A stretch of DNA of 64,000 nt from positions 248,001-312,000 of the forward strand of contig NC_020510.1 in the NCBI RefSeq assembly GCF_000348805.1. The letters are read 5' to 3'. The position numbers and the translations under genes were made by a program. Numbering within the stretch: the stretch's first letter is position 1; each line of letters begins with the position of its first letter. The stretch is from Blattabacterium cuenoti BPAA. Its GTDB lineage: Bacteria > Bacteroidota > Bacteroidia > Flavobacteriales > Blattabacteriaceae. Positions 1-64,000 of the stretch are shown here, piece after piece. The notes beneath the pieces are model-generated. The model saw only the letters and a program-made list of their open reading frames with translations. It did no database searches and had not been told where the DNA came from.

Positions 1-374
1 ATAGTAGCAGGCGTAGCAATGATCCCTATTTTTTTATAGGAAAGAAAAATTGTATTTTTTACAACGGGATCTATAACATTAAATATTAATATTTTTTTAT
101 GAAATTGTTTTTGAATCAGATCTAAAGCATTAGATGCAATGGAATTGCATGCGATAACTAAAGCTTTACATTTTTTTTCATAAAGAAAAGAAGCGATTTT
201 CATAGAATTTTTTCTAATAAATTCTTTAGATTTTTCTCCATAAGGCATATTTTTTGTGTCTCCAAAATAAATAAAATCTTCATTAGGCATTTGAATTTTC
301 ATTTCTTTAGCTATCAAAAGTCCGCCAATTCCAGAATCAAATATTCCTATTGGAGATAATGGAGTGATTTTCAT
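1..374 (-). CDS. murI: Glutamate racemase MurI (partial, C-terminus beyond left edge)
   Basis: Interconverts L- and D-glutamate in the cytoplasm, supplying D-Glu to the MurD step of peptidoglycan synthesis. Only the first 124 codons are present; the gene runs off the window. The protein begins MKITPLSPIGIFDSGIGG, with the family motif containing the catalytic-site Asp13, and carries VIACNSIAS with the first catalytic cysteine at Cys76 (the family usually has CNTA). GDTKNMPYGEKS, around residues 39-49, is another typical racemase segment. The second catalytic cysteine is outside the window. The ATG at 372-374 on the minus strand fits the family's N-terminus. The many other mur genes in this window fit this role. 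Confidence 0.93.
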   Translation of the reverse strand, partial: MKITPLSPIGIFDSGIGGLLIAKEMKIQMPNEDFIYFGDTKNMPYGEKSKEFIRKNSMKIASFLYEKKCKALVIACNSIASNALDLIQKQFHKKILIFNVIDPVVKNTIFLSYKKIGIIATPAT

Positions 375-682
375 ATTCACATTAAATTTAATGGAAAACG
401 AATTATAAAATCTAATACAGAAAAAAAATAAAACCGGATGAGTAATTTTCTTTTATATTGATTTTGATATAATTTTTTTATAAAAAAGAAGAAATATAAA
501 AAAACAGAATCATCGTGATTGGATGTTCAATCAGCTTGAAACGAATTTTTTTTTGTTTGAAAAGATTAACAATCTAAAAAATTTTGAACAAGGATAATGA
601 ATCCTGATAAATATCATTTTCCTGATGAAAACAATCATACAAAAAAAAATGATGATATTTTATTATAAAAACTCATTATTTA
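375..682. other. 308-bp intergenic stretch, no convincing gene
   Basis: This is the longest gene-free stretch of the window, lying between murI and rpsT (both minus strand). The only plus-strand reading frame of note is 23 codons at 597-668 (starting MNPDKYHFPDENN), preceded by AAGGA; I do not recognise it and it is probably chance or a remnant. A loose inverted repeat, AAATATCAT near 610 and ATGATATTT near 652, could form a weak stem downstream of rpsT but has no clear T-tract on the rpsT side. Upstream control signals for murI probably lie here, but I see no clear box. Confidence 0.4.
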
Positions 683-922
683 TTAACTAATTAAAATTTT
701 TTTACTCAATTTTTTTTTCAATCTAGCAGCTTTATTCACATGTATAATATTTTTCTTGGCTAATTTATCTATCATGGAAATGACAATAGAATATTGTTTT
801 TTGTTTTTATCTATTAACAATTTTTTAATAGCCGTCTTAGTACTTTTATATGCATATTTATTACGTAAGCGTCTAGTATGATTCTGTCTAATTCTTTTTA
901 AAGAAGATAAATGATTTGCCAT
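683..922 (-). CDS. rpsT: 30S ribosomal protein S20
   Basis: Primary-binding protein of the small ribosomal subunit that contacts 16S rRNA. The 79-residue product is close to the family's usual length of about 85. It begins MANHLSSLKRIRQNHTRRLRNK and continues with the alternating basic helices typical of S20, including a VNKAARLKKKLSKKI segment at the C-terminus. It lies 12 bp downstream of tRNA-Glu on the same strand, so the two may share a transcript. Confidence 0.96.
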   Translation of the reverse strand: MANHLSSLKRIRQNHTRRLRNKYAYKSTKTAIKKLLIDKNKKQYSIVISMIDKLAKKNIIHVNKAARLKKKLSKKILIS

Positions 923-934
923 AAAAAATAATTA

Positions 935-1006
935 TAGCCCATAGGGGAATTGAACCCCTCTTTCCAGGATGAAAACCTGACGTCCTAACCAATAGACGAA
1001 TGGGCC
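935..1006 (-). tRNA. tRNA-Glu (anticodon TTC)
   Basis: The reverse complement folds into a full cloverleaf. It has a 7-bp acceptor (GGCCCAT with ATGGGCT, one G-U pair), an anticodon stem TCAGG/CCTGG around the loop TTTTCAT, and a T-arm AGGGG/CCCCT with loop TTCAATT. The anticodon is TTC. CCA is not encoded. It sits just upstream of rpsT on the same strand. Confidence 0.96.
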
Positions 1007-1075
1007 TTTGATTGATCAAATAATAATTAATGATACAAATTAAATTTTTTTTATCTTTAATACAAGTATTTTGTT

Positions 1076-1083
1076 TATATTTG
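1076..1083 (+). promoter_or_regulatory. Possible Bacteroidota -7 element (TATATTTG)
   Basis: TATATTTG matches the TAnnTTTG -7 consensus of the Bacteroidota primary sigma factor. It lies about 120 bp before the NlpC/P60 gene. No good TTTG -33 element is seen at the expected spacing, so this is weak. Confidence 0.22.
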
Positions 1084-1204
1084 GTAATCTCTTTTCTTGA
1101 TCGGTTTTTGTTTTAAACAATAAAAAAAGTTTATTATAAATTCTAAAATTCTTCTACTTATAATTTTTTATTATCATCTTATTTCTATTTCATTATATGG
1201 AAAT

Positions 1205-1720
1205 GTGGAATACAATAAAAAATCTAAAAAATCTGAAAGAATTTCTTTCAGGAAAAAAAAGCAAAACATGTATAGAAATAATTCAAAAAATTATTTTCAA
1301 TTTTTGAATCACAAACTGTTTTTTAAAGAAGAGATAGAATGCATTATAGAAAAAGCTAAAAATTACATGTATACTCCATATAGATATGGAGGAAATAATA
1401 CAAAAACGGGAATAGATTGTTCCGCTTTAATCAAAAATGTTTTTGCCTCTTATCATATATTCTTACCACGTATTTCTTACAATCAAGCCAAAAAAGGTTC
1501 CTTTGTTCCAAGAAAGGAAATAAAAAAAGGAGACTTATTATTTTTTTCAACAGGAATATCTAAAAAAATCAATCATGTAGGAATGGTGATCCATACGAGC
1601 AATAAAAATATATCTTTTATTCATGCATCCACATCCAATGGAGTAATAATTTCTCAATTATATCAAGAATACTGGAATCATAAATTCATTATGGCAAGAA
1701 GAATTCTTTATTCTTCATAA
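1205..1720 (+). CDS. NlpC/P60 family cell-wall peptidase
   Basis: Predicted cysteine peptidase of the C40 family, which cleaves peptidoglycan stem peptides. The domain covers about residues 45-165 of 171. YRYGGNNTKTGIDCSALI holds the catalytic Cys in the usual DCS context, and NHVGMVI supplies the catalytic His. A segment HASTSNGV near the C-terminus is also typical. The start is uncertain: the frame opens with a GTG at 1205, while the first ATG is at 1268 (M22), just before the domain. The first 45 residues are lysine-rich and show no signal peptide or lipobox, which is odd for a wall hydrolase. Its stop overlaps the 3' end of aroA by 13 bp. Confidence 0.85.
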   Translation: MEYNKKSKKSERISFRKKKQNMYRNNSKNYFQFLNHKLFFKEEIECIIEKAKNYMYTPYRYGGNNTKTGIDCSALIKNVFASYHIFLPRISYNQAKKGSFVPRKEIKKGDLLFFSTGISKKINHVGMVIHTSNKNISFIHASTSNGVIISQLYQEYWNHKFIMARRILYSS

Positions 1721-2958
1721 TCAATTAAAAAACCTAAAGATTCTAAGTCTTTCCAAAAATTAGGATATGATTTTTCTACAACATTTGGGTTTTCTATCTT
1801 GATAAAATCAGAGCATAATCCAAATGTGGAAAAAGACATTGCCATTCTGTGATCCTGATAAGTTCGAATTCTGATAAAAGAATCAATTTTTTTTCTATAA
1901 AAATCTGTTATTTTTAAACAAGATTTCGTAATTTTTGTTATCACTCCAAATTTTAAAAGCTCTTCTTTCAATGCTTTTAATCTATCTGTTTCTTTAATTT
2001 TCAATGTTTCTAATCCTTTTAAACTGCATTTTATGCCAATTGCCGCACAAGTAACAACAATAGTTTGAGCAAGATCTGGTGTATTATTCAAATCTAATTC
2101 GATAAATCTTGGTAATAAAAAATTCAATTTTTTCTTTAATGTTATTACATTTTGATCAAAAACAGTAGAAATCCCAAAATATTGATTATATATATCACAA
2201 ACTTTTTTATCTCCTTGCAAACTCTTATTGCTATATGAACGTAAAATAATATGGCTTTTTTTTGCAATAGCAGACATAGAATAATAGTAAGAAGCAGAAC
2301 TCCAATCGGATTCTACAGAAAAACATTTTTTTCCCTGATTTTTTACTGGATAAATATGGATCATTTTTTCTTTCCAATCCGCTTTTATTCCGGCTAGAGT
2401 CAGTAAATTAAAAGTCATTTTTATGTAGGGAATAGATGTAATATTTCCTTTTAAATAAATTTTTAATCCCATTTGAAATTGACTAGCTATTAACATCAAA
2501 GAACTTATATACTGACTACTAATTTTTGCATTCATATCTATTTCTCCTCCTAAAATTTTTTTTCCAAAAATTTGTATTGGAGGAAAGCCTTCTTTTTCCA
2601 AATAATGAATTTCGGATCCTAGCTTTTTTAAAGCTTCTACGAGTACAAAAATAGGCCTCTCTTTCATTCTATCTGATCCTGTTAATATTACTGTTTTTCC
2701 TTCTTGTATGGAGAAATAAGAAGTTAAAAAACGCATAGCAGTTCCCGCATGATGAATATCTAATATATTAGAAGAACTAATTAAACTTTTTTTTAATATT
2801 TTTGTATCTTCACAGTTAGAAAGATTTTCAATATGAATGTCATCTTTATAAATAGCTTTTAAAATTAAAAGACGATTAGATATACTTTTAGATCCCGTTA
2901 TAGATATAGAACCATATAAGCCCCTCCTATTTTTGTAAATCTTAATATAAGAAGACAT
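1708..2958 (-). CDS. aroA: 3-phosphoshikimate 1-carboxyvinyltransferase (EPSP synthase)
   Basis: Transfers the enolpyruvyl group of PEP to shikimate-3-phosphate in the shikimate pathway to chorismate and aromatic amino acids. The 416-residue protein is near the usual length of about 430. Visible signatures are GSKSISNRLLIL at residues 22-33 with the substrate-binding Lys24, LTGSDRMKERP in the middle (arginine contacting PEP), and DHRMAMSF near the C-terminus. Retention fits a symbiont that makes aromatic amino acids for its host. It is followed (7 bp upstream on the minus strand) by the MazG-like gene, so the two are probably co-transcribed. Confidence 0.96.
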   Translation of the reverse strand: MSSYIKIYKNRRGLYGSISITGSKSISNRLLILKAIYKDDIHIENLSNCEDTKILKKSLISSSNILDIHHAGTAMRFLTSYFSIQEGKTVILTGSDRMKERPIFVLVEALKKLGSEIHYLEKEGFPPIQIFGKKILGGEIDMNAKISSQYISSLMLIASQFQMGLKIYLKGNITSIPYIKMTFNLLTLAGIKADWKEKMIHIYPVKNQGKKCFSVESDWSSASYYYSMSAIAKKSHIILRSYSNKSLQGDKKVCDIYNQYFGISTVFDQNVITLKKKLNFLLPRFIELDLNNTPDLAQTIVVTCAAIGIKCSLKGLETLKIKETDRLKALKEELLKFGVITKITKSCLKITDFYRKKIDSFIRIRTYQDHRMAMSFSTFGLCSDFIKIENPNVVEKSYPNFWKDLESLGFLIDYEE

Positions 2959-2964
2959 ATTTTT

Positions 2965-3294
2965 TTATTTCAATTTTTGATTTTTATGATGTCTGGTATG
3001 ATCTCTAATTTTCTTTTTTTCTAATTTTCTATGAAATGATTTTTCCAAATTTATTCCAGTCTGATTTGCTAAACAAATTATAATAAATAAGACATCTGAT
3101 AATTCTTCTCCAAGATCTTCATTTTTTTGGCAGTTTTGTTTTTTTGATTGTTCTCCATAATTTCTAGCAATAATTCTAGAAACTTCACCCACTTCTTCAG
3201 ATAAAAGAATTGTGTTCGTTAATATATCAAAATAACGAATTCCATGATTTAAGATCCAATTATGAACTAATTTTTGTAAACTTTTAATTTCCAA
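2965..3294 (-). CDS. MazG-like nucleotide pyrophosphohydrolase
   Basis: Small all-alpha NTP pyrophosphohydrolase of the MazG/dUTPase-like superfamily, probably a house-cleaning enzyme for non-canonical nucleotides. The 109 residues carry the metal-binding pattern: EEVGE at 33-37 and EELSDVLF at 62-69, with E and D residues spaced as in single-domain MazG proteins. It lies between aroA and the transketolase genes, 3 bp from the latter, in a minus-strand run. The exact substrate cannot be told from sequence. Confidence 0.85.
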   Translation of the reverse strand: MEIKSLQKLVHNWILNHGIRYFDILTNTILLSEEVGEVSRIIARNYGEQSKKQNCQKNEDLGEELSDVLFIIICLANQTGINLEKSFHRKLEKKKIRDHTRHHKNQKLK

Positions 3295-3297
3295 AAC

Positions 3298-4293
3298 TTA
3301 TTGTTTGTTTTTATTTTTTAAAACAAATTCCACATGATTTATAATAGATTCACGATCAATATCATATTTTTTTAAAAGTTCCATAGGCTTTCCACTTTCT
3401 CCAAAAGTATCGTTAACAGCTACTAAACTTTGAATAACAGACCATTTTTTATTTTTTTTATTATGAACAGTGGTCAATACTCTGGCAATACTTTCTCCTA
3501 ATCCACCCCAATAATTGTGTTCTTCTGCAGTAACAATACATTTTGTTTTATTAATCGATTTCAAAATTGTATTTTCATCTAATGGTTTAATTGTATGAAC
3601 ATTAATAACTTCACATTCTATCCCTTTTTTTTCGTATAAAATCTTAGATGCTTCTAAAGATTCCCAAACTAAATGTCCTGTACTAACAATAGTAATATCT
3701 TTTCCCTCTGTTAATACTACCGCTTTTCCGATTTCAAATATTTGATCTTCATCTGTAAAATTAGCTACAGCAGGACGACCGAAACGTAAATATACTGGAC
3801 CAAAATAATTTGATATGGATATCGTTGCGGCATAAGTCTGATTATAATCACAAGTATTAATCACGGTCATACCAGGTAGCATTTTCATCATCCCTATATC
3901 TTCTAAACTTTGATGTGTAGCTCCATCTTCTCCTAGAGTTAATCCAGAATGAGAAGCACATATTTTTACATTTTTGTAAGAATAAGCGATGGATTGTCGT
4001 ATTTGATCATAAACACGAGACGTAGCAAAATTAGCAAATGTTCCAGCAAATGGAATATATTCCCCAATACTAAGTCCAGCTGCAATTCCTATCATATTAG
4101 CTTCTGCTATTCCTATTTGAAAAAATCTTTCAGGAAATTCTTTGGAAAACTGATCCATAAATAAAGAAGTCGTAAGATCTGCACATAATGCGACCACTTT
4201 ATGATTTGTTCTCCCCAAAAAAGTTAAAGCTTTTCCAAAACCGGCTCTTGTTTCTTTTAGTCCTTGATTTTCATATTGTCTCATAAAATTCAT
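3298..4293 (-). CDS. Transketolase, C-terminal subunit
   Basis: Carries the pyrimidine-binding and C-terminal domains of transketolase (pentose phosphate pathway), here encoded apart from the N-terminal half. The 331 residues contain the segment ASHSGLTLGEDGATHQSLED, diagnostic of the transketolase/DXS pyrimidine domain, and later DEDQIFEIGKAVVLTEGKD, which opens the C-terminal domain. The neighbouring gene upstream (13 bp) supplies the diphosphate-binding half, so the two are probably one operon and one heteromeric enzyme. Split transketolases are known in several bacterial groups and archaea. The start is M1 or M4 (MRQYENQGLKETR). Confidence 0.93.
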   Translation of the reverse strand: MNFMRQYENQGLKETRAGFGKALTFLGRTNHKVVALCADLTTSLFMDQFSKEFPERFFQIGIAEANMIGIAAGLSIGEYIPFAGTFANFATSRVYDQIRQSIAYSYKNVKICASHSGLTLGEDGATHQSLEDIGMMKMLPGMTVINTCDYNQTYAATISISNYFGPVYLRFGRPAVANFTDEDQIFEIGKAVVLTEGKDITIVSTGHLVWESLEASKILYEKKGIECEVINVHTIKPLDENTILKSINKTKCIVTAEEHNYWGGLGESIARVLTTVHNKKNKKWSVIQSLVAVNDTFGESGKPMELLKKYDIDRESIINHVEFVLKNKNKQ

Positions 4294-4306
4294 ACAAAAT
4301 ATATTT

Positions 4307-5164
4307 TTATAATGGATAGTCTCCTAAAGAAGTTTCAGGAAGTTGATATAAAGCTTTCCTCAATTCTTCTTTATTGGGGGCTTTTCCATGCCATGCATTA
4401 TCTCCCACCATAAAATCTACACCATATCCCATTTGGGTATATAATATGATTAAAATAGGTTTTCCTCTTCCAGTTTCATTTTTTCCTTTTTTTAAAATGT
4501 TAATTACTTTTTCAATATTGTTCCCTTCTAATTCTTCTAGAACTTTCCAATCAAAGGATTCAAATTTTTTTTTTAAATCCCCTAAAGGTAATACTTCATC
4601 TGTCGTTCCATCTATTTGTTGACCATTATAATCTACAGTGGCTATATAATTATCTATTTTTCTAGAACCTGCATATAAAACTGCTTCCCAAATTTGTCCT
4701 TCATTTAATTCTCCATCTCCATGCAAACTATAAATTATACTACTCAATTCTTTATTGAGTTTTTTTGATAAAGCAGCACCAATAGATATAGACATTCCTT
4801 GCCCTAAAGAACCAGAAGAAATTCGTATTCCAGGGAGTCCTCCATGTACAGATGGATGTCCTTGCAAACGAGAATTTAACTTTCTAAAAGTAGATAATTC
4901 TTTAATCGAAAAAAAACCAGAACGAGCTAATATGCTATAATAAACAGGAGATATATGTCCATTGGATAAGAAAAAAAGGTCTTCTCCTTTTCCATCTATA
5001 GAAAATTTATTTGAATTATAATGCATAATCTTTTGATATAAAGAAACAAAATACTCTGTACACCCTAAAGATCCACCAGGATGTCCAGATTTTGCGTCAT
5101 TTACCATACGTAAAACATCTCTCCTCACTTGAATACACAAATCTTTTAAATAACGTACATTCAT
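4307..5164 (-). CDS. Transketolase, N-terminal subunit
   Basis: Holds the thiamine-diphosphate-binding half of transketolase. Of 285 residues, SGHPGGSLG at 26-34 has the conserved catalytic-site His28, and GDGELNEGQIWEA at 149-161 followed by the asparagine of VDYNGQQIDG is the classic GDG-N metal/ThDP motif. The end (about 285) matches the natural domain boundary, so this is a real split and not a truncation. It is transcribed away from smpB and directly upstream of the C-terminal subunit. The upstream gap to smpB is 62 bp and must hold both promoters. Confidence 0.94.
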   Translation of the reverse strand: MNVRYLKDLCIQVRRDVLRMVNDAKSGHPGGSLGCTEYFVSLYQKIMHYNSNKFSIDGKGEDLFFLSNGHISPVYYSILARSGFFSIKELSTFRKLNSRLQGHPSVHGGLPGIRISSGSLGQGMSISIGAALSKKLNKELSSIIYSLHGDGELNEGQIWEAVLYAGSRKIDNYIATVDYNGQQIDGTTDEVLPLGDLKKKFESFDWKVLEELEGNNIEKVINILKKGKNETGRGKPILIILYTQMGYGVDFMVGDNAWHGKAPNKEELRKALYQLPETSLGDYPL

Positions 5165-5226
5165 TTTTTCAATTTTTGTTTGTATATTTTTTTGACTATT
5201 TCACAAAAGTAACAATTAATTTCATT

Positions 5227-5676
5227 ATGAGTATTCTCAATAGAAAAGCAAGATTTAAATATCATTTTCTGGAACATTACGTATCTGGAATACAATTATT
5301 TGGTACAGAAGTAAAATCAATAAGACAAAATAAGGCCAATATAATGGAAAGTTTCTGTCAAATGAGACATGGAGAGTTGTATTCTATAAACATGTATATA
5401 GCTGAATATAAATTTGGAACAAACTGGAATCATTCAAGTAGAAGAGAAAGAAAATTATTATTGAAAAAACAAGAATTAATAAAAATCAATAAAAAATTAA
5501 AAAATCCAGGTTTAACTTTAATTCCCATAGAATTATTTTTTAATGATAAAGGATATATAAAAATGAAAATCGTTTTAGCTAAAGGAAAAAAAACATATGA
5601 TAAACGTGAATCTTTGCGTAAAAGAGATTTTTGTAGGGAAATCCAGCAATCTTTTAAATTAAAAAATCGTATTTAA
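5227..5676 (+). CDS. smpB: SsrA-binding protein SmpB
   Basis: Binds tmRNA and delivers it to stalled ribosomes for trans-translation. The frame is open from 5092, but the family's N-terminus matches the ATG at 5227, giving 149 residues beginning MSILNRKARFKYHF. The upstream part overlaps the transketolase gene and is discarded. Typical segments are ARFKYHFLEHYVSGIQLFGTEVKSIR, KADxxES-like NKANIMESF, and the C-terminal KGKKTYDKRESLRKRD that contacts the decoding centre. tmRNA itself is not in the window. Confidence 0.95.
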   Translation: MSILNRKARFKYHFLEHYVSGIQLFGTEVKSIRQNKANIMESFCQMRHGELYSINMYIAEYKFGTNWNHSSRRERKLLLKKQELIKINKKLKNPGLTLIPIELFFNDKGYIKMKIVLAKGKKTYDKRESLRKRDFCREIQQSFKLKNRI

Positions 5677-5698
5677 TTTATTTTTGAAATCAAATCTT

Positions 5699-5706
5699 TA
5701 TATTTG
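5699..5706 (+). promoter_or_regulatory. Possible -7 promoter element of the ompA-like gene
   Basis: TATATTTG matches the Bacteroidota -7 consensus TAnnTTTG and ends 32 bp before the ATG of the OmpA-family gene. A TTTTTG lies only about 12 bp upstream, closer than the usual -33 spacing, so only the -7 part is supported. Confidence 0.4.
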
Positions 5707-5738
5707 TTTAGATTTAAAGAAAAAGAAATTATAGTTTT

Positions 5739-6956
5739 ATGAAAAACGTCAATTTTTTTATTATTGCTTTATTTACTTTTTTTTCGTCTGTTTTTTCCCA
5801 AGAAGATTCGAAAGAAAAATGGTTTATCCGAGTAGGAGCACATGACATAAATTATTATCCTATAACGTCTCCTTTTAAAGGTTTTTTTCTAAAAAAAAAT
5901 AATAGTTTCATTCCCATTATTTCTAGCATAGAATTAGAACATAATATAAAGAAACATATAGGTTTGTATCTAGATGCTTCATTAGGAATGGTAGATAATC
6001 CGAGATGGAAAATAGAAAATAACTTTTTTATGAAGTTAAGTCCTGGAGTGAATTTATATATTTTACCTCATAAGAAGTTTGATCCTTATTTAAGATTTGG
6101 AGTAGGTTATCATAAGTTCAATAATTATCTCAATAGAGAGTTGAGAATTTCCGAAACAAAATATTTTAAAACAAATAAAAAAAATTTTCTTCTATTAGAT
6201 AGTGGATTAGGGTTAAATTTATGGCTGGTTTCTAACTTTGGATTTAATATTCAAAGCACTTATAATCAAGTATTTGCAAAACAATCAGATGATTATTTGA
6301 ATTTTTGGAAACATAATGTAGGATTGATTTTCCGTTTTGGAAATCTCCAAATTCATCAAGATCATAAACATGATCATAATAAAACTGTTGGAGAAACAAA
6401 TCAAGATAATTATTCTTCTTCCGTTGTTCCCGTTATTAAAGAAAAAGAAGAAGAAGAAAAAAAAATTTGTTGTAATAATCAAGAAGACTCAGATCATGAT
6501 GGTGTTTTAGATCAAGAAGATTTCTGTCCAAATCAATTTGGATTAAAAAAATTTCAGGGTTGTCCGGATACAGATTTAGATAATATCCCGGATCATGAAG
6601 ATAAATGCCCAAACAAATTTGGAAAAAAAGAAAATCAAGGATGTCCTAATATCGTTTTTAGTCCTATTTTATTCAGTTCTGGTAAATCTTCATTATCTCC
6701 TCATTCTTTAACAAGAATTAATAAAATTTCTGAGATCATGATTAATACTCTTCCTAATTCTAAATTTTACATCAATGGATATACAGATTCGAATGGAAAT
6801 TTATATTTGAATCAAACTTTATCTGTAAAAAGAGCTCATTCCGTATTTGAAGCTTTAGTATCTAAAGGGGTAGATGCTTCTAGAATAGAAGTTAGAGGAT
6901 TAGGAATCGAAAAGAAAAAAGGAAGACGTGTTGAAATCATAATCCGAAAGTCATAA
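5739..6956 (+). CDS. OmpA-family outer membrane protein with calcium-binding repeats
   Basis: Predicted outer-membrane protein that anchors the membrane to peptidoglycan. A signal peptide covers residues 1-20 (hydrophobic core IIALFTFFSSVF, cut before QED). Residues 25-205 look like an eight-stranded beta-barrel with alternating aromatic residues. An acidic linker follows, then two thrombospondin type-3-like repeats (250-302) with DSDHDGVLDQEDFCP and DTDLDNIPDHEDKCP, and the OmpA peptidoglycan-binding domain (about 305-403). The last keeps the TDSNGN Asp, NQTLSVKRAHSV and GRRVEI Arg that bind diaminopimelate, but the loop before GRRVEI is shortened. An intrinsic terminator follows directly. 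Confidence 0.92.
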   Translation: MKNVNFFIIALFTFFSSVFSQEDSKEKWFIRVGAHDINYYPITSPFKGFFLKKNNSFIPIISSIELEHNIKKHIGLYLDASLGMVDNPRWKIENNFFMKLSPGVNLYILPHKKFDPYLRFGVGYHKFNNYLNRELRISETKYFKTNKKNFLLLDSGLGLNLWLVSNFGFNIQSTYNQVFAKQSDDYLNFWKHNVGLIFRFGNLQIHQDHKHDHNKTVGETNQDNYSSSVVPVIKEKEEEEKKICCNNQEDSDHDGVLDQEDFCPNQFGLKKFQGCPDTDLDNIPDHEDKCPNKFGKKENQGCPNIVFSPILFSSGKSSLSPHSLTRINKISEIMINTLPNSKFYINGYTDSNGNLYLNQTLSVKRAHSVFEALVSKGVDASRIEVRGLGIEKKKGRRVEIIIRKS

Positions 6957-6968
6957 AATCATAAAAAA

Positions 6969-6997
6969 AGTCTCTTGATTTTCAAGAGGCTTTTTTA
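6969..6997. terminator. Intrinsic terminator, bidirectional, shared by ompA-like gene and tatC
   Basis: A 10-bp stem (6969-6978 with 6982-6991, one G-T pair) closes a 3-base loop and is followed by six T on the plus strand; on the minus strand an A-rich run before it becomes the U-tract. It begins 13 bp after the ompA-like stop codon and covers the last codons of tatC. This is the only clear intrinsic terminator I found in the window. Confidence 0.85.
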
Positions 6998-7785
6998 TTT
7001 GTCTGAAAAGAAATATATACACTGACTTGATAAAGTATTAGAAGAGGAATTAATACGATGATTGTACTTAAAATATCTCCAGGTGTTATAGCAGAAGCTA
7101 TAACTAATAGAATCAGAAAAGCATGTTTTCTGTATTTTTTTAAAAATGAATAAGATATTAATTCCATTTTAGTTAGAAAAAATATAAGAAATGGAAATAA
7201 AAAAATAATCCCCATAGAAAACACGGAATGGACGATTAAAGAAATATAATCTGATAAATCAAATATATTTTTCGGAATATAACTTATTCTAAAAGAATAT
7301 CCAAAATGAATTAAAAATGGACATAATATAAAATAACCGAAAAAAATTCCTAACAAAAACAGAAAAGTAACCATGATCAGTATCCATAGAGAATATTTCT
7401 TTTCTTCATCCGAAAGAGCCGGTTTTATGAATTTCCAAAATTCATAAACAACATAAGGAAATGATAAAATGACTCCTCCTATGAAGCAAGTCCATACATA
7501 AATATTGAACTGACCAAATATTTGTCTATTTTGTATTTCTAAATTTTTATATAAAAAAGAAATGGAGTTTAAATGTACACCTAGAAAGGAATTCGCTAGT
7601 TTATAAAATACACGGTAAGTAATGAAATCTGTTTTTGCTGGACCAAAAATAATGTAATCAAATATAATATTTTTATTGTTCATTAAAATAATCATTGCAA
7701 TGATTATTGCACAAAGACAATGAATTATATGTTTTCTTAATTCCTCTATATGTTTCCAAAACGGCATTTTATTTTCATTCATCAA
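6982..7785 (-). CDS. tatC: Sec-independent protein translocase TatC
   Basis: Core receptor of the twin-arginine translocase in the inner membrane. The 267-residue protein starts with MPFWKHIEELRKHIIH, the well-conserved N-terminal TatC motif (HLxELRxR), and has about six hydrophobic spans, with the conserved FxFxxxP-like stretch FWKFIKPALSDEEKKY before the third. ASAITPGDILSTIIVLIPLLILYQ near the C-terminus is also a TatC signature. No tatA/tatE is in the window. The terminal codons lie inside the terminator shared with the ompA-like gene. M1, M2 or M7 could be the start. Confidence 0.94.
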   Translation of the reverse strand: MMNENKMPFWKHIEELRKHIIHCLCAIIIAMIILMNNKNIIFDYIIFGPAKTDFITYRVFYKLANSFLGVHLNSISFLYKNLEIQNRQIFGQFNIYVWTCFIGGVILSFPYVVYEFWKFIKPALSDEEKKYSLWILIMVTFLFLLGIFFGYFILCPFLIHFGYSFRISYIPKNIFDLSDYISLIVHSVFSMGIIFLFPFLIFFLTKMELISYSFLKKYRKHAFLILLVIASAITPGDILSTIIVLIPLLILYQVSVYISFQTNKKAS

Positions 7786-7866
7786 AATGAAATTTTATTA
7801 TATATAAAAAAAATAATACATTTTTTTTCAATAAAAATTGTAATTTTTATGTTAAATTTCATATAA

Positions 7867-8886
7867 ATGAAATGTGGAATTATAGGACTTCCAAATACAG
7901 GAAAATCAACATTTTTTAATCTGATTTCCAACTCAAAAGCTTTATCAGGAAATTTTCCTTTTTGTACCATAGAACCTAATTATGGAATCACAAAAGTCCC
8001 AGATGAAAGATTATACGAACTAAAAAAAATCATTAATTCTACTACTACAAAAATAACTCCATCTGAAATAAAAATAGTAGATATAGCTGGATTAATTAAA
8101 GGATCGCATAAAGGAGAAGGGCTAGGAAATAAATTTTTATCTCATGTTCGTGAGACAAATGTCATGATACACATGATTCGTTTCTTTCGTGATAAAAGTA
8201 TCCTTCATGTGGAAGGATCTGTCAATCCTATTAGAGATAAAGAAATTATTGATATGGAATTACAGTTTAAAGATCTAGAAACGATAGAAAAAAAATTAGA
8301 AAAAACTACTAAAAAAAATCAAATCAACAAATCTACACATATACTGAAAAAAATTTCTTCTTTCTTAAAAGAAGGAAAAAATATTAGAATGTATCCATTT
8401 CAAGAATCTGAAAAAGAATCTATAAAAGATTTACAATTACTCACTGTTAAACCTGTTCTTTATATCTGTAATCTAGATATAGATGATGAATTAGATCAAA
8501 AAACTAATTTACATATAGAAAATATGAAAAAAATGGTAGAAATGGAAAATTCTACTTTAGTAATTTTATCATTAAAAAAAAATTGTATAGAACTTGATCA
8601 AGTGTTGAAAAAAACCTATAAGTTACTAAATCTACAAAGTTTTTTTACAATAGGAAAAAAAGAAATTCGATCTTGGTCTATTCCTAATCCATGTACAGCT
8701 TATGAAGCATCTTCAGTGATTCATACAGATTTTAAAAAAGGATTTATTCGGGCAAAAGTTATTCATTATAATGATTTTATCAAATATAGATCTGAAGAAA
8801 ATGTGAAAAAAGCAGGAAAAATATTTTTAGCAGGAAAAAATTATCTCATTCAAGATGGAGATATTATTCACTTTCGATTCCATTAA
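7867..8886 (+). CDS. ychF: Redox-regulated ATPase YchF (Obg family)
   Basis: Universally conserved P-loop protein of the TRAFAC class that binds ribosomes and prefers ATP. The P-loop is GLPNTGKS at residues 7-14 (family GLPNVGKS), followed by NFPFCTIEPN (switch I), DIAGLIKGSHKGEGLGNKFLSHVRE (G3 and following) and YICNLD (the altered G4, NxxE/D). The C-terminal TGS-like domain ends in a GDIIHFRF segment. At 339 residues it is about 25 shorter than usual; the missing part lies in the helical domain. Its stop overlaps the stop of the M42 peptidase by 4 bp. Confidence 0.95.
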   Translation: MKCGIIGLPNTGKSTFFNLISNSKALSGNFPFCTIEPNYGITKVPDERLYELKKIINSTTTKITPSEIKIVDIAGLIKGSHKGEGLGNKFLSHVRETNVMIHMIRFFRDKSILHVEGSVNPIRDKEIIDMELQFKDLETIEKKLEKTTKKNQINKSTHILKKISSFLKEGKNIRMYPFQESEKESIKDLQLLTVKPVLYICNLDIDDELDQKTNLHIENMKKMVEMENSTLVILSLKKNCIELDQVLKKTYKLLNLQSFFTIGKKEIRSWSIPNPCTAYEASSVIHTDFKKGFIRAKVIHYNDFIKYRSEENVKKAGKIFLAGKNYLIQDGDIIHFRFH

Positions 8887-9968
8887 TAAAAGAACTGATT
8901 TATATTATTATTAATTTCTTGTAAGGTTTCAAAAATGAGTAATACAGTTAGTTCTACATCTTTTTTATGAACCATTTCTACTGTGGTATGCATATATTTA
9001 AGAGGAATGGAAATTAAAGCAGACAATACTCCCTTATTGGAATAAGCGAAAGCATCTGCATCTGTTCCTGTGCTAGATGAGACCAAACGTTGAAAATGTA
9101 TTTTTTTCCTATTAGCAGTATGAATCATCAACTCTCTAATACTTTTATGGATTGAAGGAGCATATCCAATGACAGGGCCTAATCCACATTTAATATCCCC
9201 TTGTATTTTTTTATCAATCATAGGACTATAAGTATCATGTGTTACATCGGTAACAATTGACACATTGGGTTGTATAGTTTGAGAAATCATTTTTGCACCT
9301 TTTAATCCCACTTCTTCTTGAACTGAATTTACTATATATAATCCAAATTTTAGATTTATCCCACTTTCAATTATAATTTTTGCTACTTCTGCTATAATAA
9401 ACCCTCCTATTTTGTTATCTAATGCTCTAGATACAAAATAATTTTGATTCATAATAAAAAACTTATCAGGATAAGTAATCATACAACCTACATGAACCCC
9501 CATATTAATTACTTCAGTCTTACTGGAAACACCAATATCTACAAATAGATTCTCTACATTAGGATATTTTTCTGATGAAGGTTTTCTTGTATGAATGGCA
9601 GGCCATCCAAATACTCCATGTACCAATCCTTTTTCCGTATGAATGATTACTCTTTTAGATGGAGAAATTTGGGGATCGGCCCCTCCATTACGAGATACAT
9701 ATATTATTCCTTCTTCTGTGATATAATTAACGTACCATGATATTTCATCAACATGAGCTTCAAGAATCAATTTGTATGGAGAATTAGGATTAATAATTCC
9801 TACTGCTGTACCATATAAATCAGTTTGGATTTTTTCTATATAAGAACTAATATGGTTCATCCATATTTTTTGTCCTTCATTTTCATTTCCTGTTGGGGAA
9901 AATTTATTCAAATATTTTTCAAGAAATTGAATAGAATCACTATTAATTGAATATGAATAATTACTCAT
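8883..9968 (-). CDS. M42 family metallo-aminopeptidase
   Basis: Zinc/cobalt aminopeptidase of the M42 family (glutamyl aminopeptidase/deblocking type), a cytosolic tetrahedral enzyme that trims peptides. The 361 residues are standard length. Metal and catalytic motifs are visible: AHVDEISWYV with His72 and Asp74, the bridging Asp in SRALDNKIGG, EEVGLKGA with the catalytic Glu pair, and the Asp in VTDVTHDT; the late His sits in YMHTTVEMVHKKD. Substrate preference cannot be told. It lies 18 bp downstream of dapF and is probably co-transcribed with it. Confidence 0.92.
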   Translation of the reverse strand: MSNYSYSINSDSIQFLEKYLNKFSPTGNENEGQKIWMNHISSYIEKIQTDLYGTAVGIINPNSPYKLILEAHVDEISWYVNYITEEGIIYVSRNGGADPQISPSKRVIIHTEKGLVHGVFGWPAIHTRKPSSEKYPNVENLFVDIGVSSKTEVINMGVHVGCMITYPDKFFIMNQNYFVSRALDNKIGGFIIAEVAKIIIESGINLKFGLYIVNSVQEEVGLKGAKMISQTIQPNVSIVTDVTHDTYSPMIDKKIQGDIKCGLGPVIGYAPSIHKSIRELMIHTANRKKIHFQRLVSSSTGTDADAFAYSNKGVLSALISIPLKYMHTTVEMVHKKDVELTVLLIFETLQEINNNINQFFY

Positions 9969-9986
9969 TGTTTTTTTTCGATTTTT

Positions 9987-10784
9987 CTAAATAAGGATGG
10001 AACCTTTAAATATAAATTTAACATTTCCGGTTAAATGAATATCAAAATATTCATTTTTTGTTTTTTTTAATGAAACCCATAATTTTCCTCCAAGAGTTTG
10101 GACTAAAATTTTTTCCACATCATTTTTTATTTTATTTGTTTCACATGCGGCGATGACAGAAGCCACAACTCCTGTTCCACAAGATAAAGTTTCGTTTTCT
10201 ACTCCTCTTTCATAAGTACGGACTTGTAGCATATTATTTTTAAGTATTTTTACAAAATTCACATTGACTCCTTTTTCCAAATAAGGACTTTGAAATCTAA
10301 TTTTTTTTCCTTCTTGGAATACGTTTTTTTCCTTGATATTTTCTACAAATAAAATATGATGTGGAGATCCTGTATTTAGAAAAACGTATTTCTTATGAAT
10401 TTCTATTGTATTTTTATCTATATTAATAAGATTTATAGAAACCAAATTATCCCTTATGAATCCATCATGATATCCATCTATAGCTCGAAAATGAATTTTA
10501 TTTTTTTTTGGAATTCCTAATTGATTAGCAAAATAAATTGCACATCTTCCCCCATTTCCACACATTGTGCTTTCTTTTCCATCAGAATTACAATATTTCA
10601 TATAAAAATCACTTTTATATTCATCATCATTTTGAATCAAAATAATTCCATCGGCTCCAACTCCAAAATGTCTATCACACAATTTTTTGAATAAAAAAGG
10701 ATTTTCTATTTTTTTTTGTCTAGAATCTAGGAGTATGAAATCATTTCCAGTTCCTTGATATTTATAAAAATTCAATTTCATCAC
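9987..10784 (-). CDS. dapF: Diaminopimelate epimerase
   Basis: Converts LL- to meso-diaminopimelate, needed for lysine and for the peptidoglycan cross-link. Of 265 residues, KYQGTGNDFILLD opens the enzyme; the two catalytic cysteines are Cys75 in MCGNGGRC and Cys202 in LSCGTGVVAS. Both are intact, so the enzyme should work. The start is ATG at 10784 or the second ATG three bases on (MKLNFYKYQ fits homologues better). Together with the diaminopimelate-type MurE in this window it shows that the wall is of the meso-DAP type. Confidence 0.96.
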   Translation of the reverse strand: MMKLNFYKYQGTGNDFILLDSRQKKIENPFLFKKLCDRHFGVGADGIILIQNDDEYKSDFYMKYCNSDGKESTMCGNGGRCAIYFANQLGIPKKNKIHFRAIDGYHDGFIRDNLVSINLINIDKNTIEIHKKYVFLNTGSPHHILFVENIKEKNVFQEGKKIRFQSPYLEKGVNVNFVKILKNNMLQVRTYERGVENETLSCGTGVVASVIAACETNKIKNDVEKILVQTLGGKLWVSLKKTKNEYFDIHLTGNVKFIFKGSILI

Positions 10785-10808
10785 AACGAATTTAATATTA
10801 TTTTTTGA

Positions 10809-10816
10809 TATATTTG
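10809..10816 (+). promoter_or_regulatory. Possible -7 promoter element of degQ
   Basis: TATATTTG, identical to the box before the ompA-like gene, ends 28 bp before the degQ ATG and matches TAnnTTTG. No TTTG is found at the -33 position. Confidence 0.38.
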
Positions 10817-10844
10817 TTTGTGTGTAATCACTAATAAAATATAG

Positions 10845-12353
10845 ATGAAGAAAATAGTTTTTTATATTGTACTGAGCAGTATTATGAGTTCAATAATCAC
10901 AATTGCTGCATATAAACAATACTCTAAAGAAAAACCTTTACTCTTTCCATATACATCATCCTCAAAAACAAGGTTTACCTCATCAGATTCTTCCTCATTA
11001 GTTAGTTCTGCTGGATTTCCTGATTTTACTAGAGTCGTATCAAAAACCATACATGCAGTAGTCAATGTCAAAAATTATTCAAAAAAATATAACAATCAAT
11101 TTGATCCATTTGATTTCTTTTTTGGTTTTCCTGATGATTTTGGTGGAAACAATAGAGAAAGAAAACCTCAAAGAAATGATCTTCCTGGACTTCATGGATC
11201 TGGAGTCATTCTATCTCCTGATGGATATATTGTGACTAATAATCATGTCATAAAAGATGCAGAAAAAATAGAAATTACTCTTAGTGATCAAAGAACTTAT
11301 AAAGCTAAATTAATAGGAACAGATCCTAGTACCGATATCGCTTTATTAAAAATCAATGAAACAAATTTACCCTTTATTTATTTTTCGGATTCTAATAAAG
11401 TACAAGTAGGAGAATGGGTTCTAGCGATAGGAAATCCTTTTGATTTAAACTCTACTGTTACAGCCGGGATCATAAGTGCAAAAAATAGAAGTTTGGGGAT
11501 ATTAAGAGGAGAAACACAAACCTCTTCTATTGAATCTTTTTTCCAAACAGATGCAGCGGTCAATCCTGGAAATAGTGGAGGGGCTTTAATTAACACGAAT
11601 GGAGAATTAATTGGAATTAACACAGCTATTTCTTCAGCTTCAGGAAATTTTATAGGATATAGTTTTGCGGCTCCTTCTAATTTGGTAGCAAAAGTGATCC
11701 AAGACATAAAAAAATACGGAATCGTACAACGTGCATATTTAGGAGTGAGAGGAATAGATCTTTCTAAAACAGAATATTTAAAAGCTTATAATAAAGAAAC
11801 ACATCAAAATATAAAATCACAACAAGGTTTTTTAATAGGAGAAGTTTTTGAAAAAAGTGGAGCGTCAGATGCAGGACTTAAAAAAGGAGATATCATAAAA
11901 AGCATAGATGGAAAACCTATACAAAATGTTGCAGATCTTTCATTTATCGTAGGAACAAAACATCCAGGAGATGAAGTAAAAGTAAATATTATACGTAGCA
12001 AACAAAAAAAAATTTTTCATGTTATTTTAAAAGATTTACAAGGAAGAACAAAAATAAGAACCAAGGAGGAAATGACTCCATCTGAATTATTAGGAGCAGT
12101 ATTTGAGCCACTTAGTCAAGAGTCTAAAAAAGATTTTGGAATTGGTTATGGAATTAAAATCAAAGAGATCAGAACAGGTCGTTTAAGTGCTATCGGTTTG
12201 GAAGAAGGAGATATTATTTTATCTATTAATGGAGTCAGGATGAAAAAACCTAATGATGTAGATAGTGTTTTAAAAAAATACTCAGGAGATGTGACCATAA
12301 AATCGATTAAACAAAATGGACAAGTATATATAGCAGGATTTGAAATGAATTAA
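10845..12353 (+). CDS. degQ: Periplasmic serine protease/chaperone of the Do/HtrA family
   Basis: Envelope quality-control protease. An N-terminal hydrophobic segment (residues 4-22) is a signal peptide or anchor. The trypsin-like domain has the full catalytic triad: His134 in NNHVIKDA, Asp164 in STDIALLKI and Ser244 in NPGNSGGAL. Two PDZ domains follow (about 300-395 and 410-500), each with a GDIIxSING-type ligand loop (GDIIKSIDGK and GDIILSINGV). A glycine/Phe/Asp-rich LA-type loop sits at about 85-105. Length (502) is normal for DegP/DegQ-type proteins; degP and degQ cannot be separated from sequence alone. The stop shares TTAA with the convergent permease. Confidence 0.94.
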   Translation: MKKIVFYIVLSSIMSSIITIAAYKQYSKEKPLLFPYTSSSKTRFTSSDSSSLVSSAGFPDFTRVVSKTIHAVVNVKNYSKKYNNQFDPFDFFFGFPDDFGGNNRERKPQRNDLPGLHGSGVILSPDGYIVTNNHVIKDAEKIEITLSDQRTYKAKLIGTDPSTDIALLKINETNLPFIYFSDSNKVQVGEWVLAIGNPFDLNSTVTAGIISAKNRSLGILRGETQTSSIESFFQTDAAVNPGNSGGALINTNGELIGINTAISSASGNFIGYSFAAPSNLVAKVIQDIKKYGIVQRAYLGVRGIDLSKTEYLKAYNKETHQNIKSQQGFLIGEVFEKSGASDAGLKKGDIIKSIDGKPIQNVADLSFIVGTKHPGDEVKVNIIRSKQKKIFHVILKDLQGRTKIRTKEEMTPSELLGAVFEPLSQESKKDFGIGYGIKIKEIRTGRLSAIGLEEGDIILSINGVRMKKPNDVDSVLKKYSGDVTIKSIKQNGQVYIAGFEMN

Positions 12354-13438
12354 TTATTCATATTTCTATTCCAATAAAAAAACAATGTAATGATTCCATA
12401 AATAACATTGGGTAGCCAAACAGATAAATAAGAAGGAATATAATCTTTGTTCGAATATATTTTTGTGATTTCTATAAAAAAAATATAAAAAAAAGCTAAT
12501 GTAATTCCTATAATCATGTTATAAGCAATTTCTCCTTTTTTTTTTTTCGTAGATATAGATAACCCCAAAATTGTGAAGATTAAAGTAGAAAAGGGGGAAC
12601 TTGTTCTTTGATAATATTCATTTAAATGCATATTCATATTTTTTTTGTCTCCTTCCATATTAATAAATTTTTTTAACTCATGAATATTCATAGTTTCTGC
12701 TATATATTCATCCGGTAAAAATTGTTCTGGGGTAATGGGTAATTTTATAATTTTATAATTCCCTATAACAAAAAAATCACGATTTTTATTGATTGTAGTT
12801 TCTCTGTAATCAAATAAAATATATATTTTATATTTTTTATCCCAAAAAATGGTTCTAGATTTTAAAATATATGTTAGTTTTTTTCCATTAAATTTTTGAT
12901 ATACACATTTTTTTCCTATATATTTTTTTTTTGAAAAATTTTGAATAAAAATATATTCATTTTTTGAAATTTGAGTACTGATCGTTTGATTTTTTTCATA
13001 TTTATTTTTATGTCTTGGACTTAAAAGATATTTATAATAAAATTGATTTTTTTTTTTGTTAGCTATAGGTAAAAAATAATAATTGATTATTAAAGCTATA
13101 ATTCCTATCACAATAGCTGTACCCAAGTAAGGAAGTGTCAATCTTCTAAAACTAATTCCGTTTGATAGAATCGCTGTAATTTCTGAATGATGGGTTAATT
13201 TAGATGTGAAAAAAATAACAGATAAAAAAACAGAAATAGGAGAAAACGTATTCATTAACCATATGGACCAAAAAGGATAATAAAAAATTAAAGCCTCTTT
13301 AATAGATCCTTGATTATTTTCTAAACGATGCATCCGTTGAGATATATCTATAACCAGAGATAACAATTGTAGAGAGAGGGTAATAAATATGAAAGTCATA
13401 ATGAAATTACGAATTATATAACGATCAATAATTTTCAT
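12350..13438 (-). CDS. LptF/LptG family permease (YjgP/YjgQ)
   Basis: Inner-membrane subunit of the LptB2FG exporter, which moves lipopolysaccharide towards the outer membrane. The 362 residues have three hydrophobic spans at the start (residues about 10-120), a soluble periplasmic region (about 140-265), and three spans at the end. The opening MKIIDRYIIRNFIMTF is the conserved YjgP/YjgQ beginning. Whether it is LptF or LptG cannot be decided. A run of twelve A on its coding strand (12536-12547), encoding four lysines, is kept in frame. It lies 7 bp downstream of tgt. Confidence 0.9.
   Translation of the reverse strand: MKIIDRYIIRNFIMTFIFITLSLQLLSLVIDISQRMHRLENNQGSIKEALIFYYPFWSIWLMNTFSPISVFLSVIFFTSKLTHHSEITAILSNGISFRRLTLPYLGTAIVIGIIALIINYYFLPIANKKKNQFYYKYLLSPRHKNKYEKNQTISTQISKNEYIFIQNFSKKKYIGKKCVYQKFNGKKLTYILKSRTIFWDKKYKIYILFDYRETTINKNRDFFVIGNYKIIKLPITPEQFLPDEYIAETMNIHELKKFINMEGDKKNMNMHLNEYYQRTSSPFSTLIFTILGLSISTKKKKGEIAYNMIIGITLAFFYIFFIEITKIYSNKDYIPSYLSVWLPNVIYGIITLFFYWNRNMNN
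12536..12547 (-). repeat. A12 homopolymer inside lptF/lptG
   Basis: Twelve A on the coding strand encode four consecutive Lys codons (context STKKKKGE). It is the longest A-run I found inside a gene here and leaves the reading frame intact. Confidence 0.9.
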
Positions 13439-13445
13439 AATATTA

Positions 13446-14570
13446 TTATAAACGTTCTTGTAACAAAGGAATCATAGATTTTTTCCAATAAAAAAATTCA
13501 TTGTGCATGATACGAATTTTCGCTTCTTGAATAAGATGAAAATAAAAAGAAAGATTATGGATAGAAGCAATTTCTTTTGCTAAATGATCTCTAGATAAAA
13601 AAAGATGTCTAACATAAGACTTACTATACAATTGATCTACAAAAGAATTCCCAAATTCATCTAAGCAGGAGTAGTCTTTTTCCCATTTTTTGTTTTTGAT
13701 ATTCATAATTCCTTTCCATGTAAATAACATTCCATGACGTCCATTTCTTGTAGGAAGAACACAATCGAACATATCTATTCCAAGAGAAATTCCTTCTAAA
13801 ATATCTATAGGACTCCCTACTCCCATTAAATATCTAGGTTTTTTTTTAGGTAAAATATCTGTTAATAAATCAGTAATGCTATGTGTTTGTTCTTTTTCTT
13901 CTCCTAAACTTAATCCACCTATTGCATACCCTTCCGCTTCTAACAATGCAATTTTTTCTGTAAAAGATTTCCTTAAATCCGGATAAATACTTCCTTGTAT
14001 AATTGGAAAAAAACTTTGCTTATAATTATATATTTCTGGATTCTTTTCTAAATAAGAAGAACATTTTTTTAACCAACGATGTGTTTTTTTTAAGGATTTT
14101 TTAGCTTCTGTATGACTACAGGGAAAAGGGGGGCAATCATCGAAAGCCATAATAATATCTCCACCTATAAAACGTTGAATTTTCATAGATTTTTCAGGAG
14201 AAAAAAAATGAAAAGATCCATTTATCATAGACTTAAATAGAACTCCGTCTTCAGTAATTTTATTTGATTTTTTCAATGAAAAAATTTGAAATCCTCCACT
14301 ATCTGTTAATATAGAACCCTTCCAATTTAGAAAAGAATGAATTCCTCCGGCTTTATGTAATACTTCAACACCGGGTTGAAAATGTAAATGATAAGTATTT
14401 CCAAGAATTATTTTATACATTTTATAAAGTTCATGTGTTGGAACAGACTTTACATAACCTTTTGAAGCGACTGGCATAAAAATCGGAGTTTCTATTTTAC
14501 CATGATCTGTTTCTAAAATTCCTATTCTTGCTTTGGAATAATTATCTGTTTTAATTAAGTTAAATTTCAT
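13446..14570 (-). CDS. tgt: Queuine tRNA-ribosyltransferase
   Basis: Exchanges guanine-34 of GUN-anticodon tRNAs for a queuine precursor. The 374-residue protein keeps the catalytic aspartates: Asp90 in ILTDSGGFQIFSL and the later nucleophile in DMFDCVLPTRNGRHG. MAFDDCPPFP and GGLSLGEE are typical substrate-pocket segments. The usual zinc site, CxCxxC followed by a His, is missing: where homologues have CDCYTC the protein has SFVDQL, ahead of the retained YVRHLF. From memory this loss occurs across Bacteroidota Tgt proteins. Divergent from rsmH. Confidence 0.94.
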   Translation of the reverse strand: MKFNLIKTDNYSKARIGILETDHGKIETPIFMPVASKGYVKSVPTHELYKMYKIILGNTYHLHFQPGVEVLHKAGGIHSFLNWKGSILTDSGGFQIFSLKKSNKITEDGVLFKSMINGSFHFFSPEKSMKIQRFIGGDIIMAFDDCPPFPCSHTEAKKSLKKTHRWLKKCSSYLEKNPEIYNYKQSFFPIIQGSIYPDLRKSFTEKIALLEAEGYAIGGLSLGEEKEQTHSITDLLTDILPKKKPRYLMGVGSPIDILEGISLGIDMFDCVLPTRNGRHGMLFTWKGIMNIKNKKWEKDYSCLDEFGNSFVDQLYSKSYVRHLFLSRDHLAKEIASIHNLSFYFHLIQEAKIRIMHNEFFYWKKSMIPLLQERL

Positions 14571-14598
14571 TTGAAAAAGATTTTAAAAAATTAAACGA

Positions 14599-14613
14599 TA
14601 TATGTAACATATA
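14599..14613. promoter_or_regulatory. Short inverted repeat between tgt and rsmH
   Basis: TATATGT and ACATATA flank a single A, forming a 15-bp odd palindrome in the 84-bp divergent region between tgt and the division cluster. It could be an operator half-site pair, but 7-bp arms arise by chance in DNA this AT-rich. Confidence 0.2.
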
Positions 14614-14654
14614 GTAGTTATAAAACATAATTTCGTACTATTTATTGATAAAAA

Positions 14655-15554
14655 ATGAATTTTAAATATAATCACCATGAACCAGTTCTTCTCGAAGAGA
14701 GTATAGAAAATTTGATTACAAATCCAAACGGGATTTATGTAGACACTACATTTGGTGGAGGAGGCCATTCTGATGCAATTCTAAAAAAATTAAATCAAAA
14801 AGGAACTCTAATAGCTTTGGATCAGGATCAGGAATCTATTAAAAGAAATTGGATTATAGATAAACGTTTTCATCTATTTCACAATAATTTTATTCATATC
14901 CGTGATATTTTGAATCAAAACCGAATTGATAAAGTATCAGGAATATTAGTGGATTTAGGAATTTCATCTTTACAAATAGACAATCCTACAAGAGGTTTTT
15001 CGAATCAATCCAATTGTATTTTAGATATGAGAATGAATCAGAAATCTTTGTATTCTGCTCAGCATGTTCTAAATGAATGTTCAAAACAAGAATTATTTCA
15101 TATATTTTATGAATATGGAGAATTTAAAAATGCAAGAAAAATTGCAGAAAAAATATTGAAAACACGTTTAAAAAAAAATATAAAAACGGCTTTGGATTTA
15201 GTTCATATTTTTTTTATCAAAGGATCTTTTAAAAAAAGAAAAAGATTTTTCGCTAGACTTTTTCAGTCTATACGAATAGAAGTTAATAATGAAATAAATG
15301 TTTTAAAGGATTTTTTATTAGAATCTTCTAAAATCCTCTTAACAGGAGGTAGAATCGTCGTGATTTCATATCATTCTATAGAAGATAGAATCATTAAATA
15401 TTTTTTTAAAAAAGGAATTATAATAGATAAAATCAATTTTAAAACTCTTCCATTCAGAATGATCCATAAAAAAGTAATTAGACCGAGTTTTCAGGAAATC
15501 ATAAATAATCCACGATCTAGAAGTGCAAGATTAAGAATTGCAGAAAAGATTTAA
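14655..15554 (+). CDS. rsmH: 16S rRNA m4C1402 methyltransferase RsmH (MraW)
   Basis: SAM-dependent N4-methylation of C1402 in 16S rRNA. The 299 residues begin YNHHEPVLLEESIENL, the family opening, followed by the SAM motif VDTTFGGGGHSDAIL at residues 33-47, LVDLGISSLQIDNPTRGFSN (motif IV region) and ISYHSIEDRIIKYFF near the end. First gene of the dcw cluster here; mraZ, which usually precedes it, is missing. Confidence 0.96.
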   Translation: MNFKYNHHEPVLLEESIENLITNPNGIYVDTTFGGGGHSDAILKKLNQKGTLIALDQDQESIKRNWIIDKRFHLFHNNFIHIRDILNQNRIDKVSGILVDLGISSLQIDNPTRGFSNQSNCILDMRMNQKSLYSAQHVLNECSKQELFHIFYEYGEFKNARKIAEKILKTRLKKNIKTALDLVHIFFIKGSFKKRKRFFARLFQSIRIEVNNEINVLKDFLLESSKILLTGGRIVVISYHSIEDRIIKYFFKKGIIIDKINFKTLPFRMIHKKVIRPSFQEIINNPRSRSARLRIAEKI

Positions 15555-15579
15555 ATCATAACAAAAATAATATCATAAA

Positions 15580-15927
15580 ATGAAAACGAATATACCAGAT
15601 ATCCTGAAAGGAAAATTTTTAGTAAAAAAAGATGCTTATCGTAGTTGGAATTTTATTGTTTTTATTACTGTACTATCTTTAATTAGCATAACCAGTTCAC
15701 ATATGATGGACCGAAAAATTCGAAAAATCACTAAAATTAGTGAAGAAATCAAGGAATTAAAATCTGAATATGCAGATTTACATAGTAAATGTATGAAAAT
15801 GCAATTAGCCTCTTTTATAAGAAAAAAATTAGTTAATGGATTAAAACATTTAGAATCTCCTCCATACGAATTAGTCATAATAGAAAAAAATCATAAAAAT
15901 ATGGATGAACCACAATCAAATCAATAA
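15580..15927 (+). CDS. FtsL-like cell division protein
   Basis: Small bitopic membrane protein of 115 residues: a cytoplasmic N-terminus, one transmembrane helix at about 24-44 (NFIVFITVLSLISITSSHMM) and a coiled-coil-like Glu/Lys-rich segment at 48-85. Its place between rsmH and ftsI, and its topology, match FtsL of other Bacteroidota, a partner of the FtsQBLWI divisome complex. Sequence similarity alone is too weak to be sure. The stop TAA overlaps the ftsI ATG by one base. Confidence 0.75.
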   Translation: MKTNIPDILKGKFLVKKDAYRSWNFIVFITVLSLISITSSHMMDRKIRKITKISEEIKELKSEYADLHSKCMKMQLASFIRKKLVNGLKHLESPPYELVIIEKNHKNMDEPQSNQ

Positions 15928-17900
15928 TGAAACGGAAAAGATATATTTTATTATATAAATCTTATTTAGTTGGTTTTTTATTCATATTTATTGCCGCATT
16001 AATTATTTTCAATTTATTCTATATTCAAAATTATTCAGAAGGATACAAAAAATCTGTTATAAGAAAAACGATTAGAACCAATTTAATTAAAGCAAAACGT
16101 GGAAATATTTATGCGTCAGATAATAGTATTTTAGCAATGTCTGTTATAAGATATGAAATTCACATCGATTTTAGATCCATATCTGAAAAATTATTTCAAG
16201 AAAATATTTATTCTTTATGTAATTCTTTGGAATTTTTATTTAAAAAACCAAAATTTTTTTTCTATAAAAAATTTCAATACGAAAAAAAAAAAGGAAATAG
16301 ATATTTTTTATTAGCAAAGAATTTAGATTATCCACATTTTAAAATATTACGAAATTTTCCCATTTTCAATAAAGGACAAATACGAGGGGGGTTCATTGTA
16401 GAAAAAAAAATATGTAGAATTCACACATTAGAAAATATTGGAAAAAGAACATTAGGATATGATGATCATAGAGGAAAGGTAGGATTAGAAGGGGCTTTTA
16501 GCAAATATTTGAAAGGAAAAGATGGAAAAAGATTAGAACAACGTATTAGCTTTAAAATATGGAAACCATTGAAATCAGGAAACGAAATTCATCCAGAAGA
16601 TGGAAAAGACGTTTATTCCACTATAGATATATATTTACAAGATATAGCCTATCATGCATTACTTCAAGAATTATCCATTTCTCAGGCAGATCATGGATGT
16701 GTTATTTTGATGGATGTAAAAAGTGGAGAAATTCCTGCTATGATCAACCTGGAAAAAACAAAAAAAAGGACTTACGAAGATTTAAGAAATTTTTCAGTAT
16801 GGGAAGGAAGCGAACCTGGATCTACTTTTAAAACAATGGCTATTCTTGCCGCTTTAGAAGATAAAAAAATAGATGTAGATATGATTGTCAATACCAAAGG
16901 CGGAGTCATGAAATTGAGAGGAGAAGAAATACGAGATAGTCATTATAATGGAAATGTTGAAATGAATCCAAAACAAATTTTAGAATTATCTTCAAACGTA
17001 GGAATAGCAAAAATTATTTATGAAAATTATAAAGAAAATCCGGAAAAATTCATAGAACATTTCCGTAAATGGAAATTGGATAGAAAAATAGGGATTGACA
17101 TCCCTGGAGAAAGCATGCCTTTTATTCCAAAACCTGGAAAAAAAAATTGGAGTAGCATTACCTTGCCATGGATGACTTTTGGATATAATATTAAACTAAC
17201 TCCTTTACAAATACTCACTTTTTACAATGCTATTGCAAACCATGGAAAAATGATTAAACCTCTATTTATTAGAGAAATCAAATATCATGGAAAAAGTATC
17301 AAGGAATATACAAAACCTATCATTATGAATCCTTCTATAGCTAGAAAATCTTCTTTAATTAAAATTCAAAATATGTTAGAAGGAGTAGTCAAAAATGGGA
17401 CCGCTAAAAAATATTATAATCCAGAATATCCTTATGCGGGAAAAACAGGAACAACACAGTTAAATTATTGGATGAAAGGAAAACCCTTATCTTACAACAG
17501 TTCTTTTGTAGGATACTTTCCTGCTAAAAATCCAAAATATTCTTGTATTGTAGTCATTTCAAAACCAGAAAAAGGGTACTACGGGATAGAGGTAGCCGTT
17601 CCTGTATTTGACAAAATTGCTAAATCTATTTATCCTATAATAGAAAGAAAAGTACTTTTTAAAAAGAAAGAAAATCAAAAGAATTTATTCAATCAAATTA
17701 TAGAATCAAAAAATTTTTTTATTGATAAATGGATAATGCCTAATGTAGTCTCTGTTCCTGGAAAAGAAATTATACCTATATTAGAAAACAGGGGTTTTCA
17801 CATTCAATATGAAGGAATAGGAAAAGTATTGACTCAATCTATTCAACCAGGAACAAAATTGAAAAAAAATCAGATTATATTTTTAAAACTAGAAGAATGA
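15927..17900 (+). CDS. ftsI: Penicillin-binding protein (septal transpeptidase FtsI type)
   Basis: Class B penicillin-binding protein that cross-links septal peptidoglycan. One N-terminal transmembrane helix (about 13-33) leads into the dimerisation domain, then the transpeptidase domain with Ser299-x-x-Lys302 in GSTFKTM, Ser355-Ser-Asn357 (SxN) and KTG in AGKTGTTQ near 508. A C-terminal PASTA domain (about 605-657, MPNVVSVPGKEIIPILENRG) ends the protein, as is common in Bacteroidota FtsI. An A11 run at 16282-16292 stays in frame. The stop overlaps the murE start by ATGA. Confidence 0.95.
   Translation: MKRKRYILLYKSYLVGFLFIFIAALIIFNLFYIQNYSEGYKKSVIRKTIRTNLIKAKRGNIYASDNSILAMSVIRYEIHIDFRSISEKLFQENIYSLCNSLEFLFKKPKFFFYKKFQYEKKKGNRYFLLAKNLDYPHFKILRNFPIFNKGQIRGGFIVEKKICRIHTLENIGKRTLGYDDHRGKVGLEGAFSKYLKGKDGKRLEQRISFKIWKPLKSGNEIHPEDGKDVYSTIDIYLQDIAYHALLQELSISQADHGCVILMDVKSGEIPAMINLEKTKKRTYEDLRNFSVWEGSEPGSTFKTMAILAALEDKKIDVDMIVNTKGGVMKLRGEEIRDSHYNGNVEMNPKQILELSSNVGIAKIIYENYKENPEKFIEHFRKWKLDRKIGIDIPGESMPFIPKPGKKNWSSITLPWMTFGYNIKLTPLQILTFYNAIANHGKMIKPLFIREIKYHGKSIKEYTKPIIMNPSIARKSSLIKIQNMLEGVVKNGTAKKYYNPEYPYAGKTGTTQLNYWMKGKPLSYNSSFVGYFPAKNPKYSCIVVISKPEKGYYGIEVAVPVFDKIAKSIYPIIERKVLFKKKENQKNLFNQIIESKNFFIDKWIMPNVVSVPGKEIIPILENRGFHIQYEGIGKVLTQSIQPGTKLKKNQIIFLKLEE
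16282..16292 (+). repeat. A11 homopolymer inside ftsI
   Basis: Eleven A encode part of a lysine-rich stretch (YEKKKGNR). The frame continues uninterrupted. Confidence 0.9.
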
Positions 17901-19375
17901 AAAAACTATTAAAAGATGTTTTAAAAAAAGTCTATGTGTTAAAAATAATAGGAAAAAATCCTTTTAAATTTATAGAAGGAATTTCTATGAGTTCTAAAAT
18001 AGTGAAAGACAATATGATTTTTGTAGCTATAAAAGGAAAAAGAACAGATGGACACAAATTTATTATAGATGCAATCCAAAAAGGTGCTAATACTATAATT
18101 TGTGAAAAAAGTTATTTTTCCTTCATCCCTATTCATAAACATATCACTTATGTATTTGTTTCAGATTCTATGGAAGCTTTAGGAGTTATATCATCTAATT
18201 TTTATGATCATCCTACAAAAAAAATAAAATTAATAGGAATAACCGGAACAAATGGAAAAACCTCTGTAGCTACGATCCTTCATCAGTTATTTTCTAAAAT
18301 GGGAGAAAAAAATATTCTTATTTCTACTATGGGAATAAAAATATTATCTATAAAATATCCTACTACACATACAACTCCGAATATTATTGAAATTAATAAA
18401 TATTTAAATATTTCAATCCAAAAAGGGTGCAAATACGCTTTTATGGAAGTAAGTTCACATGGAATCCATCAAAAAAGAATTTCAGGATTATTATTTCAAG
18501 GAGGAGTTTTTACGAATATTACACATGATCACTTAGATTATCATAAGTCTTTTGATCATTATTTATCTACTAAAAGGCTTTTTTTTGAAAATTTATCTAA
18601 AAAAGCTTTTGCATTAATCAATTCCGATGATGAAAATTCGCATCAAATCATAAAAAAAACTTTAGCTAAAACCTATTTTTATGGTATAAAAAAAAATTCT
18701 AATTTCAAAATTTCAATTTTGAAAGAAAACATGAATGGAAATCAATTACTAATTGATGGTCATCAAATTCTTACCTATTTGATAGGAAGATTTAATATTT
18801 ATAATCTATTAGCTAGTTATGCAACAGCTATTTTATTAGGAAAAAAAAAAGAGAACATCCTGAAAAAAATTAAATATGTAAAACCCATCAAAGGACGTTG
18901 TGAGCAATTTTTATCCAACTCAGGTATTCATATTATTGTGGATTATGCCCACAATCCAGATGGATTAAAATCTATTTTAAATACTCTTAAAATCATAAAA
19001 AAAAATAATGAAAAATTAATTTGTGTCATAGGTTGTGGGGGAAATAGAGATATAAAAAAACGTTCTTTAATGGGGAAAATTGTCTATGAAACATGTGATA
19101 TATCTATTTTTACATCCGATAATCCTAGAGAGGAAGATATCAATAAGATATTCAATGATATGAAAAATTTTAAGTCATATCTAAACAAAAAATCTATTTT
19201 AACTTTTGTAAGACGAGAAGAAGCTATTCAAACTGCAATTCAAATTGCAAAAAAAAAAGATATTATTCTAATAGCTGGAAAAGGACATGAAACTTTTCAA
19301 GAAATCAAAGGAATACGTTATTTTTTTAATGATATGAAAATTGCTAAAAATTTGTTAAAAACTTACAATAAGTAA
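17897..19375 (+). CDS. murE: UDP-MurNAc-tripeptide ligase MurE (meso-DAP adding)
   Basis: Adds the third stem-peptide residue to UDP-MurNAc-L-Ala-D-Glu with ATP. The Mur-ligase P-loop GITGTNGKTSVAT is at residues 114-126, followed by the central-domain motif EVSSHG and the SKATN-equivalent region VDYAHNPDGL. The sequence TSDNPREED contains DNPR, which marks ligases using meso-diaminopimelate; this fits dapF at 10 kb. Length 492 is normal. Two A10 runs (18841-18850 and 19249-19258) lie inside without breaking the frame. Confidence 0.96.
   Translation: MKKLLKDVLKKVYVLKIIGKNPFKFIEGISMSSKIVKDNMIFVAIKGKRTDGHKFIIDAIQKGANTIICEKSYFSFIPIHKHITYVFVSDSMEALGVISSNFYDHPTKKIKLIGITGTNGKTSVATILHQLFSKMGEKNILISTMGIKILSIKYPTTHTTPNIIEINKYLNISIQKGCKYAFMEVSSHGIHQKRISGLLFQGGVFTNITHDHLDYHKSFDHYLSTKRLFFENLSKKAFALINSDDENSHQIIKKTLAKTYFYGIKKNSNFKISILKENMNGNQLLIDGHQILTYLIGRFNIYNLLASYATAILLGKKKENILKKIKYVKPIKGRCEQFLSNSGIHIIVDYAHNPDGLKSILNTLKIIKKNNEKLICVIGCGGNRDIKKRSLMGKIVYETCDISIFTSDNPREEDINKIFNDMKNFKSYLNKKSILTFVRREEAIQTAIQIAKKKDIILIAGKGHETFQEIKGIRYFFNDMKIAKNLLKTYNK
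18841..18850 (+). repeat. A10 homopolymer inside murE (first)
   Basis: Ten A after GG, in frame within the region encoding LGKKKENILKK. Confidence 0.85.
19249..19258 (+). repeat. A10 homopolymer inside murE (second)
   Basis: Ten A in the region encoding QIAKKKDIILIAGKG, in frame. Confidence 0.85.
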
Positions 19376-19376
19376 G

Positions 19377-20561
19377 ATGATTTATTTTTTTAATAAATAC
19401 TTAATTATAAATTCTGTTTTTTATAGAGCTATTATAGCTTTTTTTTTATCATTTTGTATAGCTTTGATTTTGTATCAAAAAATTATATGTTGGAATCAAA
19501 AAAATAGTGTGATAGGAGAAAAAATACGAGATCTTGGACTTTTTGGTCAAAAAGAAAAAGAAGGAACCCCAACTATGGGAGGGGTTGTTATGATATTTTC
19601 CACGTTAATTTCTACAGTATTGTTTTCTACTTTAAATAATGTGTATGTATTAATGTTGATAATGACCACATTGTATATGGGTTGTATTGGATTAATAGAT
19701 GATTATATTAAAATAAAACATAATAAAAAAGGACTTAGTGTAATGGGAAAAATATTTAGTCAAATTTTATTAGGAATTTTTATTGGAATCACTATGTACT
19801 TTAACACAAACATTTCTATTCAAAAACAAAAAATAGAATCAAAAGATTCACACTTTTTTAAAAAAAAAGAATATGGGTTCAATACCACTATTCCCATTTT
19901 TTCTTCTATATATCATAATCATGAATTTAACTATGCTTATCTTTTGAGTTGGTATAATCAAAAATGGAAAAAATATGCATGGATTGTTTATATTCCTATT
20001 GTTGTTGGAATTATTACGTTTTTATCCAATGGAGCTAATTTAACGGATGGAATAGATGGATTAACAGCTGGAATTTCTTCTATTATTTTTGCTCTCTTTT
20101 CTTTATTATCTATAATTTCCAGTAATAAAATATATTCCTTCTATTTTCATTTTATATATATTCCTCATTTAGAAGAAATCATTATATTTTCTTTTTCTTT
20201 TTTAGGATCTTTAATAAGTTTTCTTTGGTATAATACTTATCCAGCTCAAATTTTCATGGGAGATACAGGAAGCCTAACTATAGGAGGAGTCATCGCAACA
20301 CTAGCTATTATCAATAGAAAAGAATTAATATTGCCTATCTTGTGTGGAATTTTTTTTATAGAAAATATTTCTGTAATCATGCAAGTATTGTATTTTAGAT
20401 ATTCTAAAAAAAAATATGGTATAGGAAAAAGAGTTTTTCTAATGGCTCCTTTACATCATCATTTTCAAAAATTAGGATATCATGAAAATAAGATTTCCAA
20501 TCGTTTTATTATCATACAAATGATGCTTTCTATGTTAGTATTTCTTTTATTAATTATATAA
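19377..20561 (+). CDS. mraY: Phospho-MurNAc-pentapeptide transferase MraY
   Basis: Inner-membrane enzyme that attaches phospho-MurNAc-pentapeptide to undecaprenyl phosphate, giving lipid I. The 394 residues have about ten hydrophobic spans. Diagnostic motifs are KEGTPTMGGVVMI near residue 60, GLIDDYIKIKHNKKGLS (catalytic Asp pair), NLTDGIDGLTAG and the C-terminal MAPLHHHFQKLG. An extra hydrophilic loop of roughly 50 residues (about 145-200) is typical for Bacteroidota forms. It follows murE after one base. Confidence 0.96.
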   Translation: MIYFFNKYLIINSVFYRAIIAFFLSFCIALILYQKIICWNQKNSVIGEKIRDLGLFGQKEKEGTPTMGGVVMIFSTLISTVLFSTLNNVYVLMLIMTTLYMGCIGLIDDYIKIKHNKKGLSVMGKIFSQILLGIFIGITMYFNTNISIQKQKIESKDSHFFKKKEYGFNTTIPIFSSIYHNHEFNYAYLLSWYNQKWKKYAWIVYIPIVVGIITFLSNGANLTDGIDGLTAGISSIIFALFSLLSIISSNKIYSFYFHFIYIPHLEEIIIFSFSFLGSLISFLWYNTYPAQIFMGDTGSLTIGGVIATLAIINRKELILPILCGIFFIENISVIMQVLYFRYSKKKYGIGKRVFLMAPLHHHFQKLGYHENKISNRFIIIQMMLSMLVFLLLII

Positions 20562-20573
20562 AAAAATATAGCA

Positions 20574-21937
20574 ATGAAAAACAAATTTATAGTTGTATTG
20601 GGTGGAGGAGAAAGTGGAGTAGGAGCAGCTTTATTAGCTAAAAAAAATGGATTAAAAACATTTTTATCGGATTCTGGAATTATTCTAAATAAATACAAAA
20701 AAATTTTAACAAAGAATAAAATTCCTTTTGAAGAAAAAGGACATACAGAGAATATTATCATTCAAAATGCTATTAAAGTGATAAAAAGTCCTGGAATTTC
20801 TAGAAATAATCCTTTGATAAAAAAAATCAATTATTTGGGGATTCCTATACAATCCGAATTAGAATTCGGAAAAAGTTATATCGAAAATTCTTATGTTATC
20901 GGGATTACAGGAAGTAATGGAAAAACAACGACTTGTTCCATTATTTATAAAATTCTTAAAAAAGAAGGAATGAATGTAGAAATAGCAGGAAATATTGGAC
21001 ATAGTTTTTCTAAAAAAATCATAAAAAAAAAGATATTTATATATTAGAAATGAGTAGTTTTCAATTAGATGATTGTTTGAATTTTCGTTCAAATATTGCC
21101 GTATTATTAAACATAACAAGAGATCATTTAAATAGATATGATAATAATATTGAGAATTATATTGATTCCAAATTTAGAATAGCCACTTTTCAAAAAAAAG
21201 AAGATATTTTCATTTATAATTATGATGACCCTATTATAAGAGAGGGGATAAAAAAATATCCCATTGTATCTCATTGTATTCCTTTTTCTATAAAGGAAGA
21301 ATTACATGTAGGCGCTTATATAAAATCTAACAAAATATTTATTCGAAATCAAAAAAATAAAGAAATATATTTTTTAAATGTAAAAGATATTCCTTTAATA
21401 GGAGATCATAATCTCTATAATATTATGGCTTCATTAATTATATCCGAAATATTAAACGTAAAAAAAGAATTAATAATTTCCATACTATTAAAATTGAAAT
21501 CCATAGAACATCGTATGGAAAAAATATCAAATATAAATGGAGTACAATTTATTAATGATTCTAAAGCCACTAATGTAAATGCCGTTTTTTATGCATTAAA
21601 AAGTATGAATGCGCCTATTATATGGATAGTAGGAGGAGAAGATAAAGGAAATAATTATGTAGAATTAATTCCTTTGGTTAAAAAAAAAGTAAAAGCCATA
21701 ATTTGTTTAGGAAAAAATAATAAAAAAATTATAAATTTTTTTAAAAATATCATTGATATCATTTTGGAAACAAAATCCATTAAAAAAGCTGTTTATATGG
21801 CTTATATATTATCTTCTCATGGAGATCATGTTTTATTCTCTCCTGCTTGTTCTAGCTTTGATCTTTTTAAAGATTATAAAGAAAGAGGAAATAAATTTAA
21901 GCAAGAAGTAAGAAAACTAATTTATGAAAGTTTATGA
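20574..21937 (+). pseudogene. murD: UDP-MurNAc-L-Ala:D-Glu ligase MurD, frameshifted at an A9 tract (possibly rescued)
   Basis: Adds D-glutamate to UDP-MurNAc-L-Ala. The gene is split into two frames: 20574-21047 (157 residues, with the P-loop ITGSNGKTTT) and 21050-21937 (295 residues, with HRMEK, NDSKATN and the C-terminal ligase domain). Near the break the first frame reads KKIFIY then stops, while the second, read from just before, gives DIYILEMSSFQL, the expected MurD continuation. One additional A in the run at 21023-21031 would restore a single 454-residue protein of ordinary length. No other damage is visible. Because the step is essential and all neighbours are intact, slippage on the A-run may restore function; a sequencing error is the other simple explanation. 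Confidence 0.9.
21023..21031 (+). repeat. A9 tract at the murD frameshift
   Basis: Nine A between AT and GATATT. Ten would keep murD in frame. It is the junction between the two murD frames. Confidence 0.92.
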
Positions 21938-23114
21938 AAAAATAAATCTTTTTTTAAAAAAATATATAAAAGGAGATAGATATTTATGGGCTTTTATCTC
22001 TTTACTGGCTATATTTTCATTTTTACCAGTTTATTCTGCTAGCACAAACTTAGTGACTACATATGGAGGGACGAATACAGTATTTCGTTATTTATTTAAA
22101 CATGCTATTTTTTTGTTAGTTGGGTTTTTTCTCCTTTTTTTCACTCAATTTATAGACTATAAATATTTTTATAAAATGTCTATCCTTTTCATGCCTATCA
22201 TATTCATTTTATTAATTTTTACAATGAGTCAAAGAAAAGAATTAGATGGAGTAAATGCTTCTCGTTGGTTACATCTTCCTATTCTCAATATATCTTTTCA
22301 AACTTCCAGTATCGCTGGATTGGTTCTTTTCATTTATTGTGCTAGATATTTGTCTCAAAAAAAGAAAGAACGAATCAACTTGAAAAATTCTTTTTTTCCC
22401 TTGTGGTTTCCAATATTTTTGATCATTGGACTTATTTTTCCATCGGATGGATCTACTGCTGCTATGATTTTTATATCCGTTTTAATTTTACTTTTTATAG
22501 GAGGAATCCCATTAACAAGTGTTATAGGGTTTCTTTTCATGGGTTTTTTATTTTCAGGAATATATATTTATTCTGTTATAAAATGGGGAGATAAAAAACC
22601 TATGAATAGGGTTTATACATGGAAAAGTCGTATAGAAAAATTTTTGGATCATGAATCTGAAGAAAGTTATCAAATGAAACAATCTAAAACGGCTATTGTT
22701 TTAGGAAATAAATTTGGTCGTGGTCCTGGAAAAAGTGTTTTAAAAGCCTTTCTTCCACAATCTTCTTCAGATTTTATCTATGCTATTATCATAGAAGAAT
22801 ATGGATCTGTTGGAGGCGTAATTCTTTTATTCATTTATATACTAATTCTCATAAGAATTATGATAATAGCGACGAAAGTCCAAAATTATTCTTGTTCTTT
22901 ATTGGTCCTTTCTGTAGGGTTTCCTATTATTAATCAAGCACTTATTAATATGGGAATTGCTGTTGGTTTATTTCCAGTCACAGGACAAACTTTGCCTCTG
23001 ATTAGTGCTGGAGGGACTTCTATATGGGTTACTTTTTTAAGTTTTGGGATCATATTAAGCGTAAGTCGACTGATATATTCTCACTCAAAAATTATAATTC
23101 ATCATGAATCATAA
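21924..23114 (+). CDS. ftsW: SEDS-family glycosyltransferase FtsW
   Basis: Polytopic peptidoglycan polymerase/lipid II-processing protein of the divisome. About ten transmembrane spans over 396 residues; motifs include GVNASRWLHLP after the fourth span, YQMKQSKTAIVLGNKFGRGPGKS in the long loop, FIYAIIIEEYGSVGG and the C-terminal FPVTGQTLPLISAGGTS that defines the SEDS family. Its position between murD and murG identifies it as FtsW rather than RodA. The start overlaps the end of murD by 14 bp. Confidence 0.94.
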   Translation: MKVYEKINLFLKKYIKGDRYLWAFISLLAIFSFLPVYSASTNLVTTYGGTNTVFRYLFKHAIFLLVGFFLLFFTQFIDYKYFYKMSILFMPIIFILLIFTMSQRKELDGVNASRWLHLPILNISFQTSSIAGLVLFIYCARYLSQKKKERINLKNSFFPLWFPIFLIIGLIFPSDGSTAAMIFISVLILLFIGGIPLTSVIGFLFMGFLFSGIYIYSVIKWGDKKPMNRVYTWKSRIEKFLDHESEESYQMKQSKTAIVLGNKFGRGPGKSVLKAFLPQSSSDFIYAIIIEEYGSVGGVILLFIYILILIRIMIIATKVQNYSCSLLVLSVGFPIINQALINMGIAVGLFPVTGQTLPLISAGGTSIWVTFLSFGIILSVSRLIYSHSKIIIHHES

Positions 23115-24213
23115 TATTTCACCACCTAAAATAATTATTGGAAGTGGAGGAACAGGAGGGCACATCTATCCTGGAATAGCTATTGCTAACGAACTTAAAA
23201 AAAAAATTCCAAAAATTGAGATTTTGTTTATTGGATCTAAAAATCATATGGAAATGCGAGAAATCCCAAAATGGGGATATTCCATTGAAAAAATTTGGAT
23301 TTCAGGTGGAAAAGAGAAATTTTTTTCTTTATCAGGTTTTATTTTATCTATCCAACTAATATATAGCTTGTTTTTGGCAAATAAAATTATGAAAAAATTT
23401 TCTCCAGATATAGTTATCGGAACAGGTGGTTTTGTCAGTTTTCCTACCTTATATGCTGCAAAAAAAAATAAAATACCTATTTTGATTCAAGAACAGAATT
23501 CTTTTCCTGGACTGACTAATAGAATATTTTCTCGTTATGCGAATAAAATATGTATTGCTTATGAGCAAGCAAAAAAATTTTTTCCCCAAAAAAAAACGAT
23601 TATAACTGGAAATCCAGTCAGATCTGAAATTTTACACTTGCCTAGTAAAGAAAAAGCTTGTATTCATTTAGGATTAAACATAACAAAACCTATTATTTTA
23701 TCTATAGGAGGGAGTCAAGGATCCAATAGTATGAATAATGCTTGGATAAAAGGATTAAAACGGATAATAGAATTGGATATGCAACTGATTTGGCAAGTAG
23801 GAAAACTTGATCTTTATAAAATTAAAAAAAATAAAATGTCTCATCATTCGAATATTCTTTTCATGGAATTTATTGAAAATATACCGGCATGTTATGCTGC
23901 AGCAGACATCATTGTATCTAGAGCTGGAGCTTTGACTATATCAGAAATATGTTTAATAGGAAAACCATATATATTGATTCCTTTTCCTTGGTCTTCCAAT
24001 GATCATCAAAATCAAAATGCTAAAATATTAGAAGAAAAAAAAGCGGCTTTAATTATAAAAAATGAGGAAATAGAGAAAAAATTAGTGAATTCTGTTATAA
24101 AATTAGTGAATGATTCCAGCATGAAAAAAAAAATGAGTAGCAACATATTAAAATTAGGAAAACCTAAAGCAACAAACGATATTGTAAACGAGATTTTACA
24201 AATTATTTTATGA
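23104..24213 (+). CDS. murG: UDP-GlcNAc:lipid I GlcNAc transferase MurG
   Basis: Peripheral membrane GT28 enzyme making lipid II. The N-terminal G-loop GSGGTGGHIYPGIAIA starts at residue 13, with the second G-loop IGTGGFVSFP at about 106 and IGGSQGSN in the middle; the C-terminal donor site has SRAGALTISEI followed by PFPWSSNDHQNQNA. All are intact, with 369 residues as expected. It overlaps ftsW by 11 bp and murC by ATGA. Confidence 0.96.
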   Translation: MNHNISPPKIIIGSGGTGGHIYPGIAIANELKKKIPKIEILFIGSKNHMEMREIPKWGYSIEKIWISGGKEKFFSLSGFILSIQLIYSLFLANKIMKKFSPDIVIGTGGFVSFPTLYAAKKNKIPILIQEQNSFPGLTNRIFSRYANKICIAYEQAKKFFPQKKTIITGNPVRSEILHLPSKEKACIHLGLNITKPIILSIGGSQGSNSMNNAWIKGLKRIIELDMQLIWQVGKLDLYKIKKNKMSHHSNILFMEFIENIPACYAAADIIVSRAGALTISEICLIGKPYILIPFPWSSNDHQNQNAKILEEKKAALIIKNEEIEKKLVNSVIKLVNDSSMKKKMSSNILKLGKPKATNDIVNEILQIIL

Positions 24214-25586
24214 ACTTCAAAAAAATTGATTTTTTTTATTTTATAGGAATAGGAGGAATGGGGATGAGTTCCCTAGCTAGATATTTTCATACTATGGGTA
24301 AAACTGTTTGTGGACATGATCAAAATAAAACCTTTTTGACAAAAGAATTAGAAAAAGAAGGAATATCTATCAACTATCATGATAGTATAGAAATATTACC
24401 AAAATGGGTATTATCCAAACAATGTTTGATTGTGTATACCCCAGCCATTCCTAGTCATCATAAACAATGGATGTATTTAAAAAAATATGGTAAAAATGTA
24501 AAAAAACGTTCTCAAGTATTAGCTTTCATTACAGAAAATGAGATTTGTATAGCCATAGGAGGAACACATGGAAAAACAACTACTTGTACCTTATTAGGAC
24601 ATATTTTATATAGTTCTGGAATGAATGTCACTGCTTTTTTAGGAGGAATATCTGAAAATTATAAATCAAATTTAATATTGAATCATGTATTGAATGGAAG
24701 AAAAATTTTTTTGGTAGAAGCAGACGAATTTGACCATTCTTTTTTATATTTATCTCCTAATATAGCATGTATAACGTCTTTTGACCAAGATCATGTAGAT
24801 ACTTATCCAAGAAAAGAAACTCTGAAAAAGGCTTATATAGCTTTTTCAAATAGAATCAAAAAACCATATAAAAAAATATTTCTTTGCCGAGAAGAATCTT
24901 GTCGATTCAAGAACGCAATATATTATTCTGTCCTACAAGGAGAAAATTATTATTCCGATCATCTTTATATAAAAGAAAATAAATGGTATTTTGATTTTCA
25001 TACTCCTACAGAAACATGGAAATCTTTACCTTTACCTATTCCAGGTCAACATAATTTAAAAAACGTTACTGCAGCATTAGCTATTTCTGATTATCTAAAA
25101 ATTTCTAAAAAAGAAATCAGGAAAGCTTTATTTTTATTTAAAGGGATCAAAAGAAGATATTCCATTCATTATCAATCTTCAAATAAAATATATATAGATG
25201 ATTACGCACATCATCCTACAGAAATCAATGCTTTGATCTCTACTGTAAGAGAATGTTTTCCAAATAAAAAGATATTGGGAATTTTTCAACCTCATTTATT
25301 TAGTAGAACTAAATTTTTTGAAACATATTTTGCTAAAAGTTTAGAACATCTTGATATTCTAATTTTACTAGATATTTATCCAGCTAGAGAATTTCCCACA
25401 AATGGAACGAATTCTAATAGTTTATTAGAAAAAATCAAAATGAGTTCTAAAGAAATATCTACTCTTTCCAAAGTCTTAGAAAAAATTGAAAAGAAACATT
25501 TTGATATTATTCTAACAATGGGAGCTGGAAATATAGAGGCCTTAATTCTTCCTATCAAAGAATGGTTGTATAAACGATATGGATAA
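24210..25586 (+). CDS. murC: UDP-MurNAc:L-Ala ligase MurC
   Basis: Adds L-alanine, the first stem-peptide residue. The N-terminal UDP-binding segment GIGGIGMSSLARY-like FIGIGGMGMSSLARYF starts the protein, the P-loop is GGTHGKTTTC near residue 117, EADEFDHSFL is the central-domain motif, and YIDDYAHHPTEI marks the C-terminal domain. Length 458 is normal. The end overlaps the ftsQ start by 8 bp (ATGGATAA). Confidence 0.96.
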   Translation: MNFKKIDFFYFIGIGGMGMSSLARYFHTMGKTVCGHDQNKTFLTKELEKEGISINYHDSIEILPKWVLSKQCLIVYTPAIPSHHKQWMYLKKYGKNVKKRSQVLAFITENEICIAIGGTHGKTTTCTLLGHILYSSGMNVTAFLGGISENYKSNLILNHVLNGRKIFLVEADEFDHSFLYLSPNIACITSFDQDHVDTYPRKETLKKAYIAFSNRIKKPYKKIFLCREESCRFKNAIYYSVLQGENYYSDHLYIKENKWYFDFHTPTETWKSLPLPIPGQHNLKNVTAALAISDYLKISKKEIRKALFLFKGIKRRYSIHYQSSNKIYIDDYAHHPTEINALISTVRECFPNKKILGIFQPHLFSRTKFFETYFAKSLEHLDILILLDIYPAREFPTNGTNSNSLLEKIKMSSKEISTLSKVLEKIEKKHFDIILTMGAGNIEALILPIKEWLYKRYG

Positions 25587-26310
25587 ATCAATGAAAAATA
25601 GTAAAACATCCTTTATCATTATTTTATATATGATTTGTATGATCTCGCTTTTTTATTTTTCTAAAAAAACACATCAAAACAGAACTTTAAAAAAATTTAA
25701 TATTGTCATTGATCCCTTATCTCAAAATCATTTTGTAAATGAAGAAATTATTAAAAATATTCTATTTTATAAAACAAAAAAAATTGAAAAAAAAATCGGT
25801 CAATTATGTATATTAAAAATGGAAAAAAAATTAAATCATTACCCTTTTATCAAAAAATCTGAAGTGTTTCTTAGTGTAGATGGAACTTTAAATATTAAAA
25901 TTTTGCAAAAAGAACCTATATTAAGAATCAAAAATGGAAATAAAGAATCTTATCTTACTAAAGATGCGGAAAATTTAGAACTTTCCTCTTTTTTTTCATC
26001 AAAAGTTGTCTTAGCAAAAGGACATTTTTCAAAAGAAGAAAAAAAATATTTAACGAATTTAATAAAATTCATAAACTCCGATGAATTATTAAAAAACCAA
26101 ATTATTAGTATAAAAAAAAATAAAAATTCATTTGTTTTAATTCCAAAAATAGGGAATCATCATATTATATTAGGAAATATAAAGGATTTTAAAAATAAAT
26201 TGAATAAATTAAAAGCATTTTATAATCAGTACCTAAATAAAATAGATATTAATCAATACAAAAGTATTGATTTACAGTATAAAGACCAAGTAGTCGCAAA
26301 AAAAAGATAA
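25579..26310 (+). CDS. ftsQ: Cell division protein FtsQ/DivIB
   Basis: Bitopic divisome protein with one transmembrane helix at about 10-27 and a POTRA-like periplasmic domain (FNIVIDPLSQNHFVNEEIIKNIL, then the strand HYPFIKKSEVFLSVDGTLNIKI). 243 residues is within the range for Bacteroidota FtsQ. The call rests on position between murC and ftsA plus this topology, since similarity is low. A second in-frame ATG at 25591 is an equally good start. Confidence 0.85.
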   Translation: MDKSMKNSKTSFIIILYMICMISLFYFSKKTHQNRTLKKFNIVIDPLSQNHFVNEEIIKNILFYKTKKIEKKIGQLCILKMEKKLNHYPFIKKSEVFLSVDGTLNIKILQKEPILRIKNGNKESYLTKDAENLELSSFFSSKVVLAKGHFSKEEKKYLTNLIKFINSDELLKNQIISIKKNKNSFVLIPKIGNHHIILGNIKDFKNKLNKLKAFYNQYLNKIDINQYKSIDLQYKDQVVAKKR

Positions 26311-26314
26311 GTCT

Positions 26315-27685
26315 ATGGAATATCAAGATATAGCTATAGGTCTTGATGTGGGAACCACAAAGATTGTAGCTATGGTAGGAAGGAGAAATGAATATAATAA
26401 GATTGAGATCTTAGGCATAGGAAAATCTAAAAGTGTAGGTGTACATAGAGGGGTCGTAAATAATATAACTCAAACAATTGAAGCTATTCGTGAAGCGGTA
26501 TCTGAAGCAGAGCATAGTTCGGGTTTAAAAATAAAAGAAGTTATTGTTGGAATAGCAGGACAACATATTAGAAGTCTACAACATAATGATTATATTACTA
26601 GATTAGATTTTGAAAATGTTATCAGTCAAAAAGATATACAAAAATTAATAGATCAAGTTCATAAACTGATTATGCAACCGGGAGAAGAAATTATTCATGT
26701 TCTTCCACAAGAATATAAAGTCGACAGTCAAGCAGAAATAGGAGAACCAATAGGAATGTATGGAAGTCGTTTAGAAGCAAATTTTCATGTAGTTGTAGGA
26801 CAAATTTCTTCGATACGAAATATTGGAAGATGTGTAAAAGCTGCAGGCTTGAATTTATCTGGAATGACCTTAGAACCTTTAGCTTCTGCTGAAGCTGTAT
26901 TAAGTACAGAAGAAAGAGAAGCAGGTGTTGCTTTAGTGGATATAGGAGGAGGGACTACGGATATTGCTATATTTAAAGATAACATTATCCGTCATACTGC
27001 CGTGATCCCTTTTGGAGGAAATGTCATTACTGAAAATATAAAAACAGATTGTTTGGTTATTGAACGACAAGCCGAATTACTAAAAATAAAATTTGGATCT
27101 GCATGGCCAGGAGAAAATAAGGAAACAGAAATTGTTTGTATTCCTGGATTAAGAGGTCGTGATCCTAAAGAAATTTCTTTAAAATACCTTTCCCAAATTA
27201 TTCATATACGAGTATGTGAAATTTTGGAACAAGTAAATGTAGAAATAAAAAATTATGGAAATGAAGAACAAAAGAAAAGACTGATTGCAGGATTAGTTAT
27301 GACAGGTGGAGGTTCTCAACTTAAACATATTCGTCCATTAACAGAATATATTACTGGAATGGACGTTCGTATAGGTTATTCTAACGAACATATAGCAGGA
27401 GGGGAAAACGGGATTATAAGTAATCCAGAATATGCAACATCTATAGGGTTAGTAATTAAAGGACTTGATGATAAAAAAAAATATCTTTGTACAAACGCAG
27501 AGATGGAACATAGATATAATAGATATGATGGAAATCCTGAGTTGATTTCTACGAAGTTTTATAATAAAAATCGTAGATTAAATTTTGAAGAGGATCAGAA
27601 TCATAAAAAGAAAAAAAATAAAACAAAATCTTTTCTTGAAATTTGGGCAGATAAGTTCCGTCAAATATTGAATGATACAGAATAA
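26315..27685 (+). CDS. ftsA: Cell division protein FtsA
   Basis: Actin-fold ATPase that tethers FtsZ to the membrane. IGLDVGTTKIVAMVG at residues 7-21 is the phosphate-1 motif, VDIGGGTTDIAIF the phosphate-2 motif and VMTGGGSQLKHI the adenosine motif. The C-terminal end KSFLEIWADKFRQIL has hydrophobic and aromatic residues spaced as in the FtsA membrane-binding amphipathic helix. 456 residues. Directly upstream of ftsZ (11 bp). Confidence 0.96.
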   Translation: MEYQDIAIGLDVGTTKIVAMVGRRNEYNKIEILGIGKSKSVGVHRGVVNNITQTIEAIREAVSEAEHSSGLKIKEVIVGIAGQHIRSLQHNDYITRLDFENVISQKDIQKLIDQVHKLIMQPGEEIIHVLPQEYKVDSQAEIGEPIGMYGSRLEANFHVVVGQISSIRNIGRCVKAAGLNLSGMTLEPLASAEAVLSTEEREAGVALVDIGGGTTDIAIFKDNIIRHTAVIPFGGNVITENIKTDCLVIERQAELLKIKFGSAWPGENKETEIVCIPGLRGRDPKEISLKYLSQIIHIRVCEILEQVNVEIKNYGNEEQKKRLIAGLVMTGGGSQLKHIRPLTEYITGMDVRIGYSNEHIAGGENGIISNPEYATSIGLVIKGLDDKKKYLCTNAEMEHRYNRYDGNPELISTKFYNKNRRLNFEEDQNHKKKKNKTKSFLEIWADKFRQILNDTE

Positions 27686-27696
27686 TAAACTATGAA

Positions 27697-29055
27697 ATGA
27701 AAAAAGAAGATTTTATAAAGAAAGAAAACGATCAATTGGAATTTCCAAAAAATCGTTCAGCTTCCATCAAAGTAATTGGAGTAGGAGGAGGAGGAAGTAA
27801 TGCTTTAAGTCATATGTTTGAACAAGGAATAACTGGGGTAGATTTTATTGCGTGTAATACAGATGCACAAGCGTTAAATAATAATCCAGTTCCTATAAAA
27901 ATTCAATTAGGGGCTTCTATTACAGAAGGACTTGGTGCTGGAGCAGATCCAGAAGTAGGAGAAAAGGCTGCATTAGAAAGTTTGGAGGAAATAAAAAGTA
28001 TTTTAGATTCTAATACTAAAATGACCTTCATTACAGCAGGAATGGGTGGAGGAACGGGAACTGGTGCTGCTCCAATTATTGCAGGAATTTCTAAAGAAAA
28101 AGGAATTCTAACTGTAGGGATCGTTACAATTCCATTTCATTTTGAAGGAAAAATGAGATTACAACAAGCTCAAAAAGGAATAGAAGCATTAAGAAAAAAT
28201 GTGGATTCTCTCATTGTGATTAATAATGATAAATTGAGAGAATTATATGGAAATCTAGGATTTAAAGCGGGTTTTTCAAAAGCTGATGAAGTTTTAACGA
28301 CGGCAGCTAAGGGGATTGCAGAAGTCATCACTCATCATTATAAACAAAATATAGATTTAAGAGATACAAGAACCGTTCTCAAAGAAAGTGGTACGGCTGT
28401 TATGGGTTCTTCTATTGCTGTTGGAGAAAATAGAGCAAAAGAAGCTGTTGTACAAGCTTTAGATTCCCCATTATTGAATGATAATAAAATTACGGGAGCC
28501 AAAAATGTCCTTCTTCTTATTGTTTCAGGAAAAATAGAAATTACTATAGATGAAATAGGAATTATCAGTGATTATATACAAGCTGAAGCAGGAAATAATG
28601 CTAATATTATAATGGGTCTAGGGGAAGACGAAGGTTTGGAAGAAAGTATTTCAGTTACTATAGTGGCCACGGGATTTCCTACGGAAATACAGAGAGCTAT
28701 TAATCATGAAGAAAAAAAAATATTTCATAGATTAGAAGAACCTTATGAACAAAGATTAAACAAAATAGAAGAAATCCATTCTTATTCTAAACGGATTGAT
28801 CCTAATTTTTCAAAAACTTATTCAAAATCCAGTCATTTAGAAAAATTTTATTATAAAAATAAAAAAGATGATTTTTTATCGAATCAAAAACAAAACATTT
28901 TTGATCTGTCTATAAATTCAAATTTTTATAAAGAAAAGAAACATAAAAAATACATGTTAGAAGATAGTTTTGATCTTCCGATTTCATACAATGAAAATGA
29001 AAAAAAAATCTTAAAACGTAAAAAAGAAAATAAACCAAATCAAGAGTTAAATTGA
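27697..29055 (+). CDS. ftsZ: Cell division protein FtsZ
   Basis: Tubulin-like GTPase forming the division ring. IKVIGVGGGGSNAL opens the Rossmann part at about 24, the signature GGGTGTGAAP is at 118-127, and NNDKLRELYG and the T7-like FSKADEVLTTAAKGIAE follow. The globular domain ends near residue 335. The 115-residue tail is lysine/asparagine-rich and I do not see a clear conserved C-terminal FtsA-binding peptide. The TGA stop overlaps a TTG start for hisS. Confidence 0.96.
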   Translation: MKKEDFIKKENDQLEFPKNRSASIKVIGVGGGGSNALSHMFEQGITGVDFIACNTDAQALNNNPVPIKIQLGASITEGLGAGADPEVGEKAALESLEEIKSILDSNTKMTFITAGMGGGTGTGAAPIIAGISKEKGILTVGIVTIPFHFEGKMRLQQAQKGIEALRKNVDSLIVINNDKLRELYGNLGFKAGFSKADEVLTTAAKGIAEVITHHYKQNIDLRDTRTVLKESGTAVMGSSIAVGENRAKEAVVQALDSPLLNDNKITGAKNVLLLIVSGKIEITIDEIGIISDYIQAEAGNNANIIMGLGEDEGLEESISVTIVATGFPTEIQRAINHEEKKIFHRLEEPYEQRLNKIEEIHSYSKRIDPNFSKTYSKSSHLEKFYYKNKKDDFLSNQKQNIFDLSINSNFYKEKKHKKYMLEDSFDLPISYNENEKKILKRKKENKPNQELN

Positions 29056-30461
29056 TCAATCTTCCCAAAGGAACCAGAGATTACTCATCTATTGATATGA
29101 GTAAACGAAATTATTTAATTCAAACGATTCGAACACAATTTGAACTTTTTGGTTTTGATTCTATAGAAACTCCTTCCATAGAAAATATTTCTACTCTTGT
29201 TGGTAAATATGGAGAAGAAGGAGATTCCTTAATGTTTAAATTGCTCCATTCAGGTAATTTTTTAAAAAAAAGAATTTTAGATTTTTTAAAAAAAATCAAA
29301 AATAATCGAGAAATAGTTGTTAATAATGTTGTGGAAAAGTGTTTCATTGAACATATGTCGAATAAAGCTCTTAGATATGATTTAACGGTTCCTTTTGTTC
29401 GTTATGTAGTTATGCATAAAAATGAAATCATTTTTCCTTTTAAAAGATACCAAATACAACCTGTCTGGCGTGCAGATAAACCTCAAAAAGGAAGATTGAG
29501 AGAATTTTACCAATGTGATGCAGATATGATATCATATTCTTGGTCTTTATGGGAAGAAATAGAATTAATTCAACTTTGTGACGAAATTTTTACTAAATTA
29601 AATTTTCCTATCATTATCTATATTAATCATAGAGATATATTAAGAGGACTAGTTGAAATAGCTGGCATAAAAAATAATTTATGGAAAGATTTTACTACAT
29701 CTTTAGATAAATGGAATAAAATTGGACGAGATTTAGTAAAAAAAGAAATGCTTTCCAAAGGAATTACATCTTTATCTTTTGATAAAGTGGCATTTTTTTT
29801 TGATATGAAAGAAAATTTCTATCATAAAGAAAAACATTTAACTATAGCTTTACAAAATTCTGAAATAGGAAAAAAAGGATTACGAGATCTGAGTTTTATT
29901 TATAGAAATATAAATAATATTTCTTTACAAAATACAAAATTGGAATGGAATATTTCTTTAGCTAGAGGAATGAATTATTATACAGGGACAATATTAGAAA
30001 TTGTTCCATTCTACAATAAGAGTTTTATTTCTATTGGAGGAGGAGGGAGATATGATCAATTAGCTCATTCATTTGGGTTAAACAATATTTATGGAGTAGG
30101 AATTTCTTTAGGTTTGGATCGAATTTATTTAGCCATGGAGCATGAAAATCTATTTCAAACTGTTTCTAATTATCCTTCAAAAGTTTTATTTATTAATTTC
30201 GGAAATGAAGAGGTTTTATATGCATACAAAATAATCAAATTTTTGAGAAAAAAAGGAATTTCTACTCAATTATATCCTAATGCGGAGAAAATAGGAAAAC
30301 AATTTAGATATGCTAATGATAACAATATTCCATTTGTTATTAGTATCGGAAAAAACGAAATTAATAAAAATAAAATCAGAATGAAAGATCTTCAAAAAAG
30401 AACAGAAAAAGAATACGATAACATTAACAATGTTGTGAATCAATTAACGAAAAAATTATGA
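29052..30461 (+). CDS. hisS: Histidyl-tRNA synthetase
   Basis: Class II synthetase charging tRNA-His (the tRNA lies at 52.3 kb). The start is TTG at 29052, overlapping the ftsZ stop as TTGA; it gives MINLPKGTRDYSSID, matching the family's PKGTRD opening, and no ATG is available earlier. Motif 2 lies in the region around RYQIQPVWRADKPQKGRLREFYQCD, histidine-binding motifs are YYTGTILE and GGGGRYDQLAHSFG, and motif 3 is GVGISLGLDR. The anticodon domain is the last 95 residues. Convergent with pnuC, overlapping it by 6 bp. Confidence 0.95.
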   Translation: MINLPKGTRDYSSIDMSKRNYLIQTIRTQFELFGFDSIETPSIENISTLVGKYGEEGDSLMFKLLHSGNFLKKRILDFLKKIKNNREIVVNNVVEKCFIEHMSNKALRYDLTVPFVRYVVMHKNEIIFPFKRYQIQPVWRADKPQKGRLREFYQCDADMISYSWSLWEEIELIQLCDEIFTKLNFPIIIYINHRDILRGLVEIAGIKNNLWKDFTTSLDKWNKIGRDLVKKEMLSKGITSLSFDKVAFFFDMKENFYHKEKHLTIALQNSEIGKKGLRDLSFIYRNINNISLQNTKLEWNISLARGMNYYTGTILEIVPFYNKSFISIGGGGRYDQLAHSFGLNNIYGVGISLGLDRIYLAMEHENLFQTVSNYPSKVLFINFGNEEVLYAYKIIKFLRKKGISTQLYPNAEKIGKQFRYANDNNIPFVISIGKNEINKNKIRMKDLQKRTEKEYDNINNVVNQLTKKL

Positions 30462-31088
30462 TAAAATTGGATTGAGTGCTTTTTTCTTCCAAAGAAAAAA
30501 ACCGACTATAGCCAATAGAAGAAGAATAATAAATAAAATTCCTGTTAATATAAAACCTTTCAAAAAATAAATAGGAACGGAAATTCCGTTTCCCACCATC
30601 CAAAATATCCAATTTTCTACTTTTTTCATGGACATTTGATACATACCAGAAAAATAAATACCTGTTGTCAGAATATCCATCCAATCAAAATGAGACTGAA
30701 GTTTTCCATAAAAAACATAAACTATCATACTGAAAATACAAGTGGATAAAAACAAAATAAAGGTATAAAAATAATCTTTTTTATTGCAAAAAGTAATAGG
30801 AATTTTTTTATTTTTATCCTTCTTATACATCCATGCATACCATCCATAAAAACTCATCAACGTGTAATACAAGTTAATAATAAAATTTCCATAAAGAGAG
30901 GTATCAAAAGTTAAATAACTATATATAATCGTACTAACTATTCCTATTGGATATACCCATACATTATTTTTTTGAGCATAGAATACACTAAATATTGTAA
31001 ATGCTACAGCTGTTAATTCTAAAATTATGTGAAAAAAACTATTATGATAATAGGGGGATAAAAGGATATCTATCCAATCATTATTCAT
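30456..31088 (-). CDS. pnuC: Nicotinamide riboside transporter PnuC
   Basis: Inner-membrane facilitator for NAD precursors, member of the PnuC (SemiSWEET-related) family. The 210 residues carry seven to eight hydrophobic spans. Recognisable parts are VWVYPIGIVSTIIYSYLTFDTSLYG near residue 43, LYYTLMSFYGWYAWMYKKD and NWIFWMVGNGISVPIYFLKG. A symbiont relying on host vitamins would explain its retention. It lies 18 bp downstream of the phosphopantetheinyl transferase gene. Confidence 0.9.
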   Translation of the reverse strand: MNNDWIDILLSPYYHNSFFHIILELTAVAFTIFSVFYAQKNNVWVYPIGIVSTIIYSYLTFDTSLYGNFIINLYYTLMSFYGWYAWMYKKDKNKKIPITFCNKKDYFYTFILFLSTCIFSMIVYVFYGKLQSHFDWMDILTTGIYFSGMYQMSMKKVENWIFWMVGNGISVPIYFLKGFILTGILFIILLLLAIVGFFLWKKKALNPILS

Positions 31089-31106
31089 ATAATAATATTA
31101 TAATAT

Positions 31107-31742
31107 TTATTTGTCTATAATGTAAACTAAGTAATGTTCTTCTATTTTTCGATAGAAAGCAGAAAATCGTTGACTATAGGAATTTTTTATAATCCAGCAT
31201 GATACACGAGAATTTTTTTGAAGGCAAAAAGGAGAAACTTTATAATGATCTAAAAAACTATAAAAAATACCTCCTTCTAGTTTATATAAACTTTCTTTAA
31301 TTCCCCATATAATATGTAAATAATCTTCTTCATAATTTGGATGAATAAAGATAGATTCATCATCCCTAATAAATTTTTTCTTTATTCTTACTATCTTTTT
31401 ATCTTTTCGTAATTTTTCTATGTCTATTCCTATATGATAAGAACTTATAGCTATGGCTATTTTTTCAAAAGAATGACTCAAAGAAATATGTTTTCCTTCA
31501 GAAAAAAGAAAAGGTTTTCTTTTTTCATTATAAAAAATATTCATTTTTATACCTATATATCTCAAAGCAGAACGTATTCCTAAAAATTCTCTTTTTCGTT
31601 TTTCTGATAATGATAAAAAAAACATTTTTTCTTTATCTGAAAGATAAAGTTTTCTTAAAAACATAGTTTCTAAAAAATGTTTCCATTTAAAAACTATGAT
31701 CATAGTATGAAGAGTATGAAATTTATAGGTATAAAAATTCAT
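31107..31742 (-). CDS. 4'-phosphopantetheinyl transferase superfamily protein
   Basis: Transfers the phosphopantetheine arm of CoA to carrier proteins such as ACP. In 211 residues it has the signature: GIDIEK at 105-110 with the magnesium ligands Asp107 and Glu109, and WGIKESLYK at 146-154 with the WxxKE motif. The preceding ISLSHSFEKIAIAIS is the conserved SHS region. The architecture is the Sfp/HetI-like type rather than compact AcpS; whether it activates the fatty-acid ACP here is inference. Confidence 0.85.
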   Translation of the reverse strand: MNFYTYKFHTLHTMIIVFKWKHFLETMFLRKLYLSDKEKMFFLSLSEKRKREFLGIRSALRYIGIKMNIFYNEKRKPFLFSEGKHISLSHSFEKIAIAISSYHIGIDIEKLRKDKKIVRIKKKFIRDDESIFIHPNYEEDYLHIIWGIKESLYKLEGGIFYSFLDHYKVSPFCLQKNSRVSCWIIKNSYSQRFSAFYRKIEEHYLVYIIDK

Positions 31743-31806
31743 TGCTATTTTAGAAATTCTTTAAATCTAGCCATTTTTTTTGTACTATTGTGAATATTAT
31801 TTAATT

Positions 31807-32832
31807 ATGTTGTATAAAGAAATTGAAAAAGCGTTAAAAAATGTTATTATTATTGATAATAAAAATATTGTAGAATCTGGTTGGGTAAAAAAAATAGATT
31901 TATTAAATAATGAAATCAGAATCTATTTAAGTTTATCCAATCCTACTATGCATATAAAAAACAAACTCATCAAAGAGATAAACCGTTCTATAAAAAATCA
32001 AAATATTTTAGATACAATCCGCATCAAAATAGAAATAAAATCAGAGACGAAAATAAAACCTGGAATAAAAAATATAATAGCTGTAGCTTCTGGAAAAGGA
32101 GGGGTCGGAAAATCCACAGTAGCAACAAATATAGCAGTTTCTTTAGTTAAAATGGGTTTTTATGTTGGATTATTAGATGCGGATATTTATGGTCCATCTA
32201 TTCCATTAATGTTTAATCTTAAAGAAGAATCGGTGAATTTACAACAACATAAAAATGGAATTCTGAATCCTATTACTAGTTATGGAGTTAAAATTATATC
32301 TATAGGTTTTTTTTCAAAATATGGACAGGCTATTGTTTGGAGGGGCCCCATGGTAACTAAAGTTTTGAGACAATTTATGTATGAAACCAATTGGGGGGAA
32401 TTAGATTTTTTAATTGTAGATTTACCTCCAGGAACAGGAGATATTCATTTATCTCTTTTGCAGGAGATTTCATTATTTAAATTAAAAGGAATTGTTATAG
32501 TAAGTACATCTCAAAAAATAGCCTTGTCGGACGTTAATCGGTCTGTAGGAATGTTTCGTATTCAATCTATTTATGTTCCCATACTTGGAATTATAGAAAA
32601 TATGTCTTATGTTCTTTCAAAAAAAACTAAAGAAAAATACTATTTTTTTGGAAAAAATGGAGTAAAAGATTTTTCAAAAGAAATGAATCTTTTTTTTCTT
32701 GGAGAAATTCCTATGTTACAAACAATACGAGAATATTCAGATTTGGGAATTCCTATTGTCTTAGAAAACAAGGAGATTAGAAATCTATTTATCAACATAA
32801 CGAAAAATATTATAAAACAAATAAAATTATAA
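31807..32832 (+). CDS. Mrp/ApbC-family iron-sulfur cluster carrier ATPase
   Basis: Cytosolic P-loop ATPase thought to carry Fe-S clusters. A DUF59/MIP18-like N-terminal domain (residues 1-85) precedes the ATPase domain with the deviant Walker A ASGKGGVGKST, DADIYGPSIP and VDLPPGTGDIHLSL. The usual CxxC metal motif after ENMSY is not present; the segment runs ENMSYVLSKKTKEKYYFFG. I recall the same lack in other Bacteroidota. The frame opens with a TTG at 31780, but the ATG at 31807 (MLYKEIEKAL) fits homologues. 341 residues. Convergent overlap of 6 bp with the next gene. Confidence 0.92.
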   Translation: MLYKEIEKALKNVIIIDNKNIVESGWVKKIDLLNNEIRIYLSLSNPTMHIKNKLIKEINRSIKNQNILDTIRIKIEIKSETKIKPGIKNIIAVASGKGGVGKSTVATNIAVSLVKMGFYVGLLDADIYGPSIPLMFNLKEESVNLQQHKNGILNPITSYGVKIISIGFFSKYGQAIVWRGPMVTKVLRQFMYETNWGELDFLIVDLPPGTGDIHLSLLQEISLFKLKGIVIVSTSQKIALSDVNRSVGMFRIQSIYVPILGIIENMSYVLSKKTKEKYYFFGKNGVKDFSKEMNLFFLGEIPMLQTIREYSDLGIPIVLENKEIRNLFINITKNIIKQIKL

Positions 32833-33627
32833 ACAAAGTTTGATAAATTCTTTTACTATTAATATTAGAAGAGATATAGATTTTTCTATTTCTTTATAAA
32901 AAAATGGCTTAAAATTGGAATTTCGATGTTCATCAGATTTTTTATATAATCCCATTATAATGGATATAGCAAATACTCGTAAATTCATACATCTAGCTTT
33001 TATGACATCTGATACTATATCTATGCCTACACTATCTCCCCCCATAGATCGTATCATTGCATATTCTGCATAGGTTTTATAATTAGAATAAGGATAAGCG
33101 ACATATACTCCTTTCTGAATAATGATATTATGATTCATTGCAATATTTTCTGCAATTTCTATCATTTTTTTATCATATGGTTCTGTAATTTCGAAAAATC
33201 TATTTTTTATAAATTCTTTTATATTAGAACTTTCCGGAAAAAAATTAATATGATCCTTAACCAACATCACATCTCCCATTTTGTAATTGGGATTGACCCC
33301 ACCAGAAATATTAATCAATATGAATTTGTCTATTCCTATATTTTTACACAATACAATTGAGAAATTGTTTGTTCTATTTTCTTCAGAAAAAGGTTCTATT
33401 AAAAGAACCACATTTTTATCTTCTATTTTTCCGAAAATAAATTTTCCATATAAATTTTTTTTTGAGAAAAGGGGTATTTCTTCATAAGAAATGCATATAG
33501 GATTTTTGATCTCTTCTATCAATCGATCAAATTGATTTCCTAATAATAAAATTCCAAAATCAGGTTTTTCTTTGATTTTGTTTTGGATGTATTGTTTTGA
33601 TTTTTCTAAAGTCATAGTCATTAACAT
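32827..33627 (-). CDS. Purine nucleoside phosphorylase family protein, active site apparently lost
   Basis: About 266 residues with the fold-defining motifs of trimeric purine nucleoside phosphorylase: SGGVNPNYKMGDVMLVKDHINFF and AEYAMIRSMGGDSVGIDIVSDVIKARCMNLRVF. Compared from memory with human PNP, the functional residues are replaced: the phosphate loop GSGLG reads GNQFD, GRFH reads EPFS, Glu201 reads Lys, Ser220 reads Asp and Asn243 reads Gly. It is an intact open frame, so it may be a pseudoenzyme, have another substrate, or be on the way to decay. The longest open frame begins at 33699, but nearby ATGs at 33627, 33621 and 33615 fit the family better. Confidence 0.75.
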   Translation of the reverse strand: MLMTMTLEKSKQYIQNKIKEKPDFGILLLGNQFDRLIEEIKNPICISYEEIPLFSKKNLYGKFIFGKIEDKNVVLLIEPFSEENRTNNFSIVLCKNIGIDKFILINISGGVNPNYKMGDVMLVKDHINFFPESSNIKEFIKNRFFEITEPYDKKMIEIAENIAMNHNIIIQKGVYVAYPYSNYKTYAEYAMIRSMGGDSVGIDIVSDVIKARCMNLRVFAISIIMGLYKKSDEHRNSNFKPFFYKEIEKSISLLILIVKEFIKLCL

Positions 33628-33746
33628 AATAAAATTCAAAGTTTTTATCAAATTATATTCTACGAATAGAATCCCCCGAAAAAGGGAAAAATAAAACAAA
33701 GGTAAATTGTTTGATTGATTTAATCATTTGATGAATTTTGACTTAC

Positions 33747-34769
33747 TTATTGTATGATATTTACTTCCCTGGATAAAGGAATCCCAAACTTTTTTTTTAT
33801 GTTTTTTGTTATTTTTTCTGAAAAAGAATATATCTCCATTCCAGTAGCTTTTCCATAGTTTACTAAAATAATAGGTTTTTTTTCATATATTCCTACATTT
33901 CCAATTTTTTTTTCTTTCCATCCTATATTTTCAATTAATGAATTAGCAGATAGTTTGACTTTATGATTAGAAATATTATAACCTGTAATAGTAGGATGTT
34001 GATGTTGTAGTTTTTTAAAAATCAAAACCTCTACTGTAGGATTGATAAAAAAACTTCCCGCATTTCCAATTTTTTTTGGATTTGGAAGTTTTTTCTGTCT
34101 AACATTAAAAATGGCCTGACTTAAATCGTTGAGAGTAGGCATTTTAATATTCATATTTTCTAATTCTTTTTGAATTTCCACATAAGATGTATTTAATTGT
34201 TTATATTTCTTTCTTAAAAGAAAAAAAACAGATAAAATCAGAAATTTATTTCTATAATGAGGATGTTTAAAGAAAGAATAACGATATTTTAATTGACATT
34301 CTTCACGTGTAAATTCTCTTATTTTTCTATGATAGATTTCATATGCTTGTACTTTTATTAAAGTATCTTTTACTTCTGATCCATATGCTCCAATGTTTTG
34401 AATGGGAGCAGCTCCAACTGTACCAGGAATAAATGATAAGTTTTCTAAACCACTAAATCCTTTTTTGATCGTCCAGTTTACAAATTCATTCCAATTTTCT
34501 CCAGCAAAAGCTTGAACAATGACTTGAGAATGATTTTCTTTGATCACTTTCTTTCCTTTGATTCCCATTTTCATGACTAATCCCGGATAATAATTTTTTA
34601 AAAAAAGAATATTACTTCCATTTCCTAAAAAAAGTTTTGAAATGGATGGATATATATCAAAAATTTTTAGAATTTCTTCTATACTTCTTACTTCTACAAA
34701 ATAACGAGCATAAACATTTATTCCAAATGTATTAAATTTTTTTAGAGAAAAGTTTTTTTTAATGAACAT
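33747..34769 (-). CDS. murB: UDP-N-acetylenolpyruvoylglucosamine reductase MurB
   Basis: FAD-dependent reduction of UDP-GlcNAc-enolpyruvate to UDP-MurNAc. The 340 residues match type I MurB. FAD-binding segments are LGNGSNILF near residue 49 and IPGTVGAAPIQNIGAYGSEV around 120; KIGNAGSFFINP near 240 carries the catalytic Ser, and the C-terminal domain follows. Located away from the dcw cluster, as in many Bacteroidota. Its upstream region (103 bp to the YtxH gene) is shared by two divergent transcripts. Confidence 0.95.
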   Translation of the reverse strand: MFIKKNFSLKKFNTFGINVYARYFVEVRSIEEILKIFDIYPSISKLFLGNGSNILFLKNYYPGLVMKMGIKGKKVIKENHSQVIVQAFAGENWNEFVNWTIKKGFSGLENLSFIPGTVGAAPIQNIGAYGSEVKDTLIKVQAYEIYHRKIREFTREECQLKYRYSFFKHPHYRNKFLILSVFFLLRKKYKQLNTSYVEIQKELENMNIKMPTLNDLSQAIFNVRQKKLPNPKKIGNAGSFFINPTVEVLIFKKLQHQHPTITGYNISNHKVKLSANSLIENIGWKEKKIGNVGIYEKKPIILVNYGKATGMEIYSFSEKITKNIKKKFGIPLSREVNIIQ

Positions 34770-34872
34770 GTGAAAAATATTTCATAAATACATAAATACA
34801 ATTTTGTACGTAAATATTGTATGATTAAATTTATCCGTAGTAAATAAAAGTAAAATATAAAATTGTTTTTTT

Positions 34873-35136
34873 ATGAAAAAAGGAGGAAGTTTTTTTTGGG
34901 GAGTTTTTTTAGGAACTATAGCCGGGTTAATAGTGGGAATGATATTCTCTACAAAAAAAGAGGAAAAAATCAAAAATATATTAGAAAAAAAAACAGAAGA
35001 ATTAAGAGATAACTTACAGGAAATTGGGAATAGAATTGGAAAAAAAGTACATAAAATCAAATCAGACTTTGAATCTAAGTGGAAAAAAAATAAAATAGAA
35101 AAAATGGATCAAGTAGAAGATGAATTAGGAACTTAA
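34873..35136 (+). CDS. YtxH-domain small membrane protein
   Basis: 87-residue protein with one N-terminal glycine-rich transmembrane helix (about 7-26, WGVFLGTIAGLIVGMIFS) followed by a charged, coiled-coil-like tail. The FxGxxxGxxxGLxxAP-like pattern and tail are those of YtxH-domain proteins, whose function is unknown but often linked to stress. It is followed by another small membrane protein, an arrangement common in Flavobacteria as I recall. Confidence 0.75.
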   Translation: MKKGGSFFWGVFLGTIAGLIVGMIFSTKKEEKIKNILEKKTEELRDNLQEIGNRIGKKVHKIKSDFESKWKKNKIEKMDQVEDELGT

Positions 35137-35164
35137 AACTGAATAAGTTTTTTATTGTTTTAAA

Positions 35165-35494
35165 ATGTTCATTTTTATTAAAAATTTTATCCATAAAAAA
35201 TGGTGTATTTTTAGAAATGAAGTCATTCAAATATTGATTTCCATCATGACAGAAATTTTTTTAAATTTTTTATTATTGATCCTTTGCATTCTTATTTTTT
35301 TTTTAGTAAGTCTTTCTTTATGTTTTTTTCTTTCTTTTTATGTTGGAAATTATGTTATCGGATTTGGAATTCTAACTTTTTCATATTTTTTAATTTTTAT
35401 TGTTACATTTTTTTTTGGTAAAAATATTACACGATTTTTAATAAAAAATTTATTTAATAAATTTTTTATTAAACTTTTTGATAATAAAAAATAA
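35165..35494 (+). CDS. Small membrane protein, phage-holin/DUF1469-like
   Basis: 109 residues with an N-terminal amphipathic part (HKKWCIFRNEVIQILISIMTEI) and two transmembrane helices at about 37-57 and 63-87, separated by a short loop. Order and topology fit the holin-superfamily III (DUF1469) proteins often found after YtxH genes. No catalytic motif is visible. The family assignment rests mainly on topology and context. Confidence 0.55.
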   Translation: MFIFIKNFIHKKWCIFRNEVIQILISIMTEIFLNFLLLILCILIFFLVSLSLCFFLSFYVGNYVIGFGILTFSYFLIFIVTFFFGKNITRFLIKNLFNKFFIKLFDNKK

Positions 35495-35500
35495 TATTTT

Positions 35501-36262
35501 ATGAAAAAATTAGAAATCGTTTATGGAATACATCCATTGATAGAAGCGATTATAGCTAAAAAAAATATTAGAAAGCTCTTCTTTCAAAGAGGATTGAAAC
35601 AAGCATCAAATGCTTACAAAAAATTAATAAATCTTTCCAAAAAAGAACATATTCCAATTCAATCCGTTTCAAAACAAAAATTTTATCAATTGAAAAATAA
35701 AAATCATCAAGGAGTTTTTGCTATTCTTTCTCCTATAGAAACTTATCACATAGAGGATTTACTTCCGATATTTTATGAAAAAGGAAAAAATCCCCTTTTG
35801 ATTATTCTAGATCGAATTACAGATGTAAGAAATTTCGGGGCTATCATACGAACTGCTGCATGCGCAGGAGCAGATGCTATCATTATTCCAAAAAAAGATA
35901 CAGCCATGATTGGATCTGATGCTATTAAAACTTCTTCAGGTGCTTTATTTAAAGTTCCAATATGTCAAGAAAAAAATCTATTGAACACAATAGAATTTTT
36001 GAAGAACTCTGGATTGAAAATTGTCTCTGCTACAGAAAAATCCAATATATATTGGTATAATATTGATTTTTCAGGGCCAACAGCTTTAATACTAGGAAAT
36101 GAAGAAAAAGGAATTTCTTCCCAATATTTAAAAATTTCCTACGAAAAAGCAAAAATTCCAGCTATAAAAGGAATTTCATCTTTAAACGTATCTGTAGCTT
36201 GTGGTGTTATTTTATATGAAATTTTCAGACAAAGAAAATATAAATCTAAAACTCACTTTTAA
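35501..36262 (+). CDS. rlmB: 23S rRNA 2'-O-methyltransferase RlmB (SpoU family)
   Basis: Methylates the ribose of G2251 in 23S rRNA. An N-terminal substrate-binding domain (residues 1-75, YGIHPLIEAI) is followed by the SPOUT domain with LDRITDVRNFGAIIRTAACAGADAI, motif 2 ALILGNEEKGIS and motif 3 GISSLNVSVACGVILYEIFRQ. 253 residues is the standard length. Its 3' end overlaps that of pheS by 17 bp. Confidence 0.93.
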   Translation: MKKLEIVYGIHPLIEAIIAKKNIRKLFFQRGLKQASNAYKKLINLSKKEHIPIQSVSKQKFYQLKNKNHQGVFAILSPIETYHIEDLLPIFYEKGKNPLLIILDRITDVRNFGAIIRTAACAGADAIIIPKKDTAMIGSDAIKTSSGALFKVPICQEKNLLNTIEFLKNSGLKIVSATEKSNIYWYNIDFSGPTALILGNEEKGISSQYLKISYEKAKIPAIKGISSLNVSVACGVILYEIFRQRKYKSKTHF

Positions 36263-37235
36263 ATTGGTTTAAAAAACGAATATCATTATCAAAATAAATT
36301 CTAATATCTTTTATTTTATAAATTATTAGAGCTAAACGTTCAATTCCCAATCCAAAAGCAAATCCAGAATAAATTTCTGAATCAATATTTACGTTTTTCA
36401 AAACTTGGGGGTCTATCATTCCACAACCCATAATTTCTATCCATTCATTATTGCAATAGAGATCTACTTCAGCACTAGGCTCTGTAAATGGAAAATAAGA
36501 AGGACGAAATCTCATTTTTGCTTCTCCAAAAAGAGAAGTGATTAAATAATGAATCGTTTGTTTTAAATCAGAAAAAGAAACTTTTTTATCTATATAAAAT
36601 CCTTCCGCTTGATGAAACATGAAATTGGAACGTGATGAAATGGTTTCATTTCTATATACTTTTCCGATAGACAACACACGAAAAGGCGGGCTATGTTTCT
36701 TCATATACCGTATTTGTACAGAAGAAGTGTGTGTACGCAACAAAAAATCTGGATTTTTGCACAAAAAAAATGTATCTTGCATTTCTCTGGATGGATGAAA
36801 AATAGGAATATTTAAAGCTGTAAAATTATGCCAATCATCTTCTATTTCAGGACCATCTACATAAGTAAATCCAATTTTTGTCAATAAATCTATTATTTTA
36901 TTTTTTAAAATAGATAGGGGATGTCTAGATCCTATTTCAATCGATGTTCCAGGTATAGTAGGATCGAATTTGAGTCCTTTCTCATTTTTTTGGATCTCAT
37001 TTTTAGAGTGAAAAATCTTTATTTTATTTTGAGCTTCTTTTTTTAACTCATTAATAATTTTTCCATAAATCTTTCTTTTCTGAATAGAAATTTTTTTTAA
37101 TTCTTTAAATAGAATTGTTATAATTCCCTTTTTTTTACCTAAAAATTTAATTCTAAATATTTCTAAATCATTAGATGTTTTCATATGAAAACATTGGATC
37201 TCTTCTTTAACTTTTTCTATTTTTTTTTGATCCAT
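36246..37235 (-). CDS. pheS: Phenylalanyl-tRNA synthetase alpha subunit
   Basis: Catalytic subunit of the heterotetrameric enzyme. An N-terminal coiled coil (about 1-85) is followed by the class II core with HPLSILKNKIIDLL, YVDGPEIEDDWHNFTALNIPIFHPSREMQDTF, RTHTSSVQIRYMK and the motif 3 region GFAFGLGIERLAL. 329 residues. pheT is not in the window, so the two subunits are unlinked here. The ORF lies 6 bp downstream of a small conserved gene of unknown function. Confidence 0.95.
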   Translation of the reverse strand: MDQKKIEKVKEEIQCFHMKTSNDLEIFRIKFLGKKKGIITILFKELKKISIQKRKIYGKIINELKKEAQNKIKIFHSKNEIQKNEKGLKFDPTIPGTSIEIGSRHPLSILKNKIIDLLTKIGFTYVDGPEIEDDWHNFTALNIPIFHPSREMQDTFFLCKNPDFLLRTHTSSVQIRYMKKHSPPFRVLSIGKVYRNETISSRSNFMFHQAEGFYIDKKVSFSDLKQTIHYLITSLFGEAKMRFRPSYFPFTEPSAEVDLYCNNEWIEIMGCGMIDPQVLKNVNIDSEIYSGFAFGLGIERLALIIYKIKDIRIYFDNDIRFLNQFKSEF

Positions 37236-37241
37236 ATTTTT

Positions 37242-37604
37242 TTATTCAAGAATATTTTCGTCATTCATATAACGAATAATAGCTTTTTTTATTACAAATA
37301 ATTGTTCTTCTGGATTAAAAGGAATCTTATTTTTCAACATATAATGAGGCCATCCTTCCTTATCTTTTCCAAGAAAAAAATAATATCCAAAAGGTTCTAA
37401 TATTCTACATATTGCAATATGTAGAATATTGATTTTATCTTCTTGATTGAAAAATCTATTCTTTCCTTTTCCTAATTCTTGAATTCCTATTATATAAATA
37501 ATTCCAATTATATCAATTTTTCCTTCTATAGAAAAATTATTTTGTATATATGACATGACTTTATTCCAATTGATATGAAATTGTTGCATACATTTTCTTT
37601 TCAT
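37242..37604 (-). CDS. Conserved hypothetical protein upstream of pheS
   Basis: 120 residues, no signal peptide or membrane span, mixed alpha/beta with motifs IIGIIYIIGIQELGKG, ILHIAICRILEPFGYY and KDKEGWPHYMLKNKIPFNPEEQ. I recall similar small proteins in other Bacteroidota but know of no assigned function. It is likely co-transcribed with pheS. A perfect 32-bp palindrome (37399-37430) lies within the codons for NILHIAICRIL. Confidence 0.75.
   Translation of the reverse strand: MKRKCMQQFHINWNKVMSYIQNNFSIEGKIDIIGIIYIIGIQELGKGKNRFFNQEDKINILHIAICRILEPFGYYFFLGKDKEGWPHYMLKNKIPFNPEEQLFVIKKAIIRYMNDENILE
37399..37430. repeat. Perfect 32-bp palindrome inside a coding sequence
   Basis: Each arm is AATATTCTACATATTG and its exact reverse complement, with no spacer. 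The bases just outside no longer pair. It lies within the small conserved gene ahead of pheS. Confidence 0.95.
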
Positions 37605-37635
37605 TTTATTTAGTTAGTATATTAAAAAAATAGTG

Positions 37636-38145
37636 ATGTTAGATATAATTATTATAATTATAATTTTATATGGTGGATATCATGGATATCAAAAAGGATT
37701 AATTTCTCAATTTTTCATGTTTATGATATTTTTTATGTTGATTTTCAAAGGTTTTTATGTCTTTGATGTTGTAAAAAAAATCTTAACAGAAGTCAATATA
37801 GTAAGCAAAAAATCCTATATTTTTATAATTGATTCTATCATAATTTCTTTTTTTTCTATTATTTTTGTAGCTTTTATAACTAAAAAAATTATAGAATTCA
37901 TAATGATTATCACATGGATGAAACCTATCGATAGATTGGGGGGTGGAATATTAGGCATGATTAAATATTTTTTTTTTCTTTCAATATGTATTCTTTTTTT
38001 AAAAGAAGCAAATAAAAGAATAGATCTTTTTCCTTATCATTTTTTACAAAATTCCTTTGAAAAAGAATTTCAATTCCTTTTCTATCAAAAAGAATCTTTT
38101 TTTAAAAAATTGAAAGAATTATATTTTAAATTTTATGAACTTTAA
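37636..38145 (+). CDS. CvpA family membrane protein
   Basis: Small inner-membrane protein (169 residues) with four hydrophobic spans at about 2-33, 55-80, 90-120 and a shorter fourth. The opening LDIIIIIIILYGGYHGYQKGLISQ is the CvpA/colicin V production family pattern. Its role is uncertain; members affect envelope stress and purine-regulated traits. A GTG at 37633 precedes the preferred ATG. It overlaps the next gene by 11 bp. Confidence 0.8.
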   Translation: MLDIIIIIIILYGGYHGYQKGLISQFFMFMIFFMLIFKGFYVFDVVKKILTEVNIVSKKSYIFIIDSIIISFFSIIFVAFITKKIIEFIMIITWMKPIDRLGGGILGMIKYFFFLSICILFLKEANKRIDLFPYHFLQNSFEKEFQFLFYQKESFFKKLKELYFKFYEL

Positions 38146-39127
38146 AAAAAATATTTTTTCTATATTAGAAGAAAAAGAATTCGAGAATTTGACATGGAAT
38201 ATATTCCATTATCAAATAAAATATAACAAAATTTATAAAATTTATCTTCAATCCTTAGAGATAAACCCATTGAAAATCAAAAATATTTCTGAAATTCCTT
38301 TTTTACCTATTTCTTTTTTTAAAACGCATCGTATTTTGAGTGGTAGGAGAACGGATTGTTACGATAGTGTTTTTACCAGCAGTGGAACTACTGGGATCAA
38401 AAGTAAACATTATGTAAAAAAATTGAGTGTTTATATTGATAGTATTAAAAATGGTTTTGAATTATTTTATGGGCCAATAGAAAAATTTAAGTTTTTAGGA
38501 TTTTTTCCTCTTTTTCGAAAAGATTCTTCTTTAATTTACATGGTCAAATATTTGATACAAAAAACCCATCAAAATGGAAGTCATTTTGTTCCTTATACTT
38601 CTTATAAAGATATACACCTAATTTCCAATCAAAATGATAAAAATATTTTCATTTTTGGACTAAGTTCTTCTTTATTGGATTTTATAGAAGAAAATAATCA
38701 TTTGAAACAAAATAAAAATCAAAAAAAAGTCATCATTATGGAAACAGGAGGGATGAAAGGAAAAAGAAAAGAAATCATTAGAGAAGAATTGCACGATATT
38801 TTAAAAAATTCCTTTTTTGTAAAGGAAATTCATTCGGAATATGGAATGACAGAAATGCTTTCTCAAGCATATGCAAAAAAAAACGGTATATTTCAATGTC
38901 CTCCTTGGATGAGAATCTACATAAGAGATCCTGAAGATCCTTTGATACATGTAGATAACAATAAAATAGGAGGAATTGATATTATTGATTTATCGAATTA
39001 TTTATCTTGTCCTTTTCTTTCTACCGAAGATTTGGGAAAAAAAATTAATGATCGTGAATTCGAAGTATTAGGAAGGATGGATTTTTCAGACATGCGAGGA
39101 TGTAATTTAATGAACCCCTTTTGTTAG
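38135..39127 (+). CDS. LuxE/PaaK-like acyl-protein synthetase
   Basis: 330-residue member of the ANL-related LuxE family. The phosphate-binding loop VFTSSGTTGIKSKHYVKK lies near residue 84, and FFPLFRKDSSLIYMVKYLI, FGLSSSLLDFIEENNH and EIHSEYGMTEMLSQAYAK (the GMTE motif of adenylating enzymes) follow. Luminescence partners (luxC, luxD) are absent, so the acyl acceptor is unknown. Bacteroidota genomes often carry this orphan near cvpA or pheS. Convergent with the phosphate transporter, overlapping by 4 bp. Confidence 0.8.
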   Translation: MNFKKNIFSILEEKEFENLTWNIFHYQIKYNKIYKIYLQSLEINPLKIKNISEIPFLPISFFKTHRILSGRRTDCYDSVFTSSGTTGIKSKHYVKKLSVYIDSIKNGFELFYGPIEKFKFLGFFPLFRKDSSLIYMVKYLIQKTHQNGSHFVPYTSYKDIHLISNQNDKNIFIFGLSSSLLDFIEENNHLKQNKNQKKVIIMETGGMKGKRKEIIREELHDILKNSFFVKEIHSEYGMTEMLSQAYAKKNGIFQCPPWMRIYIRDPEDPLIHVDNNKIGGIDIIDLSNYLSCPFLSTEDLGKKINDREFEVLGRMDFSDMRGCNLMNPFC

Positions 39128-41463
39128 AAAGCTAAAAAGGATGCGTCTTTTTTGGATGAAATATTGGATAATGCATTGTGATACAATAGAATGATATCTT
39201 CTATGCTTTCCGTTATTTTTTTTGATTGTAAAAGAAGATCCAACATCAAGAAAGTGTTTTTTGTTCCATATTTATTATGGATAATACCCATAACTTGTTG
39301 ATTCATTTGCTCCTCTATTTTTTTCAAAATTTGATTTTGTATTGTACAAGGAAATTGAATTTCTTTACAATTTCTATCTGTTGTTATTCTTTTTATGATG
39401 TTAAAATGTTCAATCATAAGATGTTCAAGTATTCGCAAATTCTTCTTTTGTTGATATTTTAAAGGTTTATGGCTATTGATTACATGAAACAATGTATGAT
39501 TCGTAATAATATCTGAAGATTCAATGATTTCTTTAGTTTTGTTATATATATGTAGATAAAGGATTCCAGCAACCGGTTCTCGATTCTCTGTTTTCCTAAT
39601 CACTTTAATTAAAGAGTTATGTATATTCGTAAAATTTTCTTTTACTTTTAAAAAATGATTTCGACTTTTTTGAAGAGTTTTTAAATTTTCTTGAGTAATT
39701 CCTTCTATACTATTTTTGTAAATATTTTCAACATATTCAAGAATCGGTTTTAGAATCTCGAAGGTTTTACTTAAAGTGCCCTCTAAAGTTAGATTCACTA
39801 TTCCAACAAAAAACGGTTTTTCTTTTATTTTTTGATCTTTCATCTTATTATTATAATAATAAGTTTTATAAATTCGGTAAAACACAAACAAAATCAAACA
39901 AATAAGAAAGAATAGAGCCCATGCTTTCAAAAAGTATAGAAAAGTAGCCGTTATCCCTGCCATAGTAAAGGCCATTACCCCTGTTAAAAACCATCCTCTT
40001 ATGACTTTTAATACGCCTGAAACTCTATAAACAGCACTTTCTCTGTCCCATGCTCTATCTGAAAGAGAAGTACCCATAGATACCATAAAAGTAACAAAAG
40101 TAGTAGATAATGGAAGTTTTTGAACTGTGGCTATAGATATCAATATACTGGATATAGTTAAATTAGCAGAAGCCCTAACCAGGTCAAAAGCGACGTTTTC
40201 TTCTTTTTGTATTTTTTTTTGCTTAAAGTTTTTTTCTATTTTAACTAGAAGTCTTTTAGGAAACAATCTAAAGAAATGATTTCCTAAATATAAAAAAAAT
40301 CGAACAATTCCTCTAGAAAAAGAATTGGATAAAAATTTTTCTGGTCCTTCATTTTGTCTACTTAAATTAATTTCTGTACTTGTGATATTTTTGGTTTTTT
40401 TTGAAAACCAAAGAGTGAGAATCATAATCATTCCTGCAAAAATTAACCCAGAAGATGGGACTTGTACATTTCCAGATAAACCTTTCATATTGAATTTTTC
40501 AGCAGGAGGACTTCCCGATTCTTTCCATATATTATAAGATTGTATTCCAGCTATAGGAATCCCGATAAAATTGACTAAATCATTTCCTGCAAAAGCCATA
40601 GCTAAAGAAAAAGTGCCATATAATACGACAAATTTTAATATGTTATATCCTAAAGAAACAAATATTTTTGCGATAACAGTCCAAGTTGAAAATAATATCA
40701 GCAAAAAGATCAAAAAATTATGGTGAATCCATTTTATGAAATGTTGAATAAATAAGGAAAATCCTGTTAAATCTTCAACCATAAAACCCTGTAAAGTACT
40801 ATGCAATCCTCTTACTATGAGAAAATAAGTCATACTGCTCAATGAAATGGCACTCCATATGACCCCTATATATTTTAATCTACTTTCATATTCAAAACTA
40901 AATAAAAAACGAATAAAATAGTGAATAAAAGCACCAGAAGTAAAAGAAATGAGAATAGATAAAAAAATTCCTATACTAATGGTGAATGTTTTTTCCGCCT
41001 TAATATATAGAGTTAAATGATGAAAGGGTTCATTATTAAATGGAGAAGTGATTTTTATCATGGCTATGCTGAAAGCAGCGCCTAATAAACAAAAAACCAT
41101 AGATACTGTAGTAGAAGTGGGAAATCCTAAAGTGTTAAAAACATCCAGTAAAATAATATCTGAGATCATAACCGCTAAAAAAATAAAAATAATATCTGAA
41201 AAATAAAAATAAGAAGGATCAAAAACCCCTTTTCTTGCTACTTCCATCATTCCGCTAGACAAAAAAGCCCCTAACAAAATACCTAAACTAGCAAAAACCA
41301 TAATTGTTCTACGAGAAGCAACTTGAGATCCAATAGCAGAATTGAGAAAATTAACGGCATCATTAATTAAACCAACAATAAGATCAAATATAGATAAGAA
41401 AAAAAGAACCACTATAATTGAGGAATAAAAAAGTTTCATAATCAGAGGTATTATTGAATTCAC
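39124..41463 (-). CDS. PitA-family inorganic phosphate transporter with PhoU-like C-terminal domain
   Basis: Large (779 residues) inner-membrane transporter. The two PD001131-like Pit repeats show as NDAVNFLNSAIGSQV (about 35-49) and SVMAFAGNDLVNFIGIPIAG (about 290) with about ten to twelve spans overall; LSTTFVTFMVSMGTSLSDRAWDRES is a further Pit segment. After the last span (about 545) residues 560-775 are soluble, helical and PhoU-like. This fused form is typical of Bacteroidota. Substrate is inferred as phosphate from the family. Confidence 0.9.
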   Translation of the reverse strand: MNSIIPLIMKLFYSSIIVVLFFLSIFDLIVGLINDAVNFLNSAIGSQVASRRTIMVFASLGILLGAFLSSGMMEVARKGVFDPSYFYFSDIIFIFLAVMISDIILLDVFNTLGFPTSTTVSMVFCLLGAAFSIAMIKITSPFNNEPFHHLTLYIKAEKTFTISIGIFLSILISFTSGAFIHYFIRFLFSFEYESRLKYIGVIWSAISLSSMTYFLIVRGLHSTLQGFMVEDLTGFSLFIQHFIKWIHHNFLIFLLILFSTWTVIAKIFVSLGYNILKFVVLYGTFSLAMAFAGNDLVNFIGIPIAGIQSYNIWKESGSPPAEKFNMKGLSGNVQVPSSGLIFAGMIMILTLWFSKKTKNITSTEINLSRQNEGPEKFLSNSFSRGIVRFFLYLGNHFFRLFPKRLLVKIEKNFKQKKIQKEENVAFDLVRASANLTISSILISIATVQKLPLSTTFVTFMVSMGTSLSDRAWDRESAVYRVSGVLKVIRGWFLTGVMAFTMAGITATFLYFLKAWALFFLICLILFVFYRIYKTYYYNNKMKDQKIKEKPFFVGIVNLTLEGTLSKTFEILKPILEYVENIYKNSIEGITQENLKTLQKSRNHFLKVKENFTNIHNSLIKVIRKTENREPVAGILYLHIYNKTKEIIESSDIITNHTLFHVINSHKPLKYQQKKNLRILEHLMIEHFNIIKRITTDRNCKEIQFPCTIQNQILKKIEEQMNQQVMGIIHNKYGTKNTFLMLDLLLQSKKITESIEDIILLYHNALSNISSKKDASFLAF

Positions 41464-41518
41464 ACAAAAAACAAAAGTATATTTTTCAGGTTTTTTATAA
41501 AAAAAAAGGAAATCATTT

Positions 41519-42133
41519 TTATGATTTTACAATTTTTTTTAAAGATTCTTTAATGAGATTTTCTACAGAAAATTCTGGATTTTTATCCAAAATATCATCC
41601 AAAACTTTTTTAGACTTTTGAGGAGAAAATCCAAGTATACTCAAAGCACTTAAAGCTTCTTTTTTTATTAAATAAGGAGTATTTTCCAATAGTTTCACGT
41701 TTTTTTCTTTTTTAGGAATAATTCCTTTAATAATTTTATCTTTTAGTTCGATAATAATTTTTTGAGCTGTTTTTGTTCCAATTCCTTTAACTTTGTTTAG
41801 GACTTTTATATCTTCTTTAGATATAGATTTTTCTATTTCATATGGAGTCATAGAAGATAATAACATGATAGCAGAACTGGGGCCTATTCCATTCACGGAG
41901 ATCAAATAAGAAAATATTTTTCTTTCTTTTTTATCAAAAAAACCGTACAAAACATGTTGATTTTCTTTGATAAACAGATAAGTATGTATACAAATATCTT
42001 TTCCTTCTTTTTCTACTAATAAAGAAGAATAGGTATATGAGGATATATGAATATGATATCCGACTCCATGACAATCTATGATTAAATAAGATTTCTCTTT
42101 TTCTACTAACTTTCCTCTTAAGTGTGTTATCAC
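41519..42133 (-). CDS. ruvA: Holliday junction DNA helicase subunit RuvA
   Basis: Tetrameric DNA-binding subunit that loads RuvB at Holliday junctions. N-terminal OB-fold (MITHLRGKLVEKEKSYLIIDCHGVGYHI), then helix-hairpin-helix motifs (LISVNGIGPSSAIMLLS near 77 and LNKVKGIGTKTAQKIIIEL near 113), and the C-terminal domain KKEALSALSILGFSPQKS which contacts RuvB. 204 residues, complete. Neither ruvB nor ruvC is in the window. Confidence 0.95.
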   Translation of the reverse strand: MITHLRGKLVEKEKSYLIIDCHGVGYHIHISSYTYSSLLVEKEGKDICIHTYLFIKENQHVLYGFFDKKERKIFSYLISVNGIGPSSAIMLLSSMTPYEIEKSISKEDIKVLNKVKGIGTKTAQKIIIELKDKIIKGIIPKKEKNVKLLENTPYLIKKEALSALSILGFSPQKSKKVLDDILDKNPEFSVENLIKESLKKIVKS

Positions 42134-42176
42134 AATATTATCTGATCAATTCAATAGATAATAAACCCTAAACAAG

Positions 42177-43502
42177 TTATTTTTTTCTAAAAAAAATTTG
42201 TATGGGAACTCCTATAAAATCAAAGTGAGAACGAATTTTATTTTCAACAAATCTTTTATAAGATTCTTTTATGTATTGAGGAAAATTAGAAAAAAAAATA
42301 AATTTTGGCGTGCATGAAGGCAACTGAGTACAATATTTTATAGTTATGAATTTATTTTTTTTCTTAGGAGTAGGAGGTTTTTTTTTCAAAATTGGTAACA
42401 TAATTTTATTTAAAATATTTGTTTTTAATCTGTGATTACGGGATTTTAAAACATGATAAGCCATGGGAAGAATCTTGTGTATTCCATCTTTATTTTTGGC
42501 GGATATAAAAAAAATGGGAACATTGTAAAATGGATAAATTTTTTTTCGGATCAAACATTCGTAATCTTTTTGTGTATAAACATTTTTTTTATGAAATAAA
42601 TCCCATTTGTTAACAAGAATTATAATTCCTTTATGATTTTTTTTCACTAATCTAAAAATATTCATATCCTGTTTTTCCCATCCACGATCTGCATCTATCA
42701 TTAAAAAACAAACATCCGCATATTCTATTGTTTTAAACGTTCTCATAGTAGAATAAAATTCAATGTTATCTCTGATTTTTGATTTTTTTCTGACGCCAGG
42801 TGTATCTACTAAAATACACTCATATTTTTTGTAAAATACATCTAGACTATCTCTGGTTGTCCCCGAAATATTTGTCACAATGTGATGGTTTTTATTTAGA
42901 AAAGAGTTAATCAAAGTTGATTTTCCGACATTAGGACGTCCTATTATTGAAAAACGAGGAAACGATTTGTTTTCCAATAATATGTTTTCTTTTTTTTTCA
43001 ATAATTCCTGTTTGAATATTTCTATTAATTTATCTAGTAATTCTCCCGTACCACTTCCATTTATAGCTGATATATAGTAATATCTTTCAAATCCTAAACG
43101 GAAAAAATCTGTATCGGAATATATAGATTTTCCATTATCTACTTTATTCACAACTAATAAAATGATTTTTTTACATTTTCTTAATATTTTAGAAATTTCT
43201 ATATCTGCATCTAAGATTCCTATTTTGATATCTATTAAAAATAAAATAACATCAGATTCTTTGATAGCTATGAAAATTTGGTTTTTGATTTCTTTTTCAA
43301 GTACATCATTTGTTAAAACAGAAAAACCTCCTGTGTCTATGATAGAAAATTGTACTCCATTCCATTCTGAACTTCCATAAATACGATCTCTTGTCACTCC
43401 ACTTGTAACATGAACAATTGCTTTTCGTCTTCCTACAAGACGATTAAACAAAGTTGATTTTCCGACATTAGGACGTCCTACTATAGATACGATATAATTC
43501 AT
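42177..43502 (-). CDS. der: GTPase Der (EngA)
   Basis: Double-GTPase needed for 50S assembly. Two G-domains each start with GRPNVGKST (residues 8-16 and about 180-188 from the preferred start), followed by DTGG and DTPG motifs and NKVD/NKWD G4 motifs; a KH-like domain ends the protein. The frame opens at 43520, but the ATG at 43502 (MNYIVSIVGRPN) fits the family, giving 441 residues. The DNA for the two P-loops is identical over 32 bp (42912-42943 and 43449-43480). Confidence 0.95.
   Translation of the reverse strand: MNYIVSIVGRPNVGKSTLFNRLVGRRKAIVHVTSGVTRDRIYGSSEWNGVQFSIIDTGGFSVLTNDVLEKEIKNQIFIAIKESDVILFLIDIKIGILDADIEISKILRKCKKIILLVVNKVDNGKSIYSDTDFFRLGFERYYYISAINGSGTGELLDKLIEIFKQELLKKKENILLENKSFPRFSIIGRPNVGKSTLINSFLNKNHHIVTNISGTTRDSLDVFYKKYECILVDTPGVRKKSKIRDNIEFYSTMRTFKTIEYADVCFLMIDADRGWEKQDMNIFRLVKKNHKGIIILVNKWDLFHKKNVYTQKDYECLIRKKIYPFYNVPIFFISAKNKDGIHKILPMAYHVLKSRNHRLKTNILNKIMLPILKKKPPTPKKKNKFITIKYCTQLPSCTPKFIFFSNFPQYIKESYKRFVENKIRSHFDFIGVPIQIFFRKK
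42912..42943 (-). repeat. Direct repeat copy 1, second P-loop of der
   Basis: 32 bp identical to 43449-43480, in the same orientation and frame, encoding the GRPNVGKSTL region of the second G-domain. Confidence 0.9.
43449..43480 (-). repeat. Direct repeat copy 2, first P-loop of der
   Basis: 32 bp identical to 42912-42943, encoding GRPNVGKSTL of the first G-domain, third codon positions included. Confidence 0.9.
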
Positions 43503-43591
43503 TTTTAATAAATTATTCACAAAGGTAGAATTTTTTCATTAGTTTCATTCTTAGATTATTAGTCAAAGTGTATATTCACAAAAAAAAATAA

Positions 43592-43601
43592 TGCGTTGCG
43601 T
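43592..43601 (+). repeat. 5-bp tandem duplication at the trmD start (TGCGT x2)
   Basis: The sequence reads ATGCGTTGCGTATAGAT. Removing one TGCGT leaves ATG CGT ATA GAT, an in-frame ATG start for trmD. Confidence 0.85.
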
Positions 43602-44264
43602 ATAGATATTGTTAGTATAGTGCCTGAAATTCTTCATAGTCCTTTTTCTAATTCTATTATTAAAAGGGCAATTCATAAAGGGGTAATTGATCTTCACGTT
43701 CATGATTTACGTAAATATGGTTTAGGAAAACGAAAAAATGTAGATGATTATCCTTATGGAGGTGGATCAGGAATGGTCATTAGAATAGAGCCTGTATATC
43801 AATGTTTTTCAACACTTTTATCAGAAAGAAATTATGACGAAAAAATTTTTATGACTCCTGATGGAAAATTATTTTCACAAAAATATGCTCAATATTTAAT
43901 TGATAAGAAAAATATTCTGATTCTTTGTGGTCGTTATAAAGGAATTGATCAAAGAATTAGAGATCACTTAATATCTAAAGAAATATCTATTGGAAATTAT
44001 ATTTTATCTGGAGGAGAACTTGCTGCTGCTGTTGTTGTAGAATCTATAGTTAGATTATTACCTGGAGTAATCCAAAATCAAGATTCCATTCTTACAGATT
44101 CTTTTCATCAAAGAGAATCTTTCATAGCTCCTCCCATTTATACTCGTCCAGTGATTTATAAAGGATGGTCTGTTCCAAAAATACTTTTATCTGGACATCA
44201 TAAGAAAATAAAAGATTGGTTGGATCAAAAATCCATGAAAATTAAACAAAAATCGGATTTTTAG
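43596..44264 (+). CDS. trmD: tRNA (guanine37-N1)-methyltransferase TrmD
   Basis: SAM-dependent methylation of G37, preventing frameshifting. The knotted SPOUT domain shows YPYGGGSGMVIRIEP, LCGRYKGIDQRI and the GNYILSGGELAAAVVVESIVRLLPGV segment; SFHQRESF follows in the linker to the C-terminal domain. The start is TTG at 43596, which gives MRIDIVSIVPE exactly as in homologues. An ATG at 43591 is out of frame and runs into TAG after four codons; the two are linked by a duplicated TGCGT. 222 residues; 3' end overlaps argH by 23 bp. Confidence 0.95.
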   Translation: MRIDIVSIVPEILHSPFSNSIIKRAIHKGVIDLHVHDLRKYGLGKRKNVDDYPYGGGSGMVIRIEPVYQCFSTLLSERNYDEKIFMTPDGKLFSQKYAQYLIDKKNILILCGRYKGIDQRIRDHLISKEISIGNYILSGGELAAAVVVESIVRLLPGVIQNQDSILTDSFHQRESFIAPPIYTRPVIYKGWSVPKILLSGHHKKIKDWLDQKSMKIKQKSDF

Positions 44265-45630
44265 AGGATTCGTCAAAATAGATTTTGCTATAGATTAATC
44301 GTTTTATAACTTGATCGATTTGATCAAAATTAAATTTTTTGAGAACATCTTGCATCAAATTTCTAATTTGTGTGTTACATAAATTTCCTATACTTCCTTC
44401 ATGAGAATAACAACTATTAGTAAAGGGCTTGAAACATCCATTTTGAATATCTAAACCTACTTTTTGATAAGCTTCCCTAAAAGAATATCCTTTTTCAACA
44501 ACCAGCTTGTTTACGACTTCTACACTAAACAAGTATTGATACTTTTCATCCTGAATAATATCCTTTTTTACTGTGATATGATTCAACATATATTGAAACA
44601 TGAAAAAACATTTTTTTATTTCTTCAAAAATAGGAAGAAACCTTTCTTTAATGATTTGAAAATCTCTATGATATCCGGAACATAAATTAGAAGAAATCAA
44701 AGAGATTTCGTTAGGTAACGATGTAATTCTATTACATTTAGCTCGTATAATCTCAAAAACATCTGGATTTTTCTTATGAGGCATAATGCTAGATCCGGTA
44801 GTAAGATGATCAGGAAAACTAATGAAATTAAAATTTTGGCTTAAATATAAACAAATATCTTGTGACATTTTACTTAAAGTTCTTGCCAAAGAAGAAATAG
44901 ATTCTGAAACAATTCTTTCCATTTTTCCACGTCCCATTTGAGCATATATTACATTATAATTTAAATTTTCGAAACCCAGTAAATCGGTAGTCATTTTTCG
45001 ATTTAAAGGCAAAGAAGATCCATAACCTGCTGCGGACCCTAAAGGATTTTTGTTTACGATACAATATGCGGTTTGCATTAATAGTAAATCATCGATTAAA
45101 CTTTCTGCATATGCGGCAAACCAAAGACCAAAAGAAGAAGGCATCGCTATTTGATAATGAGTATAACCAGGCATTAATATGTTTTTATGTTTTTCACTTA
45201 ATTTTAATAATAAATCGAAAAAAGAATAAGTCATGTCTACGATTTCCTTGATTTCTGTACGAACAAAAAGTTTTAAATCCACCAAAATTTGATCATTTCT
45301 GGATCTTCCACTATGGATTTTTTTTCCGACTTCTCCTAAACGATTGCTTAACAAAAATTCGATCTGAGAATGAATATCTTCTATTCCTTCATCTATCTTA
45401 AAATTATTTTTTAAAATTTCGTAAACATAAATGTTACGCAATTCCTGAATTAAAATTCTGAAATCTTTTTGATTTAATAATCCTATACTCTTCAACATAA
45501 TAACATGAGCTATGGTCCCCATAACATCATGTGGGGCTAAAAATAAATCTATTTTTGAATCCTGACTTGAAGTAAAACTTTCGATTTCTTTATTGAAACG
45601 AAAATTCGTTTTTTTTTCCCAAATTTTCAC
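44242..45630 (-). CDS. argH: Argininosuccinate lyase
   Basis: Last step of arginine synthesis: argininosuccinate to arginine plus fumarate. Fumarase/aspartase superfamily member of 462 residues; conserved regions are HSGRSRNDQILVDLKLF (near 106), the catalytic-His segment PGYTHYQIAMPSSFGLW and the signature GSSIMPHKKNPDVFE (near 283). Retention agrees with arginine supply to a host. Divergent from gyrB across 79 bp. Confidence 0.96.
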   Translation of the reverse strand: MKIWEKKTNFRFNKEIESFTSSQDSKIDLFLAPHDVMGTIAHVIMLKSIGLLNQKDFRILIQELRNIYVYEILKNNFKIDEGIEDIHSQIEFLLSNRLGEVGKKIHSGRSRNDQILVDLKLFVRTEIKEIVDMTYSFFDLLLKLSEKHKNILMPGYTHYQIAMPSSFGLWFAAYAESLIDDLLLMQTAYCIVNKNPLGSAAGYGSSLPLNRKMTTDLLGFENLNYNVIYAQMGRGKMERIVSESISSLARTLSKMSQDICLYLSQNFNFISFPDHLTTGSSIMPHKKNPDVFEIIRAKCNRITSLPNEISLISSNLCSGYHRDFQIIKERFLPIFEEIKKCFFMFQYMLNHITVKKDIIQDEKYQYLFSVEVVNKLVVEKGYSFREAYQKVGLDIQNGCFKPFTNSCYSHEGSIGNLCNTQIRNLMQDVLKKFNFDQIDQVIKRLIYSKIYFDESSKNPIFV

Positions 45631-45650
45631 GAAATAATATTTTTTCTATC

Positions 45651-45683
45651 TTTGATAAATTATAAGATAAAACTATAAATTTT
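45651..45683 (+). promoter_or_regulatory. Candidate promoter of gyrB (TTTG-N21-TAAATTTT)
   Basis: TTTG at 45651-45654 and TAAATTTT at 45676-45683 approach the Bacteroidota pair TTTG / TAnnTTTG at a plausible spacing (21 bp), ending 26 bp before the gyrB ATG. The last base of the -7 box differs from consensus. Confidence 0.35.
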
Positions 45684-45709
45684 ATGTAAAAAATAAAATT
45701 CATGGATAT

Positions 45710-47626
45710 ATGAATAAAAAACATAATACAATCAAAGATTATACAGCAGATAGTATTCAATCTCTTGAAGGAATCGAACATATTAGACTCAGACCCTCTA
45801 TGTATATTGGAGACGTGGGAATTAGAGGTTTACACCATTTAGTTTACGAAGTTATAGATAATTCTGTAGATGAAGCCTTAGCAGGTTTTTGCAATAAAAT
45901 ATGGGTAACAATTCATAAAAATGGATTTATCACTGTACTTGACAATGGACGCGGAATTCCAATAGACGTTCATAAAAAAGAAGGAAAATCGGCTCTAGAA
46001 GTCGTTATGACTAAAATTGGAGCAGGTGGTAAATTTGATAAAAATTCTTATAAAGTTTCTGGAGGATTACACGGAGTAGGAATTTCTTGTGTCAATGCTC
46101 TGTCTGAAAAACTTATAGTTACAATTTATCGTAACGAAAAAATTTATCAACAAGAGTATTTTAAAGGAAAAGCCCTATATCCTGTCAAATGTTTAGGAAA
46201 AACTCATATGCAAGGAACAAAAATTGATTATCTTGCTGATCATTCTATTTTTAGTTCCATTATATATCATTATGAAATTTTAGCTAATCGATTAAACGAG
46301 TTGTCTTTTTTAAATAAAGGTTTGTATTTATTTTTAAAAGATGAAAGAAAAAATATAAAAGAACATTTTTTTTCTAAAAATGGATTAAGAGAATACCTAC
46401 CAATTTTAGATAAAAATCAGGAGTCTTTAACCAAAAATATTCTTTTTATTGAAGGAGAGAAAGATAATACAATTGTAGAAGTCGCAATGCAATACAATAC
46501 TTCTTTTAAAGAAAAAATTTATTCTTATGTTAACAACATAAATACTAATGAAGGAGGAACTCATCTTTCTGGTTTTCGAAGAGCATTAACAAGAACGTTT
46601 AAAAAATATGCAGAAGGTTTTTTATCTCATAAAATAGAATTCACTGGAGATGATTTTAGAGAAGGGATTACAGCTATTATATCTGTGAGAATAATGGACC
46701 CTCAATTTGAAGGACAAACTAAAACAAAATTAAGTAATCACGAAGTAGGAGGCATTGTGGACAAAATTGTGGGAGATGCATTATATAGTTATCTAGAAGA
46801 ACACCCTAGTGATAGAAAAAAAATTTTTGATAAAATTATATTAGCAGCTAAAGCGCGTCAAGCAGCTAAAAAGGCTCGTGAGTTAATACAGAAAAAAACT
46901 CCTATAAGTAGTATTTTACCTGGAAAACTTGCAGATTGTTCTTTCAATAATCCAGAAAACTGTGAAATTTATTTAGTAGAAGGAGATTCTGCCGGAGGGA
47001 CAGCTAAACAAGGAAGAGATAGAAAATTTCAAGCTATTTTACCTTTGCGAGGGAAAATTCTAAATGTGGAAAAAGCTATGCAGTACAAAATATTTGAAAA
47101 TGAGGAAATAAAAAATATATTTACTTCTTTAGGAGTTTCTATTGGACCAGAAGAAGACCAAAAAATATTAAATATACAAAAACTTAGATATAATAAAATT
47201 ATTATTATGACAGATGCAGATATAGATGGAAGTCATATTTCTACTTTAATTTTAACATTATTTTTTCGTTATATGAAACCCTTAATAGAAAAAGGATACG
47301 TTTATATTGCTACACCTCCACTTTATTTTATTCGAAAAGGAAATCATTATCAATATGCTTGGAATGATCAAGAAAGAGAAAACATTATTCATCAATTAGG
47401 AGGAAGAAAATCTGTCAATATACAACGATATAAAGGATTAGGAGAAATGAATGCAGAACAACTTTGGGAAACCACTATGAATCCAAAAAAAAGAACTTTA
47501 CGTAAAGTAAATATAGATGATGATTCGGAAGCAAACAACATTTTCTCTATTCTTATGGGAGACGAAGTCCCCCCACGAAGAAATTTTATAGAAAAAAATG
47601 CGATACATGCAAAAATTGATGTTTAG
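45710..47626 (+). CDS. gyrB: DNA gyrase subunit B
   Basis: ATPase subunit of gyrase. GHKL ATPase motifs: EVIDNSVDEALAG, LDNGRGIPIDVH and GGLHGVGISCVNAL; transducer lysine region QTKTKLSN; TOPRIM domain with EGDSAGGTAKQGRDRKFQAILPLRGKILN and the DADIDGSH metal site; C-terminal RYKGLGEMNAEQLWETTM. 638 residues, the compact form without the long enterobacterial insertion. gyrA is not in the window. Confidence 0.96.
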   Translation: MNKKHNTIKDYTADSIQSLEGIEHIRLRPSMYIGDVGIRGLHHLVYEVIDNSVDEALAGFCNKIWVTIHKNGFITVLDNGRGIPIDVHKKEGKSALEVVMTKIGAGGKFDKNSYKVSGGLHGVGISCVNALSEKLIVTIYRNEKIYQQEYFKGKALYPVKCLGKTHMQGTKIDYLADHSIFSSIIYHYEILANRLNELSFLNKGLYLFLKDERKNIKEHFFSKNGLREYLPILDKNQESLTKNILFIEGEKDNTIVEVAMQYNTSFKEKIYSYVNNINTNEGGTHLSGFRRALTRTFKKYAEGFLSHKIEFTGDDFREGITAIISVRIMDPQFEGQTKTKLSNHEVGGIVDKIVGDALYSYLEEHPSDRKKIFDKIILAAKARQAAKKARELIQKKTPISSILPGKLADCSFNNPENCEIYLVEGDSAGGTAKQGRDRKFQAILPLRGKILNVEKAMQYKIFENEEIKNIFTSLGVSIGPEEDQKILNIQKLRYNKIIIMTDADIDGSHISTLILTLFFRYMKPLIEKGYVYIATPPLYFIRKGNHYQYAWNDQERENIIHQLGGRKSVNIQRYKGLGEMNAEQLWETTMNPKKRTLRKVNIDDDSEANNIFSILMGDEVPPRRNFIEKNAIHAKIDV

Positions 47627-47680
47627 TTTGTTTGTTTTGTTGAATTAAGTGAGTAAAATATAATCGATCATATCGTTGTT

Positions 47681-48472
47681 ATGAATTATATTCAATCAAT
47701 CCTATTAGGAATCATTGAGGGAATGACAGAATTTTTTCCGATTTCTTCTACAGGACACATGATTCTTGCCGCTTCTATAATGGGAATACTCGAAAATAAA
47801 ATAACGAATTTATTTCTTATTTCTGTTCAGTTTGGAGCCATTTTATCTGTAATTTTTTTGTATAGAAACAAGTTCTTTTTTCAAAAATTGGATTTTTATC
47901 TCAAAATTTTTTTAGCTAGTTTTCCTGTAGGGATTTTTGGTTTGTTATTGAACAAAATTATCAATTTTTTTTTAGATCAACCACTAATAGTCGCTTTATC
48001 TCTTTTGATAGGAGGATTAGTGATTGTGAAAGTAGAAATGTTTTATGAAAAAAATTTTTATAATAGAAAAAATCATATTACTTACTCAAAAGCTTTTATT
48101 ATTGGATTATTTCAATGTATGGCTTTAATTCCAGGAGTGTCTAGAAGTGCAACAACCATTGTTGCCTGTATGCTACAAAATGTGAATAAAATAAAAGCTA
48201 TTGAATTTTCTTTTTTTTTATCTGTACCTGTTATTGGAATTGCTACATGTAAAAAATTATTCGACTATTATTTTCAATTAAATTCTTTCACATTGAAAGA
48301 TTTAGAATTATTGTTATTAGGAAATATAGTATCTTTTGTTACTGGAATAATAGCTATCAAATGTTTCATAAAATATTTAAAGAATTTTAAATTATTCGGA
48401 TACTATAGAATTGTTTTAGGAATTTGTTTTCTTATTGTACATTATTTCATCAAACCGATTGGAAAATTTTGA
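47681..48472 (+). CDS. uppP: Undecaprenyl-diphosphatase UppP (BacA)
   Basis: Inner-membrane enzyme recycling undecaprenyl pyrophosphate, the lipid carrier for peptidoglycan. In 263 residues, [20 protein letters not shown] (residues 10-29) has the catalytic Glu-rich motif, and [17 protein letters not shown] near 150 is the second active-site loop; seven to eight spans in total. The TGA stop overlaps a TTG start of truB. Confidence 0.95.
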
Positions 48473-49188
48473 TTCCAAATTTATCAGAATTTAAAAATGG
48501 AAAAATATTGTTAGTAGATAAACCATGGGGGTGGACTTCTTTCAACATTGTTAAAAAAATCAGAAGTTTTATTCTTAATGCTACCACTATAAATATAAAA
48601 AAAGAAAAATTAAAAATCGGACATGCAGGAACTTTAGATCCTTTTGCTACAGGTTTATTAATTGTCCTAACAGGAAAATATACGAAAAAAGTAAATGAAA
48701 TTCAAAATTATAAAAAAGTTTATACAGGTATTATAAAATTAGGCTGCGAAACCTTATCTTTTGATTCAGAAACAGAAGAGTATAATTTTTCTGCCATTTC
48801 GCATATTACTCCTCAATTGATTAAAAAAATATCTAAAAAATTTTTGGGAGAAATAGATCAATATCCCCCATATTTTTCTGCCTTAAAAACAAAAGGAAAA
48901 AGATTCTATGAATATGCTAGAAAAGGGATAAAAATAGTTCGACAATCTAGACGTGTAAAAATTTATAAATTTCATATCCTAAAAATAGGAATTCCTTACA
49001 TCAAATTTTTTATAGAATGTGGAAAAGGAACTTATATTCGATCTATAGCTCAAGATTTTGGTAAAGCGCTTCGAAGCGGAGCTTATATCCTCTCTTTAAG
49101 AAGAGAACGGATAGGAAATTTTTCTATGAGTTGTTCTTCTATAGAATTAAAAATTTCAAAAAAATTTCCATGTTACTTATTGGATTAA
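48469..49188 (+). CDS. truB: tRNA pseudouridine-55 synthase TruB
   Basis: Makes pseudouridine-55 in the T-loop. [23 protein letters not shown] opens the catalytic domain; [21 protein letters not shown] holds the catalytic Asp; [22 protein letters not shown] is the KxSAxKxxGxRAYxxAR-like motif. The frame is open from 48424, but the likely start is TTG at 48469, overlapping the uppP TGA as TTGA, giving 239 residues starting [11 protein letters not shown]. No suitable ATG exists. Confidence 0.93.
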
Positions 49189-49529
49189 ATTTTTTTATAT
49201 TTTTGGTTGTACCATGCATGAAATTTTTTTTGGTGTTCTTCATTAGTTAATCCGCCCTTTTTGACTCCTTCTAATAAATGTTTTTTCAATAAAACACCAG
49301 TTTTATAAAAAATGGATTTTACCGTATTGGTAGGTTGTGCTCCTTTCATTAGCCAGGATAGAGCATGTTGCATTTTTAATACAGTTGAAGGAGGATCCGT
49401 ATGAGGATTGTAAGTTCCTAATTTTTCAATAAATTTTCCATCTCTTGGAGCACGAGAATCAGCTACAACTATATGATAAATAGGTTTATGTTTTTTTCCA
49501 ATTCTTTTTAAACGAATTTTTACGGACAT
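49185..49529 (-). CDS. rpsP: 30S ribosomal protein S16
   Basis: Small-subunit protein needed for 30S assembly. [26 protein letters not shown] is the conserved opening, with [17 protein letters not shown] and a [15 protein letters not shown] segment further on. 114 residues including the Bacteroidota-type C-terminal extension. Stop shares TTAA with truB. rimM is not next to it and trmD lies 5 kb away, so the usual rpsP-rimM-trmD order is broken here. Confidence 0.95.
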
Positions 49530-49587
49530 AATTTTATTAATTTATATTATATATAAAACCTTTTAAGATTTTTATAGAAAAGTAGCC

Positions 49588-49595
49588 CAAATTTA
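49588..49595 (-). promoter_or_regulatory. Possible -7 element of rpsP (TAAATTTG)
   Basis: On the minus strand TAAATTTG fits TAnnTTTG and lies 58 bp before the rpsP ATG. No -33 TTTG at the proper spacing. Confidence 0.25.
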
Positions 49596-49648
49596 GATAT
49601 AATTATCATGTTTTTGAAAAAAAATGGTATATATTTACATTTTTCCAT

Positions 49649-49719
49649 AGACCCGTTGTGTAACGGTAGCACAGCAGATTTTGGTTCTGTTAGTTGGGGT
49701 TCGAGTCCCTACGGGTCTG
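49649..49719 (+). tRNA. tRNA-Gln (anticodon TTG)
   Basis: Complete cloverleaf: acceptor AGACCCG/CGGGTCT (7 bp), anticodon loop TTTTGGT with anticodon TTG, T-arm TGGGG/CCCTA with loop TTCGAGT, discriminator G. CCA is not encoded. It lies 48 bp upstream of the symporter gene on the same strand. Confidence 0.96.
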
Positions 49720-49767
49720 TCTGTTCCCATTATTATTGGATTGATTGGTTTCTTGTCAGAGAAAAAA

Positions 49768-51177
49768 ATGAGTATTGGAATGAAAATAAAAAAAGAAAAA
49801 GTTTTATTAATAGCTTTTTTAAGTGTTTTAGCATATGTCTTTATTCATTTATCAAAATCCTTATTAGGATTAGATAAATTTAATCTTTGTATATTAAGAT
49901 GTTTCGTGATATCTATTTTCATATTGTATTCTTTTATGAAAAAAGACTTAACTACTTGGATTTTATTATCCATTATCATAGGAATAGAAATGGGATTAGA
50001 TTTGCCAAGAATTGCTGTGGAACTCAGATTTTTATCTCAAATATTTCTGAGATTGATTAAGACTATCATTGCTCCAATATTGTTTTCCACTTTGGTAGTT
50101 GGAATAGCAAGTCATTCTAATATTAAACAATTAGGGAGCATGGGATGGAAATCCTTACTATATTTTGAAGTGGTGACAACTTTAGCTTTGTTTATTGGTC
50201 TTATTGCAATTAATATATCTCAGGCTGGAGTAGGCATTGTTATGCCTTCAGGAATGACGGAACAACAATTACCAAAAGTAGAAAGTAAAACTTGGCAAGA
50301 CACAATTATTCATGTTTTTCCGGAAAATTTTATAAAATCCATCTATCATGGAGATGTATTGCCAATAGTGGTATTTTCCGTTATATTTGGGATATCCATG
50401 GTTTTTTTAGAAGATAAAAAAAGAAGTCCGATATTATTGTTTGCAGAAAGTCTTTCAGAAATCATGTTCAAATTTACTAAAATTATTATGTATTTTGCTC
50501 CTATAGGAGTAGGGTCCGCTATTGCTTATACAGTAGGACATATGGGTTTGGATATTTTATATAATTTATTTCAATTGTTATTGACCCTTTATATTGCTTT
50601 ACTGATTTTTTTGATAGTTGTTTTGCTTCCTATTCTTTTGTGGATTAAAGTTCCTTTAAAAGGTTTTGTAAAAGCATTAACTGAACCTGTATCACTCGCG
50701 TTTGCGACTACGAGTTCCGAATCCGCCTTACCTTTACTTATGGAAAATTTAGAAAAATTAGGTGTTCCCAGAAAAATCATAGCTTTTGTGATTCCTACAG
50801 GTTATAGCTTTAACTTAGATGGAACCACTCTTTATTTATCTTTAGCAACTGTTTTTGTAGCACAAGCTTCTGGGATTCCTTTGAGTTTTAGTCAACAAAT
50901 ATTGATAGGACTAACGTTAATTTTAACTAGTAAAGGAGTTGCTGGAGTTCCTAGAGCATCTTTAGTCATTCTTTTAGCTACTGTGTCTTCTTTTGGATTA
51001 CCAACTTGGCCTATATTAGCGATTATAGGAATAGATGAATTAATGGATATGGCTAGAACTACCGTAAATGTCATAGGAAATGGCTTAGCAAGTTGTGTCA
51101 TAGCTCGTTCTGAAGGAGAATTTGATGAAAAAAAAATGTTAGATTATATTAAAAAAAAAAGTAAAAATGATTCGTAA
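49768..51177 (+). CDS. Glutamate/dicarboxylate:proton (sodium) symporter family protein
   Basis: DAACS-family inner-membrane carrier for glutamate, aspartate or C4-dicarboxylates. The frame is open from within tRNA-Gln (49681), but the ATG at 49768 gives a sensible 469-residue protein. About eight membrane spans and two re-entrant loops; the serine-rich loop ATTSSESALPLLMENLEKLGVP, YSFNLDGTTLYLSLATVFVAQ (NMDGT motif) and TSKGVAGVPRASLVILLATV are diagnostic. The specific substrate is not decided. An A10 run at 51151-51160 lies near the end. Confidence 0.92.
   Translation: MSIGMKIKKEKVLLIAFLSVLAYVFIHLSKSLLGLDKFNLCILRCFVISIFILYSFMKKDLTTWILLSIIIGIEMGLDLPRIAVELRFLSQIFLRLIKTIIAPILFSTLVVGIASHSNIKQLGSMGWKSLLYFEVVTTLALFIGLIAINISQAGVGIVMPSGMTEQQLPKVESKTWQDTIIHVFPENFIKSIYHGDVLPIVVFSVIFGISMVFLEDKKRSPILLFAESLSEIMFKFTKIIMYFAPIGVGSAIAYTVGHMGLDILYNLFQLLLTLYIALLIFLIVVLLPILLWIKVPLKGFVKALTEPVSLAFATTSSESALPLLMENLEKLGVPRKIIAFVIPTGYSFNLDGTTLYLSLATVFVAQASGIPLSFSQQILIGLTLILTSKGVAGVPRASLVILLATVSSFGLPTWPILAIIGIDELMDMARTTVNVIGNGLASCVIARSEGEFDEKKMLDYIKKKSKNDS
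51151..51160 (+). repeat. A10 homopolymer near the end of the symporter gene
   Basis: Ten A in the codons for DYIKKKSKNDS; the frame continues to TAA six codons later, so a slip would only alter the tail. Confidence 0.85.
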
Positions 51178-52260
51178 TTGAATTTTGAAAAAAAATTGTT
51201 TTTTTATAGAAAAAAAAAATATACTATAGTACCCCCTCCAAATGGAGTAGTCACAAGCAAGAGTCATTCCAATCTTGCTTTAATTAAATACTGGGGAAAA
51301 CAGAATAATAAAATTCAAATTCCGTTGAATTCGTCTATTAGTTATTCTTTAGGAAAAGTATACACAGTTACACGATTAATTTATCAAGAGAAAAAAAAGA
51401 AGAATTTCTCTATAAGAATATTTTTTTCAGGAAAAGAAAAAACTAATTTTCTTCCAAAAATTTTAGAATTTTTTCATAGGATTTCACTTTATTGTTCCTA
51501 TTTACGAGATTTGAATTTTATTATAGAAACCTATAATACTTTTCCACATAGTAGTGGAATAGCTTCTTCTGCTTCTTCCATGAGTGCTTTAGCATTATGT
51601 ATCATGAAAATAGAAAAGAAATTAGTTTCCTCTTTAAAAGAAGATTTTTTTTTCAAAAAAGCTTCTTTTTTAGCCAGATTAGGTTCTGGAAGTGCTTGCA
51701 GATCTATTTATCCTGGACTTGTTGTTTGGGGATGTCATAAATCCATAAAAGGAAGTAATAATCTTTATGCTATACCATATCCATATGAAGTCCATTCCAT
51801 TTTTACAAAAATAGAAAATACGATTTTAATCGTAGATGATCAACCTAAAAAAATATTGAGTTCAAAAGGTCATCAATTAATGAATAAGCATCCTTATGCT
51901 AGAGATAGATTGAAATGTGCTAATTCAAATATGAATCGACTGATATCTATATTAAAAATAGGAGATTTTCAAGAATTTGGAGAATTAATAGAACATGAAG
52001 CCTTGACTCTTCATGCCATGATCATGACTTCTCGTCCCTATTTTTTATGGATGAGACCAAATACTCTGAACGTCATTCAGACGGTATGGGATTTTAGAAA
52101 ACAGAACAATAAAAATATTTATTTTACACTAGATGCAGGTGCCAATGTTCATCTTTTATATCCTATTCAAGAAAAAACATTTATCTTAAAATGGATATAT
52201 AGTGATTTATTTTCTTATTGTAAGAAAATTATAGAAAGTTTTTGTTTGTATAATTATTAG
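51178..52260 (+). CDS. mvaD: Diphosphomevalonate decarboxylase
   Basis: GHMP-family enzyme that yields isopentenyl diphosphate, the final specific step of the mevalonate pathway. KSHSNLALIKYWGKQNNKIQIPLNSSISYSL is the conserved opening, HSSGIASSASSMSALA the phosphate loop, SGSACRSIYPGLVVW and TLDAGANVHLLYP the substrate-binding segments with the catalytic Asp. 360 residues. The start is TTG directly after the preceding TAA (TAATTG), and no ATG occurs upstream of the conserved region, so the exact start is uncertain. It indicates mevalonate-derived isoprenoids, as in Flavobacteria. Confidence 0.92.
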   Translation: MNFEKKLFFYRKKKYTIVPPPNGVVTSKSHSNLALIKYWGKQNNKIQIPLNSSISYSLGKVYTVTRLIYQEKKKKNFSIRIFFSGKEKTNFLPKILEFFHRISLYCSYLRDLNFIIETYNTFPHSSGIASSASSMSALALCIMKIEKKLVSSLKEDFFFKKASFLARLGSGSACRSIYPGLVVWGCHKSIKGSNNLYAIPYPYEVHSIFTKIENTILIVDDQPKKILSSKGHQLMNKHPYARDRLKCANSNMNRLISILKIGDFQEFGELIEHEALTLHAMIMTSRPYFLWMRPNTLNVIQTVWDFRKQNNKNIYFTLDAGANVHLLYPIQEKTFILKWIYSDLFSYCKKIIESFCLYNY

Positions 52261-52283
52261 TTATCTTTGTTTTTTCGTATTTT

Positions 52284-52359
52284 GGTGGACGTAGCTCAGT
52301 TGGTTTAGAGCATCAGATTGTGGTTCTGAGGGTCGCCGGTTCGAATCCGGTCGCCCACC
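52284..52359 (+). tRNA. tRNA-His (anticodon GTG)
   Basis: Cloverleaf with anticodon loop TTGTGGT (anticodon GTG), stem TCAGA/TCTGA, T-arm GCCGG/CCGGT with loop TTCGAAT, and the extra G at -1 opposite C73 that is specific to tRNA-His. The acceptor GTGGACG/CGCCCAC has an A-C mismatch at pair 5-68. CCA is not encoded. Confidence 0.96.
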
Positions 52360-52378
52360 CAAAAAATTTTTTTAATAA

Positions 52379-53566
52379 TTAATTTAATACCTTTTTGATT
52401 CTTGTAAAGGCTTCTATGATTTTATCTTCTGATGAAGCATAAGAAATTCGTAAACATTCATTATCCCCAAAAGCACTGCCACTAACGGTAGCTACTTGAG
52501 CTTTTTCAAGTAAAAATTCAGAAAATTCATATGAATTTTGAATCATTTTTCCATGTAATTTTTTTCCAAAAAAACTTGAAACTTTTGGAAAAATATAAAA
52601 AGCTCCATTCGGTTGATAAAATTGAAATCCATCAATTTCTTTTATCATATCCAAAACTAAATTTTTTCTTTTTTCAAACTCTTTGATCATATATTCTATT
52701 TTATTGGGATGAGCTGACAATGCAGTAATAGCAGCTCTCTGTGCAATAGAATTAGCACAAGATGTCATCTGTCCCTGTATTTTATCGCAAGATTGAGCAA
52801 TCCATTCTGGAGCTCCAAGATATCCAATTCTCCAACCTGTCATGGAAAAAGCCTTAGATAATCCATTTACTGTGATAACTTGATGATAAATATCAGGAAA
52901 TATAGCAATACTGGCATGTTTTTCTGAGTAACAAATATGTTCATAGATTTCATCAGAAAGAATCATAATTTGTGGATATTTTTTAAAAACTTCTGATAAA
53001 TCTTTTAATTCTTTATAAGAATAAACGCTTCCGGTAGGATTACAAGGACTACTGAAAAGAAATAATTTTGTTTTAGATGTAATCGCTTTTTCTAATTGAT
53101 CTGGATCAATCTTAAAATTTTTCTCCATAACTGTTGGAATTATAACAGGATCAGATTCACAAAACTTTACCATCTGTAAATAACTAACCCAATAAGGAGC
53201 GGGAATAATAACTTCATCATCTTTATTCAACAAAGATAACAGAACATTCATAATAGCTTGTTTGGCTCCGGTAGAAACTACAATTTGAGAAGGAGTGTAT
53301 TGTAATAGATTATCACGGTAGAATTTTTCGCATATTACTTTTTTAAGTTCGAAATATCCGGATACGGGAGTATAATAATGATATCCTTCATCTATAGCTT
53401 TTTTTGCAGCGGATAAAACAAAATTAGGAGGGGAAAAATCGGGTTCTCCTAAACTCAAGTTGATAACGTCATAACCTTCATTTTTTAATTTTCTGGCTTT
53501 AGATGACATAGCTATGGTTTGTGAATAAGATATATTCTGTAAACGATGGGATAATCTATTTTTCAT
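52379..53566 (-). CDS. aspC: Aspartate aminotransferase (PLP-dependent, class I)
   Basis: Fold-type I transaminase of the Ib subgroup. NLSLGEPDFSPP near the N-terminus, STGAKQAIMN, SPCNPTGSVYS (with Asn binding PLP), DEIYEHICY and the Schiff-base lysine in NGLSKAFSMTGWRIGYLGAP near residue 237 are all visible; RISYASS near the end has the Arg binding the substrate carboxylate. 395 residues. In a reduced genome it may serve several amino acids. Faces tRNA-His. Confidence 0.92.
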   Translation of the reverse strand: MKNRLSHRLQNISYSQTIAMSSKARKLKNEGYDVINLSLGEPDFSPPNFVLSAAKKAIDEGYHYYTPVSGYFELKKVICEKFYRDNLLQYTPSQIVVSTGAKQAIMNVLLSLLNKDDEVIIPAPYWVSYLQMVKFCESDPVIIPTVMEKNFKIDPDQLEKAITSKTKLFLFSSPCNPTGSVYSYKELKDLSEVFKKYPQIMILSDEIYEHICYSEKHASIAIFPDIYHQVITVNGLSKAFSMTGWRIGYLGAPEWIAQSCDKIQGQMTSCANSIAQRAAITALSAHPNKIEYMIKEFEKRKNLVLDMIKEIDGFQFYQPNGAFYIFPKVSSFFGKKLHGKMIQNSYEFSEFLLEKAQVATVSGSAFGDNECLRISYASSEDKIIEAFTRIKKVLN

Positions 53567-53642
53567 AGAAATTTTTATTGGAATTATTTGAAATGATTAC
53601 AAATCTAAATAAATTTGGTTATAAGTTTATGGATCCATTAAT

Positions 53643-54263
53643 ATGGAATTAATTAAAAAATATTTTCCAAATCTATTGAATCAACAAATCTATAGATTGT
53701 CTTCTTTAAAAAATTTATATGCGTATTGGAATGTATACGTGAATTTAGTTTCTAGAAAAACATTTCACGATTTTTATCAACAACACGTCCTGTTTTGTTT
53801 AGGAATCGCTAAAGTATTTTATTTTTATCCTGGATCATGTGTTATGGATTTAGGTACAGGAGGAGGATTTCCTGGAATTCCTTTATCCATAGTTTTTCCT
53901 CATACAAAATTTATATTAGTGGATTCTATTAGAAAAAAAATTAAAATTATAGAAAAAATCATAGATCATCTTCATTTAAAAAATGCGTATCCTATTTGGA
54001 TACGTGCAGAAAAATTAGAAAATAAATTTGATTTTGTAGTTACTAGAGCTGTAAACAAAATAAATATCATCCATAATTGGATAAAAGATAAATTTAAATA
54101 TAAATCCAATTCTAGAATCCAAAATGGAGCTTTATATCTAAAAGGAGGTAATCTTTATGATGAATTAAAAAAATTTCCTCATGCAATAGAATATCCTTTA
54201 AATCATTATTTTGAAGAACCATTTTTTAGAAAAAAAAAAGTTATTTGGATTTCCAACATTTAA
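53643..54263 (+). CDS. rsmG: 16S rRNA m7G527 methyltransferase RsmG (GidB)
   Basis: Methylates G527 of 16S rRNA. NLVSRKTFHDFYQQHVLFCLGIAK and the SAM-binding MDLGTGGGFPGIPLSIVFPHTKFILVDSIRKK are the family signatures; VVTRAVNKI follows. 206 residues, normal length. Confidence 0.94.
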   Translation: MELIKKYFPNLLNQQIYRLSSLKNLYAYWNVYVNLVSRKTFHDFYQQHVLFCLGIAKVFYFYPGSCVMDLGTGGGFPGIPLSIVFPHTKFILVDSIRKKIKIIEKIIDHLHLKNAYPIWIRAEKLENKFDFVVTRAVNKINIIHNWIKDKFKYKSNSRIQNGALYLKGGNLYDELKKFPHAIEYPLNHYFEEPFFRKKKVIWISNI

Positions 54264-54289
54264 TAATAAAAACTGATTAAAATTAAAAA

Positions 54290-55255
54290 ATGAATCCCAA
54301 AAAAATTTTTTTAGAAAAAGTGAAACAAAAAGGAGGATGGGTCAATGCTCATTCTCATTTAGATAGGGCTTATACTCTCACAAAAAAAAATTTCAAATAT
54401 TCTTATTTTCCCCTTCAAAAAAAATGGTATCTGGTTGATGAAATGAAACGTTTAGCTACAGAAGAGGAAATTTATATCCGTATGGAAAAAGCTTTAGAAT
54501 ATTTTTTAATGCAAGGGACACAAGCTTTGTGTTCTTTTATTGATGTGGATGAAATTATTGAAGATCGTGCCTTGAAAGCCGCTAAAAAATTGAAAAATAA
54601 TTATGGAAATTCTATTCGTATTTGTTTTGCTAATCAAGTTCTTAAAGGCGTATTGGATAAAAAGTCAAAATATTGGTTTGATCAATCCATAGAATTTGTG
54701 GATATTATTGGTGGATTACCCGCTACAGATTATGAAAAAGAAGATGAACATTTAGATATTTTATTCCAAACAGCTAAAAAAAAAGGAAAAATTATGCATG
54801 TACATGTAGATCAATTGAATACAAGCGAAGAAAAAGAAACTGAAAAACTAGCAAAAAAAACAATTGAACATGGAATGCAAGGACAGGTCGTCGCTATACA
54901 TAGTATTTCTTTAGCCGCACATGCTAGAGATTATCGCTATAAAATATATCAATTGATGAAAAAAGCGGATATAATGGTCATATCTTGTCCCATTGCTTGG
55001 ATTGATCATACTAGAAGTGAACGTTTAACTCCTAGTCATAATTCCATCACTCCAGTAGATGAGATGGTTCCTGAAGGAATCACAGTGGCTTTTGGTACAG
55101 ATAACATCTGTGACATATATAAACCTTTTTCTGATGGAAATCTATGGATAGAACTACGAGTGATGTTGGAAGCATGTCATTATTATGATATAGATCATTT
55201 GGTAAAAATTGCTACAATAAATGGATTAAAAGTATTAGGATTGTCAGAGAAATAA
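54290..55255 (+). CDS. Metal-dependent amidohydrolase (cytosine-deaminase-like), function unknown
   Basis: 321-residue TIM-barrel amidohydrolase. Metal ligands match the CodA group: NAHSHLDRAY (HxH) at residues 20-29, HVHVDQ near 175, AIHSISLAAHA and the Asp of AFGTDNICDIYKPFSDG. In E. coli CodA the segment is HxDE, with the Glu that shuttles protons; here it is HVDQ. The protein also starts right at the HxH motif, so the beta-sandwich that normally brackets the barrel is absent. I recall similar proteins in Bacteroidota but no established substrate. Probably not a plain cytosine deaminase. Confidence 0.82.
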   Translation: MNPKKIFLEKVKQKGGWVNAHSHLDRAYTLTKKNFKYSYFPLQKKWYLVDEMKRLATEEEIYIRMEKALEYFLMQGTQALCSFIDVDEIIEDRALKAAKKLKNNYGNSIRICFANQVLKGVLDKKSKYWFDQSIEFVDIIGGLPATDYEKEDEHLDILFQTAKKKGKIMHVHVDQLNTSEEKETEKLAKKTIEHGMQGQVVAIHSISLAAHARDYRYKIYQLMKKADIMVISCPIAWIDHTRSERLTPSHNSITPVDEMVPEGITVAFGTDNICDIYKPFSDGNLWIELRVMLEACHYYDIDHLVKIATINGLKVLGLSEK

Positions 55256-55256
55256 T

Positions 55257-56795
55257 TTATTTTTTTCCTTTTTTTTCTGGACGCATTTGTGGAAAAAGTA
55301 AAACTTCTTGAATCGATTTTTTTTGAGTCAGTAACATTACTAAACGATCTATTCCAATTCCAATTCCTGCAGTAGGAGGCATCCCGAATTCTAAAGCACG
55401 TATAAAATCTAGATCAAGAGATATAGATTCGTTTTTTGTGTTTTTTTCGGATAACTTCATTTGTTCTCGTAAACGATCAAGTTGATCGATGGGATCATTA
55501 AGCTCTGAATAAGCATTAGCAATTTCTTTCCCATTTATAATGAGCTCAAAACGTTCTGATAGATTTTCTTGATAACGGTGTCTTTTGGTTAAAGGACTCA
55601 TTTCTATAGGATAATCAATAATAAAAGTAGGATCGATGTAATTTTTTTCGCATCTGTCTTCAAAAATGTTCTCAATCAGTTTAGCTTTACTCATTTTTAT
55701 ATTTTCTTCTATATGCAATTTTTGACAAACTTTTCTTAATTCTTCCTTTTTCATTTCTTTAAGATCAAATCCGGTATATTTTTTAATAGAATCCAATATG
55801 GGGATACGAGGAAAAGGAGTTTTAAAACTAATATGATGATTTTCTTTTTTTTGAAATTTATTAAAGATGTATTTCATCAATTTTTCTGTAAAATTCATCA
55901 TCCAGTAATAATCTTTATAAGCGACATAAAGTTCTAATACAGTAAATTCTGGATTATGAAAACGATCCATTCCCTCATTTCTGAAATTTCTAGAAAATTC
56001 ATATACCCCGTGAAATCCACCAACAATCAATTTTTTCAAGTAAAGTTCATTAGCTATCCGTAAATACAATGGAATTCCCAGTGTATTATGATACGTTTCA
56101 AAAGGACGAGCTATAGCCCCTCCAGGGATGGGGTGTAGAATAGGAGTATCGACTTCTATGTAACCTTTTTTATTCAAAAAACACCTTATTTTTTGGATGA
56201 GAAGAGTCCGTTTTAAAAAAATTTCTTTTACATGATCATTAACAATGAGATCTACATAACGCATACGATAACGTTGTTCCGTATTGGAAAAAGCATCATA
56301 TATTTTTTGATTTTTTCTATCCATTTTTACTTGTGGTAAAGGTCGGATAGATTTGGATAATAGAGTGAATTGATGAACATGTATGGTCATTTCATTCATT
56401 TTTGTCTTAAATAAAAACCCTTTTACTCCAATAATATCTCCTATATCTATAAGTTTTTTTAAAAAAATATTGTAAACCTCCTCTTGTTTCATTTGATCCG
56501 AAGATGAAAACAAATGATCCTGAGTAAAGTATATTTGCATTCTACCCGTATGATCTTTTATTTCTCCAAAAGAAGCTTTGCCTAAAATCCGCAAACGCAT
56601 TAACCGTCCAGCTATGCTTATAGTTTCTTTTTCCGTAAAATTTTTTTGTATATTACAAATAGTATTTGTTACAACATATTCTTCTGATGGATAAGGATTG
56701 ATTCCCAATAATTTTAGTTGATCTAATTTTTTTCTTCGTAGAATTTGTTGTTCTGATAAATAGATCATAGAGTGATTTTTGTGGATGTCCTCCAT
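55257..56795 (-). CDS. lysS: Lysyl-tRNA synthetase, class II
   Basis: Charges tRNA-Lys. OB-fold anticodon-binding domain (about 55-170), then the class II core: motif 1 around RCFLNKKGYIEVDTPILHPIPGGAIARPF, motif 2 YEFSRNFRNEGMDRFHNPEFT, and motif 3 GIGIGIDRLVMLLT near the C-terminus. 512 residues. The ATG at 56795 or the M10 codon could be the start. Its 3' end is one base from the convergent amidohydrolase. Confidence 0.95.
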   Translation of the reverse strand: MEDIHKNHSMIYLSEQQILRRKKLDQLKLLGINPYPSEEYVVTNTICNIQKNFTEKETISIAGRLMRLRILGKASFGEIKDHTGRMQIYFTQDHLFSSSDQMKQEEVYNIFLKKLIDIGDIIGVKGFLFKTKMNEMTIHVHQFTLLSKSIRPLPQVKMDRKNQKIYDAFSNTEQRYRMRYVDLIVNDHVKEIFLKRTLLIQKIRCFLNKKGYIEVDTPILHPIPGGAIARPFETYHNTLGIPLYLRIANELYLKKLIVGGFHGVYEFSRNFRNEGMDRFHNPEFTVLELYVAYKDYYWMMNFTEKLMKYIFNKFQKKENHHISFKTPFPRIPILDSIKKYTGFDLKEMKKEELRKVCQKLHIEENIKMSKAKLIENIFEDRCEKNYIDPTFIIDYPIEMSPLTKRHRYQENLSERFELIINGKEIANAYSELNDPIDQLDRLREQMKLSEKNTKNESISLDLDFIRALEFGMPPTAGIGIGIDRLVMLLTQKKSIQEVLLFPQMRPEKKGKK

Positions 56796-56864
56796 ACAAA
56801 ACGAACGAATTGAATAAAACGAAGGTACATTTGTTTTTTTTATTATATAAATTTTTCAAAACCT

Positions 56865-57587
56865 ATGAAAAAAAAAATACTTTTTTTCGAAGATTTAGGA
56901 AAAAAAGAATATCAAGAAACTTGGAAATATCAGAAAAGATTATTTGATGACATCATACGAAAAAAAATCAAGAATATACCTGATCAAAAAGCAGGATATT
57001 TTCTCTTTGTAGAACACCCTCATGTATATACTATAGGGAAAAATGTAAAAAAAGACAACCATTTGTTGGTTTCATTAGATTTTTTAAAAAAAATAGATGT
57101 TTCTTTTTATCAAACAGATAGAGGAGGGAAGATCACTTACCATGGTCCTGGACAGTTGATAGGATATCCCATTTTAAATATGGATTATTTTTTTACGGAT
57201 ATTCATAAATATCTTCGTCTTTTAGAAGAAGTGATTATCCATTTTTTATGGAAAAATTATGAAATAAAAGGAGAACGAAAAAAAGGAAAAACAGGAATTT
57301 GGTTTAATGTAAAAAACGGAAAATCAAGAAAAATATGTGCAATAGGAATTAGAATGAGTCGTTGGGTAACCATGCATGGATTTGCTTTAAATGTAAATAC
57401 AGATTTACAGTATTTCAATCATATTATTCCTTGTGGAATTTATAATCAAGAAGTGACTTCTTTAAAAAAAGAATTGAAAAAGAATGATATCTCTTTTCAA
57501 GAGGTAAAACGTATGGTGAAAAAATCCTTTCAAGAAATTTTTGATGTAGAATTTGTAAACATGCCGAAAAAGATTTCATTTTTGTAA
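56865..57587 (+). CDS. lipB: Octanoyl-[ACP]-protein N-octanoyltransferase LipB
   Basis: Transfers octanoate from ACP to lipoyl domains. FVEHPHVYTIGK near residue 49, DRGGKITYHGPGQLIGYPI (RGG-x-TYHGPGQ motif) near 85, GIWFNVKNGKSRKICAIGIRMSRWVTMHGFALNVN with the active Lys, and the catalytic Cys in IIPCGIYNQEVTSL are all present. 240 residues. lipA is not in the window. Confidence 0.95.
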   Translation: MKKKILFFEDLGKKEYQETWKYQKRLFDDIIRKKIKNIPDQKAGYFLFVEHPHVYTIGKNVKKDNHLLVSLDFLKKIDVSFYQTDRGGKITYHGPGQLIGYPILNMDYFFTDIHKYLRLLEEVIIHFLWKNYEIKGERKKGKTGIWFNVKNGKSRKICAIGIRMSRWVTMHGFALNVNTDLQYFNHIIPCGIYNQEVTSLKKELKKNDISFQEVKRMVKKSFQEIFDVEFVNMPKKISFL

Positions 57588-57591
57588 TGAA

Positions 57592-58914
57592 TTAATTAAT
57601 TGGTTCTGCGATCATAATTCCATCCTTATCTACTTTTGTGATTAATACATTTTGTAATGTGTTTTCATATCTAGAAGAAGAATTGTATGAATGTAATGGC
57701 ATCTTAGTTCGAATATAATTTTCTGTATATCCATACAAATATTCTTGATGGTTCGAATTTCTTTCGAATAAAACGGTTTTTTTAGTGTTCATTTGCTTTT
57801 TACAAAAAAAACGATATTTTTTCTTTGAAAGAAGTCTCAAAACTTGATTCCGTTTCCATTGTATTTTTTTAGATACATTTTCCTGTATCGTACTGGATTT
57901 TGTATTGGGTCTAGTAGAATAGGGAAATATATGTAGAGATGAAATTTCTAATTTATTCAAAAAATGATAAGTTTCCAAAAAATGTTTGTGTGTTTCTCCA
58001 GGAAAACCAACAATAAGATCTGAACCGATATAAGCATATGGCATTAAAGATCGAATTTTATTTACTTTTTCTTGATAAAGTTCTCGTCTGTAACGTCGAT
58101 GCATTTTTAACAAAATATCATTGCTTCCAGACTGTAAAGGAAGATGAAAATGAGGAACAAAATGTTTACTTTTAGACAAAAATTCAATACATTCATTTTG
58201 AAGCAAATTAGGCTCTATAGAGGATAAACGGATTCTTCCTTTTTCTTCTATTTGATCTATGGATTGTATTAAATCAAAAAATCGGAGATTTTTTCCGTAT
58301 ATATTTTTTCCACCATAGTCGCCTATATTGACACCTGTTAACACAATCTCTTTTACCCCTTGATTAAAAAGAAATCTAATATTTTTCAATATATTTTCTA
58401 TACTCTCAGAACGAGAGGGGCCTCTTGACATAGGAATGATGCAATAACTGCACTTATAATCACATCCATCCTGAATTTTTAAAAAGGAACGAGTTCTATC
58501 TCCAACGGAAAACGATGGAAAATAAGCTTTTCTAGAAATAATTTTTGCATAATATTTTTTTTTCAAAAACCATTCTCGATGAACATAATCTATGATTTTA
58601 AATTTTTCTTCATAGCCTAAAACAAGATCTACTCCAATAATAGAAGAGACTTCTTTAGGATTGAATTGAGCATAACATCCTATTGCTACAATAAAAGCTT
58701 TGGAATTGTTCTTTATAGCATAACGTACAATATGCCTAAATTCAATTTCTGCATTTTTTGTAACAAAACAACTATTGATCACATAAATATCCGCATAACT
58801 CTTGAAAGGAACATGTTGATAATATAAATTAGAAAATTTTCTTGCTATGGTAGAAGTCTCTGCGTAATTGAGTTTACAACCCATGGTATAAAATGCTACT
58901 TTTTTTTTCAACAT
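57592..58914 (-). CDS. mtaB: tRNA t6A37 methylthiotransferase MtaB
   Basis: Radical-SAM enzyme that makes ms2t6A at tRNA position 37. N-terminal UPF0004 domain begins VAFYTMGCKLNYAETSTIAR with its cluster cysteines (also NSCFVTK and IGCYAQF), the radical-SAM CxxxCxxC is in DGCDYKCSYCIIPMSRG near residue 149, and a TRAM-like end follows. The CKLNYAET start separates MtaB from MiaB (GCQMN). 440 residues. Confidence 0.92.
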   Translation of the reverse strand: MLKKKVAFYTMGCKLNYAETSTIARKFSNLYYQHVPFKSYADIYVINSCFVTKNAEIEFRHIVRYAIKNNSKAFIVAIGCYAQFNPKEVSSIIGVDLVLGYEEKFKIIDYVHREWFLKKKYYAKIISRKAYFPSFSVGDRTRSFLKIQDGCDYKCSYCIIPMSRGPSRSESIENILKNIRFLFNQGVKEIVLTGVNIGDYGGKNIYGKNLRFFDLIQSIDQIEEKGRIRLSSIEPNLLQNECIEFLSKSKHFVPHFHLPLQSGSNDILLKMHRRYRRELYQEKVNKIRSLMPYAYIGSDLIVGFPGETHKHFLETYHFLNKLEISSLHIFPYSTRPNTKSSTIQENVSKKIQWKRNQVLRLLSKKKYRFFCKKQMNTKKTVLFERNSNHQEYLYGYTENYIRTKMPLHSYNSSSRYENTLQNVLITKVDKDGIMIAEPIN

Positions 58915-58954
58915 TTTTTTTCGTCTATCTGATAGATTCCGTTTTTATAGCTGC

Positions 58955-59593
58955 CTAAGATGAAAAATAATTTTCAATTCCACTATGGCTAGCTTTTATC
59001 GCTTTTTTTCCTTTTGTCCAATTTGCGGGACAGACTTCTCCACTTTTTTCGTAATATTGAAGAGCATCTATCATACGAATCGCTTCATGTACATTTCTAC
59101 CTAAAGGAAAATCATTAATTAGAAAATGTCTTATAACCCCTTCTTGATCTATTAAAAATAATCCTCTATAAGCAATCAGTTCTCCCGTAGCTTTCCATTC
59201 TTCATGATTATTATTATTATTGCAAATCCAATTTCCAGATAATACTCCATAGTTATGAGATATGGTCTTATTGATATCAGAAACGATCGGATAAGTGACC
59301 CCATGGATGCCTCCTTTTTCTTTTGGCATCTGTAGCCAAGCCCAATGAGATTGTTCTGTATCCGTAGAAACCGCAATAATTTGTACATTTCTCATTTCAA
59401 AATCCTGAATTCTTTCTTGAAATGCATATATTTCTGTAGGACAAACAAAAGTAAAATCTTTAGGATAAAAGAAAAGTAAAACATACTTCTTTCCATTAAA
59501 TTGTTCTAAAGTAAAATTGGAGACAATCTCTTTTCCATTTAATACCGCACTAGCCGTGAAATTTGGCGCTTTTTTTGATATTAACGTATTCAT
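58955..59593 (-). CDS. ahpC: Peroxiredoxin (AhpC/Prx type)
   Basis: Two-cysteine peroxiredoxin reducing hydrogen peroxide and organic peroxides. The peroxidatic Cys lies in DFTFVCPTEIYAF near residue 51 and the resolving Cys in GEVCPANWTKG near the C-terminus. 212 residues. A histidine/asparagine-rich insert (CNNNNNHEEW) near the middle is unusual. AhpF is not adjacent, so the reductant is unknown. The 83-bp upstream gap to dnaG must hold its promoter; I see no clear box. Confidence 0.93.
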   Translation of the reverse strand: MNTLISKKAPNFTASAVLNGKEIVSNFTLEQFNGKKYVLLFFYPKDFTFVCPTEIYAFQERIQDFEMRNVQIIAVSTDTEQSHWAWLQMPKEKGGIHGVTYPIVSDINKTISHNYGVLSGNWICNNNNNHEEWKATGELIAYRGLFLIDQEGVIRHFLINDFPLGRNVHEAIRMIDALQYYEKSGEVCPANWTKGKKAIKASHSGIENYFSS

Positions 59594-59676
59594 TTTTTTT
59601 GTTTTTCGTGTTTATATGCACGAATTTACCAAAACTTAAAACAAGAAAAAAATAATTTTTTATGCAACAAAAGGAG

Positions 59677-61521
59677 TCATACATATCTATGTAACTTTTT
59701 ATGAAGTTCATTTTTTATATCTGTTAAATGCATAATTTTTTTTAGAAAAGCTTTTCTATCCTTATTTTTTTTCAGATCATTCTGATAATGTATGATTTCT
59801 TTTTGAATCAATTTGGAAATACATAAAGATTTATATCTCAATAAAATATCACTAATATATTGATTTATTCTCTCTTTTTGATAGGAAACTTGTATTCCTT
59901 TTCTATCCCATTTGGATAATGAATAAAATTTTGGATTTTTTTTATCCAAAAATTGGGATAAGTCTATTCTTTTCTTTTGTAAACAAATTTGATCAAAAAT
60001 CTCTTGGTTCTTATTCAAAGAAAAACGGAGATTCCAGCATTTAAAAACGTGCAATACTTCTTCTAAAATCGTTGTGTTGTGTTCTTTTTTTTTTATGATT
60101 TGATTTCCATGATTTAAAATCAATTGAATCAATTTTTCTTCAAGAAGAAGAAGAGTATTTTTTTTTAAAAAAAACCTTGAATTTCCCTTAACCTGAACTG
60201 TACTAGGTTTCTGTACATTTTTTTTATTGATTTTTTTCAATTCAGAAATCAGAACTTTTTGACGAATATTTAGCACTTTGGAAGCTTCTTGCAAGTATAA
60301 TTCCTTTTGAATAACATTAGATATTTTTGAAATGCTATTCAAAATATTTTTTACTAAAAATGATTTTTTGATGGGATCATCTTTATGGATTTTTTCATAT
60401 ATTTTTTGTTTAAAAGAAACAAAATTGTAACTATTTTTTGCTACAAAATCTCTGAATTGAGAAAAAGAATATTTTTTGGATATCAAATCTGGATCTTCTC
60501 CATTAGAAATAAATAATATGCGTAAATTCATTTCCTGTTCTAGCATCATATTAATTCCTCTTAAAGAGGCTTTAATTCCAGAACGATCTCCATCATAAAA
60601 AAGAACAATATTTTTTGTAAATTTTTTGATCAATAGTATTTGGGCCACGGTGAGTGAAATTCCAGAAGAAGAAACTACATTTTTTATCCCAGATTGATGT
60701 AAAGAAATAACATCTGTATATCCTTCCACCAAATAACAAAAATTTTCTTTGAGAATGTTTTTTTTAGCTTGAAACAAGCCATATAAAATTTTACTTTTTT
60801 GAAAGATCTTACTTTCTGATGAATTTATATACTTAGTCGTAGTGAAAGATCTAGAATCAAGACTTCTACCTCCAAAACCTATAACTCTTCCTGATAAACT
60901 ATGAATTGGAAACATCACACGTTTACGGAAACAATCAAAAAAATGATTGGATTTTCTGAAAACCGTGACCCCTGATTCTTTTATATCCCGTATTTTAAAT
61001 CCTTTTTTTAATGCGTTGATTGTAAGCAAATTCCAAGAAATAGGTGCATAGCCTAATTCGAATTTATGAATGATATTTATATCAAATCCCCTTTTTTGAA
61101 TGAAATAATTTAATCCATTGTTCTGTCCTTCTTTGGTAAAATGTAATTGATAAATAAAAAAACGTTTTGCATAATCTTGTATTAAGTATGATTTTTCATA
61201 TTCTTCTTTCTCTTGATGATTGTTGTTGTCTATGTGATCCATTTTGATCTCATACTTTTTGGCAAGAAAACGTAATGATTCCTCATAAGTAAAATGTTCA
61301 TGTTCCATAAGAAAAGTGATAATATTTCCTCCTTTTCCAGAACTAAAATCTTTCCATATTTTTTTTGTAGGAGAAACTATAAGAGAAGGTGTTTTTTCAT
61401 TAGAAAAAGGACTTAGTCCTCTATAATTAAAACCACTTTTTTTTAATTTTACAAAATCTCCAATCACATCTTCTATACAAGAAGCAGAAAGTATTTTTTT
61501 TATAGTTTCTTTAGATATCAT
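59677..61521 (-). CDS. dnaG: DNA primase DnaG
   Basis: Synthesises RNA primers for replication. 614 residues: N-terminal domain (1-95), catalytic core with TOPRIM motifs (LVEGYTDVISLHQSG near 268 and FYDGDRSGIKASLRG near 312), and a helical C-terminal helicase-binding part. The N-terminal zinc ligands are replaced: the usual CPFHNEKTPS reads SPFSNEKTPS and the later CFGCG reads DFSSG, so no zinc ribbon should form. From memory this is shared by other Flavobacteria. The neighbour is rpe, 8 bp upstream on the minus strand. Confidence 0.95.
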   Translation of the reverse strand: MISKETIKKILSASCIEDVIGDFVKLKKSGFNYRGLSPFSNEKTPSLIVSPTKKIWKDFSSGKGGNIITFLMEHEHFTYEESLRFLAKKYEIKMDHIDNNNHQEKEEYEKSYLIQDYAKRFFIYQLHFTKEGQNNGLNYFIQKRGFDINIIHKFELGYAPISWNLLTINALKKGFKIRDIKESGVTVFRKSNHFFDCFRKRVMFPIHSLSGRVIGFGGRSLDSRSFTTTKYINSSESKIFQKSKILYGLFQAKKNILKENFCYLVEGYTDVISLHQSGIKNVVSSSGISLTVAQILLIKKFTKNIVLFYDGDRSGIKASLRGINMMLEQEMNLRILFISNGEDPDLISKKYSFSQFRDFVAKNSYNFVSFKQKIYEKIHKDDPIKKSFLVKNILNSISKISNVIQKELYLQEASKVLNIRQKVLISELKKINKKNVQKPSTVQVKGNSRFFLKKNTLLLLEEKLIQLILNHGNQIIKKKEHNTTILEEVLHVFKCWNLRFSLNKNQEIFDQICLQKKRIDLSQFLDKKNPKFYSLSKWDRKGIQVSYQKERINQYISDILLRYKSLCISKLIQKEIIHYQNDLKKNKDRKAFLKKIMHLTDIKNELHKKLHRYV

Positions 61522-61529
61522 AATAATAT

Positions 61530-62183
61530 TTAATTTCCTAATTTCATTCTATGAATAATTTTTTTTGGGTTAGAATCAGAAAAAATAGTAGTTCCTGCCA
61601 CTAATATATCTGCTCCATTTTGAAATAATAAAGAAGAATTTTCTAAATTGATTCCTCCATCTACTTCTATGAGAGCGGAAGAATCTTTTTTCAAGATTAA
61701 ATTTTTAATATCCTCTAATTTTTGATATGTTTGATGAATGAATTTCTGTCCACTATAACCAGGATTCACACTCATCAATAAAACAAAATCTATATCATTA
61801 ATAATGTCTTGTAAAAGAGAAACTGGAGTATGTGGATTCACAGCTACACCTACCTTCATTCCATTTTCTTTAATAGAAAAAATTGTTCTGTTTAAATGAA
61901 TACAAGCTTCATAATGAATATGTAAATGATCGGCTCCACAAGCTTTCAACTGTTCTATATAGCGTTCTGGTTGCAATATCATTAAATGTACATCCATAGG
62001 CTTATGTGCATATTTTTTAACATATTTAATAAATAAAAATCCAAAAGAAATATTGGAAACAAAAGAGGAGTCCATTATATCAATATGAAACCAATCGGCC
62101 TCACTTTTATTCAGCATTTCTATATCACGATATAAAAAAGCTAAATTGGCTGAAAGTAAGGATGGAGCTATAATTTTTTTCAT
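61530..62183 (-). CDS. rpe: Ribulose-phosphate 3-epimerase
   Basis: Interconverts ribulose-5-P and xylulose-5-P, which transketolase (3-5 kb) uses. TIM-barrel, 217 residues: IAPSLLSANLAFL at the start, DWFHIDIMDSSFVSNISFG with catalytic Asp, VHLMILQPERY, LLMSVNPGYSGQKF and the second catalytic Asp in ALIEVDGGI. Confidence 0.95.
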   Translation of the reverse strand: MKKIIAPSLLSANLAFLYRDIEMLNKSEADWFHIDIMDSSFVSNISFGFLFIKYVKKYAHKPMDVHLMILQPERYIEQLKACGADHLHIHYEACIHLNRTIFSIKENGMKVGVAVNPHTPVSLLQDIINDIDFVLLMSVNPGYSGQKFIHQTYQKLEDIKNLILKKDSSALIEVDGGINLENSSLLFQNGADILVAGTTIFSDSNPKKIIHRMKLGN

Positions 62184-62234
62184 ATTCTTATAATTAAGAG
62201 TAAACTAATAGGTATATATATTTTATTTGATTTT

Positions 62235-63035
62235 TTATGAAATCAAAGCTTCACTAATTCCAGTATGAGAAAAACCTCCATCATGATATAAGTTTTGCAT
62301 GGTAACTTTTCTTGTTAAATCTGAAAATAGTGTAATTATATAATTAGCGCAATCTTGTGCGGAAGCGTTTCCTAACGGAGATATTTTTTCAGATAATATT
62401 AAAAGTTGATTAAATCCTTTAACCGCTTTTGCTGCTCGTGTGATACTAGGAGATTGTGAGACAGTATTGACCCTGACTTTTTCTTTGATTCCCCAATGAT
62501 AACCAAAATTACGTGTGATACTTTCTAAATAGGATTTATAATCTGACATATCTCCATAATGTGGAAAACTTCGCTGAGAAGCAATATATGTTATAGCTAC
62601 AATAGAACCCCATTTATTCATTGCTTTTTTATTCCAAGCTGTCTGCATAATTTTATGATAAGATACAGCAGATATTTCCCATCCTTTTCTTAAAAATTCA
62701 TAATTTAAAGAGGGATAAGTTAACCCCTTTCGTATATTTATAGACATAGCTATGGAATGCAATAAAAAATCTATTTTTCCTCCAAAATGATCTAATGTTT
62801 TTTCAAATAAAATATTGAGATCTTGTATGGAAGTGGCATCTGCTGGAATCACCATAGATTTTGTTTTATGAGATAATTCATAAATTTTACCTATTCTTAG
62901 AGAGGCTGGGGTATTGGTTAATACAAAAGATGCTTTTTCTTCATAAGCACGTTCTGCTACTTTCCAAGCAATAGAATTTTCATCTAAGGCTCCAAATATA
63001 ATTCCTTTTTTTCCTTTCAATAGATTGTAAGACAT
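62235..63035 (-). CDS. fabI: Enoyl-[acyl-carrier-protein] reductase FabI
   Basis: NADH-dependent last reduction of type II fatty-acid synthesis. Short-chain dehydrogenase of 266 residues: KGKKGIIFGALDENSIAWKVAE is the FabI-type cofactor loop (family GxxxxxSIAxxIA), LLHSIAMS the middle motif, and the catalytic Tyr and Lys, seven residues apart, are in PHYGDMSDYKSYLE near 155. RVNTVSQSPSITRAAKAVKGF is the substrate-loop region. 16 bp from metK. Confidence 0.94.
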   Translation of the reverse strand: MSYNLLKGKKGIIFGALDENSIAWKVAERAYEEKASFVLTNTPASLRIGKIYELSHKTKSMVIPADATSIQDLNILFEKTLDHFGGKIDFLLHSIAMSINIRKGLTYPSLNYEFLRKGWEISAVSYHKIMQTAWNKKAMNKWGSIVAITYIASQRSFPHYGDMSDYKSYLESITRNFGYHWGIKEKVRVNTVSQSPSITRAAKAVKGFNQLLILSEKISPLGNASAQDCANYIITLFSDLTRKVTMQNLYHDGGFSHTGISEALIS

Positions 63036-63050
63036 AGTTAAAATATTTAA

Positions 63051-64000
63051 CTAAAAATACCTATTTTTTGAAATATGAAATATATCCTTTATCACGGATA
63101 AGTAGTCCAATTTTTCCCATGTGAAAAGTTCTACTTCTTGTTTTTTTTGATTCCCTTTTATATCTAAAAAAGACTTCTCTACTTTTTGTGGAGTTCTTCC
63201 CATATGTCCATATACAGATGTTTCTTCATACATTGGTTGACGCAATTTTAATCTTTTTTCTATAGCATAAGGACGTAAATCAAAAATTTTTTTTACATTC
63301 AACGCAATGTTTTCATTATCTATTTTTGATTTACCATAGGTATTGACGAAAATTTCTATGGGTTCTGCAATCCCTGCCGCATAAGAGATTTGAATCAGCA
63401 ATTCATCTGAAATCCCTGCTGCCACCAAGTTTTTGGCTATATGTCTAGCGGCATAAGCTCCAGATCTATCCATTTTAGATGGATCTTTTCCAGAAAAAGC
63501 TCCTCCTCCATGAGATCCCCTTCCTCCATAAGTATCTACTATAATTTTTCTTCCGGTAATACCAGTATCCCCATGAGGTCCTCCCGTAACGAATTTTCCT
63601 GTTGAATTAATGTAATATTTTGTTCTATCCGTAAATAATTTTTTTACATTTTTTATATTATTCATTACTCTTGGAATAAGAATCTTTTTAACATCATCAA
63701 CTATACGTTGATGCATTCTTTTTTTCGTATCAAATTCATCATGTTGAGTTGAAATGACAATAGCATGAATATGCACCGGAACATTGGCATCAGAATATTC
63801 TAAAGTTACTTGAGATTTTGCATCTGGACGTAAATAAGTCATTTTTTCTCCTTCATTTCTAAGATATGAAAGTTCCCTTAATATATGATGTGAAATGTTT
63901 AATGACAATGGCATATAATTCTCTGTTTCCTTTACAGCATATCCAAAAACAGAACATTGATCTCCAGAACCTTGTTCTTCTTTTTTTGATTTTTGAATTC
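63051..64000 (-). CDS. metK: S-adenosylmethionine synthetase (partial, N-terminus beyond right edge)
   Basis: Forms SAM from methionine and ATP. The frame continues past the ATG at 63914 to the window edge, so that ATG is internal. Upstream codons read EEQGSGDQCSVFGYA, the conserved GDQG-FGYA region, slightly altered. Then YMPLSLNISHHILREL, TYLRPDAKSQVTLEY, the phosphate loop GGPHGDTGITGRKIIVDTYGG and GGGAFSGKDPSKMDRSGAYAAR follow. About 316 of roughly 420 residues are in the window. Many methyltransferases of this window depend on its product. Confidence 0.95.
   Translation of the reverse strand, partial: IQKSKKEEQGSGDQCSVFGYAVKETENYMPLSLNISHHILRELSYLRNEGEKMTYLRPDAKSQVTLEYSDANVPVHIHAIVISTQHDEFDTKKRMHQRIVDDVKKILIPRVMNNIKNVKKLFTDRTKYYINSTGKFVTGGPHGDTGITGRKIIVDTYGGRGSHGGGAFSGKDPSKMDRSGAYAARHIAKNLVAAGISDELLIQISYAAGIAEPIEIFVNTYGKSKIDNENIALNVKKIFDLRPYAIEKRLKLRQPMYEETSVYGHMGRTPQKVEKSFLDIKGNQKKQEVELFTWEKLDYLSVIKDIFHISKNRYF

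Follow-up and report, generated by a model that had tools for sequence, protein, structure and literature searches.

The murD gene of Blattabacterium cuenoti BPAA is broken by a one-base deletion in a run of A, which its distribution indicates is ancient and fixed, and full-length MurD is probably still obtained through insertion-biased slippage of RNA polymerase on that run. That the frame is rescued in some way is very likely, given a gene that is shared in its broken form by many relatives and remains under purifying selection in both of its halves.

The murD locus

The window analysed is a stretch of 64,000 nucleotides from a genome that consists of a single contig of 632,490 bases. The 5′ frame of murD, taken as the zero frame (20574..21047, + strand), comprises 157 codons and a TAG stop (21045..21047), and contains a GSNGKTT motif that we take to be the P-loop. 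It includes nine A followed by G (21023..21031, + strand), and at this tract the frame is one base short. The 3′ part forms an ORF of 295 residues (21050..21937, + strand) that starts MSSFQL at an ATG placed 2 nt beyond the TAG. Within the tract and the following G, the zero frame presents the heptamer A_AAA_AAG (21026..21032, + strand), a possible slip site for a −1 ribosomal shift.

A first-pass annotation had described these two ORFs and the A9 tract, and both are confirmed here. The NCBIfam murD model TIGR01087 (441 positions) matches both ORFs, with profile positions 2-146 on the first and 159-440 on the second, and arithmetic bears out the proposal that one base added to the tract joins the halves into a MurD of 454 residues. 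The annotation also considered the halves to be free of overlap. This holds for the ORFs as counted from the ATG but not for the frames, as the second is open from 21014 and shares 21014..21044 (+ strand; from the translation, with coordinates by arithmetic) with the first, the tract lying inside.

The genes on either side are open: murE and mraY upstream (17897..20561, + strand) and ftsW, murG, murC, ftsQ, ftsA and ftsZ downstream (21924..29055, + strand), putative names assigned on gene order. When 39 kb (window 12239-51239, beginning after positions 1-12238) was compared with relatives, murD was the sole break found in BPAA, in a comparison where many queries were BPAA's own ORFs of usual family length; over this span, the earlier description of the neighbouring mur and fts genes as intact stands. 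Scanned with the murD model, the complete genome yielded the two murD pieces, of which only the 3′ piece exceeded the curated cut-off, together with three other Mur ligase-like places below it. No second murD was found in this search.

Distribution and age of the break

The murE-ftsZ region was taken from 36 congeners and each was searched with both murD halves, giving 37 genomes with that of the window. The halves lie in different frames in 18/37 and in the same frame in 19/37. Every shifted murD is one base short, at a pure A run of A9-A14 (18/18), and murD occupies one frame in 6/6 stretches from outgroup Flavobacteriales. With the same break in 18 of 37 genomes, chance is not a sufficient explanation.

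The same pattern bears on the alternative, raised in the first-pass annotation, that the A run holds a sequencing or assembly error. Homopolymers are error-prone on 454, and one genome (G028) shows several breaks in its division cluster, which would suit an error. Against this, BPAA was sequenced by Illumina HiSeq 2000, according to a published report (PMC4567559), and the break recurs across half of the sampled genus in a single phase with tract lengths of 9-14. A shared, phase-constant break of this kind rules out error in practice.

A tree was built by a quick method from eight neighbouring genes, murD excluded; it has 42 rows, leaves 8 of 39 inner branches open, and shows long branches in its outgroups and in basal rows. 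In this tree, 15 of the 18 shifted genomes fall within one clade of 17 members (SH-aLRT 98%), and the remaining three (L026, L027 and L032) each sit apart on a long branch of their own. At least six changes of frame state are needed on the tree; a single origin at the root with later losses is possible. All 17 clade members have a tract of at least nine A, as read directly. By comparison, 50 other sites with at least nine A were drawn from 11 query segments, comprising both murD halves and nine neighbouring genes. The best of them is kept in 16 members and none in all 17; these sites were read by projecting codons onto the proteins of the window, a procedure that can miss runs. An ATA codon is kept in 10/10 species with an A9 tract, a synonymous conservation that counts for little, as 68 of the 124 comparable ATA sites are invariant as well.

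Two clade members have murD in frame. In L024 the A run is one longer than in its sister L017, and the gene looks to have reverted within the tract. The other, L034 (G028), carries a 2-base deletion just downstream of the tract and was considered as a compensatory revertant, the deletion restoring the frame. It is given no weight, because the same genome has further breaks in ftsL, ftsI, murG and ftsA; these may represent either real decay or assembly quality.

Constraint on the two halves

Internal stops are absent from both murD halves in all 33 genomes that were checked, namely the clade of 17, L026, L027, L032 and 13 in-frame genomes, with four others in frame left out. Expressed relative to the eight neighbours, amino-acid distance in the 5′ half is 1.23 for shifted pairs versus 1.20 for in-frame pairs, and in the 3′ half 1.16 versus 1.37. 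In six close clade pairs, of which two have an in-frame genome as one partner, dN/dS is 0.16-0.28 for the 3′ half and 0.11-0.53 for the 5′ half, a short segment with noisy values. In close pairs, dN/dS of murD is similar to that of murE and murC. With no stops in either half, and rates of evolution no higher than those of in-frame relatives, full-length MurD is evidently still produced despite the break.

These data make it very improbable that murD is a recent or neutral pseudogene whose function has been lost or is supplied from elsewhere. The genus is undergoing genome reduction, with ftsI and ftsL missing or remnant in five genomes, and a decaying murD would fit such a setting. However, murD is the sole copy, it shows no decay across the 17-member clade, and its 3′ half is constrained as in in-frame relatives.

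A split enzyme is equally hard to sustain. Here, translation would terminate and re-initiate at the ATG two bases past the stop, and the two chains would assemble as MurD. The window does present TAG-AA-ATG, and the equivalent codon is ATG in 8/18 shifted lineages and GTG in 2/18; in the other 8/18 it is neither, and re-initiation is rejected on the grounds that its start codon is not conserved. In addition, the join lies inside the stretch matched by Mur_ligase_M, and the residues between the tract and the ATG remain coding in the second frame.

The five genomes with reduced division genes are long branches (L015, L016, L023, L032 and L035). All keep murC, murD, murE, murG and mraY, and four of them, L035 being the exception, also have ftsQ missing or remnant; wall precursor synthesis would thus appear to be retained after loss of the septal synthase. 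A further genome, L026, has partial ftsI and ftsQ.

A second split gene, nadD

The sole nadD of the BPAA genome lies outside the window (G000:C1:331374-331926, − strand; L174) and its split falls at an A10 run. One further match, weak at 23 bits, lies elsewhere in the genome and probably represents a relative, for instance coaD. Among 19 genomes seen with both halves, nadD is broken in 13, at A10-A11. Ten of these are one base short, and three (BPAA, G05 and G12) were scored as one over. Related genomes have A11 between the same flanks, and on that basis the score is read as two short, which is apparently the state of nadD in these three.

No stops occur in either nadD half, and the motifs of both are preserved. 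For the 3′ part, dN/dS is 0.39-0.53 in five shifted pairs, compared with 0.30-0.44 in an in-frame pair and a mixed pair; the shortness of the 5′ part precludes a judgement. These values indicate a constraint that is real but looser.

Frame breaks at A and T runs across the genus

A census of frame breaks was assembled from two sets. The first covers 39 kb in 37 genomes (1874 query-genome pairs, with queries partly redundant) and the second adds 40 kb for 19 of these genomes and 20 kb for the other 18 (1937 pairs). Combined coverage is uneven, at ~79 kb for the group of 19 and 59 kb for the group of 18, about a tenth of each genome. A break is detectable only with a BLAST piece of at least 28 bits on both sides. 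The LptF/LptG-like permease, tgt, murB, rlmB, rsmG, prmC and lipB of the census were identified in the analysis, and murE, ftsW, murG, ftsK, mvaD and others carry names presumed from sequence and gene order.

The first set holds 45 breaks, of which 37 are one base short at runs of at least nine, 18 of these being murD. Thirty-six of the 37 are at an A run and one, tgt in G10, is at adjoining T11 and A9 runs; for mvaD in G35, which is counted, the alignment put the switch near an A10 run and not inside it. Two counted rows have a second switch near the gene end, with no run: one over for ftsL in G28 and one short for murE in G15. Eight rows were not counted: ftsA in G28 (one over at A8, at the gene end), ftsI in G28 (one short at A8, with an A10 also in reach), ftsI in G36 (gene end, no run, with BLAST pieces and alignment differing on the phase), o26 in G36 and o3 in G15 (alignment gave no shift), o33 in G16 (one short at A7), o506 in G12 (weak, the two methods disagreeing) and o5 in G21 (37% identity, mixed). 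The second set holds 31 breaks, namely 13 counted, 13 in nadD and five dropped (o460 in G07, at A8 close to the end of the gene; o461 in G07, unreliable; and three o4 rows in G21, one over and with no run of at least nine). All 13 counted are one short at runs of at least nine, ten at A and three at T; for prmC in G11, the alignment put the switch near an A11 run, not inside.

Frame breaks cluster at A and T runs of at least nine. Outside nadD, the counted breaks at runs of at least nine are one base short in 50/50 cases (37 and 13), and no one-over break at such a run was localised in either set. One-over breaks do occur at shorter runs or none (ftsA in G28, o4 in G21, ftsI in G36, the second switch of ftsL in G28, and o5 in G21). 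With sister lineages grouped, our own tally gives about thirty separate break origins. The broken genes include murG, murE, ftsW, an LptF/LptG-like permease, tgt, murB, rlmB, rsmG, prmC and lipB. With murD and nadD breaks removed from the numerators, the broken fraction rises steeply with run length, from 4/1337 at A9 to 9/507 at A10 and 12/134 at A11, with 3/49 at A12 (table compiled by hand).

Breaks at T runs number four, versus 3.0 expected at the A rate; one of them is tgt in G10, and the other three belong to related genomes. Specificity for A runs had been considered as evidence for the ribosome while the first set offered no clear T-run break. The argument was dropped once the second set was added and T runs proved to be broken at the A rate. 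Deletion in runs at the DNA level could account, in part or in full, for the one-short bias, for the length trend and for the A and T rates being equal. Only the long persistence of breaks requires rescue.

One A run of murE, near residue 319, is broken in both of the distant lineages L007 (A11) and L010 (A10), marking a mutational hot spot. A run of 79 A adjoins a run of 20 A in a stretch of G010 (L147), probably an assembly artefact or an unusual repeat. In a G021 stretch (L158), the homologue of o4_G00_447, which we take to be a membrane transporter-like gene, has three one-over breaks without long runs and is probably decaying.

Mechanism of frame rescue

The first-pass annotation proposed that slippage may keep murD alive. 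The rescue itself is supported by purifying selection on both halves. RNA polymerase is the likeliest agent, although we infer slippage, its direction at murD and its yield from sequence comparison. RNA polymerase would slip at runs of at least nine A, often adding A, so that a fraction of murD transcripts would return to frame and the rest would give a 157-residue fragment. At such runs, added bases would far outnumber lost ones. With insertions greatly exceeding losses, a gene one base short would be tolerated and a gene one base over would not; a one-way insertion error in A and T runs thus predicts the one-short rule seen in the census.

Consistent with this proposal, murD resembles the known class of symbiont genes rescued by slippage in three respects: the indel lies inside a run of about nine or more A in 18/18 shifted genomes, the rest of the gene is intact and under purifying selection (stop-free in 33/33), and the break is conserved across species (15/17 of the clade, with L026, L027 and L032). 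In Buchnera and E. coli transcription, single-base insertions dominate A and T runs and deletions are rare there, and slippage is reported on both kinds of run (PMC5574713). A review places corrected transcripts of endosymbiont genes at 12-50% (PMC5009743), and Baranov and colleagues find selection against slippage evident from length nine in many genomes (PMC1088944).

An alternative that the first-pass annotation did not consider would yield the same protein from an unchanged mRNA: a −1 ribosomal frameshift, in which the single tRNA-Lys slips back one base on A_AAA_AAG. The genome has one tRNA-Lys gene only (anticodon UUU) among 34 tRNA genes, the condition under which this heptamer is very slippery in E. 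coli (PMC5009743). The in-register heptamer is A_AAA_AAG in 11/18 shifted lineages and A_AAA_AAA in 7/18, and a −1 shift would likewise account for the one-short direction. Such a heptamer comes automatically: since any run of at least nine A contains an in-register A_AAA_AAR, the murD sequence alone cannot separate polymerase from ribosome. Other features argue against the ribosome. No downstream structure is conserved (alifold z 0.02, 15 clade sequences), and a Shine-Dalgarno-like motif just upstream is absent from 14 of 15 clade sequences. A −1 shift needs just six A and a G, yet all 18 tracts are at least A9. The third phase of nadD helps to distinguish the two agents, because a gene two bases short, as in three genomes, cannot be mended by a −1 ribosomal shift (although a +1 or −2 ribosomal shift could do so), whereas base-adding slippage can. 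Together, these observations make ribosomal frameshifting an unlikely means of rescue, and slippage of RNA polymerase remains the preferred account.

Discussion

Genes of Buchnera and Blochmannia frameshifted in poly(A) and corrected by transcriptional slippage were reportedly described by Tamas in 2008 and Wernegreen in 2010. This precedent, invoked in the first-pass annotation, is in print (PMC3017870 and PMC5009743), and Blochmannia genes with such breaks are also described in PMC4389277. Like these symbionts, Blattabacterium is an AT-rich insect endosymbiont in which a single-base break lies in a long A run of an otherwise intact gene; the break is conserved between species, and their set also includes cell-wall genes. 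The present case differs in belonging to Bacteroidota, in involving murD and nadD, in affecting half or more of the genomes seen, in its strong one-direction bias and in the third phase of nadD; it is known here from DNA, whereas theirs was seen with cDNA.

Two dnaX systems offer further comparison. As in E. coli dnaX, where A_AAA_AAG directs a −1 ribosomal shift, murD has the in-register heptamer (in 11/18) and a single tRNA-Lys; unlike E. coli dnaX, no stimulator was found at murD. The E. coli shift gives a shorter product, whereas a shift in murD would give the essential full-length one. Thermus thermophilus dnaX, like murD in BPAA, has a run of nine A, on which RNA polymerase slips (PMC3711429 and PMC5009743). 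In Thermus this yields a second product from an intact gene, whereas slippage in murD would restore a broken one.

The phenomenon is known from Buchnera and Blochmannia, and the murD and nadD case in Blattabacterium is unreported in the literature searched: no report of either break was found in the available portions of PMC6039017, PMC6128925, PMC9603385, PMC4567559, PMC2768785, PMC3971599 and PMC3711429, a partial coverage with deposited annotations outside its scope.

A broader reading may be offered tentatively. One-directional correction at A and T runs of at least nine might have become obligate genus-wide for essential genes, and RNA polymerase might have evolved towards high-yield base addition. 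The genes concerned could include murD and nadD and, in single lineages, prmC, lipB, ftsK, murE, murG and others. The roughly thirty one-short breaks would, on such a supposition, be those that are tolerated, and one-over breaks those that are not.

If slippage does restore these frames, transcript-level frame correction would reach a further phylum, where a clade (15 sampled genomes, each from a different species) maintains an essential cell-wall gene in broken form and nadD is broken in 13 of the 19 genomes seen. The direction bias would provide a simple test of how correction limits the mutations that survive. Genes of this kind are easily filed as pseudogenes, so counts of gene loss in reduced genomes may be wrong.
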